Origin: Antedon bifida
Taxonomy: Eukaryota > Echinodermata > Crinoidea > Comatulida > Antedonidae
Reading direction: 5' to 3'
DNA: 64,000 bases
Assembly: GCA_963402885.1 (NCBI GenBank)
Contig: OY727103.1
Coordinates: 4,316,501 to 4,380,500 of the forward strand
Below, piece after piece: positions 1 to 64,000 of this stretch (positions are counted from its first letter, which is position 1; each line of letters starts with the position of its first letter). A model generated the notes under the pieces. The model was not told the origin of the DNA, ran no database searches, and saw nothing but the letters and a program-made list of their open reading frames with translations. Both the position numbers and the translations under genes were made by a program.

Positions 1-238
1 ACAAAAAAGAAGTTATTATTGTTATGTAGCATTTCTTCCTGTGATACACAACTACTTTTCTCTTTTCGTCAAGCTAGAGATCAAGCTAAATGGGGCTTCT
101 TTTTTTTAATGCTAGGCTTGTATTGAGCTTTTTGAAAGAAAAACACCAACCAACATATACTGTAGCCATTTCCTTTTATCTCATTCAGTAAAGAACAGTG
201 ATTATTGATTTATTTATCAAGTTTTTTTTTTAAATGGT

Positions 239-389
239 TCTAGTAGAAGAAGTAGGGACAATTCTCTGTGAAACAAACAAGGAGAAGTATATGTCTTAAC
301 TTTACGGCTCAATCTCTATAAAGGAGATAACCCTATTAAGGGGACACTTTGTTGGGTCTCAAAGGTATCCCCTTAATAGTGGTTCCATT
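239..389. repeat. Degenerate copy of a short inverted-repeat element (family C)
   Basis: A region beginning GGTTCTAGTAGAAG and ending CCTTAATAGTGGTTCC resembles the better preserved copy at 56260-56410, including the internal phrase TTTGTTGGGTC. It lies in the FANCI intron just beyond the donor of the 398-577 exon. Terminal repeats are eroded, so the call rests on similarity to the other copy. Confidence 0.4.
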
Positions 390-397
390 CCACTTAC

Positions 398-3300
398 AAG
401 TTCAAAATCTTCCATCTCACTGCTAATCATCCTCTTAGCTAACATCATCATTACTTCATCCAGTTTGTCCACAAGTTTCACAACATTCACGTTTTCGTCT
501 TCTTCTTCATCATCTGTTTGTCCTCTTATTTTCTTGCAGAACAACAAGCTGTGACAGATTGCCATTAAGAGGTGTGTCTGCAAAAATGAACAAGATACAT
601 GACTAGGATTTTGTATCTGGAGGTATGCTGAAACATGCATCAGCGACTTCTTCATTCTTTTGCGTTCACTTATAAGCCCACCATGGGATATAATTAGTTA
701 TAGTCAGTTCAGTAGTTCTGTACTTACAAGTGGCTCTGTAACATAAACATTGTCTCCTTGGGCAGTGATGCATGGCTCCAGTTTGACTGGTGGAAGCACT
801 TCTTCATCTTCTGCATAGTATCGCTGAAATTGATTGTACAACAGCTCTAGGATTTGACCTTTCAACTTGTGGTTGTTGGCGAGAGCTTCATACAAACCCT
901 ATTGGAATAAGAACTGGATTTAATAAAATCAAGTATAAACAATGTTACTCCTATTTAGATATCACAATTGTTTTACTTATGTGGTTTTACTATCTGCAAT
1001 CTCTTACAAATACATGAAGTTTATTTTCTCATACCTCGTACAGAATTAGCCTGACGTCAGCTTGCTGGTTGAAGGTACGCCGTAAACTCCCCAAGATCTC
1101 TGAACAGACAATGGCTTCATAGTCTGGAGAAGTCTTCTGGTGAACATCAACAACAACCTTTAACACAGACATCAGTTAAATACATGCCGTTATAAAGTGT
1201 TCTGGTAGATCTGCATTTCTCAGCAGTGATACTGGAATTTGTTTTACTTAAAAATGAATGAACCGAAAGACCAACAAAGATCTTTAGGATCTTTTTCTTT
1301 AATAAACTTAGCGAGTGAGTGGCCGAGCGTTTAAAACAGTGGAACCGTAATAATGTAGCCATAACACTGACAAAGGTTCGAAGGCTTACTCGCTCCTAGT
1401 TCTGGTGGTAGTTCTTTCTCGGAAAAGGACTATAAACCGTAAGTTCAGTGTACACATCTAGCCCATGTGCACTTTAAAGAACCCTCTTTTGAGATGAGCT
1501 TACCCCGTGACACAAAACCACTCATCATACCTGGACCCTCTGGGAGAGTAGTATTTGACTGAAGAGGATACCCAGTATAAATAATAATAAAAACTCTAGA
1601 TCAATCAGGAACAATGGGTTGGTCTTAAAATAGCGGACATACCTGAGATGATGAGCAGGCTATCTGGCTAGACTGACTGGATGGAAGACTGCCATACACC
1701 TTAAAGTTCTTAAGAATCAGTAGATATCCAGTAGCAGCAAGTTTTCTACTCTCAACTTGTCTAAACAAAAGAAAATAGAAAAAAGTAATATCAAGATGTA
1801 ACACCATACTGGGTGAATTTCATATTCATAATAATGCAAGGAACTCCATATTTTTAAAGGTAGGCTTATTTCATGGCTACTAAATCTAAAAAAGAATTTG
1901 TTACTGGTACTGTATGTTTCCACTACAATAGATTAGAAGAAAAATGAAATTAGGAAAAATTAGAATATAAAAAAGAAGAAAAAGATAATCTACCTTGAGA
2001 AAAGGGCTTTGCGGAGCATAAGCATGAGGGCGTCTTTCAGTGTCATGCTTATTTTCACGAGAGGCTGAATAGCAACCAGCAACCCCTTGGCTGTGTCCAG
2101 TGGAAGTTGCGTTAGGTAGTCAAACGTTTCTCGCACCTTTGATTGATAATCTAGCGCCGTCTGCGGTGAAGCTTCAATAATGTTGGACAACAGTTCTGTA
2201 ATTGGATAAAAGTAATTTTACAAATGACCAATAAGCATTCAGTATGAAAAATTCCAAATAAAGAAATGGAGGAGGGACAAACTTAGGAATTTTGGTTACT
2301 AACATATATTATAAGCTTCTTAAAAGACAAATAAAGAAAGTCCATACTCAAGTAATGATGAACTGGATGTGTGGAGCTGGTGATCAGATGGTTAAGGATT
2401 TGCTCAATGACATCCTGTCTGGCAGCTTCTTGCAGTTTAAAGATCTCTTGTAGGATGGAGATTCCAAGATGGCAGGCTTTCTGTGATGGAGTTAATATGG
2501 CTGTAGGCTCTGAAAAAATGTGTTGGAAATCCATCTACGATTGTTACAGTTGTTTTTTAGAAGATATTTATTTACAACGTACTAAAAGAGCTGTTCTTTT
2601 TTCATTCTCGTTTTATTTTACATTTATCATACAAAACTTGTTAAATCTTGGACATACATAGCTCTGGAGAGGCAAACTGTTTGGGAAGGATGCTTTTGTT
2701 ATAATATCATCACTAGACAGGAAGTATATTAAACTTAAATATGTTTATATTTAATTGGTTGGAAAGTGTTATATTATGTTTTTGTATTATCATAGCAGCT
2801 AGATGCACACAGGGAGTATATTCAACATTTTGTTTATCTCTATCTTTTATTATGAGTGTAGGTATGGTGACATGTCAACCCTAAAGATGTTTATATCAAG
2901 TTGTTTTTATTATTATACAAGCGTTTTTTGTATTATTAGCGTAGCAGTTAGTGGAATTATTTAAGCTGTTTATTTAGAGTGTTTACATACCATGCACTGA
3001 TACTTTACCAAACGCAGATTTTGGTCCATAGGATTCCATCAGAGAAAAACCCAACTCAATTAGACCGTGTGTTACATGGTCCCATCCCATGGAACTAAAA
3101 ACACAAATATTGAATTATTATTAATATTCATAGAATACTGTAACAAACATTTGTACATTTTTTGTAGATTTTATATGATCAGTACTTTATATGATGCATA
3201 CAAAAAAAACGTGGCTGTCTGACTATTTTCATTGTTTAAAATATATAGTTTTACTGATAGTATCTATACATTTATTCATTTCTCTTTAAAATACTTACTT

Positions 3301-6300
3301 AAAAAATATTGAATGATCCAAATCTCACCTGTTTTTGACGATGCTTAGAATATCTGATGCAATGTCAGGAATCGGTGGAGCAATTTCTAGACAAAATTTT
3401 AAAAACACAAACTTTAAATATGTTATTTATAAGGGAAAGCAGGACTACACATGGACAATAAATTGGCTGCGATTACATATTTTAATGTGTTTTTTTCCAG
3501 AGTTAGTTGATAAATTGGATGTTTAGAGTTTGGCTCTACAGTAATACAGTCCACTCATTCTGGAAAGTTAGGGGGAAAATGGCAAAAGGCTTCCTACTGT
3601 CTAAAGAGTTATGTTAGATAATTTATAGTGTTTTGATAACTCTTGTAACATGACCATAGTGCTGATTTCACCATTTTCCTCCTAATTGTGGAATAAATCA
3701 AAAGAGTACCTGCAATAAACTTGGACTCATTGTGTTTTTCTATATTTTTGTAGCACCTAAATATTGACGTCTTTAAGATTGAGATCATCTAAGAAAAAGA
3801 ATCGATGAAAATAGATACTAATAAGCACCTTTATTTAATCAATGATTTACATAAATTCTAGCACTACACGGTTACAAGGGTAGTACTTTTAGCAGGGAGC
3901 CTTCCTTAGAATTTTACCCACACTGTTGAACTAAGCACCATGGTGTGTAGGCCAAGGGGCTCACTGAGGTGGTTCAGGATCAAGCTGTTTTATATGATGC
4001 ATACAAACGTGTCTGTCAGATTATTGTCATGTTTAAAATATCTAGTTTTACTGATAGTATCATTCGTGTGTCATATTTTGTACGAACCTGTTCAGTAAAA
4101 GAATGTATTCTGGAAATCGCTAGTATCAGCGCTGTGGAAAATGGTTGCAATACAGCACTTGGGTCCCCTTGTTGTCTATCCTATAATGAATATAAATCAT
4201 AAGGTTAGGAGAGACCGCTTGATTCAGGTACTAAATAAAGGTCTGAAATATAAATCGAACTGAACTGTATGTAAGGCCCTCATATCCATTTGGCAGTAAA
4301 GAAAACAGATCCATATTATTTATATGTTAAAGACAAAGAGACTGGTTAACATGCTTAATGGGATCTCTGATGCTGGGTAGTTGTATTAGGGCTATTATGC
4401 TCTGGGGCCCCTTGAACTCTTGAGTTTAGTCAGTGAGTGCTCATAGCCAGTATGCTACTGGTTGTACAGTATTCTCATTTATTCTGTGGTCAACTACAGG
4501 TACTATCACAGTTTATTAGGGTCTCAGAGCAGAATAGAATTTAAAAAACTGGGCCAATTATAGTAAAGTGATAAGGTTTTTGTACTTTGCGTTTGGAGTT
4601 ACTATAAAGGATATTGATGTTACATATTGATATTTAAAAACGAGAAATATAAACCTTTAGGATTCGAACCAATTCCTTTCCTAGCGGTTGATCTTGTCTC
4701 ACTGCAAATGTTACATGCACAATGACCGTACCTTCTGTGTGTTGTATTGTTTCATTAGTGGTTGCTGATACACTATGTAAAAAAAACCATTTTTTAAATG
4801 TTTTATCTACAAGGTTTTAGAAACATGATAATCTGATCAAGGCTAAAAAAAAAAATAGCTCCCTCAAACTACCAAATATGGTAGTGATATGCCCAAATAT
4901 GTAGTGTTATGGAATCATCATGTACATATATGGGCACATAACATTTTTTTCGTCACATAAAGTTTGATAGTGTAGACAGAGCATAAGATTGTAAATTTAT
5001 ACTTAAATATACTTATATACCCTCTACACATACCTGAATATATCCTCACTTTCTTGCACTATATCTTGCTTTTCAACATTATTAAAGAAATTCAGTATTC
5101 CCTTTAAAACTAAATCTTTATGACCCTATAGGAAAAATGATCATGTTGATGATTGTAATAAACAGTTAATTTTGTTATTAAGATAAACTTTTATCTATAG
5201 TATTGCATTTCTGGAACGAATCATTTTTTATTATGTTTATATTCTATATAATGCATTTGTCAATTGTATGACCCACTTTACGAACCCCGGGAGAGGTGCG
5301 TCATTTGTTCAATGTGCACCATACCTTACAAATATCATTTCGTACCCTAGCGTCAAAAGTGACTTAACTTTAGGTGACCATGACAGACCCATTTTTACGC
5401 ATTGTGACCATGTTGTTCATGATATGGTGGGTTGTAAAGTGACAGGCATTGACACACCATTGTTCATTGAAGTGACGTACCACCTAGGTTTTTTGCATAA
5501 TTATTTGTAAATGACGCATCCATGACTCCAAGGGGTCGTATAGTGGCAAGTGCATAATATAGGCAGAAAGAGAAGTTACCAAGTTTATTTGATTATAAAA
5601 AAATATCTTTCTGTTTGAAGTTCTTTAAAAATAAAATGGAGCAAATGAAAAACTCACCTTGGTCGTTAGGACAAGAAGCTGGTAGATAAGTGGTGGTAAC
5701 TCTTGGAAATTCATGATGGGGAATCCCCTAATAACTTTCTTCATTACAAATGCAAGTTGGTCACTCATCATGGGGATTTCCCTTTAATAAAAATGAATAT
5801 TCATTATTAATCTCATGAATATTTAACAGGCCTAATTAAAGTTAACAGCAAACCTAATTATTATGCAAATCATTAATAAATCTTTATCAAGTTAAATTAA
5901 ACAATTAATTAATTAATTATTAAGATTTACCTGACCATTGAAGTCAGTGGTAGGATGCAGTGAGGTTCCCATCTATGAAAATAAAAAGATAAAACATTTT
6001 TCTTGTAAAATAATCTTATAACTTTTAAGATCATAGTTAATTAGTAATTCACAATTGCCTTAAGACTGTTTTTTTGTTTCTTTTTTGTGCCTTTTTGTTT
6101 AGTTTTATTTGTCAATTTGACGAAAGGAAGAACTTTTTTTTTTTTTTTTGTTCTCTCACTTAAATTAGATAATTAAATATGTTACTTATCTGGAGGACCA
6201 AACTTAAAGCCTTGGCTTAATGTGTCCTCCTCACACAATTGTATTTATTAATTTATGTTTCTGTTCATATTGTATTATATTGTGTGAAACAATAAACTTG

Positions 6301-7960
6301 AAACTTGAAAATGTATAGCTAGTCTTATTTCATATCCAACTTACCTACTCGAACACAAATTGTTAAGCACATAGTCTTTGAACTTTGACCCAGTCATATT
6401 ATTGTTGCCATGGAGAACATTATCCCTTGATGTCAGCGATGATAATATCTTTGGTAACAGCTCAAATGCCCTACAAAAATTAAGAAGTATTTATGTTGAT
6501 TAGGTCATTTGGTTCCATCATATTCTTGATGTTTTTTTTTATGCAGTTCAGATACCTCAGTGGGAAGGAGTTACCTCTATGTGGGTGAGAACGGTTCAGC
6601 TAAGATGTCCTACCTACTGCACATAGTACACTAGGAGCGGAGCTTATGGGAGAGTTACAGTACACTCTATGGGAGAGTTACAGTACACTCTATGGGAGAG
6701 TTACAGTACACTCTATGGGAGAGTTACAGTACACTCTATGGGAGAGTTACAGTACACTCTATGGGAGAGTTACAGTACACTCTATGGGAGAGTTACAGTA
6801 CACTCTATGGGAGAGTTACAGTACACTCTATGGGAGAGTTACAGTACACTCTATGGGAGAGTTACAGTACACTCTATGGGAGAGTTACAGTACACTCTAT
6901 GGGAGAGTTACAGTACACTCTATGGGAGAGTTACAGTACACTCTATGGGAGAGTTACAGTACACTCTATGGGAGAGTTACAGTACACTCTATGGGAGAGT
7001 TACAGTACACTCTATGGGAGAGTTACAGTACACTCTATGGGAGAGTTACAGTACACTCTATGGGAGAGTTACAGTACACTCTATGGGAGAGTTACAGTAC
7101 ACTCTATGGGAGAGTTACAGTACACTCTATGGGAGAGTTACACTCTATGGCCTTACCTTCCACTTGTAGGTTCTTTACTTTTTACAGCCTCGATATAAAA
7201 GTCTGTCAATTCTGCCAATCTGCTGCTTGATAGCTTATCAGTCTAAAGAAGGATGCAATTAAAAAAGTAAACAATCATATTCAGACATTATTTCAACTAG
7301 AAACGTATAGTAGAACAAAAACAGGTGCTTTTTACAAGAGGTGTGTCTCTCAGAGTTGGGTTGTGCAATGTGTAGGGTGTTTTGTTAGTTTATACAGAAA
7401 GATTTTTTGCTTGCCTAGACTAGAGACCTGTACGGAAACAGAATCTAAACTAGGGCTTCTCAACAGTAACACTTTTCTAGTGTGCACCGAATTGAAATTG
7501 TAAAATAATTTTATAGAACACATACACAAAAATGAGAATTATTTACTATACACTTTTTATTACCTCAACCAGAAGAAATGCAATGATATCCGTGGCAACC
7601 TTAACATTAATGGTAGAATCTTGTAGTAGGTTTATACAGGCTGTAAAAACCATGTGTCTGGCTTTCATACCATCTTCATATTTATCGCAGCCTTTTAACA
7701 GCGCCCTCAACAGGATGATAGGATCACCAACCGTGCCAATAACCCGCCTAGTCAACATGTCAGATATTTTCTACACAAGCAGAGAAAAGAAAACTAATAA
7801 AATAAAAAATTAAATTATAAAATGCATATCTCTCTTGGGAAGTAAGTAAGTAATTGTATACTACTATACTAACCTGTGGTGCATCAATTAAAGAGTTGAC
7901 AAGCTTGGTGAGACCTGTAAGTTTACCAGTTTCATACAGAATTACTATCTTTTGGTCCAT
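398..7960 (-). CDS. FANCI: FANCI, Fanconi anaemia group I protein (5' 18 coding exons; C-terminus outside window)
   Basis: FANCI pairs with FANCD2 in the nuclear ID2 complex that is monoubiquitinated during interstrand-crosslink repair. Eighteen coding exons, all with GT/AG ends, read in one frame of 724 codons: 7874-7960, 7564-7770, 7157-7242, 6345-6470, 5931-5972, 5658-5781, 5034-5125, 4655-4772, 4088-4180, 3710-3788, 3329-3386, 2991-3094, 2348-2509, 1994-2195, 1643-1760, 1035-1157, 728-898, 398-577. The start ATG (MDQK) is at 7960. Signature blocks include [31 protein letters not shown] and SSEMEDFEL. Lys522 in LRKALF matches the human K523 ubiquitin site, and three SQ motifs (Ser555, 558, 565) match the human phospho-cluster. 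Human FANCI is about 1330 aa, so about 600 residues lie beyond base 1. A 5'-UTR exon end (7961-7998) has its own CAG acceptor at 7999-8001, implying an upstream non-coding exon. Confidence 0.95.
1308..1598 (+). mobile_element. tRNA-derived SINE in a FANCI intron
   Basis: The head folds like a type II tRNA (Ser/Leu-like): an A-box GGCCGAGCG at about 1321, a B-box GGTTCGAAG at 1375, and matching ends AGCGAGTGAGT and ACTCGCT about 85 bases apart. A tRNA-unrelated body of about 170 bp follows, ending in an AATAATAATAAAAA tail. It sits between FANCI exons 1035-1157 and 1643-1760, antisense to the gene. Not a functional tRNA: the acceptor stem is imperfect and a body and tail are attached. Confidence 0.75.
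4857..4983. mobile_element. MITE family A, copy 1
   Basis: One of five copies of a 110-170 bp inverted-repeat element whose consensus ends read AAGCTCTGTCTACACTATC and its complement. The interior holds repeated ATATGGTAGTGATATG and a CATCATGT block. The left terminus here is degenerate (AGCTCCCTCAAACT); the right reads AGTTTGATAGTGTAGACAGA. Located in a FANCI intron. Confidence 0.75.
6646..7150. repeat. 23-bp minisatellite (about 22 near-perfect copies) in a FANCI intron
   Basis: The unit TATGGGAGAGTTACAGTACACTC repeats about 22 times with almost no divergence. Because 23 is not a multiple of three, each reading frame cycles through the same 23-codon peptide, giving three long but meaningless open frames. 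The array's last truncated unit reaches to within a few bases of the donor (7151-7156) of FANCI exon 7157-7242. Confidence 0.97.
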
Positions 7961-7999
7961 TGTGTTGGTTATGTGTACAGTATTCCTCAATTAAATTAC

Positions 8000-8850
8000 T
8001 GTGAAAAAAAAACAAGTCAAGAATATTCATCCCGAAAGTTGTTGTGTTCTTATTTAGCGGATATTCATTTGTCATTTTAGCCTTGGTATGAGTTGGCATA
8101 AGTACGGCTGGTTGACCCGGTTTTAGATTCACCCCTGCACTTCACAGATGGGGCAGGGACAGGCCTAGCTAGCTAGGGCTAGTCCTAGCCCCTTATTTAT
8201 TTAGACCTTTTTATACTCTGCTAGTCTATCTATACTAAAAAGTATAATACTAACTAGCCTTAGCAGGTGTAATGCCAAAATAAAGTGAACTGGCTAGCTA
8301 GGCATCATATAGGCCTAGGCCTAAGCCTATTCTAGGCCTAGCCTATACTATACTATAGTATTTATAGGGCGTAGGCCTACCGCTTAGGCCCGATAATAAT
8401 ATATAGGCCTAGGCCTATAGGCGCGCCTAGGATAGGGCCTACCTAGGCCAACGCCTAGCCCTAAGGGTAGCCTACTAAGTACTAGCCTAGCCTAGGCCTA
8501 CTTTCTTAGTACTAGCCTAGGCCCTACCTAGCTAGGCTTTAGCCTGGATAGGCTAGGCCTAGCTATATCTAGAATAGGCCCTATCATCTATACTAATATA
8601 TTTAATAGGAAGGTTGAATTTACCAATGACTAAAACCAGATAATCAAATATTCATTCAAATCTGCGTTCTTGATTTTAGCTTGGCCCTAGGCCTAGAGGT
8701 CTCCAGTTGAAATTTCAATATTCGCGCGAGTTCTCCTCCTCACCTCTCCTCCCCCCAGAGCCAGCTCTTTCGTCGCGCTCCCTCACCGGTTACACGCAAT
8801 TGCGGTTTGCTGCAGCACGTCCCTGAGAGTGAGGCATACATATATTGTAT
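8000..8850 (-). promoter_or_regulatory. FANCI 5' region: putative CpG-containing promoter and first intron
   Basis: The coding start at 7960 is preceded by a splice acceptor at 7999-8001, so transcription should start further up. Sequence from about 8700 to 8830 is locally GC- and CpG-rich (TTCGCGCGAG, TTTCGTCGCGCTC) with a pyrimidine-rich CTCCTCCTCACC stretch, unlike the AT-rich surroundings, and is the best promoter candidate. No TATA box is evident. The exact start site and the donor of the non-coding exon could not be fixed. Confidence 0.5.
8157..8610. repeat. AGGCCTAG palindrome cluster in the predicted first intron of FANCI
   Basis: Some 450 bp are composed largely of overlapping TAGGCCTA, CTAGCCTAG and CTAGCTAGG words, many self-complementary, plus one AscI-like GGCGCGCC. 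Similar clusters occur at 17080-17360 and 58080-58410. Isolated TAGGCCTA words occur throughout the window. Confidence 0.85.
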
Positions 8851-11800
8851 TTGTCTTGAGGTATTGCCTGTTGAAGAATAGCACGGGCTATTCCATTTTA
8901 CTGTGGGTAATTACGTCAAATTTATAATAAATATTGAAAAACTGCATAAATACAAACGATTTCCTGATTGCTGCCCTCTATATATTTTATTCCATGGATT
9001 TTTAACTGTATTTAAAGATACTATTTGCTGTATATTGTAGAAACCTACTGTGTTTTCTTTCACATTTTTACTTTGATAAATTACGGTGTATTTTTGTAGT
9101 ATGAGTTAAGGTTTTATTTCAATTGCCATATACAATTAATAAGAAATAACACAAGGTCAAAAGATGGCGATATAAATTCAAAATGATCAAGGGAATTTTC
9201 CATCGAGGGTATTAAAAAGAAAATACCCGGCACGGGTCATACTATATTGGATAATTTTTTAAAAGCATAACATGGCACAGGCGTACATGCATAGGCTATA
9301 CAAGTTTTTAAATTTCATATAAACATTATTTTGATGATTTGCATCTCTAAGTATGATTATTAAGAATGTCGGTTTTTAATTCAATTTAAGTTTCATCTTA
9401 CTCAATGACAGATTCATCTTTTTAACAATGCTCATTTTACTGCTCTAATTTTGTTCCAATATACCAAACCTAAAATTAAACATAACCAAAGTCCTAAGTT
9501 AAATATGTAATTTCTGTTATTTTTAGAGCGAGTTCGTTTTACGGTACTTATAAAGTATTTAATTGTTGTAATAACCAATTTAACGATGACCACCATATTT
9601 ACCAACCTGAGAGATTTAAAATGCGGGACAGACTATTTTTGTAGGGGGTGAGGGCGTGATCGGACACGAAGTATTTACAGCCCCCTCCCCCTAGTGGTGC
9701 TTGCGACGGAAACAAATTTAGTTCACTGGCACTATGGCCGGAAATATTACTATCGCACGTAAAATTCATGATGAATGGCACCTCTTGTATTGGTACGGTA
9801 AGCGATGCAAATATTTTAGATTGTATGTTACTCTTTTTTTGTTAATCTATAATTCAACGTTTTTCAGCATGCTGATTCTTGAAATTATTTTATTAATGAA
9901 CATTTTTTGGAGTGCAAAAATTGAACTGATCCACCAACCAATAGCAAGAAAATTGGGTTTACCTTTCATAAACGCACACATGTCAAGTGTAATTATTGCG
10001 ATCATGACAAACGCATGGTTATAGGCCCATCCTCGTCACGGCGAGCGACCACGGACACATTATTGTAAACTTTCCCCTGATATTACGTATTTTATTGATG
10101 TGTGGTGTAATAATACAAATAGGCCTACTCGTATAATGTTCTATACTTTTAAAATATACCAATTAATTTGAATGCATTTTCTTCTCAAATTGTGATAAAA
10201 AATGATAACGCATCGTATTATAGGCCTACCTAGGTTTAAACGCGTATTTCCGATTAAAAAACACTTGAAATGCGGCTGTCCCGAACGATGCGAGACGGTT
10301 GGCAGGGCCGTAGCCAGGATTTGTCAAGGGGGATTCGGACACTAAGTATTTGGGTCCACTCCACATACCCCTCCCCCCCCCCCGGGTGGGGCATTAGGCG
10401 AAGCGAATTTTGTTGGGGGTGGGGCCTGAGACGAAGCAAATTTTGTTAAATGACACCCCTAGATGGCCGGAAAAGACACTCTCATGCAGCATGCTACCAA
10501 TGTGCAAAACGATCGTACTTGGACTCGTGGACTATTTAAAGGACGATAACATTTGTTTCCATATGTTAGATGCGCGTGCTCTGTGCGGAACCGCCGATTG
10601 TTTTATCATTTACTACGTATTTTGTTTTGTTCAATAAGTTCAATGCGAACGTACGTCTAGGAGAAGCCCCGAAAAAAGCACACTGGATGAAGGCAAATGC
10701 AATTCTTATTATAGCTCTATCTATAATATTTATTTACAGCAATTTGTTGAGGAAATTAAATATGCCAATGTAAATAGGTGATATTGATACATTTGAGTAC
10801 GTATCGGCTGGTGGTCTAGAAAAAAATAATCGGATGCTATAATGTGAACTACAGTACATGATACCATAGATATTATAGTGTAAAATATTAATATTCACTA
10901 TAATCCTCTATGATACATTATACTTCATAGCCACACATAAATACTGATGTATGTTGGAAGGCTATATACTTTATGCATGCTGCCTGACTGCCCGTGATGA
11001 TCTAAACAATTGGTACGCAGTTGTCTGGCGGTGTCCTTTGTACGAATCGTTCGTGCCCCAGCTCGCTGTGAGATGCATCAATATCATGTTACATGCAGGG
11101 ACCAAACATTTATTTTTCAGGTTAAAATCGGCAATTCATGTGCAACTCTTAGAAATTTACAGACACGTATCACTCGAAGTACGCTCATACAGGGAAGAAG
11201 GTACTGTATGTGTTATTCCGAACGAGTTTACGAATTTTTCAATTTACGAACAACTTTTTGTACTGTGTGGGGCACGTATTTGGAGGATTTCCGGAGATGA
11301 GGGTGAGGTATTGGGCATGTCGAGGATGGGGGTTCGCAGTCGGTTAATAGGGGTTCACTGTAAAGGGGGGTTCGCCCGAACCATAAAACCCCCCTGGCTA
11401 CGGGCCTGGTTGGTAACTATGGACCACATAAATAATTTTAAGTAGCCTTACCATTTGTTTGTTGGAATTAATGGGATCGATTAATTACAAAACTATTGAA
11501 TATTATGTAATGTCGTACCTTATACCGCCAAACCAAAAATTTGGTGCTGAGAGATTTTTTTGTCTTATCTTACACTTTGATAGCATGTGTTATTGGTGGT
11601 ACAATTCAGAATAGAATAGGACAGGCGGCTTAGCGTTAAACCCGGCCGATGTAAAAATCGGATAAAGTTAATTTTCAGTCTAAATGTCGTCAAATTTAAT
11701 AACACTTTGTAATAGGCCTATATATATATACAATAATTAACTAAAAATAAACTTATAAATTTGTAATTGTGTTCTGACCGCTCTAAAGGTACTTTTTCAC

Positions 11801-12084
11801 CGGTTGGTCTCTTCCCCTCACGCCGCTCCTTTTGTATATTCTTATTGATGATATAATTCTGCTTATGCCATATTTTTCTAATCTATTTTTAAATGTGCCT
11901 GTAAAAATCCTAATAATAAATATGAACCTCTAACCACTGAAATTTTATAAAAGACTTACTTATACAGTGTTATTTAGGGTTAAAATTCAATTAGTAAACA
12001 ATATGCATATACATACATAGTAGATTAATAAAATTTACAGCTTGCCCAGCTTGTTTAAATGGACCCGCACTCATGGTTACAAAA
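8851..12084. other. Intergenic sequence with no supported gene; transposon-end fragments
   Basis: No open frame here has convincing coding character. 9600-9760, 10300-10480 and 11310-11420 carry G/C-rich runs next to phrases such as GTAGCCAGGATTTG and CCCCCTGGCTACGGGCC, read as ends of a dispersed repeat in two orientations. An imperfect hairpin lies at 10843-10930 (arms containing CATAGATATTATAGTG). The plus-strand frame at 10951-11445 runs into one of these repeat ends and is not a credible gene. Confidence 0.6.
10300..10480. mobile_element. Transposon-end-like fragment
   Basis: The sequence starts near GCAGGGCCGTAGCCAGG, passes a C/G homopolymer run and two close copies of GAAGCRAATTTTGTT, and ends near CCTAGATGGCCGG. 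A related arrangement appears at about 9640-9760, and the complementary CCCCTGGCTACGGGCC end is at 11380-11410. Family assignment is not possible by eye. Confidence 0.45.
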
Positions 12085-14871
12085 TGGGGATTTGAATTAA
12101 ATGCTATTTAACTAAAAAAACACGCTCTCATGGAAAAATCACAGAAATTGGATAACTGTACCTTTAAATTTATTTATAAATTGGTGTGGTGTTCATCACA
12201 TGGAACTAAAGTAAACTCAAACAAGAGTCAGGTCTATTTAAGCAATTGAATGCTGTTTAATTAAAAAACTCGCTCGGCAAGGAAAATCTCAGAAATTACG
12301 TAACTGAACCTTTAAATTTATTTTTGTTGAATGAAATTATTGGTGTTCATCACATGAAACTAAAGTAAACTCAAACAAGAAAAAATTAGGTCTATCTAAG
12401 CAATTGAATGCTGTTTAATTAAAAAACTCGCTCTCAAGGAAAATCTCAGAAATTACGTAATTGTACCTTTAAATTTATTTTTGTTGAATGAAATTATTGG
12501 TGTTCATCACATGGAACTAAAGTAAACTCAAACAGGAAAAAATCAGGTCTATTTAAGTAATTGAATTCTGTTTAATTAAAAAACTCGCTCTCAAGAAAAA
12601 TCTCAGAAATTAAGTAACTGTACCTTTAAATTTATTTTTATTGAATGAAATTATTAGTGTTTATCACATGGAACTAAAGTAAACTCAAACAGGAAAAAAT
12701 CAGGTCTATTTAAGTAATTGAATGCCGTTTAATTAAAAAACTCGCTCTCAAGGAAAATCACAGAAATTACGTAACTGTACCTTTAAATTTATTTTTATTG
12801 AATGAAATTATTGGTGTTCATCACATGGAACTAAAGTAAAGTCAAACAGAAAAAAATCAGGTCTATTTAAGTAATTGAATGCCGTTTAATTAAAAAACTC
12901 GCTCTCAAAGAAAATCTCAGAAATTACGTAACTGTACCTTTAAATTTATTTTTATTGAATGAAATTATTGGTGTTCATCACATGGAACTAAAGTAAAGTC
13001 AAACAGAAAAAAATCAGGTCTATTTAAGTAATTGAATGCCGTTTAATTAAAAAACTCGCTCTCAAGGAAAATCACAGAAATTACGTAACTGTACCTTTAA
13101 ATTTATTTTTATTGAATGAAATTATTAGTGTATATCACATGGAACTAAAGTAAACTCAAACAGGAAAAAATCAGGTCTATTTAAGTAATTGAATGCCGTT
13201 TAATTAAAAAACTCACTCTCAAGGAAAATCTGAGAAATTACGTAACTGTACCTTTAAATTTATTTTTATTGAATGAAATTATTGGTGTTCATCACATGGA
13301 ACTAAAGTAAACTCAAACAGAAAAAAATCAGGTCTATTTAAGTAATTGAATGCCGTTTAATTAAAAAACTCGCTCTCAAGGAAAATCACAGAAATTACGT
13401 AACTGTACCTTTAAATTTATTCTTATTGAATGAAATTATTAGTGTATATCACATGGAACTAAAGTAAACTCAAACAGGAAAAAATCAGGTCTATTTAAGT
13501 AATTGAATGCCGTTTAATTAAAAAACTCACTCTCAAGGAAAATCTCAGAAATTACGTAACTGTACCTTTAAATTAATTTTTATTGAATGAAATTATTAGT
13601 GTTCATCACATGGAACTAAAGTAAACTCAAACAGGAAAAAATCAGGTCTATTTAAGTAATTGAATGCCGTTTAATTAAAAAACTCACTCTCAAGGAAAAT
13701 CACAGAAATTACGTAACTGTACCTTTAAATTTATTTTTATTGAATGAAATTATTAGTGTTTATCACATGGAACTAAAGTAAACTCAAACAGGAAAAAATC
13801 AGGTCTATTTAAGTAATTGAATGCCGTTTAATTAAAAAACTCACTCTCAAGGAAAATCACAGAAATTACGTAACTGTACCTTTAAAATTATTTTTATTGA
13901 ATGAAATTATTAGTGTTCATCACATGGAACTAAAGTAAACTCAAACAGAAAAAAATCAGGTCTATTTAAGTAATTGAATGCTGTTTAATTAAAAAACTCG
14001 CTCTCAAGGAAAATCTCAGAAATTACGTAACTGTACCTTTAAATTTATTTTTATTGAATGAAATTATTGGTGTTCATCACATGGAACTAAAGTAAACTCA
14101 AACAGAAAAAAATCAGGTCTATTTAAGTAATTGAATGCCGTTTAATTAAAAAACTCGCTCTCAAGGAAAATCACAGAAATTACGTAACTGTACCTTTAAA
14201 TTTATTCTTATTGAATGAAATTATTAGTGTATATCACATGGAACTAAAGTAAACTCAAACAGGAAAAAATCAGGTCTATTTAAGTAATTGAATGCCGTTT
14301 AATTAAAAAACTCACTCTCAAGGAAAATCTCAGAAATTACGTAACTGTACCTTTAAATTAATTTTTATTGAATGAAATTATTAGTGTTCATCACATGGAA
14401 CTAAAGTAAACTCAAACAAGAAAAAATCAGGTCTATTTAAGCAATTGAATGCTGTTTAATTAAAAAACTCGCTCTCAAGGAAAATCTCAGAAATTACGTA
14501 ACTGTACCTTTAAATTTATTTTTATTGAATGAAATTATTGGTGTTCATCACATGGAACTAAAGTAAACTCAAACAAGAAAAAATCAGGTCTATTTAATTG
14601 AATGCTGTTTAATTAAAAAACACGCTCTCAGGGAAAATCACAGAAATTACATAACTGTACCTTTAAATTTATTTTTATTGAATGAAATTATTAGTGTTCA
14701 TCACATGGAACTAAAGTAAACTCAAACAAGAAAAAATCAGGTCTATTTAAGCAATTGAATGCTGTTTAATTAAAAAACACGCTTTCAGGGAAAATCACAG
14801 AAATTACGTAATTGAATGCAATAATGCAATTTAAATAAACAGCATTCAATTGCTCAAATAAGCTTGATTTT
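12085..14871. repeat. 157-bp satellite array, about 17-18 copies, with 785-bp higher-order repeat
   Basis: Successive CTAAAGTAAA landmarks lie 157 bp apart (12674, 12831, 12988, 13145, 13302, 13459, 13616, 13773 and on). Units are AT-rich and diverge by a few percent; the outermost units are most divergent. Diagnostic variants (TTATTCTTATTG, AGTGTATATCAC, AAATTAATTTTT) recur exactly 785 bp apart, that is five units (13317 and 14102; 13421 and 14206; 13571 and 14356). At the right end, 14835-14871 is part of a unit in inverted orientation. Confidence 0.95.
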
Positions 14872-15067
14872 ATTAGTGTTCATTACATGGAACTAAAATA
14901 AACTGCTTAACTTTTCCTTCATAGTGTGTTATATTAATATTTATAATATGTGAATAAAAGATACTGTACATAAATTGACCCGAATAAATAATACTGTAGA
15001 GTAATAGACGAATATATAACATCTTGCACCTTAATATTTTATATCATTGCAAATTTGTTTTCAACAG

Positions 15068-15223
15068 ATGCTGCAGTTTGTTGAGGAGCCAACAAGCTAT
15101 GCAAGACAAAATAATTCAGCTACCATACACTCTAAAAAGAAACAAACAAATATTAAATGTCAACCAGGAACTAGATTGGGCACCAAAAAACAAAAGTATT
15201 ATATCAGCCACAGTTTCTCTTAA
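15068..15223 (+). CDS. Possible terminal exon of an unrecognised plus-strand gene
   Basis: A good acceptor (TTGTTTTCAACAG) is followed by an open frame beginning MLQFVEEPTSYARQ, rich in Lys, Gln and Ser, which stops at 15221-15223. AATAAA follows at 15232. The reading is compatible with a last exon, but the frame is short, I recognise no family, and no upstream plus-strand exon was found; it could be chance. Confidence 0.25.
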   Translation: MLQFVEEPTSYARQNNSATIHSKKKQTNIKCQPGTRLGTKKQKYYISHSFS

Positions 15224-15300
15224 TATCATATAAATAAAACTAAACATTCTTATTCACCAGTTTTTATTGTAGGACATTTTGATTATATAAATTCATTTAC

Positions 15301-15411
15301 CTGAAAATGTATTTGAATTTCTTGGCTAAAATCACAAGCCCTTACAGCATTATCGACTGCAAGTCCAATCAAGGTCATGAAAGTGTTTTGGTACAGCGGA
15401 TTTTTATTATC
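15301..15411 (-). CDS. Probable internal coding exon of an unrecognised minus-strand gene
   Basis: Exactly 37 codons lie between a CCGTAG acceptor and a CAG/GTAAAT donor on the minus strand. The peptide begins DNKNPLYQNTFMTL and ends FSQEIQIHFQ; its mix of hydrophobic and charged residues looks like real protein. Both ends are in phase 0. I found no confident partner exon: downstream lies the 157-bp satellite and upstream a fold-back element. It may belong to a long-intron gene whose promoter is the CpG-containing stretch near 17.4-17.7 kb. Confidence 0.45.
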
Positions 15412-16029
15412 CTACGGTAAAAAGAAAAAAAAATCATAAAATTAAATATTCTATATAGAAGTATGCAACATGTATACAAATAACACACCTATGCACTTGT
15501 TCTGACGAGTATATGAATAATATTATATACCATAATTAATTTTGGTTTTTTTTTAAATACAAAACGACCAATAATTACTTCACAATCTAATTTATGCAAT
15601 AGGTCTAATAGTAGGTAGTTATAACACTAATTAACAGTAAAAGAGATGCTACAGTGGTCACATTAATCTATGATATAAAAGGATATAGTATCTAGTACAT
15701 TAATATTAAAATTTAACTTATATACATTTTTCTTTCAAGAAACAAGTTAAAATCAATTTTAATATTGTTAAACTTTTTATTTGTAACAACCAGTTAATCA
15801 ATTAATATCACAGAGGATGCCGGTCATCAGTTTTGGAATAAACCTAATAAGTATTTTTACAGTTTTTTACATTAAATTGTAAAAATGTATAAATTAAAAT
15901 GTACATGTATATTATTATTAATACATGATTAATAAATATAATGTATTGTTAGCTAGAATTTACTTCTTGACATTTTATAATATATCGTAAACTACTGCTA
16001 CTACTAGGCCTACTTACTATCTAGGCTTA
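15412..16029. other. AT-rich sequence, nothing recognised
   Basis: Low-complexity AT-rich DNA with scattered TATA-like and ATTAAT words; no open frame, repeat structure or RNA gene that I can support. Confidence 0.6.
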
Positions 16030-17060
16030 CTACTACGGGTGTGTAGAAAGCGACGACCTCGAATTGGACGACCCCAACGACCCGGGCGACCTCGAATTGG
16101 ACGACCTAGAATTGGACGACCCATAACACGAAACCGACGACCCCTATAGCCTAGCCTAGGCGTTAGGCCTAAGTGTGGTATAACATCCCGAAGCCGAACA
16201 TAGCCAAAGATCTTTAAACTATACCTTATATATATACTCGCAAACAAGCAATTGATTGAAAAAATACAGAAATATCGCCATTTGATACTGAATGTGTCGA
16301 AACGAACAAACGAACAGATATGGAACGCCAAGAGTGCATCATTAAAACTGCATTCGACTCGATTAGCACACGAAATATCATAAACATGGCAAACCAGGTC
16401 AAAACGGCCCCTTTTTCAGCGGCGGGTAAGGTTTGCTCAGTGGATTGGTCATTGGTTGGTCATTGGTATTTCGACAAACATATTAAAAAGAAATTCAAAG
16501 GAAATAAATATTATACATTACATGGTTAAACCATGGACGTATAATTACATCTTCTTCATATAACGAACACTATAGGCCTACCAAGCAGCGTGTTGCGAAC
16601 ATGTGCATGGGGAGGGCCATAAGAAAGCTTTACATTTCACATATGCATTGTATACGGTCAAACCTTACCCGCCGCTGAAAAGGGGCCGTTTTGACCTGGG
16701 TTGCCATGTTTATGATATTTCGTGTGCTAATCGAGTCGAATGCAGTTTTAATGATGCACTCTTGGCGTTACATATCTGTTCGTTTGTTCGTGTCGACACA
16801 TTCAGTATCCAATGGCGATATTTCTGTATTTTTTCAATCAATTGCTTGCTTGCGAGTATTAAATAAGGTATGGTTTAAAGATCTTTGGCTATTTTCGGCT
16901 TCGGGATGTTATACCACGCTTAGGCCTAGGCTAGGCTATAGGGGTCGTCGGTTTCGTGTTATGGGTCGTCCAATTCTAGGTCGTTCAATTCGAGGTCGCC
17001 CGGGTCGTTGGGGTCGTCCAATTCGAGGTCGTCGCTTTCTACACACCCTTACTACTACTG
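16030..17060. mobile_element. Fold-back element: large inverted repeat with ~400-bp arms
   Basis: The left arm (about 16030-16437) and right arm (about 16658-17060) are reverse complements over about 400 bp with only scattered mismatches, separated by a unique ~220-bp centre. Each arm has an outer minisatellite of GGTCGTCCAATTC-type words, a tract with TAGGCCTA, and an inner GC-rich end (CAAACCTTACCCGCCGC). The centre contains ACATGGTTAAACCATGG. Matching open frames on opposite strands are a by-product of the symmetry; no transposase is present, so this would be non-autonomous. Confidence 0.85.
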
Positions 17061-17079
17061 CTACACTCTTCTATTCTAT

Positions 17080-17360
17080 AGCTAGTAGGGCTAGCCTACA
17101 CTATAGTATAGGCGTAGCCACAACAAAACGAGGCCACAACAAAGGCCTAGCTAGGCCCTAGGCCTAGGTAGTAGGTTTAGCCTAGGCTCAACATTAATTA
17201 ACCAGGCCTAGGCTAGCCTACATAAGTTAAAAAATACCATGAATGAATTGAAAAGACATCCTAGCCTAGGCCTAGACGATCCGCCTAGACTAGGTTTCTT
17301 CGACGTTAAGCCCTGCCCTAGGCTAGTAGTCCAGGCCCAGGCCAGGGCTAGGCCTACATC
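17080..17360. repeat. AGGCCTAG palindrome cluster 2
   Basis: Same word composition as the 8157-8610 cluster (GGCCTAGG, CTAGGCCT, CTAGGCTAG). It lies between the fold-back element and a CpG-containing stretch. Confidence 0.8.
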
Positions 17361-17379
17361 ATCACCCGTTCCTCAAAAC

Positions 17380-17700
17380 ACACGGCAGCAGTAACAACAA
17401 TCTTTGCTGCTGTCGCGTTAAAATACAGTTATCAGATTTATATGACGGTTTTCGGGAGTTAGAAACACAAAAGTAACGCCACTTGACGCGAAATTACAGT
17501 GGAAAACAAACACCCACGAACAAATGGTACAGGCAATACCTCAAGGCAAATGCAATATATGTAGGGTATATCCTCAAGGACGTGCTGCAGCAAACTCCCT
17601 ATCGTTACACGTCGTCTCTCCTTTTTACAACCACCTCCCGCTTGGTGGCGCGTATGGACGGCAATTATCGCCATAAACTTTTGCTGAATGCAATAAGTCT
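17380..17700. promoter_or_regulatory. Possible promoter region sharing a block with the FANCI promoter in inverted orientation
   Basis: CpG-containing sequence. Positions about 17532-17598 read CAGGCAATACCTCAAGG ... GGACGTGCTGCAGCAAAC, which matches the reverse complement of about 8806-8871 in the FANCI 5' region. The adjacent AGGCCT cluster repeats the arrangement at FANCI. No gene is confidently attached; the exon at 15301-15411 is one candidate. Confidence 0.35.
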
Positions 17701-18074
17701 CTTTGCCATGTGCCATATTTGTTTGCGATGTGTCAAAAAAAAAAAAGACATAATTTTATTCTAAATGATTCACACTAGTTTACAAGTACAGTAGTATTTT
17801 TATATAGATAGATAGGCCTATATTGTTCACCTGAAAAAACTTTAATTCAAAACAAAAAAAGAGTCAAATGGGCTACCAGAATGTTTTTAATCAGTTATTT
17901 TGTCACTTTAAAAAAAATAAATAAAAATGTTTCTTTCTACGGAAGTGATTAACTTAATTTGTTAAAACTACAAAATGGCCTATTCAAAGTCTGATTTTAT
18001 TGATCTTCATTTTACATTTGCTATGTGGGATATACAGTACATCGTTAACTTATACTGGTTATACGTTTGGAGAA
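17701..18074. other. Intergenic AT-rich sequence, nothing recognised
   Basis: Contains homopurine and poly-A runs and a single TAGGCCTA; no coding frame with support. Confidence 0.6.
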
Positions 18075-19203
18075 AATAGGAACATGTACATTAAGTAAAA
18101 GATTTTTAAAATGATGTCATGAAATGGTAAGGCATACTTACACTTCGCCTAATTAATGGTAGAAACATACCCCACGTTTCAAATACAGTATATCACAAAC
18201 CTACAGGACTATTCTATAATACCGTATAAATCATTCTAAATACCAAATATCCCAAAATCAAATAACAGTGAAAGTTTTATGTATGTCAATGAATTATTTT
18301 TCTTTATAAAAGCGTCTATATATAACGCATAAAGTTTTCTGAGCTAAAAAAAAGAGAATTGGAGTAATATCTCCAAGCAATCAGGTAGACTGGCATTATT
18401 GAACCTTTCGTAATTGGATGGACTATCTCAGATGGTATGACTACCGTTCAAATAGGAACATGTACATTAAGTAAAAGATTTTTAAAATGATGTCATGAAA
18501 TGGTAAGGCATACTTACACTTCGCCTAATTAATGGTAGAAACATACCCCACGTTTCAAATACAGTATATCACAAACCTACAGGACTATTCTATAATACCG
18601 TATAAATCATTCTAAATACCAAATATCCCAAAATCAAATAACAGTGAAAGTTTTATGTATGTCAATGAATTATTTTTCTTTATAAAAGCGTCTATATATA
18701 ACGCATAAAGTTTTCTGAGCTAAAAAAAAGAGAATTGGAGTAATATCTCCAAGCAATCAGGTAGACTGGCATTATTGAACCTTTCGTAATTGGATGGACT
18801 ATCTCAGATGGTATGACTACCGTTCAAATAGGAACATGTACATTAAGTAAAAGATTTTTAAAATGATGTCATGAAATGGTAAGGCATACTTACACTTCGC
18901 CTAATTAATGGTAGAAACATACCCCACGTTTCAAATACAGTATATCACAAACCTACAGGACTATTCTATAATACCGTATAAATCATTCTAAATACCAAAT
19001 ATCCCAAAATCAAATAACAGTGAAAGTTTTATGTATGTCAATGAATTATTTTTCTTTATAAAAGCGTCTATATATAACGCATAAAGTTTTCTGAGCTAAA
19101 AAAAAAGAGAATTGGAGTAATATCTCCAAGCAATCAGGTAGACTGGCATTATTGAACCTTTCGTAATTGGATGGACTATCTCAGATGGTATGACTACCGT
19201 TCA
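18075..19203. repeat. Tandem triplication of a 376-bp unit
   Basis: Three head-to-tail copies start at the phrase AATAGGAACATGTACATT at 18075, 18451 and 18827. Copies look identical apart from one extra A in the poly-A of the third. The unit contains a possible poly-A signal and TATATATAACGC but no long open frame. Such identity suggests a very recent amplification or an assembly artefact. Confidence 0.95.
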
Positions 19204-19893
19204 CACACGGAGGTGACGCCAAATTGATGAAAAAAAAAGTATTAAACGGCGCCATCTTCCGTCCTCTGAAACGAAACAAATGTGAATTCTATGTTACGGA
19301 GTGTGATCCACCAAATTACGACAACCATGGAACTATTATAGTTATGCGACAACTTATTCGGCCCATGGAGGGTGCCAAATTAGACACCAGAGGCCTCTGA
19401 AATGTTTCCAGTGAATTTATTTATAAACTGTCATTATTGAATTTACAAAACGAGCCTTTGTTGCACAAACGGGCCTTTGAGTACATGTAGGCCTAAGTAT
19501 ATAGCTGGAGGTGTACCGACGAGACAAAGAGGTCTCCCAGGAGGAAGATTCCATCATGGAGGTATACAATTAGTTCTATGGTTCAATCCCATGGAGGCAC
19601 AACCAATTATAGCTTTGTTTCCGTTACACAGTACTGTTAGATGAATATTCAAATTGAAGATGCACGGCATCTATATCTCTTAAAATCCGATATTTTCTCT
19701 AAAATAAAATATTTACACATACTACTATTATATCAATGATATTATAATATTAAGCTAATGTAATTTAAGAAATTGAAAAACAAAAGTTCTGGTAACTATA
19801 TAAATTATTAAATGTTATATCAGCGAACTATTGTCAATTAACAAAACTCTTCCTTGTTACATTTTCAGTTTTTTTGCGAGACCTACACGTACT
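19204..19893. other. Downstream flank of kinase-GEF gene A
   Basis: Unique sequence with TTTTCCAGTGAATTT-type words and two CATGGAG repeats (TCCATGGAGG, CCCATGGAGG) but no supported exon. It should hold the 3' UTR of the minus-strand gene ending at 19894. Confidence 0.5.
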
Positions 19894-21742
19894 TTATTTA
19901 TTAATGTAATCGGGACTTGGTGGAACAATTCCATGTGGGCCATATGCGTAGTCATAAAAGTTAAAAGGCGCATCTGCTATCGGGTCGGCAACGTCATCAT
20001 AATCTCCTTCATCGTCAGGGGATTCCAATATGTCTTGATATAAATGCTCATAATCCGACTCAGGAATATATGACATATACTCATCACCTTCTGTATCATC
20101 GTTTCTGGCTGCCAATTTCTTCTTGGCTTTTAAATTCTTCTTGGGTATTGCAGTATTCCCTATAGTTGCTGTATCATTAACGACAGGGGTGTTTGTGAAA
20201 TGAAATGGGAAAGAAGGGAGTGAGAAGCGTTTTGACTTATCTTTAGGTGATTTTTTGGGTCTTGTGAAAGTTGCTTCAGGTTCAACAAATTGGCTATAAA
20301 AAAAAACGTAACTAAAATAAAAATTCATGCAATGTTAAAAAGATACAGGTGATCATTAATTCTTTAATTTTAATGATAAAAACATTACACCTTTTTTTTT
20401 ATTACCTATGCCTTCTATTTCCCTTATTTTCTCTTTCATTTTTAAATCGTAGCTTCACTTCCTGACCAATGCTATATTCACTGGAACGTTCTGGTCCTAG
20501 ACGGTCGTGTGGAAACCACCCAGACATTCCATCACGTTCATAACGAATTCCTTTTACCCAGACTAAACGAAAACAACAATGTAAAATTGTATTTTGAATA
20601 TATTTATTAATATTTTATTTAATAATTTAATATATTTATTATTTAAATATTACACTGTACTTTTCAGTAGAACATTCATGCTAAAAAATTACCTTGACCG
20701 ATGGCTTCTCGACGTTCTAGAAGTTCCACAAAGTCGTTCACTTCGAGTTCAAGCTCGTTGTCTCTGTCAGTGGTAAACGGCTTTGATATAATATGTCTTG
20801 GTCGAGCTATAAAACAAAGGTAAAGACTGTTTATAACCAAGTCGAATTTATTCGCGCGAATCAGAACGATCATGTTACGTTTTCATCATATTCACGTTTT
20901 CATCATATTCACTTTTGTATAATGAGCATTTAAAGTAGATGTTCCGTCAGAACCATATCACGAAGTACCGGTACCTTTAGTTTTACCCCAACACACACAC
21001 AAACGGCATAGTTCAATAAAATTAAATTAAAACGAAATATTCTCCACGGTTAGGACTGGGCACACTCCCCTGGTATCTCTACTAAAAAATGCTATAGGCC
21101 TAGTACAGGACTGAATTGTGCTTCTCATCTTGAAAGTCACTTCGGTATATTAATGTTGGATGTGTGTCATAAAACATTTTTAAATATGAACACTTACTAT
21201 AATCATCATATTTTCCAGATTCGCCTGTAGAGACGACAAGTGCTGCTTTCCATTCCATGAAATCTTTCCTAAAAAAGAAATTACAAAAGTTACAAAAACA
21301 CGTAAATTTAAAATGAAAAAAGAGTAGTTGTGTATTGCAGAAATCAACCATACAACAGTATTAACAAATGTACACTTACACAATTTGGTCACTCTCAGAG
21401 GTATATCGAAGAAGATGTTCAACTGGCTGGTAATCGTCGGTTTTGCTTACTTTCTCATATATCCACAAGTTAAACAAAAACCCCTTTTCGGGCATCCAAC
21501 CTTTTCGGTTTCGAGTGTCCAAACTTTCAATATCAGCATAATTTCGATCATAGCATTTGCAAAGCTGTTTTATAATAATAAATAATAAATAATAAATAAT
21601 AAATAATAAATAATAAATAATAAATAATAAATAATAAATAATAAATAATAAATAATAAATAATAAATAATAAATAATAAATAATAAATAATAAATAATAA
21701 ATAATAATAAATAAATAATAATAAATAATAAATAACAACAAC

Positions 21743-21774
<32 letters not shown>

Positions 21775-24700
21775 CACAATAAACAGAATAACGTTTACCA
21801 AAAGATAATATTATCTAAACTATCTTCCTACTTTTATTTATTCAAAATAGACCATGGATATGCACAAATTATTGAACTTTATAACACACCCTAATGAAAC
21901 ACATTGTTGTTGTTACTTACGAATTCATTATAATTACTGAGGTTGAAGCGTAGATATGGATAATCTCTTTCATAGTTGGATATTTTTTTCTCATACTCTT
22001 CCTCAAAACATCACCCTTTCTATAAAATGTAAAACAACCATGCTTGTTCAACCAGTCATCCTTTATATTTAATAATTTCTATAATTTGGAAAAAAATAAT
22101 ATCTCATATAAGTTATCGGTTTCATAATATCTCTTATGGTGTAATGGAGTCATATTTTCTCGTAATGTTGGCCTATTCTTACGCATATTCATACGGTATA
22201 GGTATCGATGATAAAGTAGTGCTATGTAGAGTAATATGCTTAAATTCTTTCCACTATGAAATGAAATACATGTGTGTAACGTGACGATATTTTGTTCATG
22301 TCAGTTAGTTTCGACAAAACGCAAGTTTTTTTTTATGTAAACACACTAGGCCTAAACGTAAAGTCGTTTAACTGATCGTAACCATTATCGAAGACACAAG
22401 TGAAGTCTTTGGATTGCATTGCAAACGATAGGACACTGGTTCAGTAATTAATTTTACCATTACCTAGAAAAATATATTTTGACCTACCTGTAATATTTGA
22501 TGATCGCGTGGTGATGGTATTTGTAAATCGAGAAGCACTGATGTCATGTGCAAGCTTTTCTTTTCTTCTATACTTTTCGTCATCTCTTGATCTTCTTGGA
22601 TAAAATGTTCTAGCCTCTCAATAGCTTCAGTTTGTAGCTGATCATGCTCAAACATACCATATATTGCACAGTTTCTCAAAGCCTGAATACGAAGTAAAAA
22701 TGATTGTTATTTCCTTTAAACATGACAGAAATGATCGGTACAGAATCAATATAAATACATTTCTTTTTCTTTTTTTAAACTTTTGATATCCTCGGTTAAA
22801 CCGTCTTAAGGGAGTGTTTAAAGGCAATACAAAATTCCTTCCAACCTACTACTGTAAATTAATTTAGGAAGGAATATTTAAAAATGTAGTGCCTTTATAC
22901 ACTCCCTCAATCTATGGAGAACTAGAAAGTCCTTTTTTGTAAATAGCATTCATATGTACAATTCTAAGGCTCTGTCTACACTATCAAACTATATGTGAAA
23001 ACAAATTTGATGTACCCATATATTATAGACATGATGATGTCATATCACTACCATATTTGAGAACATCACACTTTTTTTGTCAAACTTGTTTGATAGTGTA
23101 GAAAAAGCTCATTGCTGTAATTTTTGTTTCAAATTTTTAATCGTTTCAACAGTATTCTACATGGCATATGCCATTTTTGGAATCTGCATTTTTAACAGTA
23201 TCTTAACATAGGTCTATAAATAGTATTTTAACACTGCCTTTTGCAATTTGATGTATTTTTATTGTCTTAATTATGCCAAGCAAAATGATATTCCATTTTA
23301 ATGTGGACCAATAACATTTCTTGAATCTTGAAATAAAATTATAATAACTCAATGTCTACTGTAGACACACTTAAACAAAGATATTTTTAAACATTTATAA
23401 CATATATCATTTTCTACCGTTACCTCAGACTTCTTATGAAGGCATGTTAGCCAATCTGAAGGTTTCAAAAGCCGTGCCTCTAAGTCCATCAAAGATATTC
23501 CACTTTGCGTTCGTTCACATTTCTCAAGCACATCTATGAATGTCGTACGGTGTTTCCTGTAAAAGCAAAATAAATATTAAATACTACGCAGTATATACCA
23601 TGAGTAATTGTTTGTGGATTACCCTTGATGTATATCTTTATTGAGATAATCATAATCATTCTAATCGACTAATGATTAAATATAACAACGGTAATTTTTG
23701 ATAATTTTATGAATAATGATTTGGTGAGTTGATGGCGATTACGACGAATTTGAATGAAAATGTTGGCAATGGTAATAAAGTTGACAAACATTGAGATCGA
23801 TAGTAGGTAATGATGAAAAATAGGATAGGCCTACTGTATATCATGAGGAACATAAATAATCATGGCATTCTAAAACGTTTTTCATTATACCTTTGAAACT
23901 CCAGCATATTCTGTTGAAAACACATGTTGGCGCGATATTTAACAATCGGCTTAAAAGAACCTTCTTTTAACCGATTATTTAATTCAGTAAAGTATACAAC
24001 GCTGTCTCTTCGATTAGATTCTAAAACACTGTCAAAACTTAGAAGAGAATAAAGAGGTTTTAGAATTTGTATTGAATTTCACAATTTCTTAAAATTAATA
24101 CGGATTATGCATAATATTTGATTCTACTACTCTCTACTACCGCATTAAAGTAATTGTATACATGTATTACAGAATAATGTCTTAATTGAAAAAAAAAGCA
24201 GTCCGTGATATAGGAAACTAGACAGTTCTAATACACATTTATAAAATGAATACCTTTCAATCATGTCTTTGACTTCAGTAACATTACGATAGAGATGGTG
24301 CTTCTCTCCTTCTTCAAGAATTTTATTAAAGGCTGCATCATTGATGTATAATTCATTGAGTTTTGAAAGACTTTTAATATTCTTCTTGTTCAGATCGGCA
24401 ATATCGAATAATATCTTTAAAAATGAATGAATACAATTGAATAGTCATAATCTTGTGTTTAGCGTTTAATATCGAATGGAAGATAAAATATAGATGGATT
24501 ATATAAATAGTTGATATAATCCATTATTCTCTAATACTCCTATTCGATTAGACCAGGATAGTAACCAATTTGATATTTTAAAATAGTAAATAAAAAAAAT
24601 CAAACGGACCTTTACTTCATGATCATTTTGCTCTAGGGATAAAAAATAGAAAATAAAGTTATTTAAAACCATGCAACACGTTTCTAAGATATATACTTTT

Positions 24701-27700
24701 TACGGTTATATTACTTATCAAGAGACTTTTTGAGAAATAATGGCCAAAATGCTATGCTGTTGATATTCTATGTGTTAAGTCTTCTACTATAAAACAAGAT
24801 ATATCTATTAAAAACTAAAAATAAGGTAAATGGCAACAATCGGCAACAGTTTAATGTACTGTAAATATAATATAGAACAAACAAACAAGACAGGACAATG
24901 AACTGTTATCTGATCTATAAAACACTGAAGCATGAAGAATAACAAGGCCAACAGCCATTAAGTCGCGTGCTACAATGCACAGTGATACTGGACCGACAGA
25001 CAGACCGACAGACAGACCGACCGACCGACCGACCGACCGACATAGTGAACAATAACTGCGTAGCCTGTCACTTTTGACGTGCTCGTATAACGTAATTTCA
25101 AGTTGAAAAGTAAGTCAAGAAAACAGAAATCGGGCAAAAAGAGTGCGCAATAACATTTAACGCGCACTCATGGCAATTTTGTAAACGCTTAAAACTGCCT
25201 GAAACGTACTCTTATTTCATCGAAAATAAATTTTGAAAATTTTAAGCGCGCGTACGCATGCGTTACATGCGCTACGCATGTAATTGTATTGCCATATGAT
25301 GATTTATGCCCTGAAATTTATGAGTACCAAATTTTATTTAATTGTGATTCATGGTTGTGAAGATATGATTACAAACGTGATTTCGTTAAATCGTGCGTAG
25401 ACCGCGTAATTTTTTATTGCGCACCGTGAAAACAAACCACATCGATTCCTGGCCATAAGGAATATTCTGTGAAAAATTGACTTAGCTAGAATAAACTGAT
25501 ATCAAGATAAGGTCAGAAAGCGATAAAACGCATAGTGATACCGGACCGACAGACAGACAGACAGACCGACAGACAGACAGACCGACCAACCGACCGACAT
25601 AGTGAACTGCAGAGTCGCGTCCACGCGACTAAAAACTGCATGTACACAAACACAAAGGTTACTAGAGGAAGAACTATAATACTTTACCCATTCCAGAACT
25701 GACTTGGTCTTCAGATGTAGGTTGTTCCTTTGCTTCATTCATTATTCCAAGAGGTGTGACTAAGAATTAAAATTAGACATTTATACTTTAGTTACACATG
25801 CATGATAATCAATGATGTGTTTAACAATACAAACTTTAAAATAAAACACAATGTGATAGGCCTACTGCAGCCATTTCTGGAATTAAGAAGAATACATTGT
25901 GAATTATAGAATCTATTATGTTACCATGACATGAAAAATGCCAATTAATTAAAAGAGAAGCACACATCGTTATCAGTAACTGAACGGCTCTTTTGTACTT
26001 GCATTACCTACTGTATGATAGGCCTATGTTTTTTCCTTAATGGCAATAATAGTTCATCTATATTATTATTCTTTATTGACAACTGGGTTAACATTGTCCA
26101 ACATGGCACATAAATAGTACAGTACAAGCATGACAATAGAAATATAATAACAAACAAAAAGTACTTCAAAAACAAGTTTTCACAGTAGGCCTATACACAC
26201 AATGTATATAATTATTACAATTTTGGCGTATGTGGCAGAAGGTCTAAGGGGCATTCACATAATGCGTGAAGCTCGGTCTGCACTACGCCGCATTTACAAA
26301 CTTTAAATAACATTTATCATTTATGGTAATTGAATAAAATCTATGTAATTGACATGTAATGTAAAGCTTACTATACTCCACTTCCTGTGCTAGACTCTCT
26401 ATTTCCGAAAACTTCAGTACTTTTAACCATTCCGAAATTTCGCTTCTATAATAAGATTATAAACAATATTGATTTCATCATAATATGACAGATCTAAAAA
26501 AATTGAATGTGCATACATCACCCCCTTTGCCATATTGAAATTTGAATTTCTCCATGGCCATAATATAAGAGTGACCAGTCATACAAAACACAATTACATG
26601 AACTGGTACCATTTAAATCACCTTCAAAATCGTAAAAAACTGGGATCCTGGTGTGGTGGTAAGCCTAGAATTAATTATCTTATAATGCACCCTTTTCTAC
26701 GTGTGTAAAGAAAATAATTATTAAACGAGTTGCGGGTTGGAGGACTGTGTATTATCTTTATGTTTCTTTGAAGTTATGTAATAATAATGTTAAATATATG
26801 TAATAAAATAAAACGTGATACCTGTCTTCGAAATAAAGAATATAATTCTGGACTGAATGTCTTGAATAGGGATCCAATTTAGTCAATTTAACTCTCTCTC
26901 CCGTTTCATTCTTGATTTCCTCCATTCCAAAATTCTTGTCGACGTTTTCATAGCCTCCACGTTCAACTTGTATATCTTTCTTGTGGATACAATCGTCTAC
27001 TTCGAACACATCTCTGTAAGAAAACAGCTAATTAAACAGGGAAAGGTTAAATTACAATTTAACTCTTCCCTGTCGAGTAACAAATACTAGATGAAAACTA
27101 CAATCAAAACTAATAAAACCTCCTGACTCTACATATACATAAACAAAAACCTTACATGTTAGGTTGTACAATTAGGAATGTGTTGACGAAAGCAATAATT
27201 GTGCATTTCCTTTTTTCTATTAATCGCTTTTTTCCTCTCTTTGTGCTCTCAAGAACAGTAACGTCCCCCTTCTTTTGAACCCAACACTCTCCATAAACCA
27301 TCAATTTCTGTAAATTTAATATTTTTGTTAATTAAATTGTCCCCCATTCAATTCAATTCAAAAGACACCAATTCATCAATACAAAAAACAATAATGACAG
27401 ACTGAAATTTTTGAAAAAAGAAGTAATGGACGAAGGCAGAATCCCAAGAAGATGAAAATCTTGTAGCAGGATTGCCTTTACAAGTTAATAATTTATGTAA
27501 ATGTATATAAATATATATTGATATCCATATATTAGATTGAAAATCTGTAACCATGCTGCCACATTTTTTGTCCAGACTGGTTGCCCTGTAATAATTTAAT
27601 AAATCTAAATAAAGAATGGGTTAATACAATTCTGTACCTGGGCTTTTTTTTCTTCCTCTTCTTCTGCTGTAAACTGGAGCTTAGGTACTAAAGATGTAAT

Positions 27701-30700
27701 GTGATCTTCCATTTTGTTAATTATTCGATTTTCATGATCATTGCAATTATCAACCATTTCCTTCAGTTTGTTACAGCACTGTTTGAATTCGTCAATGACC
27801 GATTCTTCTTTAGTCATCTTAGCTGTCAGCGCGCTTTGAATGCCCTTAAATGAAATATACAATTCAAATAAAAATGCACAATACAAATACCATAGATAAA
27901 ATATTTAATAAAAAACTCACCAATATTGCAGAACCTTTAGAGAGAGGTATAGTATATATAAACAATAAATCAAATCAAATTTAGCATAGGCCATTGTGTA
28001 ATTTTAATTAAGTTATTCACCCTTTCCCAAAAATAATGATATCGTTTAATAAAAAAAAAATTTTAAAAAGACAAAACAATCATGTTTATACAAAGTTTCA
28101 ATATTATCCACATGGAGTCTAGGCTGCCCCACTTCACTATTTGTTATTACACATATTCATACATGGACTTTCATGACAGCATTTGTCAACAAATTTAGTT
28201 CGCGGGAGTAATGAAAAATAACATGAATTGTTAAAGTACATCTGAAAACCATCACGAAAGGGGTTGTGAATTGGAAGTAATTGGATATATAACTGGAATT
28301 TATTCTGTGAAACTATATTTTAAAAAATGATTAGGTAGATACAAAATGATTGCTATTGTATTACTGGGAAGGTTTCAAACTACATCTAAACACCGCACAC
28401 AATAATTGTTAACGATTGAATAATTACTTGTATTATACACTGGAATTTTTTCAGCCAATTAGCTTGTTTCATAAGAATGGTTTGAACATCTGTAAACGTC
28501 ATAGTATTTGTGTCTTCATCGTCTGCTAAGCTCCCTCCATTGTCGGTACATCGCCTATAATAAAATAATTTTGCTGTAATTCAGTATTGAAGGTCCCATT
28601 GAATACATCATACATGCACATGCAATTCAATTTGGAGGAATTATTGCAATAACTTCTTGACTTTATGTGATCATATGTGTACCTGTATATTCCCGAACAA
28701 TGTTATAATGATAGTATTAATGCAAACTCTAAAATACCCGCTTCTCCAATTCTCCCTTCACATCTCCTAGCAAAATCCCAGAGTTTGCACACACCTGGAG
28801 CGACATACAAAACGCAATAATAATAATATATCAATCTTGTATATTATGCATTTATAAAAACACACCTAATTGATTCAATCATGTTCATCTGGACATGTGA
28901 ATACACTGCAAAGTTTGCAATCGGTTGAAGATAATCAAAGATGTTGGTTATTAATCCACATACGGTAGGAATGCGCCACTGACATGTCTTGAACCAATCA
29001 TATAAGCTGCCGAATAAAATAATAGACTTTAAACGACTTGAGCCACTCTTTCAATAAAGCTGGTATAAAGGGTATTTCACACCTGTTCCGGCATTAGACC
29101 AGTATAAAAACATTCCAGGAACTTGTTCCACTGAAATGCCTAATGCTATACCCTGATACGTGTTACCAGCTTTAACCTATACTTTGCAATGATTTTATAT
29201 TAATTTATGAGATGATTGTCAGATTTTATTATGCTACGTTATTTCTTATATATAAAAAGCGATACCTGTCTTCAAAATAATCATAAATTCTTTTGATTTG
29301 GAGTACAATTATTTTAATCATACAATCATCAGAATGACAATTTAACAACAATTTAATCTAAGAATCGCATAAAACTTTAGATATTACCTCGATATTGACT
29401 GTTCTAAATCAACAATATTTATCATGAGATGTCTTCTTTCTCCATCACTTAAAAACTCATGACATCGTCTTTTATCGAAAAATTCTTTCATGACCAGTTT
29501 TAGACTTGAGTAACTTTCTTCAATATGTTCATGCAACTTGGATATTTCCTATGTTAAATATAGTGAGTAAAAGATAAAATAAGCATGTCAACTCGAAAAC
29601 AAATTATTTTGAATTTTTACACATTTTTTTTAAATTGAAGTACTGTTGGGATTTGAGTTGTTTACGGAATTTTAATTCGACTATGAATTTGAATTACAGA
29701 CATTTATAAAAAAATACTAGCGTTCTTAGGAAATCCCGTCCCCTTTAGGAGACTGAAGAATACTATAAATGAAAGTACTGAAAACTATATATAAAAAAAT
29801 AAACATACCTCACGTAATTTTCCAGTGGGAATTGAAGAATCGTCTGTTAAAAAATATTTGCAATGCTCTAAATGTTTAATATTTTATGAAAATACCCTTA
29901 AAAACCTATAATCTTTCCCGAATATAAATAAGCATACGATTCATGAAAATAACACTATCAGCTGTAATGGTAATCACAAACAATTGGGTACATATATAGA
30001 TTTAATTCGTACATTAGTGACAGTAGTAATAATTTGTTTCAATAATCTTACCATATCCATGATCTGTACCGGTAGCATATTTACCATCGCTAAAAACCGG
30101 TTGATCAATTATTGTTAATTCTTTGACGGTCAATACTTCGTCCCCTTTCTGTGGGCTGTCCATATCTACCGGTCTATCCTCGACTTCAATAGGTTCCGAA
30201 GTAACTTCATCGTCGTTTTCTGTTTTGAACCCTTTATCGTCGGATAGAGAGCAACTTTGGTGTGGATGCTTAGGTGTTTCTAATTAGAACACAATATTGA
30301 AATACATACACTTTATTATAAGTATAAAAGAAATGAGTTGTGAGTCAGGCCTAAAGGTTCAAGTAACTTGTTCCGTAAACTTAATAGTAAACTTTTCAAA
30401 TTTAAAACACTTATTATATATTAAATAAATAATTAAAATCATATTTTGTGTCGCCAAAATCAGAATATGTAAAAAAAAGATAAAATATGAAATTGAAAAA
30501 TATATGACTAACATGAGCAGAATTCGTATTACTTTCTATGGATTATGATCCGTATTAAGTCGCGCTTCAGTGCTGTACCGTAGTTTTGCGACTATTATGT
30601 ATAAAATATTATTATTGTACATATTCTTGTATACTCTTGTTATTTTAACAATTGAGAATAATAATTTTCACTTTAACTTTTATTAAGTATAAACGATTAG

Positions 30701-33679
30701 GTTACATTACTAAAATATTTGCTGCTACAGTCATAAAGATACTTTTGTAAAAACCTTTTTAATGCAATAGTTACATTGTGAGGAATTATTCAATGGTGTA
30801 TATTCTACACAATAGGCCTAAAGGCATTGTAAAATCAGGTTAGTGCTGTAAAATTGTTCACATATTTCAACTCAATTGCCGTGTGGTATGAGGCGGGTGC
30901 GCCGAAATCATTTGTCACTTCGATGACGTGTTCCATTCATGGCTGAAATACACTGCACGATTCTAGATTTACTTGATACCTCCATGGTTTGAGTTGAGAA
31001 TATTACATTTCAATATATATGTTAATACATACGATTAGGTATTTCAATTTTGTTACTGCTACAGTATTTAAAGCTCAGATACAGGCATGAATTTCAAATA
31101 TAGGCCTAATAATACGGTTATATGTAAATCGTTTCTTGTTGTATTCTTTTAAACGGTGCAATCAAAAAAATAGTATACTAATTTGCAATGAATTTGAAAA
31201 TGTGCAATAAATCTGATGAAATAGAATAATCTATAAATATAATATAAATGCTGTTCCTTTTTTAGTTTAGATTTTTTTTACATCCAAATGTAAAATTTAG
31301 TAGCCCAAAACATTGTAGCAAAACGTAAATGACAAAAATAACAGTCGAGAGTCTTTCCACAAAGAAATAAAAACTAAAAACGTCACCATTGTCTGCACGT
31401 CAACCCTCATGGCACATTAGATAAAATGAAAGGTTTTGAAAGAGTATCGATGTTTTAAAAAGCAACCCACACAAAATGGTAATTGTGTGGGATGATAATT
31501 ATATCATGAAGGAAATAAATATTTATAACTATTTTATTTCCTCTATGATTATTACTGTGTATATTCTATACAATACATACAAAGGCATTTGATCAGTATC
31601 TAAATGTATACAGCAAACATGTAACAACTATTATTCTTAAAAAAATACTTCCTCTAAATACTTCTACTAAATCACAAGTTTAAATTTGCTGTTATGTTAT
31701 ACTCTAGCCCTTTGTATCTATTTGGTTACAATCTTAATACATTTTGTTTGAAAATTTGGGGCTACTAATTGTTCACATTCTTAATTTATAGAACGCATAC
31801 ACCCCATGCATCAGCACCGTATCCACATATTTAACACAGCACCGTGTCTACACATCTAATATAGGAACATTGCAGCCAGACCTTTTCTTTTTTTTTAAAG
31901 CTGATATTTTCTTATGCCCTGAACGTTTCGGTGATTCGTTCCTGGGCAATTTGATTTTTTTAATTACTCACTTTCTGAAACTGGAACTCCTACTCCTACT
32001 AGGCGAATAAAACAAAGCATAATATACTTAAAGATGTATTGTCCCTTGAAACACAAAAAATGAAGGTCAAATATTCTAAATTTAAATTGGCCATATTAAA
32101 GTAATATTAAAGTTATTCACTTTAAGTCGAAAATTTGAGCCAAAAACAACAAGTTTAAGTAATTAACAGGTAAATTAATTGGAAAATCGTCGCGAATAAA
32201 AGTAAACAAAGATTTTAAACCACGAGTATGTATTATGCATGATGCTCATCACGATTGAGAAGGTGTTCTCACACATATCGCGAGGAAGTTTTATTATTAT
32301 GCATACAGAGTAGCCAAACAAGCGCGTTGCATTATGAGATATGTTTTGATCAAAAACTTTGACTGGAAGTCAAAGTTATTTTTTGAACAAAAAAACATCT
32401 GTATTTCAGTTAAAAGATTTTTTTTGACTAATTTTTGGTGAAAGTTAATAACTATTATGATACTTCAAAATGACCCACTTTTTTTCGAAATCTTTTTTTA
32501 AATTTTTTTGAATTGGTCAAAGGGACAATACATCTTTAGGCAATTGTACCTAAGCTATCCACAACATATTTAACACAATATTATTAAGAAGTAACACAGC
32601 AAAACTTTGAAAAGACACATGGGTTCTAGAAAATAATGGGGAGGTGTGAATGATGTCAGAAATAAATAACTTGACATTGACATGTGATGTAATCAAAACA
32701 GCAGATAACAAAATAATTATAATTTTCGCAACAGTAAATCATGATATAGTATGAAGAATAAACCATTGCATGTTGTAATACTATTATTTAATATATATTT
32801 CGAATAGAAAATAATAAATCATTTACCATTAATAGAATTTCTGAAGTTTTCTAGGTAATCCAGCACTTCATCTATATCGCAACGTTCTTCTCTTTTTTTC
32901 TTCCAACATTGTTTCATCATGGGACGCAATGCATCCGGAAAATCCTTAGGAAGCACCAGTAATATGCCTTTAACTATATTCATTGACATTTCAAACTCTC
33001 CTAAGCCTTTCCATGGTTGATCACAAGTCCATAATTCCCAATTAACAACACCCAATGAAAACATATCGGATTTTTTAGATACCATCGTTGGATATTCGAT
33101 AACTTCAGGTGAAGACCAGCGTTTTGTGCATCCTCCAGAAGTTGCGATTATCGTAGTTTCTACTTGTTTAGAAATCCCAAAATCACACAACTTAAGTACA
33201 TTCAACCCGTTTTTCTGATCGTCGCTTAACAAACAGTTCGATGATTTGATGTCTTTGTGGATTATTTTCTTCTCATGCAAGTACTGAACGGCAGAAGCGA
33301 GGTCAATACTCCACTGAACAAATTGCATTTTCGATAATCGCAATGGTAATCCAGCATCTTTACTTTCCTGACTAAATCTAGCTAAAAACTGACCCAAGTT
33401 ACCTTCAGATGCTAATTCTAAGACAATACCAAATTTCATTCTATGGTTAAGTAGACCGTAGAATTTTATAATATTTTTGTGATCAAGATCTTTAAGAATG
33501 TCAACCTCTTTATACTCGATCTTCTGATACATCTTCACAGCTACTTTAGTTTCTTTGTTATCCGTTGTTAGTGTGGCTTTAAAGACAGCTGAAGTTGAAC
33601 CCATTCCAAGCTCAATGTTGTGCTCTCCAAAGTCAATTTCATTGAGTGGAATGAGAATATCCTGATTTGGCTCATCCAT
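19894..33679 (-). CDS. Kinase-DH-PH-DH-PH-SH3 signalling protein, paralogue A (one PH exon lacks its acceptor)
   Basis: Exons: 32827-33679, 30052-30279, 29809-29843, 29388-29548, 28866-29006, 28428-28554, 27638-27844, 27156-27307, 26822-27013, 26372-26445, 25688-25759, 24610-24632, 24254-24414, 23891-24028, 23424-23556, 22488-22682, 21921-22078, 21380-21571 (acceptor lost), 21198-21268, 20693-20806, 20406-20562, 19894-20293. Order: ZAK/MLTK-like kinase (residues 15-280; loop GMGSTSAV, Lys49, Glu58, HKD 141-143, Asn148, DFG 166-168, SPE 190-192); acidic linker; DH1 (LSDGERRHLMINI); PH1; DH2 (LEEGEKHHLYRNV, LEARLLKP); PH2; SH3 (NELELEVNDFVELLE, GWFP); tail KKSPKDKSKRFSLPSF. HRD is HKD, and both DH domains lack the usual QRLPRY-like segment, so GEF activity is uncertain. 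With the ancestral 192-nt exon it would be 1327 aa; skipping it leaves 1263 aa in frame. Presumed cytoplasmic signalling protein; no signal peptide or membrane segment. Confidence 0.85.
20406..20806 (-). other. SH3 domain exons of gene A
   Basis: Two exons, 20693-20806 and 20406-20562. The first gives the RT-loop and acidic part (TTDRDNELELEVNDFVELLE); the second supplies WVKG, DGMSGWFPHDRLG and a basic extension. Spacing and the ELELEVND, W and FP positions match an SH3 fold. Gene B has the same two-exon layout at 39175-39288 and 38838-39000. Confidence 0.85.
21380..21571 (-). pseudogene. PH2 central exon of gene A with destroyed splice acceptor
   Basis: The peptide CYDRNYADIESLDTRNRKG is clearly homologous to gene B exon 39840-40031 (192 nt). 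For the same 192-nt exon the acceptor dinucleotide should occupy 21573-21572, where the minus strand reads AT, not AG. The AAT microsatellite occupies this side of the exon. The only nearby AG is seven bases inside (CAG/CTTTGC), which would shift the frame. The exon's donor is intact. Omitting the exon joins phase 2 to phase 2, so the rest of the protein stays in frame but PH2 loses its core. Confidence 0.8.
21568..21780. repeat. AATAAT/AAATAAT microsatellite abutting a PH exon of gene A
   Basis: About 210 bp of AATAAATAAT units (7-bp period ATAAATA) running into (AAT)n and a short (CAA)n. On the minus strand it reads as T-rich TTATTAT intron sequence up to the exon edge, in the place of a normal polypyrimidine tract and AG. 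Confidence 0.95.
22809..22917. mobile_element. Short hairpin MITE-like element in an intron of gene A
   Basis: Arms AGGGAGTGTTTAAAGGCA and TGCCTTTATACACTCCCT are near-complementary, with a second complementary pair (TTCCTTCC / GGAAGGAA) inside; total about 109 bp. Single copy in this window. Confidence 0.6.
22969..23110. mobile_element. MITE family A, copy 2
   Basis: Full-length copy with both ends preserved (GGCTCTGTCTACACTATC and GATAGTGTAGAAAAAGCTC) in the intron of gene A between exons 22488-22682 and 23424-23556. Confidence 0.85.
24955..25630. repeat. Dispersed element with paired GACC/GACA microsatellite ends in an intron of gene A
   Basis: Two copies of an oriented module, TAGTGATACYGGACCGACAGAC followed by (GACC)n and CATAGTGAAC, lie at about 24980-25050 and 25530-25605, with AGTCGCGTGCT and AGTCGCGTCC words nearby. 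A third degenerate piece is at 40550-40610 in the matching region of gene B. The ~500 bp between the first two may be part of one element. Confidence 0.55.
27036..27073. other. Palindrome (38 bp) in an intron of gene A
   Basis: Arms ACAGGGAAAG and CTCTTCCCTGT flank GTTAAAT/ATTTAAC, giving an almost perfect hairpin. Its arm sequence resembles the palindrome at 62579-62609. Confidence 0.6.
32029..32538. mobile_element. MITE family B (510 bp) in intron 1 of gene A
   Basis: The left end TAAAGATGTATTGTCCC and right end GGGACAATACATCTTTA are exact inverted repeats bounding about 510 bp of AT-rich sequence without a transposase frame. It fits a non-autonomous TIR transposon. No second copy in the window. 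Confidence 0.8.
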
Positions 33680-33774
33680 TTCGAGTTAGTATTAAAGTAC
33701 CTTGAAAACCGATCACTCAATCAATCGTCTTCAATAGGTGGACGATGGGTGACGATGCAAATGTTGTTCCTAGC

Positions 33775-33786
33775 CTCTTTATATAT
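33775..33786 (-). promoter_or_regulatory. TATA-box candidate of gene A
   Basis: On the minus strand ATATATAAAGAG lies about 100 bases upstream of the gene A start codon. Gene B has the same TATATAAAGAG word at the same distance, so the position is conserved between paralogues. Confidence 0.55.
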
Positions 33787-34421
33787 TCTAAAAAAAACTG
33801 GAAATCCATAACCCATTTATAGACAATTACAAATACTATGATTATTAGCATAACAGGGTGCTATAAGGAAGTGTTGAAAGCAAAAAAATACATTTACCAG
33901 TCGAATGATTTTGTATTGAAACTATATTTACTACAATGCGATTATTTTCCATGTCAATTTCATGGGGGTAGGGTTAGGGTTTACTTTCGTTGTCATGGGG
34001 GTAGAATAGTGTATAACATGTTGCTATAAAAGTAGTATGCGTCAAATACATTCACCAGTCGAATAATTTGTTATTGGAGCTTTAAAACTGCTTAAAGATG
34101 ATTGAACTTTCCAATATCAAATTCATGGGGTAGAATAATAATTAGGCCTATCCTAATATGATCAAATAAAATAACACTAAAAAGTGTCAACACTATCGCT
34201 GACATTCATCGTCGAAGGTGGACGGTGCAAATATTGTTTATATCCTTATTTTGGAATTTAAATATACTGCAAATCTTTCTTTTCTCTATTTTTTTTTTCA
34301 ATAAACAATGGCCTCCGGCCCATTTTACTTAATAAAATCTATATTAATTATTATATTATTGATTGCAAGACAATGTCGGTGAACTATTCCAGTCTTTTCC
34401 ATCCGCCATTTTAAATACTGA

Positions 34422-34918
34422 GGTATACATACTGTGTACATATTAGGTATACATACTGTGTACATATTAGGTATACATACTGTGTACATATTAGGTATAC
34501 ATACTGTGTACAAGTATACATACTGTGTACATATTAGGTATACATACTGTGTACACGTATAAATACTGTGTACATATTAGGTATACATACTGTGTACACG
34601 TATAAATACTGTGTACATATTAGGTATACATACTGTGTACATATTAGGTATACATACTGTGTACATATTAGGTATACATACTGTGTACATATTAGGTATA
34701 CATACTGTGTACATATTAGGTATACATACTGTGTACATATTAGGTATACATACTGTGTACATATTAGGTATACATACTGTGTACATATTAGGTATACATA
34801 CTGTGTACATATTAGGTATACATACTGTGTACATATTAAGTATACATACTGTGTAAATATTAGGTATACATACTGTGTACATATTAGGTATACATACTGT
34901 GTACATATTAAGTATACA
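34422..34918. repeat. 24-bp minisatellite array 1 (about 20 copies)
   Basis: Unit GTATACATACTGTGTACATATTAG, containing two six-base palindromes (GTATAC and TGTACA). A few units are shortened (GTGTACACGTATAAATAC). As 24 is a multiple of three, several frames on both strands stay open; these are not genes. Confidence 0.97.
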
Positions 34919-35575
34919 GTATCTTTGCTTGTTCTATTTAAGAAACAGCTGTAGATGCAAAATTCGAATAACTGGGGATACACAAACACGATGAAGACCA
35001 CAATCAAAATTGAAGGAGAAATAGAAAGAACAAAAAAACTATAATAACTAGAACCAATCTACAGTATTAACAGCATTAAACTCTCTATACAAAAACCCAA
35101 AAGGTTATAACTGTATGTATACAGACTATAAACAAAATTACCATTCAATAGCATGACACGACAAAGAATACCATAAATAAAATGCATGGAATGTAACAAT
35201 CAAAAGACCAGTGACGTATTGCGGTCGGAAACAAATGTATTTGGCATAACCCCCCAACTCTCCCTATAATGGCTGGAGTCTCCCGATATTTTTAGTCACT
35301 TCCCGATCTCCCGATAAAATGCAATCTAATAAAATAACACTAAAAAGTGTCTAAAGTATCCTTCACAATCGTCGTCAAAGGTGGACGGTGCAAATGTTGT
35401 TTATATCCCTATTTTCGAATTTAAATATACTGAAAATCTTTTTTTTCTTTTATTGCAATAAACAATGGCCTCCGGCCCATTTCACATAATAAAATCTATA
35501 TTAATTATTATGTTGATTGCAAGACAATGTCGGTGAACTAGTCCAGTCTTTTCCATCCGCCATTTTAAATATTAA

Positions 35576-37078
35576 GGTATACATACTGTGTACATATTAG
35601 GTATACATACTGTGTACATATTAGGTATACATACTGTGTACATATTAGGTATACATACTGTGTACATATTAGGTATACATACTGTGTAGGCCTACATATT
35701 AGGTATACATACTGTGTACATATTAGGTATACATACTGTGTACATATTAGGTATACATACTGTGTACATATTAGGTATAAATACTGTGTACATATTAGGT
35801 ATACATACTGTGTACATATTAAGTATACATACTGTGTACATATTAAGTATACATACTGTGTACATATTAAGTATACATACTGTGTACATATTAGGTATAC
35901 ATACTGTGTACATATTAGGTATACATACTGTGTACACATTAGGTATACATACTGTGTACATATTAAGTATACATACTGTGTACATATTAGGTATACATAC
36001 TGTGTACATATTAGGTATACATACTGTGTACATATTAGGTATACATACTGTGTACATATTAAGTATACATACTGTGTACATATTAAGTATACATACTGTG
36101 TACATATTAAGTATACATACTGTGTACATATTAGGTATACATACTGTGTACATATTAGGTATACATACTGTGTACATATTAGGTATACATACTGTGTACA
36201 TATTAGGTATACATACTGTGTACATATTAGGTATACATACTGTGTACATATTAGGTATACATACTGTGTACATATTAGGTATACATACTGTGTACATATT
36301 AAGTATACATACTGTGTACATATTAGGTATACATACTGTGTACATATTAGGTATACATACTGTGTACATATTAGGTATACATACTGTGTACATATTAGGT
36401 ATACATACTGTGTACATATTAAGTATACATACTGTGTACATATTAGGTATACATACTGTGTACATATTAGGTATACATACTGTGTACATATTAGGTATAC
36501 ATACTGTGTACATATTAAGTATACATACTGTGTACATATTAGGTATACATACTGTGTACATATTAAGTATACATACTGTGTACATATTAGGTATACATAC
36601 TGTGTACATATTAGGTATACATACTGTGTACATATTAGGTATACATACTGTGTACATATTAAGTATACATACTGTGTACATATTAGGTATACATACTGTG
36701 TACATATTAGGTATACATACTGTGTACAAGTATACATACTGTGTACATATTAGGTATACATACTGTGTACATATTAGGTATACATACTGTGTACATATTA
36801 GGTATACATACTGTGTACATATTAAGTATACATACTGTGTACATATTAGGTATACATACTGTGTACAAGTATACATACTGTGTACATATTAGGTATACAT
36901 ACTGTGTACATATTAGGTATACATACTGTGTACATATTAGGTATACATACTGTGTACATATTAGGTATACATACTGTGTACATATTAGGTATACATACTG
37001 TGTACATATTAGGTATACATACTGTGTACATATTAGGTATACATACTGTGTACATATTAAGTATATTAAGTATACAGT
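35576..37078. repeat. 24-bp minisatellite array 2 (about 62 copies) with higher-order pattern
   Basis: Same unit as array 1. A G-to-A variant (ATTAAG) marks some units; groups of three consecutive variants at 35819-35867 and 36059-36107 are exactly 240 bp apart, so blocks of about ten units were amplified. Single insertions (GTAGGCC at about 35687) and shortened units (GTACAAGTATAC) also occur. Confidence 0.97.
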
Positions 37079-37500
37079 ATCTTTGCTTGTTCTATTTAAG
37101 AAACAGCTGTAGATGCAAAATTCGAATAACTGGGGATACACAAACACGATGAAGACCACAATCAAAATTGAAGGAAAAATAGAAAGAAGAAAAAAACTAT
37201 AATAACTAGAACCAATCTACAGTATTAACAGCATTAAACTCTCTATACAAAAACCCAAAAGGTTATAACTGTATGTATACAGACTATAAACAAAATTACC
37301 ATTCAATGGCATGACACGACAAAGAATACCATAAATAAAATGCATGGAATGTAACAATCAAAAGACCAGTGACGTATTGCGGTCGGAAACAAATGTATTT
37401 GGCAAAAAACCCCCAACTCTCCCTAAATGGTGGGAGTCTCCCGAAATTTGTATTCACTTCCCGATCTCCCGATAAAATGCAATTCCCCTCCGATATTTTG

Positions 37501-38009
37501 GATAAACACAAATATCCCGATATTTCTAATTTATACTAGGCCTATACCTATATAAAGAGGGAAAAAAGAAAATGCTAATATCGATGTTTATAAAAAAACA
37601 ATCATGCATTGTTTGAAAATTGAAATGATTTGGTATTATATTTTCTGACAAACCCGTAATACCTTTTAAGATTTTTAATAGCGCCCTTTATGTAGGCCTA
37701 CGATGTTTTATTCTAGCGCCCCCTATAGTTTGGACATGATTTCGTAGTGTATGTTGATATATACAGTTATTAATAGTTTGCTGACAAAAGAGGAGAAGGT
37801 AAAGAGAGTGCGCATAAACAGTTTTTTATAAATTGTTTTTATGTATAATACAAATCCTAAACAAAATCGAAACAAACTAGTTGATTTACGGACACTAACA
37901 ATTGCAAAATTCGGTGTCTAATAACGCCGTGTATTAGTAATAATATTGGTTTTGTTGTTGCAGTTCTAAATTACAATAATACTAAATAATTTAATTGAAA
38001 ATTATTTTC
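37501..38009. other. Intergenic sequence between the arrays and gene B
   Basis: AT-rich with two TAGGCCTA words and GCGCCCYTATA repeats at about 37680 and 37715; no supported gene. It may contain the end of the gene B transcript. Confidence 0.5.
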
Positions 38010-38460
38010 AATTATGCTAATTACTTTTATTATACGGACCAATCTTAAGGTACCCGTCATTACGCTAATTATTCTTATTATACGGACCAATCTTAAGGTA
38101 CTCATCATTATGCTAATTATTCTTATTATACGGACCAATCTAAAGGTACCTGTCATTATGCTAATTATTCTTATTATACGGACCAATCTTAAGGTACCCG
38201 TCATTATGCTAATTATTCTTATTATACGGACCAATCTTAAGGTACCCGTCATTATGCTAATTATTCTTATTATACGGACCAATCTTAAGGTACTCATCAT
38301 TATGCTAATTATTCTTATTATACGGACCAATCTTAAGGTACTCATCATTATGCTAATTATTCTTATTATACGGACCAATCTTAAGGTACTCATCATTATG
38401 CTAATTATTCTTATTATACGGAGCAATCGTCATCATGCTCATTATTCTTATTATACGGAG
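38010..38460. repeat. 48-bp minisatellite at the 3' end of gene B, overlapping its last codons
   Basis: Units such as AATTATTCTTATTATACGG plus a CCAATCTTAAGGTACYC part recur every 48 bp (AATCTTAAGG at 38041, 38089 and on), about nine copies. The rightmost units are coding: on the minus strand they encode the C-terminal APYNKNNEHDDDCSV of gene B, and the stop TAA is formed in the second, shortened unit. Confidence 0.92.
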
Positions 38461-41400
38461 CAACCTTAACGTACCCGCCGTCATCAAACTCAATGTCAGA
38501 ACAAATGTAGTCATAATGGGAGGTTCGGTCTAATACGCTGTAAGATGTTTCCACATTACCAACACGTATTTCTTGATACAAGTCTGTGTCCTTAGGTACA
38601 ATACATGCATTCTGATTCATCAGCAGCCTACTGAGAGGCCTAAAAGGAAATGATAATCGTTTTGATTTATCTTTAGACGATTTCCTGGGGTTTCTGTTAG
38701 TTGTGTCACTGTCTTTCTTTCTAACTTGGATGGCATCGTTGCTAAAATAAAATAAAATTAACAATTATTTACAAAAAACAAGATACGAATACAATTCAAT
38801 AAAATAACATCTTGGAGATACAAAAAAAATATTTTACTTATAGCTTGATTTGTCGTCTTCATATTCATTTTCTCTTTCTTTTTTACACCGAAGTTTAATT
38901 TTCTGGCCATAGCTATATTGTTCATCCCTTGGTGATCCTAAAATGTTGCTTGGAAACCACCCAGACATTCCGTCACGTTGACGTATACCTCTTACCCAAA
39001 CTAAATGAAAATATAACAGGAATTATGTAAATCATGAGTTCATTTTCACTTAATGTAAATCATTCATTTCTAAATCACTGTATGTAGGCATGTTTTTGTT
39101 GTGTTCTCCAAATTATACATTAATAAACATTCCTCGGTGGAATGCAAGAACACAAGTTCCAGTCAAATATTTACTTTCGTTCTTGACTTGTCGATTTTCA
39201 AGAAGTTCCACAAAGTCATTCACATCCAGTTGAAGTTCGTCGTCTCTGTTAGTGACAAAAACCGTTGATACAATATGTATTGGTCGACCTATAAACAAAA
39301 ACCTTCTGATTGAGTAATTGCTTAATATTTAATTTATTTAGATCTAGATTTAAAGATCAATTTGTGACACACTACTTGTTTTGCCGTTCGATAGAAACAT
39401 GTACAGTAGTATTATTAACATAGGATTATGCTTACAGGCCTACTAAAAATTAAAAATTAGATATGCTTTTTTCATCTCGAATTTGGCTACTCATAATAGT
39501 ACTCTTTAATGTATATTATGAGACATTTGATTTTAATATATAAATTCAAATAAATAATTGCCTACTGTAATCATCATATTTTCCAGATTCACCAGTAGCC
39601 ACGACGAGTGCTGCTTTCCATTCTTTGAAGTCTTTCCTAAACATAAAGTAAATGAAGTGGTTATTACAAAAAAACTTAACAAACACACAAGTACCGATTG
39701 CTTAAGATCTCATAATTTTATCTCGCACTTCGATTTGTAAATGTTTTGCATTATGTTTCTAAGCATGCGCAATTTCCTACTCGAAGGCTGCTGCGTGTGG
39801 CGCGTCAAATAAAAACGAAAGATTCTGACAGACACTTACTCAATTTGGTCACTTCCTGAGGTAAATCCAAGAAGGTATTCCACTGGCTGATAATCGTCTA
39901 CGAGGCCTACTTTCTTATATATCCACAACTTAAACAAAAAACCTCTTTCAGGCATCCAACCTTTTCTGTTTCTTGCGTCAACAACTTCAATATCAGTATA
40001 ATTTCGATCATAGCAATTACAAAATTGTTTCCTGAAACAATCAACTTTTAATTGATTTAATTTGAATGGTGTAGACAAGACTTTTTTTTCTTTAAATTAA
40101 ACTACCATTGTTAGTCCAAAACTTGAATGACAAAGTGTACAAATACTATCAGCAAAGACCAATAAGGAAATCAAATATAGCCATTTTATAGGTCAACGCG
40201 TTTAGTTTTAAAACGAAATCTTTAAAAAATGGTAAGTTTAAATAAAAAAGTTACTTACGATGTCAAAATAATGACTGAGGCTGAAGCGTAAATATGAATC
40301 TCTTTTTGTGAATATTTCTTTCTAATATTCTTCAGTGGGTTTCCGTCGTCAGTCTTTCTCTTGGTATATAACGTAAAACAACCGTGCTTTTTTAACCAAT
40401 CATCTTTTATTTGTGATAGTTTCTATAGTTTAGAAAGAGAATAACATAAGGAGCTTTGTATCCGTTTTGTACGTCATTTAACTAGCTTACGTAGGAGTAG
40501 GCTTATCAAAATAAAAAACAAGGCCATATGCATGGCTGCAGTCGCGTGCTCAAGTTAGTGTTTACCGACCGATCAACCGACCGACATAGTGAGCTGTAGA
40601 GACTAAAAATAATGGTAGCTAAGTGCGTAACTTTTTTTACAGAGAGAAAGGCATCAACATTAATATGCACAAATTAACAATCAATTAAAATCAAATAGAA
40701 TAATATTAACAGTTAACAGTAATTTAGTGTTTCTTAAATATGGAAAAGAGGCTGTTTTCGGTTATTTCAAGCTATTTAGTACACTATAACATTATATACT
40801 GACGGACCTATTCATGTATTTTTGGCGACATCCTAAATATGTTGAGACATACATTATCATAATATGTAAATCAAGTAACTTGGGATATATACAAAAAGAA
40901 TCACCCGAACAAAAAGCACTGAGATTTTTTAACTTACGTATAATAATTGACGATCTTTTGATACCAGTTCAGTTGGTAAGTTGAGCAGCACTGACGTCAT
41001 GTGTAAGTCTTTTTCTAAACTTTTCGTGAGTTCTTGTTCTTCTTGAATAAGTTTCTCAAGCATATGAATTGTATTTATTTGCAACCGATGGTTAGGCTGG
41101 TCGGTTGGACCTTTAAATGCTTTGTTTAGAGCCTAAACAAATCAATCAATTAATCAACCGTTTATTTTCGTTTACTTTTATATAAACATAACATACAAAT
41201 GGATAGTGCAGGAACAATAAATTGAATCAGCAGATAGTGACGCTACTATAATTATGATAATATCATATGTTTCTTTAATATTGAAAAGATGTCAATTTTT
41301 TCTGGTATTTCAAACAACATAATAAAGTTATACCTTAGCTGCTCTGCTTCTGACTGACTATAACCCTAACCGATCGATATACAGTGGGAATATATATAAA

Positions 41401-44400
41401 TTATTAAATAAATGTTACCTTAGACTTTCTATAAAGACACGTTAGCCATTCTTGAGGTTTCGAAATCCGTAACTGCAAGTCCATCTCAGAAATACGGCAT
41501 TTTTTTTGGACATTTCGCTCAAAATTTCCAAGCACTTGTATAAGTGCTCTATTATGTTTTCTGATTAAAAGTAATAATTTTTTTAACTTGTTGTTTGTTT
41601 ATTGAAGAAAACCGGCAAATGTTGCCCTCACATAAACACGAGATAAAAGAAACATGTAAATCAAAATACAAGCATCTCAAAATAGAAAACAATAAAAAAA
41701 AAACTAGAAAATCATTTACTATTCACTATAACAAAATAAAATATCAGTAAGGAAGCATTGTTTTGTGTGTCTATTACACTACTGTACCTTTGGAATTGAA
41801 GCATATTCCGTTGAAAAGGCAAGTTGGCTTGATATTCAACAATCGGCTTAAAAGAACCTTCCTTCAATCGTTTATTTAGTTCAGTAAAGTATGCGAAACT
41901 GTCTAGACGATTACCCTCTAACACACTGTCAAAACTTTAAGAGAAGATAACGTTATTTTTTTTTAGCATTGAGTTGCTTCAATTACATATCTTATCCCAA
42001 TATATGAGTGAAAAGATTCGATTCATAGAGGTATTTTTAAATTTGATCATAAACGCAAAATGAAATTTAAAATTAAATTCGGTATAAATTGTTAATATGA
42101 TCTGAAATATTTGTGAATACCAAAGTAATAAACTTGTCTTTATAAATCTTCTTTATTATTCATTATCGAATTAATACCTTTCAATCATGTCTTTGACTTC
42201 CATTATATTACGGAAAAGATGATACTTTACTCCTTCTTCAATAATTTGACTGCAGAACTTCATGATATATAATTCATGAAGTTTTGAAAGACTTTTAATG
42301 GTCGCCTTGTTCAGATCAGCAATACCTAATAATTTCTTTGAAAAAAAAGAAAAAGAACATATATAAAAGCACATGTTGTATTATAGCATTTGTATGTACT
42401 GAAGAAGTATATGAAATACATAATCAACCACAAATGCACAATGGTACAATTAAAATGTTGTCCGCAATGGTACACGTTTTCTAATGTTTGGATAATAAAC
42501 GTTTTTTTTTAAAAAGATTACTCGAACTTGTGCTGAAGTTAAAAACTCAAGAAACTAAAAAAAGATTTTAAATAAAAGCATGCAGAATAAATCTGGTAAA
42601 CTCGTTTACAGACTACATTAGCATTTATCATTCCGTACGGTAATCAATATTATTAGTACTTAAAAATATATATTTTTCAAATTAAGAATTCATAAAAGAA
42701 TATTTATTCAGACGGTAGGTAATTTATATTTTGTTTCTATTGAGGGAAGAACATTTTCTCTTAAGTTAGTTATTAAGTCTTATTATAAGAACTTCATTAA
42801 CCAGACAAAAAAAATGAAATACTAACTTCCACTTCAAGATCTTTCTTTTCTATAAAAAAAAAACCATTCTTTGAGCAACAGAATATAATACACACATTAA
42901 CTAAATAATAGTAGGCCTACAGTAAATATTAGAAAACAATGCGACACATAATCACTACATATTACAAAAGAAATAATCAATATGCTATGCCAACAGTACC
43001 AATTCTATGATTCAGTTGATATTCAGACGGAGAGTGTTCCTTTGTTTTATCCAGTATCTCCAAAGTTGTACCTAAGAATTAGAATTATACATTGTGTTAG
43101 ACGGATCTAAAAAAGAAAATAAATTAAAATCTTATTGTCAATAAATCATATCATTATTAATCTTTTGAGCTATAATTATACCGTACCACTATACCTCCTT
43201 CTTCTTCCTTACATGAAACATTTCACATTCTATTTTTTTAAAATGTAGGCTAAAGCTTACTATAATATTCCATTTCCTGTGCTAAATCTTCTTCTTCTGA
43301 AAACTTCAATACTGTAGACCACTCAGGAATTTCAGATCTGTAATAACGGTTAAAAACGTATGGAAGATCCAATTGACAATCAACATGGTAGAGCAGTCAG
43401 AAATGAATATGAACTGTATCATTGAGAATGCATCCATATTTAAGAAGTTACGAAGCTTGAATTATTAAACAATGTCTGATTATGAGGGAGAAGTGACATG
43501 TTTATATTTCTACAGTGTTTTTTTAAAGAAACATGACACAATAAATGCTTTACCTGTCTTCAAAATAAAGTACATATTTTTGAACAGAATTTCTTCGAAT
43601 AGGATCCAATTTGGTCAATACAGCTCTTTCTCCGGTTCTGTGCTCTCCCTCTATTCTGAAGTTGTTTTCAACATTGTAACCTCCATGAAATCTTATATCT
43701 TTCTTGTGAATACAATCTATCATCTTGTAATAGTTTCTGAGAAAACAACATTAAACAAAATAATTGCAATATTATTTTTTGTACAAATACAAAAATAAAT
43801 ACCTTTATTCATCGAATCATAATGTGAAAACAAATTATAAATAAATAATGCAAAATGGGGGTCTCAGGAAATCTGGAAGCTTTTTATGAAAGATACCTAA
43901 GATTACATAACAATAATTAAAATTGGTTTTCTTAAAAGGAGAATCAAAAACTTTTTACGTGGCCGTACGCAAATAATCTTACCCTTTCGGTTGTACAATT
44001 AGAACGGTGGTAACAAAAGCAATCATTGTGTATTCCTTTTTTTCTGTTGTATGTTTCTTTCCTCGCACTGAGTCCTCTAAAACGGTAACTGGGCCTCTCT
44101 TTTTAACCCAACCTTCTCCACACACCATTCTTTTGAACTAAGGTTTTGGGGATTAAAAATATGTAGATAATTACCAGAATAGAAAGATAATAAACAACAC
44201 TGCTATATTTGTGTCTGTAATCTAATTCAATAAAATGGGAATAAAGAATTTAAATTTAATATAAATAAAATACTTGGACTGTTTTGTTATTCCTTTCGTC
44301 TGGCGAAAATGTCAGCTTGTGTATCAAAGATGTACTGTGATCTTCCATGTTTTTATTTATTCGATGTTCATGATCATTGCAAATATCAACAATTTGCTTC

Positions 44401-47400
44401 AGTTTGTAACTCCATTGTTCACAGTCTTGAATGATCGATTCTCCCTCTATGGTCGTCGGCTCAGCAACTAGAGCGCCATGGATACTCTAAAATGATTTAC
44501 AAAATCATAATGTTAATAATATTCAATAACAACTAACGGCGCAGATTCGTTTTTAATAGTTAGGGGTGGTGACGTATAAAAAGGAAATACTTTGCGAGCG
44601 AAGTCCCCTGGAAGCGGTAATTTATAAGTCGTTTCAATCAATTTCTGAGCAGATAAAAATTCCGTCCGCAAGAATACAATTATTTTGGGTTACGCACTTC
44701 CTGTTTATGCGCCACTAGTTATACTCACGCAAAATCTATTCTTCTTAGAAACTGTATTTTCTGAAATCACATACGATACGCGTGTCATAGAAGTCTTACT
44801 TTCTATTTCATTTCAACAATTAATGATTTTGCTGTTGAAAAGCCCCTATTAAAAAATATGGGGGTGTGGGAGTCCCCTAGGATCTGCGCTGGTGATAACA
44901 ACTATATATTATTAAGATTAATAATGCTAAACCAGTTTAGAAATTTAAATAAAATGAAGGATAATTATCAGATAATTAGGCGTCAGGCAATGCTGTTTTC
45001 AGACGGGATATTTAGCATTCGAATTACTTGTACTATGCTCTGAAGTTTTTTCAGCCAATTAGCTTGTTTCATAAGAATGGTTTGGATATCTGTAAACGTC
45101 AAAGTATGTTGTGTACTGTCTTCATCCTCTTGATGTATGAAGCTTCCTGCACTATCGATGCAATGTCTGTAATAAGAAAACATGACGACTAATAGAGAAG
45201 AGTTAGTTCAAAATTACGTGATGACACGCACTGATGCATGCCGTCACAGACAACCATACTTGAATGAAATATATACTTTTATGAATTTTGCAGGTGAATG
45301 AATTTGGATAACGTCATAATATAAGAACTGGCAAGTGCTGCCTGGATGGACAGGAATAAAAGAAATACAAGAAAAGGAGACAGGATGGAGTCTGAATAAG
45401 AGTAGAAAACAAGGTAGCTTGGTAGAGATATAAACAATTTTGGAATGAAACTAAAAAACAGCTTAAATGGTGGTTAATATTGAAACTTAAATTTTGGTAG
45501 TCAATGGAATAATTTTACCGATCTGGGAGTATGTTCCTAATGTTAAGTCAAAAAGGTTTTGTGGTTTTAAGTTGTAATTCCCAGTGGTTTTCTTTGTCTT
45601 TGCGAGTTTTGTCGCTCCATTTGACATCGTGGTCTATAGCAATAACTCTGACATTTTCAATCGAGTGACCAGCTGAATTAAAATGTTCGGCTACAGGTTG
45701 ATCAAGCTTTAATGTTTTGATAGCTGATCTGTGTTGTGTCATTCTCATACGGAGAGTGTTTTTTGTTTCCTCGACGTAATGTTTGCCACAAATATTACAG
45801 TATATGAGATAAATGACGTTTTTGGTTAGACAATTAATTGAAAAATGCGGCCAGTTTGGTTACTCTTAAATTTTTCAGTAGAATCAACCAATGAACAAGT
45901 TTTGCAAGATTTGCCGCAAAGGTGACTGTCCAAATGTTGGCTGTCATGAGAGTTAATTTCACTCTTAAATTTGGATCTGACTAATATATCACGAAGGTTG
46001 GGGGTCTACGAATTGCAATAATGGGTGGTTCCGGAAAAACAGTCCCGAGACGTTCTGTGGACTGTAGAATGGGCATATGTTTCTCAATAATAGCCCGTAA
46101 TGGAGGCAACCTCGGGTGATAGGTTGTGACCAATGGCATTCTGGTCGAATTTGGCTGACGTGGTTTGTACGTCAGTGTTTGACATCGAGGAATATCTCTT
46201 GCTTTCTTTATAGCAGTTTCGATGTATTCCTTTTTGTAATTTCTATTCCGGAGATGTCCGGTTAGTTCTTCGGTGTACGATTCTGAAAATCTAAATCTGA
46301 AGAACATATACGTCTGATACGTAATGCTTGACTGTACGGTATGTTTTTAGTACAGTGTCGGGGATGACAACTGCTAGGGAGCAGGTACATATTTTTATCC
46401 GTGGGTTTACTGAATAAGTCAGTTTTGAGTGTACCATTTTCTATGGTCACTATAGTGTCCAAATAATCATCGCTACTAGTGGATTTGGTAGCTGTAAATT
46501 TGATAGTTGGGTGGGCTGAATTAATATTGAGAAGAAAAGATTCCAAATTATCTTCACCATGGGTCCAGATCATGAAGATGTCGTCAATGTATCTAAACCA
46601 AACAAGTGGTTTATTAGGTTGGAGGGACAGAAAATTGGCCTCAAATTCTCCCATAAATACATTTGCAAAAGATGGCGCCATTTTTGTGCCCATCGCTGTA
46701 CCATGAATTTAAAGGTAATGGTCATTTCCAAAAATAAAATTGTTGTTGGTTAAAATCAACATGACCAGTTCTCGTAAATGAGCTTTAGTAGGCGTTTTGC
46801 CTGGAATTTGTTTGTAATTTAAAATACATGCGTCGGGATATTAGTATACAACGATGAAACATCTAATATAGCCAGAACAGAATTATTAGGTAGATTTTGA
46901 ATTTGGTTAATTTTGCGGATAAAGTCCGTGGCGGAGCCCTGAATGTATGAAGGGAGATCAGTCAAATATGGTCTAAGTAAATCATCCACATATTCAGAAA
47001 TTTTCTTTGTAGCAGTGCCATTTTATGTTATATTGATATTGTATTTTTGGTAGTTAAACTGCTCACGAACCAGCAGTAAAGTTGAAAGTGGGGTCAGTGG
47101 TAGGCATAAGTTAGGTCTTTAACAATCAATTCCTATGTCAAAGCAATTGCCATAGGCCATACTATAGAACATAACATGTCTAAAGTTACGGAATTATGTT
47201 ACCATATTAATACATTAATACATTTTATTTTTAACACGTTTGTTCTTGCAAAATTCAACAATAATATGACTTAAACATAGCAAACGCCGTACGTGTATAC
47301 AGTAGGCCTACCAAGCATGTGACAAAATTATATTAAAACCAATACATTTATAAAGAAATTACCTAATTGATTCAATCATGTTCAATTGGATATGAGAATA

Positions 47401-50400
47401 CACTGCAAAGTTCATCATTGGTTGAAGATAATCATAATCAAGGATGTTGGTTATTAATTTGCATACATCAATCCGGCACCGACATGATTTGAACGAATCG
47501 TACAGTCTTCCAAAAACAAAGATTTAATAACAATTCACCATTGCCTAACACGAGGCTTTATACAATAATAATAGTATAAATATGATTACATTGTTTTGCT
47601 TGTGTTTTTTTCTGCCAAGAAAACAATTATCATTATACTATGTATGAATGACTTAATAAATCGAATCTGAATCTGAATTATAAATTGGTGATTAGCACCT
47701 GTTCCGCCAATTTAACAAATCTTTCACATTATAGGCTTATATCACCAATCCTAAAAAAGCTTATTTAAATAGGTCTACAGTCCTACTGCCAGGTAAAAAA
47801 ATATCATCATTACACATGGAAGGGAATGAAAAGCCAGTGCCTCATCCTTTTGGTAATGCGGTTTAGTAGGAGATAGAATAACACCTTTTGGATTAGTGTT
47901 ATTATAATATAGATTGTTTGAAGGTTTGCATGGCGAAATCGAATGTTGATATAAAGTTGCGGTACACCACGTGTATTAGTTCTGAAAAGAACTGTTGAGT
48001 TTCTCGACGTTTCGATCAAGATACTTTGATCGTCCTCAGGAGTGAGAATGCAGAAAGTCCAGGAAACTTGGAATATAAGTGGATTTTCTGCATTCTCACT
48101 CCTGAGGACGATCAAAGTATATTGATCGAAACGTCGAGAAACTCAACAGTTCTTTTCAGAACTAATACACGTGGTGTACCGCAACTTTATATCAATATAT
48201 AATATAGATACAGTATAAACCATGTCATTGTATCTAGATCAATAGTGTTTAATTCAAATCTGCTTTCATAATAAATGTAATCATATTATTGTATCTTATA
48301 TAGACATATTTATATAGACATCACCTCTTTGTTGAACGTTCTACATCAACGATATTTATCATCAAATGCCTTCTTTCTCTATCACTTAAAAAGTCATGAA
48401 ACCGCTTTTTATCGAAAAATTCTTCCTTGACCAGTTTTAGAGTTGAGTAGCTTTCTTCAATATGTTCATACAATTTGGAAAATGCCTAAATAATAAACAG
48501 ACACAGAGTGAGTAATAAATAGCAAAAATTGCTCCGATTTCTCTAATCAATTTCCTGAGGATATAAAACAATTTCAAATGGAACAGAATCGTTATCATGG
48601 AATGAGAAACATTTATAAAAATTAATAATAGTACTTTGTATGTATATTACTAGACACTATAATTGAAGAAATGTGAAATTACCTCATTCAATTTTCCAGT
48701 AAGTGGTGAACAAATACCGTCTGTAATAAAAAAAAAATTTAAACACAATATAGATTTAAGCCTAAAAACATTGGTTTCAATTTTGAATTTTAAATGGATG
48801 GAAACAGTTATTTGTTAATAATGTTGGAGTGGCCATATCAATAAGATGCATCCTATGTTCTTATCTTATTTGTATCAGTAGGCTAATACTAGTAAAGTAT
48901 ACTTTGTGATACAAAATGTGACTCTAGAGAAAGTCAATGTGACTGCTTGGTTGTTTGGTATAACCTAAACGTCATGACATTCTCAACTCATTACTTCCTA
49001 CTTACCTTCCAAGCATTTACCAATGTTTTTCCCATGCAATCTTTTAATTTAACTATTATTTTAATTTGTACGTACTGTATAAATAAACCCGAAGCCAGTG
49101 AAATACTGGAATGAGCAATAATTTTATTTATTTATTTGACCAACAACAAACCATAATTTAAAATAAACAGAGGAGAATTGGCCAGGGACTGCTAAAGTAA
49201 AAAAGATCTCAAAAGTCAGTTATTTACCAAATTTTATTTTTACCAAATGACGTAAAATACATACCAAAATTGTCATCCACTATTGGTACGGGTGTTTTCA
49301 GGTTAGGCATAACGTCATGCTCTTGAACGCTAAATAGAATTTTATATCAATCAATCAATAAAATGTAGGCCTACTATTTATGATATTAAGGCTCTCTTTC
49401 TAAATATCAAAATGCTGATGGATTTATAAGGAGAGCTGCAATTCGTGCTTATAACGAGAAATACTATTTCTCGGATTAAAAAAAACTATGTGAATTAAAA
49501 ACAGAACAAAATGTTTAATTAAATTGGAAATGTGTGAGCGTTTATAATTTATAGGCCTCTTCTATGTTAAAAAAAAAAGACGCTTACATCTTTGTACTTT
49601 CAATTTCTTCTATTTTAGGGTGTATCCGTTCTGAAATTAAACAAACAGACAATATAAATAATTTAATTTGTTTTAAATCTGAATTACCAATAAAATAATA
49701 CTTGACGTGGTGTGACTTTCTTTTTTTTCCCGATCCAATAGATCGAAAAGTACTAAATATGGTACTTACAACGACATTTCGCAAACGTTCAGTTTGCTTT
49801 CGTCGTGTTTAGAAAAACAAAATTCTCTCCCATAATATTTGGATCTAAATTAAATTAATTTATTGAAAATATAATGTTGTTCTTGTTCTTATTAGTTATT
49901 CATAACCGTAGGAACATTTTGCAATTCTTACCATAGACATGGTTTGTATAGGTATCACAAACGCTATCAGTGACCTTCTCTACATCCGACGTAATTAAAC
50001 TTTCAAAATGCTCAAAATCAGGAACATTCATTTCTTCAATTGAATCAACTACTTGATCCATGTAAGGTACTACGTCATGGTTTTTTGATGATTGTTCAAA
50101 ACTGTTTTTGTTTTCTTCGTCTTTTTCAAAATTACACCCATCTAAAGAATGGCTCTTCTCTGGTCTGCTAATAGTTAACGGTATCGTTTCAACTGTATCA
50201 TTTCCAAGAGGCTTTGAAATAACTTCTCTGCTCTGAAGTGTTTCATCGTTATCTGTTGTAGATATTATGCCTACATAATTTTCATTTGAACACTGGTCTG
50301 GTCTGGTTGTTCGTATGCGATCTGAAAGAAATGTAAAACAAAATTAATGCAAAATTAACTAATAAAATGGCAAGAATACAAGCTGGTACCATGATCTTAC

Positions 50401-51342
50401 TTTGTTGTAGGCTTATGGCCATAATATTTAAATATTCAACGATTTATTGAAGATGAAATAATGAAAAACATTACCGTTGTCGATCGAAGAATTTTTAAAC
50501 CTTCTTATGTAATCTAGCACTTGATCGATATCGTAACGTAGTTCTCTTGCTGTGCTCCAACACTTTTCAATCATTGGACGCAATGCAACCGGAAAGTCGT
50601 GTGGAATCTCCAGTAAAGTCCCCCTACCTACATTCATCATCATTTCGAATTCTTCTAAACCTTCAAATGGTCCCTCACAGGTCCATAATTCCCATAGAAC
50701 AACACACAGTGAATAAATGTCGGACTTTTGACATACTAACTTGGGATTTTTTATTACTTCAGGTGCCGCCCAGCGTAGTGTACAGCCTGCAACTGTCCCC
50801 ATAATAGTACTTGTACCGTGTACTTGTTTAGAAATTCCAAAATCACACAACTTAAGTACATTCATCCCGTTTTCCTTATCATCACTCAACAAACAGTTCA
50901 AAGATTTGATGTCTTTGTGAATTATGTACATCTTATGCAAGTACTGAACAGCAGAAGCGATGTCAATACTCCACTGAACAAATTGCGAGTTTGGTAATCG
51001 CGATGGCAGTCTAGCATCTTTTCTTTCCTGTCTAAATCTAGCTAAAAACTGACCCAAGTTACCACCAGATGCTAATTCTAAAACAATACCTACTCTCAGT
51101 CCTTCATTAAGTAGACCGTAGAATTTTATAATATTTTTGTGATCAAGATCTTTAAGAATGTCAACCTCTTTATAAACGATCTTCTCATACATCTTCACGG
51201 CTACTTCAGTTTTCTTGTTATCCGTTTTTCGTGTGACTTTATAGACAGCCGAAGTTGAACCTGTTCCAAGCTCAATGGTTGGATTTCCGAAGTAAATTTC
51301 ATCGCGCGGAATAAAAATATTCTCATTTGATAACATATCCAT
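38414..51342 (-). CDS. Kinase-DH-PH-DH-PH-SH3 signalling protein, paralogue B (intact, 1411 aa)
   Basis: Twenty-four exons give 4236 nt with every phase consistent: 50475-51342, 49932-50321, 49588-49630, 49265-49329, 48683-48720, 48325-48485, 47363-47506, 45028-45166, 44274-44486, 43983-44137, 43554-43736, 43261-43337, 43000-43071, 42827-42849, 42178-42335, 41788-41925, 41419-41560, 40938-41132, 40259-40422, 39840-40031, 39566-39636, 39175-39288, 38838-39000, 38414-38741. Domains: kinase 15-285 (GTGSTSAV loop, Lys50, HKD 142-144, DFG 167-169, AAPE); Glu/Ser-rich linker 290-468; DH1 470-687; PH1 688-825 (DCIHKKD, TKLDP, FEDR); DH2 858-1068; PH2 1069-1210 (CYDRNYTDIE); SH3 1211-1268; tail KSSKDKSKRLSFPF. 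The kinase resembles ZAK/MLTK, a MAP3K; DH-PH modules normally load GTP on Rho GTPases. The DH core near SKPQEWLTCLY departs from active GEFs. A Penelope fragment sits in the 45167-47362 intron. Confidence 0.88.
45530..47110 (-). mobile_element. Penelope-like retroelement fragment (RT and GIY-YIG endonuclease), decayed
   Basis: On the minus strand a reverse-transcriptase segment (TKMAPSFANVFMGEFE, catalytic FRYIDDIFMIW) is followed by a C-terminal linker and a GIY-YIG-type endonuclease portion (RMTQHRSAIKTLKLDQPVA, AEHFNSAGHS). Upstream, about 46830-47040 reads as the earlier RT part (LPSYIQGSATDF, SLYTNIPT). The domain order is that of Penelope-like elements. The frame is broken at about 46700-46830 and again before 45980, and the 5' end is missing, so it is non-functional. 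It occupies an intron of gene B, in the same orientation. Confidence 0.88.
47945..48200. repeat. Inverted pair of Penelope-type terminal sequences with hammerhead-like core
   Basis: Two nearly identical arms of about 110 bp face each other around a short AGTCCAGGAAACTTGG centre. Each arm carries CTGAGGACGATC, a loop, then GATCGAAACGTCG, an order resembling the CUGANGA...GAAAC core of hammerhead ribozymes known from Penelope-like element termini. It lies in the gene B intron between exons 47363-47506 and 48325-48485, separate from the RT fragment. Ribozyme identity is inferred, not shown. Confidence 0.6.
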
Positions 51343-51433
51343 TTCGCATTTGGAAAAAGTAACACAACAGTATCACCAGCGTACAACTCAGAAAGAGGTC
51401 TGTCTGATTAGTGGAAATGTATTATTCGTTGTA

Positions 51434-51446
51434 CTCTTTATATAAA
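51434..51446 (-). promoter_or_regulatory. TATA-box candidate of gene B
   Basis: The minus strand reads TTTATATAAAGAG about 100 bases upstream of the gene B ATG, matching word and spacing at gene A. Confidence 0.55.
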
Positions 51447-51639
51447 TAGGAAATCCGTAACCCATACAATGGTCGCTTGTCCTCTATCGAAAGGAAGTAT
51501 ATAATAAACAATAAGCAGTTCACAGGTTAAGTACTTTAACATTCTTCTTTCATTTCATTCTTAAGAGTAACATTTAAAATATTCACACTTATGCAAAATA
51601 TCTTTCCCAGGTCATCCGTCAATTGGCCTGTTTTTTTCA

Positions 51640-51790
51640 AATACAATATTTTGCAACACCGTTTAGTCATGGGATGCAATACACTCGGAAAATTGTTGGG
51701 AATCTTCAGGAAAATCCCATACATATATATTTCAATCTGCCCTATACCTTCCTATGGTTGTTGGCAAGTTTGGACTCCTTATATCCTGTA
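51640..51790 (-). pseudogene. Decayed kinase C-lobe fragment, relic of a third paralogue
   Basis: The minus-strand frame GIFLKIPNNFPSVLHPMTKR aligns with GILLVLPKDFPDALRPMMKQ of gene A and GTLLEIPHDFPVALRPMIEK of gene B. Just upstream in the same frame TCQQP-EGIGQ aligns with TCDQPWKGLGE, interrupted by a stop at the Trp position. No other kinase motif is preserved nearby. Confidence 0.75.
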
Positions 51791-52549
51791 AATAGCGAAA
51801 CACTTAGGCCTAAACCATAGCAAGATGCCTTAAGAACTGGTAAGAAATATTGAACATAATGTCTTCATAGATGGAATGAGATTGGCTAAACTACTTAAAA
51901 TTATAAGATAAAGTCAATTATTTATTTTTTTTAAACGAGTGAAAAGTGTGTTAACTTTCACAACAGCTTTATGCGTGTACTAGGGAGAAAGCCTAAGGTA
52001 TTAATAAGCAGTTTCTCAATATTGAAGCCACGAAAACGGACATTCTTGTGTATATTATTTGATTTGTCGTAAGTTTACAATAACATTTCCTTTTAAAACA
52101 ATTATAATTTTTAAACTCATGTACGAGACTAAAAGTTTCATCGTCTAATATTTTACAATAGATGGAAAGATATAGACCTAAGCAATACATTACATTAGGC
52201 CTATGGTCTTATTTATATTTCTGATTAGGTGCTAAAATAAGTTCATGAATTTTTATACAGGATTTTGAAGTATGTATACATGTTTTCAAAATCAAAGCTT
52301 ACGTCATGCTCTGCTAGTCATATTTATAGATACGCACAAAATGTGAACAGATATCATAGAACGCACAATAAAATAGCATAAAACGCACAATCTAACCCAA
52401 ATTGTAGTGTTCTTTTGATTTTTTTAGGGAAATTTTGGGATTTGCGTAATGGTCTGATGATCATGACGATTGGATTGCTACAGGATACACAATCTTCCGT
52501 CACGTAATAACATATTCCACGGAATACACAAACGAGGAATAAGCAGTAG

Positions 52550-55500
52550 TTATTCCAAGCCTAATTCCTTGTACTTGGTCCACAACCAGTCATGATATTT
52601 ATTCAGGAAATTGTCATTTGGATGAACCTAAAAATAAATTACAACCAATACAATTATTATGTATGTAATATAACATTATGTTAACTTGAATCATTTAAAT
52701 ATCTACTATAAAGCTCTGTCTACGCTATCAAACTAGTTTGACCAAAAATATGGTAGTAATATGCCCAAATATGGTAGTGATATGCCAAAATATCGTAGTG
52801 ATATGACATCATCATGTCCATAAATACATTTTTTGTCCCATAAAATGTGATAGTGTAGACAGAGCTTTATGCCTATTATTAAATCAGCGATGAGCTATAC
52901 GTAGAATACGACAAAATGCAAGATTTCACAATACCTCTTTCCATTTTCCAAGACAAAATATTTTATATGAGTCATTACCATATTTCCCAATACCATGTAA
53001 TTCATCAGCATTTTCCCAGTCTTTCTCTAAAAATTCATCTACATAAAAAAATGTATTTAAAGAGCTCATTTCAATTATTTCGCCATTTCATAAACAAATA
53101 ATAATAATATATTAGGCCTCCTTTAACATGATCATCAAAAGAATAAATCAAAATGTTGTTCCAAGTTCCGAAATACTAAGAATTATTCGTAGTCTATACA
53201 AAATAGGTCATCGACCTATACTTTTGTAACAACGACATCATTTCTAGAATAACCACACTGTACAGGAAGTCGTGTCAATAAATACGGCAATTAAACTACA
53301 GAACAGTGGACCTACAGTTCGTTAAGTCAATGCATCTTATTTATCTGTTTCTAGATGTAAACATATTTATTGTAAATCCATACATTAACATTTTTGCAAC
53401 AGAAGGCAAATATTGGATCATAACCCGTATGTAGCAGAATGGTTGTGTTAAACCGATTAAAAAAATATCATACCAGAAAATCTGATGATCATTTTCGCGC
53501 GTTTTTTATGTAACCCAAGATGCTGAAGAAGGTTCGCAATCGGCTGCCAGTCGGCTTTCCGCGTTACGTCAGCAGTAGGATACAATTCAAAGAATTGCCA
53601 TAGTATAGGAATAGCCACTGCTCCTATACAAATCACAAAAAAACATTCAGTTAGACCTGGGGAAAGAAAATGAATACAGTACAATAGTATATCCAGCAGA
53701 TTTAGGCGTACAATACAGTACTTGGATGGCATGATAAACTCACTAAAAACCCTGATAAACACGGTTTTACCTCTTGTTTTATTAAGAAACATTGTAGCAA
53801 TCAGCAACTTCCACGGGTCATGAAATAAAGATTCTTGTACAAGATTATATGGTGACTTTGGTGGTGTCCATAAAACTCGTCTATCTAAATTAGTTTCAAT
53901 TAACGTATTATTTTCCATTGTATAACTTGTCATCGGTCTCTTTGCCGACTCAGTATTCTCGACTTTACATGAAATTGAAATATCTTGTGACATCTGCAAT
54001 TTATCAGAATTTAGTTCCTCTTGCGAATCTTTAGATACCAGTTCAGACTGCAACCGATCCGGTATTAGCTCTTCTTGCAATCCATCAGACTTTAGCTCTA
54101 TTTGTAATCGAGAATTTGGCTCCGTTTGTAATCCGTCAGAGTCTAGCTGTTGCTGCAGTCTATCAGACATTAGCTCCTTCTGTAATCGAGAATTTGCCTC
54201 CGTTTGCAATCCATCAGAGTCTAGCTCTTGCTGCAATCCATCAGACTTTAGCTCTTTCTGTAATCGACAATTTGGCTTCGTTAGCAATCCATCAGAGTCT
54301 TGCTGTTCCTGCAATCTATTAGACTTTAACTCCAATTCATAAGACTTTAGCTCCTTCTGCAAGACATCTTCACTTTGTGATATTCTTCTCTTCCTGAGAC
54401 AGAATTTTTGTTTAGGTTTAGCAGCGTTCTCACGACATGAAGCTGTTTTTGATACATCTTGTGCACAATACGTCTGCACATTGTCAGTCTTTCGTGTCAG
54501 TCTTTTCTCTTTAGACTTCATGGTACCATGTGACATTTGTCTCTTCCTGAGATTTCTGAAGTATGGACTTGATTTGATTGGCATCTTGGAGCCGGGACCT
54601 ACAATAAAAGAAACTCAAATATGTTTTTATTAATTAAGTTTCAACAAGATTGATTAATAACCCAGTCTTCTTCCCCAAATTGACTCACTCTTGTGCGCGC
54701 GTAAATAATACAAACAAAATCCACATTATGGACATTTCAAACTTTTTATTGAAAAAACATATAAAAATTGACAAAACATAAAACCTATACTATGATTGTT
54801 TATGAAGTTGAATAAAATAACTGAAAAGACGAGTTATTATTAATTAATTAATAATTAAATAAGAGACTCTGCTCATTTTAATTGTGAAGCTTAAATGTCT
54901 TTAGCGTAAAGTGCGTCTAAAAGATTATCTGTTTCAATCTTAAATGCACAACTTTTAGGCAGAAATATTTAGCAACCACTAAGAAGCCAAAATAATCTCA
55001 TTAAATTAGAGCAGCATTGTCTTAAAATTTATCAAAGTACTAAATTACAAATAAAGTTTGTAAGTAAGTAAAGAAAAAACAAGTTGATTGAAATTCATTT
55101 TAACTTTGGGAGAAACGGTGTAAATGCCGCAGTAATATTATGCAAGTTGCAATAGAAATATTGTACCAAAATAGTTTAGATAAAGTTCCTTAAAATAACT
55201 TATCTACAAGTCCAACTACACATCACCATTAAAGTAGTTATGTTATAGAAATGTTGCAGACAGGTTTGTTGTTCTTTACCATTACAAAAGTTGTTGAGAA
55301 TGTTTTGATGAGATGTGATCAATTCTGGAGAGAGAAGTACAGTACAGTAGAAGGGTCATAGTTCATAGGACTTGTTATGGCAGGTGGAGTTGGTGTTCAA
55401 GGATTAATGTTCTCAGAACTTTAGCATCAATTTGTTTTTAAATCCTGATAGTCAATATTAGTCTTAGTCTTGGACACCCTATTTTGTTTAGGCCTAGGGA

Positions 55501-58500
55501 TTTGCATAGCCTATGAAGCAAAGCATCTGCGAATGCCTGGAAACCAATTCATGTGGTAATAGCTCCATTAAATTTATGGTTGTCCTAAATCTATTAAAGA
55601 TATTATAAACATGTTCATATGTAAACATGTTGATAGTTAAACATTTTAATACGTAAACATGTTTAAATACTTAAACACGTTTATATAGTTAAACATGTTT
55701 ATACTTAACTTGTGTTAAAAAAAGTTTCTGCAGTAAAATACAAACAAACGAACACAAATAAAAAATTCTTTTAAAGTGAAACAGAGAAAGCTGCTAAAAT
55801 CACTACAGTACTGGTTCTACATAAAGTCGTAAATTGAGGAGAATTTATTAGATTGATTCTTTTAATTACTGAATTGATTCAACAATGCATTTTAGTCTCC
55901 TTTTAATTTATTTTTTCCAAGGAGATTTATTTAGCCTCTAGATAAAATATAATTTTCTTTTTGTTACAATAAATGATTTAAAATGGTAATAAATTAGACT
56001 TGCATCAATTTTCATAGCAAGTTTCAACCACAGACATTGCATGGTCAATTATTAAACTTATTGTTTTCTGTAAGTTGTCAGGAAATGGATTTCAAAGAAA
56101 TCATTATATAGATAATAATTATTATTATACTGTACAGTTTTAGTTGAAAATATGATTATCAATTTCTTTTTATAAGTCAGACTTGTGCATAATAATGTTC
56201 ACCCACATAATAGTTTCCTTATTACTAAAAGCCACACACATAGTGATAGACTTTGAAAACAGTAGAACCCTTATATAGGGGTACCCTTTAAGAGGACCCC
56301 TTCCTGTGAAACAAATGAGAGGAAACATGTTGTTTAACACTATAACCAACCTCTATTCAGTACACATTTTGTTGGGTCCTCAAGGTGTCCCCTTAACAGG
56401 GGTTCTACTGTAACGAATTATATGATTTTCACCACAAATTGGTTAAAAATATAATCATTATTTGGAGACCTAAATACAAATATGTTACACTATTAAGTTC
56501 TGTCTACACTATCAAACTTTATGTGATAAACAAATGTTATGTGCACATATATGGACATGATGATGTCATATCACTTCCATATTTGAGCATATCACTACCA
56601 TATTTGGGCACATCCCCTTTTTTTTTGTCAAACCAGTTTGATAGTGTAAACAGAGCTTTACATTACAAATACTCTATAATGAAACTAATAACTAAAATAA
56701 ATCTATTATTACAGTAGAATCAAGAATTAAAATCTAATATTAAGGCTTTAGAAAATACTAGAGATTTGGTCAGTGTCACTATTTTTCCTTTCTGGCTCGC
56801 TTTGGTGTACTTGCTTGCTCTTCTGCCTCTCCATCATCCCCCCTACCTTTAAAATTAATCTTCACAAGCAATTTTTTCATTGATTGTTCTTTATTATACT
56901 TTTTACTGCTCTTATCGGTTGACGGTTGAGCAACTTTGCGTATATTCTTACCTGCGGGAGACTTGTTCGGTTTTTGTTTAGTCTTTTTTTCTGGTGTTGA
57001 TTTTGTCTTACTTGTGCTTTTCCTCTTTGCCGGTGTCTTTTTTTTCGGTGTTGCCGGTTTGGCTTTTGTGGTAGCTTTATTTCCGGTTCCACGAACAGTA
57101 AAGTCAAAATCATCCGCATCATGTTCAGATTTATTTACTTTAAAGTAAGCTGCTAGTTCGTTCCGGGAACGGAAACGTCTATTGGTTGGGCTAAACGAAC
57201 AAAAATATAAATAAAAGAAACAATATTATATTTGATTATTAATTAAGGGCTTACTATACCAGAGGTATAATCAAGATTACTGTACTAATATACAAGTTTT
57301 TTGGAGGTGTGGCACTTTGCAGCGAACAGATTCTCAGAGCTTCTTCTGACATTTGTCCCTCGTTCAGAACACAGAAATGTGTCCTCCTAAAGGGGTGGGG
57401 GGGGGGGGGTGGGAGGGGGGTTGGTTCTACTGTAATAGCAAAATAAATATCATTACCTTATCAAATACACATCAAACTTTCCTGCCGATCTTCCGGTCAG
57501 TCTCTGAGTAACTTTTCTTTTCCATCCTTCTGGTAACCTATTATCCTCCTCAAGAACACCAGCTTCATCCTTTTTCCCATCATCCTCTTTGTCCTCATCA
57601 CCCTCATTGGTTAACTCTTTATTTTCATCTTTCGAACTACTGTTTCCTTTCTCCTCTTCTTCTGTCTCTTTAGCTTCATCCTGAGAACTTACTTCCTCTT
57701 TCTGTGCTTCTTCGTCTTTTGTGTCTTTCTTTGAATCACATCTGTTGCCGCCATCTTCCGACTCTGAAGTGTTCTGCGATTCTGCTTCCGTTTTATCAGC
57801 TGCTTTGATGCCATTGTCAGATTCACTATCATTGTTGTCTGGTGACTGGGAAGGAGTCAATGGTGTTATCTTGCAAACTTCTCCAATACTTTCATCAGCA
57901 CTTGAAGAGCTGAAAATAATTAAGACAATTTATAATTTAATCAAAATAATCATCATTTGAGTAAAAAAACACTTTTTTGAAAAATGAATCCTAGTTAGGA
58001 AGCTTTTAAAAATAATATTATTAATATTAGTCTTCTATGCTATTCCTAGTAGTAATGTGCATAAATTCCTATCTATTTTATCTAGGCCTAGACTATCTAC
58101 CTAGGCCTATCTATATTATATGCCGGCCCAGCTAGCTAGCCTAGGCCTAACTAGGCCTATACTTACTAGTTAGGCTAGTCTATTCTATATATTAACTGTA
58201 CTAGGCCTACTACTAGGCCTAGCTTAGCATAGTCATCTAGCTAGCCTACCTAGCTAGCACAGTATCTATAGCTAACTAGGCCTTATGGTCTGGACCAATT
58301 GCACTAAGGCCTATACTAGTCCAAGGCGATTTACTGCTCGGCTTGACGGCTGCTACTCGGGCACGACCGCGAGGTTTCAGTGCAGCAGGTATCACGACCA
58401 CCAGGCCTAGGATGGATCTTCGGCAAGTTCTATTAGTATTTGTCTAAAACTCTCATACACAGGCGAATATTGAATTAATCTACCAATTAACCAAATGTAA

Positions 58501-58570
58501 TATTGCATCCTTGAATAAAGATGACACTGTACCTTCGTCTAGAATTCGTAGAATCTTGATTTTCCTCCAT
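52550..58570 (-). CDS. MBD4: MBD4, methyl-CpG-binding thymine/uracil DNA glycosylase (629 aa, fully spliced form)
   Basis: MBD4 removes T or U mispaired with G at methylated CpG sites in the nucleus by base-excision repair. Exons 58533-58570, 57457-57909, 56952-57190, 53771-54598, 53474-53623, 52935-53038 and 52550-52627 total 1890 nt in one frame. The N-terminus is acidic; the MBD spans exons 2-3 ([26 protein letters not shown], then [20 protein letters not shown]). Exon 4 holds a Lys-rich segment and about ten degenerate [11 protein letters not shown]-type repeats, probably coiled coil or disordered. The HhH-GPD glycosylase follows: [20 protein letters not shown], the helix-hairpin-helix [12 protein letters not shown], and catalytic Asp609 in [14 protein letters not shown] (human D560). 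Human MBD4 is 580 aa. All junctions are GT/AG. Confidence 0.92.
52710..52869. mobile_element. MITE family A, copy 3
   Basis: Best-preserved copy: termini AAAGCTCTGTCTACGCTATC and GATAGTGTAGACAGAGCTTT, with three internal ATGGTAGTGATATG-like repeats. It lies in the last intron of the MBD4 gene. Confidence 0.88.
55607..55706. promoter_or_regulatory. Cluster of AAACATGTT palindromic sites in the MBD gene
   Basis: Within 100 bp there are four AAACATGTT cores plus one AAACACGTTT, some fitting RRRCWWGYYY (a p53-family half-site) and also containing TAAACA forkhead-like words. It lies in the long intron (54599-56951) of the spliced form. A regulatory role is conjecture; it may be a decayed simple repeat. 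Confidence 0.3.
56260..56410. mobile_element. Short inverted-repeat element, family C
   Basis: Termini CAGTAGAACCC and GGGTTCTACTG-like (AGGGGTTCTACTG) with a second inner pair (CCCTTTAAGAGG / CCTTAACAGGGG); about 150 bp. A degenerate relative is at 239-389, and one end appears near 57422 (GGTTCTACTG). Confidence 0.65.
56494..56659. mobile_element. MITE family A, copy 4
   Basis: Termini AAGTTCTGTCTACACTATC and GATAGTGTAAACAGAGCTT enclose the usual CATGATGATGTCATATCAC core. It lies in the MBD gene just downstream of the short-form stop codon. Confidence 0.85.
56779..58570 (-). CDS. MeCP2-like short product of the same locus (300 aa, donor at 56951 not used)
   Basis: Exons 58533-58570 and 57457-57909 are shared with the MBD4 form; exon 3 continues past the internal donor (GCAG/GTAAGA at 56952/56951) to a TAG at 56779-56781, giving 903 nt in frame. 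The result is an acidic N-terminus, an MBD whose [21 protein letters not shown] and DADDFDFTV resemble vertebrate MeCP2 more than MBD4, a Lys/Pro/Thr-rich AT-hook-like segment, then [10 protein letters not shown], close to the KLLVKMPF stretch of MeCP2, and a basic end TPKRARKEK. The extension stays open for 57 codons and is not repeat-derived, which argues it is translated. It would be a nuclear methyl-DNA reader without glycosylase. Whether the transcript exists is inferred. Confidence 0.65.
57391..57420 (+). other. G-tract (possible quadruplex former) in the intron splitting the MBD
   Basis: Thirty bases nearly all G (runs of 4 or more, broken by single T or A) on the plus strand; the transcribed RNA carries the C-rich complement about 30 nt downstream of the donor of exon 57457-57909. 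Confidence 0.6.
58080..58410. repeat. AGGCCTAG palindrome cluster 3, in intron 1 of the MBD gene
   Basis: Dense TAGGCCTA, CTAGCTAGC and TAGGCCTAG words as at 8157-8610, placed between coding exon 1 (58533-58570) and exon 2 (57457-57909). Confidence 0.85.
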
Positions 58571-59863
58571 AATTACTTACTATCTTTGGACGATTAAAAA
58601 AAAACGCGAATCAATTGAGCGCCCTCATTTGTTTCTGCAAAATTCATTACGTCATCGTAGTCTAGTCGTCAATTAGCCTACTATACTATTAATGCTGTGT
58701 ACCAGTAATATGTTTCGTTTTTAAATCAGGAAGTCTAATTTATTTTCCAGTAGGCCTAATAAAATGATAAATTAAATTTTTTAAACACAAAATGTATAGG
58801 CCAATAAAACTTAATACAACTCATAATTAAGGCTTCAAAGAAATAAGTGTGACTACACGTAATTCCCGAACTCCTATGCGAATACCCTTTTTTCAAGTTG
58901 TTATAACTCGTGGAAAATTATTGTCTTCTCCCCAACAACACCTCTCAAAATCACCAATTTGTGACTTATTGTCATTTAAATATATAATGTGGTTGTTGAA
59001 TTGGACATTCTTAAAGGGTAATAGGCCGTTACCGCGGTGATACGTAACATAATCATGTTCTAGACCTCTTGAACATTATGTAGACATTCTGTGACGTCAG
59101 TGTTGACTGAAGTCTGTACAGACTTTGTGTTTAGAAAAACATAGGGCCTACAACATTTTATGTAACAAACTACAGCTATGGCGTGGAACGTCATTGTATA
59201 AAATGCATGTGGGAATTAGGAGTTGGGAGCAAAAAGTAATATATATATAACAGAAACAACAAATCCCGGTGCGCGTGTACATACGACGCGTCGTGACGTT
59301 TACTCCCATTTCCCTCACATCATCATGCGTCACGAAAATTTGATTTGGGAACCACGTTAACTGTGTATTCAAGTTTGCTTCCTAAGCTTAAAAGTTGGAA
59401 ACGGAATCATTCCCACTATTCCCATCGACTAGTGCATACATAATATTCAAAATCCTTTTTATTTCAAACTGGCCAGCCTAGCGTGATTAGTTAATGCTCC
59501 GCTACGGTACTAAACGTAGGCCTATCTAGCTATTCCGAATATTTTTTCTTTCATTTTATAAATTGACACAGAAACCAAACAAGTAGAAAAGAAGTCATTG
59601 ACAAAGAAGAAGATTAACATGACAAAGAGCACTTTAAAAAGCATTGAACCCACATAGTGTATTCTTTTCGAGAAAAGTATTTAATCTTCAGGCAAGCGGA
59701 ACCAGATTTTAGAACAAAATCCAATTGTTAGGGAGAGTCGAGTACACATAATACGTTAGTAAAGTGAAGACTGACGTTAGGACTAAATCGAAGCTTCTTT
59801 TACAATAAGCGATTGAGAGTGAATGTTAATAAGATATATAGGGGTACAAGAATACGGGGAGAC
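58571..59863. promoter_or_regulatory. Head-to-head intergenic region of the MBD gene and the secreted-protein gene
   Basis: About 1.3 kb separates the two divergent start codons. GAGCGCCCTCATTTG and GACGTCAGTGTTGAC (a CRE-like TGACGTCA relative) and several CG dinucleotides (GTGCGCGTGTAC, ACGACGCGTCGTGACG) occur, but no distinct core promoter can be assigned by eye. No other gene seen. Confidence 0.4.
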
Positions 59864-62800
59864 ATGGGTAAAGGAGGGTTGCAAGTATTAATATTTACGG
59901 TTGTCTTATTCGTGTGTGGGTATGGAGCTGTAGTCCGACAGGAAGTTGACGAGGTAAGAGATAGTATAGAAAGCGTAAAAATCTAGTTTTAAGCATGATC
60001 AGCTCAACTCTAATATCACAGAATCAGCTCAATACTCAAATTATTTTTCGTTTAAAAGGTTTCGCTGGGATTTAAATATACGCCCCCTTCAATGAAATGA
60101 GTGATCATACGTTAGGCCATAGTTAGATATAGCCTCTTGGGCTAACTAATTTTGATTTTGAAGCGTAAAGTCTACTAAAAGTCCAACCACGAATGAGTGA
60201 TATAGGCATGTGTGGTCATTGGTAAACTGGTCAATGGTACCAGCCCGAAATAAGTAATAGGTGCACCCGTGGTGAACAAAGACATCTTCGTCTTCAATCT
60301 GTGGTTACGACGAACCTCCTGAGTTGGACCGCGGTCTATTCTTGCGTTATACAGTAGTTATAGCATGTCATATACATACAATGATCGGAAGTAAATACCA
60401 AATACAAATTTACATTCCTTCAACGGTTTCATCTCACGCACTCAGTGACCATGCTGATTTGTTTGTGATTACTTAACTGACAAAAGAATAGCCTTTCATG
60501 TTGTGACTTTGTCTTGGAAATCATAACCGAGAGAGTTCCGGGTTTACTATCTAGTGCTCCTTTTAAAGTTGAGTGATTGCTCAGAAAATAAGGACTGGCA
60601 CCATCAGTTCGATAAGTTTTGCAAACAAATATACAAGTTACCCATGTAAAGCAAAATTTCAAAAGATGTATTTAGGTTGTACTATTGGCCTTCAAGCTAA
60701 TATATCGGTCACAAGCTAGTTAACATCCCAAATGAACGCGAGCATTCATCCTGTCAGTGTGCCCCCGAGTGTGCGACAGGACAAAACTAAAAATTAAAGA
60801 AAGTTATTCAACGAAAAAATGGAAATCATATGAAAGTGTTAATGATTCATAATTTTTCAGGTTAAATTGTTTACATGCCCTTGACTTGTGGATATTAAGT
60901 AAACACTCACGCGCGGGGAGCGGTGCGGTATGCTATACAAATCTCTCGTTCAATTCACACCTCTGGTATTCAAGATTATTCGCTTTTTGTACGCTAGGCT
61001 GGTTGTATTATTGTGGCTTTTCTAGAGACTCGGTGACAACCAGCCTACTCAATGATTAAAGTGTTAAAAACCTACATACTAAAGTATTTGGTTTCCTTTT
61101 CTTACTTTAGTAGTAGTATTCCCTTTTTTTTTTTTTTTCTCTTTCGTGGGGGTCACCCACATTTATTCATTCCTTTACAAATATATATTATATAACATAC
61201 ATACATTTTTTATAAAAATATAAAACAATAAAATTCAATATAGCAGCTAAAAAGGCACTATATTTATACTTGTACATAAAATCGATGGAGTAAAAGTATG
61301 CTTTAAAAACGTACATTTTATGTTTATTGCAAGTTATAGTAAAAGTACGAATATTATTTAAATTTACTTTATATTAAAAAATGTATTAAAAAGTAGTTGT
61401 TTCTTTTATTATATCTTAAATCAGTACTCACAATTTGTTTCTTTATTTCTTTTGACCTTATATTCCATCCATTACAAATATATACACCCATACACACATT
61501 AATATACCTATTTACATTTACGAATCAGTTTAACATAGTTATTATAAACACATTATATGTTACTTTTTATGTTTTGGCCTTGTATAACATTTGTTTCATT
61601 CCACTATTTCTAAACCTTAAAGTTCTGTTCTTACTATGTTGGCCATTTATATTGTTTGTTTACATATATGTTTGACCGTGTGTTTCAGTCTATGTTTTAC
61701 CCTAATACATTTATTTCTATCATGTATTAGTTTTAGTATAGGCCTAGGTGTTTGTTAGTTTTATAATGTATTGCTTTATTATAGGTATGACCTTATGTTT
61801 AGCATTATTTCATATATAGAATATTATCATAGCAGATGTGTTCTGCCTAAACTTAATTCAATTGATTTATTACATTCTTACATAACTTTATAGTAACTAC
61901 TGGTACAGTTTTGATTTTCCAATATATGAATGCTTATATAATATATACACTACAGCTTGTACTAGTTTTATATTTTTCTTATTTTATGAATTCTAATAAT
62001 TTAATTTTAACATCATTCCATTTTATAACTGCTTTATACTGATTACATGCGTATTCATTTTCTATAAGATTTTTTAATTCAAACTTAAACATATTCAAGA
62101 TACTTTTTGATTCGTTAACCATCATGTTATCTAATAAACCAAGCCTTATGCGGGATTTGTAGATACAAAACGTAAAGATAGATGTTAGTTCATTTACAAG
62201 TTTATCTTTGGAACCAGTAACTATATCAAACCAAAGTATTGGCGTTTCATTAGGAAAGCATTCAACAATAAGATTATTGAATTTCCTCCAAACTGGCTTA
62301 ATCTCTTTACACTTAAGTAACATATGTTCTTCGTTTTCTATCATTCTATCATATTCCCTTTTTAAACGTTTAGGTTGTTACCAGTTTGTTGTCGGTATCG
62401 TAAAATTCAATCTTCCGTTTATAGGCCTTCAGCAATTGCTTTCCAAATCGAAAAGTGTCTGTTATTACCAATATTAAAATGCAAACGTGTTCTTCTGGTT
62501 TAACTTTTAATTTACGGAAATATTTAACAAATTGAACGATTTTTAGTCATACATATTAAAATATTATATCAGTATCAGCAGGGAAGAGTGAAAATGTCAC
62601 TCTTCCCTGGTATCAGTATAATATCTTTATTCATCTCTCATGGGGCAATTAACAAAAGAAGGAGATGGATTACATCAGCTTACCATATAAAAAGTACAAA
62701 TTACAACATCAAATATAAAAGATAAAACTCTTATTAAATATTATTAAGTGTTTAAGTTAATATAATAATAGTTGAATCTAATTAATAATTAGGCCATCTT

Positions 62801-63903
62801 AAGTTCTGCCGATTCTACTATAACTTGTTCATATGTATTTTGTAACAAGATTCATATTATTGCATAAACTGTATTATGTTGTGCTTTAGGTCATCAACCA
62901 CATACAAGCGTTTAGCTTTTTGTTGCTTTTAATGTATTTTATTCTATATTTGTTAAAGATATTTTTGTTTTCTTCTTGGATGAATAAAATTAATGAAACT
63001 GAAACTGAAAACATAATATTAAACTGAAACCTTTGGTGATCAAAATTATTTCGCACTATAACCTATACAAGTATGCATCTGATAATTGCTGTCAGCAATT
63101 CTTCTCGATTTTTCTCTTTGTCACTGCAACGGCCTACATTTCATAAGCTCAGTTTTAGTTTGCCTGTGAATACACTAAGTCTGTGTATTGTAATAATACG
63201 ATATTGTTCGTTAACAACCAAAATATTATTATTGAATGCACACAAGTTTTATCTGTAGTGTGAATCCGCGTGTGAATTCTGATTCTGTAAAGATTACTTT
63301 TCTTCATTAACCATGCAGTTAAAACTGGTTAAGCTCTGTCTATACTACAAACTAGTACAAATATGGTAGTGATATGTCCAAATATGGTAGCGATATGACA
63401 TCATCATGTCTATATATGGGCACATCACATAGTTTAAGATACAGATTATTACAATACTTGATTCTTCTGTAGCAGCACGGTAGCATAAAAGTAGATTTCA
63501 GGTTAGAGATAAATATGTAGATTAAAATCTTATTTCCAAATCATTGTATTATTACTTATTTTTTTTTTTTCACAATAACGTTCAAAAGTTTTCGTACTGA
63601 ATTTTTAATAGCTATATACCTACATACCTATTGATTCAATACATCATCAAAAAAATATATATTACTGACGTCACACAACGATTATTAAAATCCCGAGTTA
63701 TCTATATCTTCAACATGGGCCAAATATTAAATAGCGCGCCTTCTATCTGTATTTGTCGTATTTCGGCCATTTTCTTGGGAAAAGTGTCACTAGTCATCGT
63801 AATAATGACAGATTCATTTTCATCTTTTATGAAAACTTTAAATTCCATTTAATTGCAGGGATTAAAATCGTTTCGATCAAGACAAAGACGACAAGCCGAT
63901 GAT
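59864..63903 (+). CDS. 5' exons of an unrecognised secreted or membrane protein (continues past window)
   Basis: Exon 1 (59864-59953) encodes exactly 30 residues: MGKGG, a hydrophobic core LQVLIFTVVLFVCGYGAVV typical of a signal peptide, then RQEVDE before GAG/GTAAGAG. The only in-phase continuation found is 63859-63903 (AATTGCAG acceptor, donor GAT/GTAAGA), encoding GLKSFRSRQRRQADD; the RQRR sequence suggests a furin-type propeptide cleavage site. Both exons are phase 0. An intron of 3.9 kb separates them and holds a LINE fragment and a MITE. Too little protein is visible to name the family. Confidence 0.6.
61985..62345 (-). mobile_element. 3' coding fragment of a non-LTR (LINE) retrotransposon
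   Basis: The minus-strand frame starts ENEEHMLLKCKEIKPVWRKF, the His/Cys pattern and VW motif typical of the zinc-finger-like segment after the reverse transcriptase of LINEs, and ends in a Lys-rich helix-like tail. Upstream sequence to about 62520 keeps weak coding traces (YFRKLKVKPEEHVC) with frame changes. It is inside intron 1 of the secreted-protein gene, on the opposite strand. Confidence 0.7.
62579..62609. other. Perfect-arm hairpin (13-bp arms)
   Basis: CAGGGAAGAGTGA and TCACTCTTCCCTG flank AAATG. Similar arm sequence occurs at 27036-27073; no other context. Confidence 0.6.
63331..63437. mobile_element. MITE family A, copy 5 (truncated right end)
   Basis: Begins AAGCTCTGTCTATACTACAA, keeps the ATGGTAGTGATATG repeats and CATCATGT block, but the right terminus is eroded (CACATAGTTTAAG). 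Confidence 0.7.
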
Positions 63904-64000
63904 GTAAGAAAACCTTTCTTTTTTTAGTTTTAAGTACTTTTTTTGTAATATTTTATTGGAAAGTTCGAATAAAATAAGGTCAAAAGATGATATTAATAAA

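What the first reader, a model, noticed from the sequence alone, without database searches (positions are those of the whole stretch)
52550..58570. One locus can encode both MBD4 and a MeCP2-like protein through a single optional donor
Seen: exon 3 contains a strong GCAG/GTAAGA donor that joins in frame to the glycosylase exons (629 aa). If it is ignored, the frame stays open 57 more codons to a TAG and includes KKLLVKINF and a basic tail. Known: vertebrate MeCP2 has a closely related MBD, the same intron position inside the MBD (from memory), and a KLLVKMPF stretch. Inference: this may preserve the pre-duplication state from which vertebrate MBD4 and MECP2 separated.
Basis: partly seen in the sequence, partly recalled or inferred. 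Interest (0 to 1): 0.85.

Follow-up and report, generated by a model that had tools for sequence, protein, structure and literature searches.

The report
MBD4 gene with hidden MeCP2-like ending
In this animal genome one gene makes the DNA-repair enzyme MBD4, and one of its exons runs on past its splice site into a coding-like ending that resembles part of the brain protein MeCP2, a hint at how MeCP2 may have split off in vertebrates, though no RNA evidence was at hand.

Summary
The anatomy is real. Seven minus-strand exons give a 629-aa MBD4; the glycosylase matches MBD4 chains (228 bits), while the MBD is closer to MeCP2 (62% identity) than to MBD4 (48%). Ignoring the exon 3 donor gives 300 aa ending at TAG 56781-56779. 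The open frame alone means little, but the 56 extra codons score coding-like (0.43) where those after the five other donors do not (-0.29 to -0.58), none of 604 open stretches elsewhere reaches them, and the coding-to-intron change lies at the TAG or four codons past it. Synonymous codon choice gives no support. The MeCP2 resemblance (KLLVK, then a basic end) is modest: 14/2000 composition-corrected shuffles reach it, 164/2000 by plain scoring, and tblastn misses it. AT-hook and NCoR-binding motifs are absent. A second in-phase donor would put LLVK into a 664-aa MBD4 instead. No transcript, animal relative or whole genome was available. That vertebrate Mbd4 and MeCP2 form one group with invertebrate Mbd4 is published (PMC8330077, passages).

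The parts
58533..58570 (-). Exon 1 coding part (ATG at 58570), donor AAG|GTACAG, phase 2
57457..57909 (-). Exon 2: acidic N-terminal part and first half of the MBD; donor in phase 2 inside the MBD (LI-S-P)
56952..57190 (-). Exon 3 up to donor 1 (CAG|GTAAGA): second half of the MBD and basic linker
56782..56949 (-). Extension of exon 3: 56 in-frame sense codons with coding-like codon make-up
56851..56877 (-). KKLLVKINF, compared with GKLLVKMPF of MeCP2 (recalled)
56846..56847 (-). Border of donor 2 (AAG|GTAGGG): in phase with exon 4, would give a 664-aa MBD4 with LLVK
   Evidence: second best of 315 GT sites
56779..56781 (-). TAG stop of the 300-aa form; coding-to-intron change lies here or four codons past it
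55926..55931 (-). First AATAAA past the TAG (848 nt), possible poly(A) signal inside intron 3
   Evidence: a six-letter match only
53771..54598 (-). Exon 4: MBD4 linker with repeats and first part of the glycosylase domain
53474..53623 (-). Exon 5: glycosylase domain
52935..53038 (-). Exon 6: glycosylase domain, [15 protein letters not shown] with the catalytic Asp (recalled as Asp560 of human MBD4)
52550..52627 (-). Exon 7: end of the glycosylase domain and TAA stop of the 629-aa form

Best explanation
An invertebrate-type MBD4 gene whose exon 3 is composite. If donor 1 is used, exon 3 joins exons 4-7 and the cell makes MBD4, a methyl-CpG-binding glycosylase that repairs deaminated methylcytosine. 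If donor 1 is passed over and the RNA is cleaved inside intron 3, exon 3 becomes the last exon and the cell makes a 300-aa protein without glycosylase: an MBD close to that of MeCP2, a basic linker, LLVKINF and a basic end, able to read methylated CpG but not to excise bases. Shown: gene model, frames, domain identities, coding-like make-up of the extension. Inferred: that this form is transcribed and polyadenylated in intron 3, that it acts as a reader, and that its tail shares ancestry with MeCP2.
For: Complete seven-exon gene; MBD4 glycosylase; MBD closer to MeCP2. Extension codon score 0.43 against intron windows with mean -0.41, sd 0.17, maximum -0.02 (n = 400), and -0.31, -0.30, -0.58, -0.29, -0.46 after the five other donors; with a model from two kinase genes 0.32 against an intron maximum of 0.06. 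Point of change at the last codon before the TAG, or four codons past it with the kinase model. 0 of 604 open 56-codon stretches elsewhere in the window reach 0.43. The last 22 codons, which the 664-aa form would not use, carry the strongest signal: 0.85 against an intron maximum of 0.34, n = 474. Order of LLVK and basic end as in MeCP2: blastp E 0.019, 35/3000 shuffles, 14/2000 and, with cheap gaps, 1/2000 composition-corrected shuffles.
Against: No transcript data at all. Donor 1 is the best of 315 GT sites in the gene, so splicing is likely the rule. The first AATAAA lies 848 nt past the TAG (the one past the normal stop lies 624 nt away, so this is not decisive). The first 34 codons of the extension score 0.16, inside the intron range (maximum 0.22). 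Synonymous codon choice shows nothing: 112 of 400 intron windows do as well. The five other introns are not independent controls: four of them are in the intron training set. Plain alignment to MeCP2: 164/2000 shuffles do as well; tblastn misses the tail. A transcript that kept intron 3 but spliced the later introns would be open to nonsense-mediated decay (general knowledge).
Confidence: 0.5

Rival explanations
1. Alternative 5' splice site: donor 2 (56847/56846) is used in some transcripts and adds 35 residues with [10 protein letters not shown] to a full 664-aa MBD4. LLVK would belong to an MBD4 linker and no glycosylase-free product would exist.
For: Donor 2 is in phase with exon 4 and the second best of 315 GT sites.
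Against: The coding-like signal goes on past donor 2 and is strongest there (0.85 for the last 22 codons). The tail does not match the recalled human MBD4 linker better than shuffles (414/2000 and 1125/2000).
Confidence: 0.2
2. Chance: the start of intron 3 is a purine-rich stretch that happens to be open and lysine-rich next to a lysine-rich exon, and KLLVK is a coincidence.
For: 56-codon open runs occur at 20 of 3144 intron start points and intron 4 is open as well. The coding signal is amino-acid make-up only. Plain alignment to MeCP2 is near chance (164/2000). Another LLVKI occurs in the window, at 46743 on the plus strand.
Against: Intron 4 scores -0.58 while the extension scores 0.43; 0 of 604 open stretches elsewhere reach it; the signal ends at or close to the stop with two models.
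Confidence: 0.22
3. Relic: exon 3 once ended at the TAG, or reached further, and a new strong donor has since turned its end into intron; the stretch still looks coding but is no longer translated.
For: Very strong donor 1 in front of coding-like sequence.
Against: No stop has entered the 56 codons.
Confidence: 0.08

Closest known systems
MBD4 (MED1), methyl-CpG-binding mismatch DNA glycosylase
   Same: MBD plus C-terminal glycosylase that aligns end to end with MBD4 chains (143 of 146 residues, 228 bits)
   Different: MBD closer to MeCP2's (62% against 48%); exon 3 runs on into an in-frame ending
MeCP2
   Same: MBD (75-85 bits in 11 chains listed as MeCP2 or its chicken counterpart); basic linker, KLLVK and a basic end in the same order; recalled: same phase-2 intron in the MBD and no later intron
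   Different: No AT-hook core, no KKRK/IKKR, nothing like MeCP2 269-486; the gene also encodes a glycosylase
Invertebrate Mbd4-group genes (PMC8330077, passages)
   Same: A gene that groups with both vertebrate Mbd4 and MeCP2; duplication of the ancestral mbd4 gene in vertebrates is stated there
   Different: That main text holds neither 'isoform' nor 'alternative splic', so a second ending is not discussed there

Membership tests
MBD4 | Methyl-CpG-binding domain | tested here: met
   PF01429, 64.8 bits, cut-off 21
MBD4 | C-terminal HhH-GPD glycosylase of the MBD4 type | tested here: met
   15 of 15 listed PDB sequences are MBD4, best 228 bits; the general Pfam model PF00730 is under its cut-off (20.4 against 26.2)
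MBD4 | Thymine/uracil excision activity | not testable with these tools
   needs an enzyme assay; [11 protein letters not shown] stretch kept
MeCP2 (300-aa form) | MBD of the MeCP2/MBD4 group | tested here: met
MeCP2 (300-aa form) | KLLVK segment at the start of the repression domain | tested here: inconclusive
MeCP2 (300-aa form) | AT-hook (GRP core) | tested here: not met
MeCP2 (300-aa form) | NCoR/SMRT-binding motif and C-terminal part | tested here: not met
   no KKRK or IKKR; tblastn of MeCP2 269-486 finds nothing in the window
Common ancestor state of MBD4 and MECP2 | Branches before the MBD4/MeCP2 split | tested here: inconclusive
   seven MBDs, 66 columns: order of window, MeCP2 and MBD4 open
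Common ancestor state of MBD4 and MECP2 | Two transcript endings in use | not testable with these tools
   no RNA data
Common ancestor state of MBD4 and MECP2 | No separate MeCP2 gene in the genome | not testable with these tools
   no genome held; in the window the only other tblastn match to the MBD has E 3.7
Common ancestor state of MBD4 and MECP2 | Tail conserved in other invertebrates | not testable with these tools
   collections at hand are viral or prokaryotic; scans empty

The most novel reading that the evidence does not exclude
The gene keeps the state before the vertebrate duplication: one locus, two endings, chosen at one donor. A repair enzyme arises when the donor is used, a methyl-CpG reader when it is skipped. 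After the duplication one copy kept the spliced form (MBD4); the other lost the 3' exons and lived on as the read-through form, whose long last exon became MECP2 exon 4. MeCP2 would then be a fixed splice form of a repair gene.
Probability: 0.25. Interest if true: 0.87.

Novelty: new variant of a known kind. Interest (0 to 1): 0.6.

Why it matters
MeCP2 is the Rett syndrome protein, and its nearest relative MBD4 is an enzyme; how a reader and an enzyme came from one gene is an open question. If invertebrate MBD4 genes already make a glycosylase-free MeCP2-like form, the origin of MeCP2 becomes a case of two splice forms parted by gene duplication, which could be tested at once in public RNA data from echinoderms, hemichordates, amphioxus and molluscs. 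If the tail proves noncoding, the idea is closed.

Tried and rejected
Open frame as evidence: set aside, since 20 of 3144 intron start points in this gene are open for 56 codons and intron 4 is open and in frame as well.

Plain alignment of the tail to MeCP2: the best match was the basic end, not LLVK, and 164/2000 tail shuffles and 109/2000 target shuffles did as well. LLVK as shared with the human MBD4 linker: not supported. SKKYNKE of the tail against SSKYNKE of MBD4: 900/2000 shuffles do as well.

Relatives: MBD plus tail, an MBD alignment and the glycosylase against viral contigs, the first two against GTDB genome contigs: none. These collections are viral or prokaryotic, so this says nothing about conservation in animals. 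Tail against PDB and Pfam: nothing up to E 10.

Neighbours: FANCI fragments and two protein kinases; neither is a neighbour of human MBD4 or MECP2 as I recall them. Only ten pieces of the window were scanned, so synteny was not tested in full.

Synonymous codon choice as a test of coding: no signal in the extension or in exon 3 itself. MBD tree: order unresolved. Bacterial-type promoter and terminator scan of 56700-57000: not applicable to an animal gene. Extension against the window by blastn: nothing better than E 0.22 inside the extension; a dispersed repeat starts about 110 bases past the TAG. Structure prediction was not run.

Literature: ten searches were answered. In the listings (titles and starts of abstracts; one search showed 40 of 882) I saw no report of a two-ended MBD4/MeCP2 gene. 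'LLVKMPF' is in 0 papers, MBD4 + lancelet + MeCP2 in 0, MBD4 + MeCP2 + amphioxus in 6, of which I opened passages of two (PMC8330077, PMC5240623). The paper I thought most relevant (de Mendoza and others 2021, brain non-CpG methylation in vertebrates) is not held; I recall that it derives MeCP2 from the vertebrate genome duplication, and it may already discuss invertebrate isoforms.

Full report
WHAT IS THERE. The minus strand from 58570 to 52550 holds a gene of seven coding exons with GT-AG borders and matching phases that gives 629 aa. Residues 134-197 are an MBD (Pfam 64.8 bits, cut-off 21). The last 146 residues match MBD4 glycosylase chains nearly end to end (best 228 bits, E 4e-67; 15 of 15 listed sequences are MBD4), although the general Pfam glycosylase model stays under its cut-off (20.4 against 26.2). 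The main product is MBD4.

THE MBD. In the PDB the best MeCP2 chain scores 85.2 bits, the best MBD4 chain 53.8, the best MBD2 chain 40.3; the MeCP2 constructs are longer, which explains part of the gap. Over the same 65 or so columns identity is 62% to MeCP2 and 48% to each of two MBD4 sequences. A tree of seven MBDs sets window, MeCP2 and MBD4 against MBD1/2/3 (100/100) but does not order the three. The likeness to MeCP2 may only mean that vertebrate MBD4 changed faster. PMC8330077 (passages) reports Mbd4-group genes in many animals, vertebrate Mbd4 and MeCP2 in one group with them, and duplication of the ancestral mbd4 gene in vertebrates; PMC5240623 (passages) instead says that invertebrates have only MBD2/3.

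THE EXTENSION. Openness is worth little: 1.0% by simulation, 20 of 3144 intron start points, and intron 4 is open as well.

IS IT CODING? Codons were scored by log-odds of coding against intron, with exon 3 left out of the coding set, the extension and intron 4 left out of the intron set, and stops ignored. The extension scores 0.43; 400 intron windows of its length have mean -0.41, sd 0.17, maximum -0.02. The 56 codons after the other five donors score -0.31, -0.30, -0.58, -0.29 and -0.46; four of these introns were in the intron training set, and the stretch after exon 4 runs a few codons into exon 5. The best point of change from coding to intron along exon 3 and intron 3 is the last codon before the TAG. 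With a model trained only on two kinase frames of the window the extension scores 0.32 (intron maximum 0.06) and the change lies four codons past the TAG. None of 604 open 56-codon stretches elsewhere in the window (overlapping, sampled every 14 codons, 52400-58700 left out) reaches 0.43; the highest scores 0.34. Against: the first 34 codons score only 0.16 (intron 34-codon maximum 0.22, n = 449), the last 22 score 0.85 (intron maximum 0.34, n = 474). The signal is amino-acid make-up; choice among synonymous codons shows nothing (112 of 400 intron windows do as well). My reading: the extension is, or lately was, protein-coding up to its TAG.

IS THE TAIL MeCP2-LIKE? Plain BLOSUM62: score 41, from the basic end and not from LLVK; 164/2000 tail shuffles and 109/2000 target shuffles reach it, 0 of 864 open stretches of the window do. 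KLLVK is shared exactly: 640/20000 shuffles share some 5-mer, 9/20000 one with three or more hydrophobic residues. blastp with composition correction: E 0.019, with [14 protein letters not shown] and then [20 protein letters not shown] in the order of MeCP2; 35/3000 shuffles and 1 of 864 open stretches reach that E. Composition-corrected local alignment: 14/2000, and 1/2000 with cheap gaps; against the recalled MBD4 linker 414/2000 and 1125/2000. tblastn with a MeCP2 stretch of about 163-320 against the window does not list the tail at E up to 10. Several nulls were tried and the target came with the finding, so this is moderate support. LLVK lies 74 residues after DFTV here and 60 in MeCP2. 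The 300 aa hold no GRP, KKRK or IKKR, and MeCP2 269-486 matches nothing in the window.

HOW IT COULD WORK. One exon, three possible products: 629 aa (donor 1), 664 aa with LLVK (donor 2, in phase, second best GT site), 300 aa (no donor, RNA ending in intron 3). The strong signal beyond donor 2 favours the last as the reason for the extension. It needs cleavage in intron 3; the first AATAAA lies 848 nt past the TAG, against 624 nt past the normal stop. A transcript that kept intron 3 but spliced the later introns would be open to nonsense-mediated decay (general knowledge). The 300-aa form should bind methylated CpG, since the residues that contact the bases in MeCP2 (Arg111, Asp121, Tyr123, Arg133; numbering recalled) are the same here, but it could not excise bases.

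EVOLUTION. The phase-2 intron inside the MBD sits where I recall it in both human MECP2 and MBD4, and I recall that MECP2 runs from there to its stop in one exon. If so, MECP2 has the shape of the read-through form and MBD4 that of the spliced form. This is the bold reading; nothing here excludes it and nothing proves it.

VERDICT. Observation confirmed, interpretation partly supported. RNA data and relatives would decide; I could reach neither.

Noticed in passing
53624-53770 (minus): Intron 4 of MBD4 is 147 nt, open and in frame with exons 4 and 5, but scores noncoding-like (-0.58 over 56 codons from 53768); taken as chance and used as a control.
   Followed up: yes
54076-54333: About 3.3 copies of a 78-nt tandem repeat in exon 4 make a repeated LQ-EL-SDGLQ linker in MBD4.
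   Followed up: no
52705-52870 and 56489-56670; also 4926-4996 and 22965-23109: Copies of a dispersed repeat with inverted ends (AAAGCTCTGTCTACACTATCAAACT), like a small transposable element, in introns 3 and 6 of the gene and elsewhere.
   Followed up: no
32819-33685 and 50428-51372 (minus): Two protein kinase frames that look like close paralogues (Pfam PF07714, 179 and 171.5 bits).
   Followed up: no
about 731-898 and 2008-2175 (minus); 359-697 weaker: Pieces of a FANCI gene (FANCI_HD2 64 bits, FANCI_S2 55 bits; the 359-697 piece is just under its cut-off).
   Followed up: no
6604-7230; 34534-37216; 37971-38469: Long open frames made of short repeats, seen in the ORF list; surely not genes.
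   Followed up: no
46262-46708 (minus): Frame with a weak reverse transcriptase match (RVT_1 18 bits, under its cut-off of 29.6).
   Followed up: no
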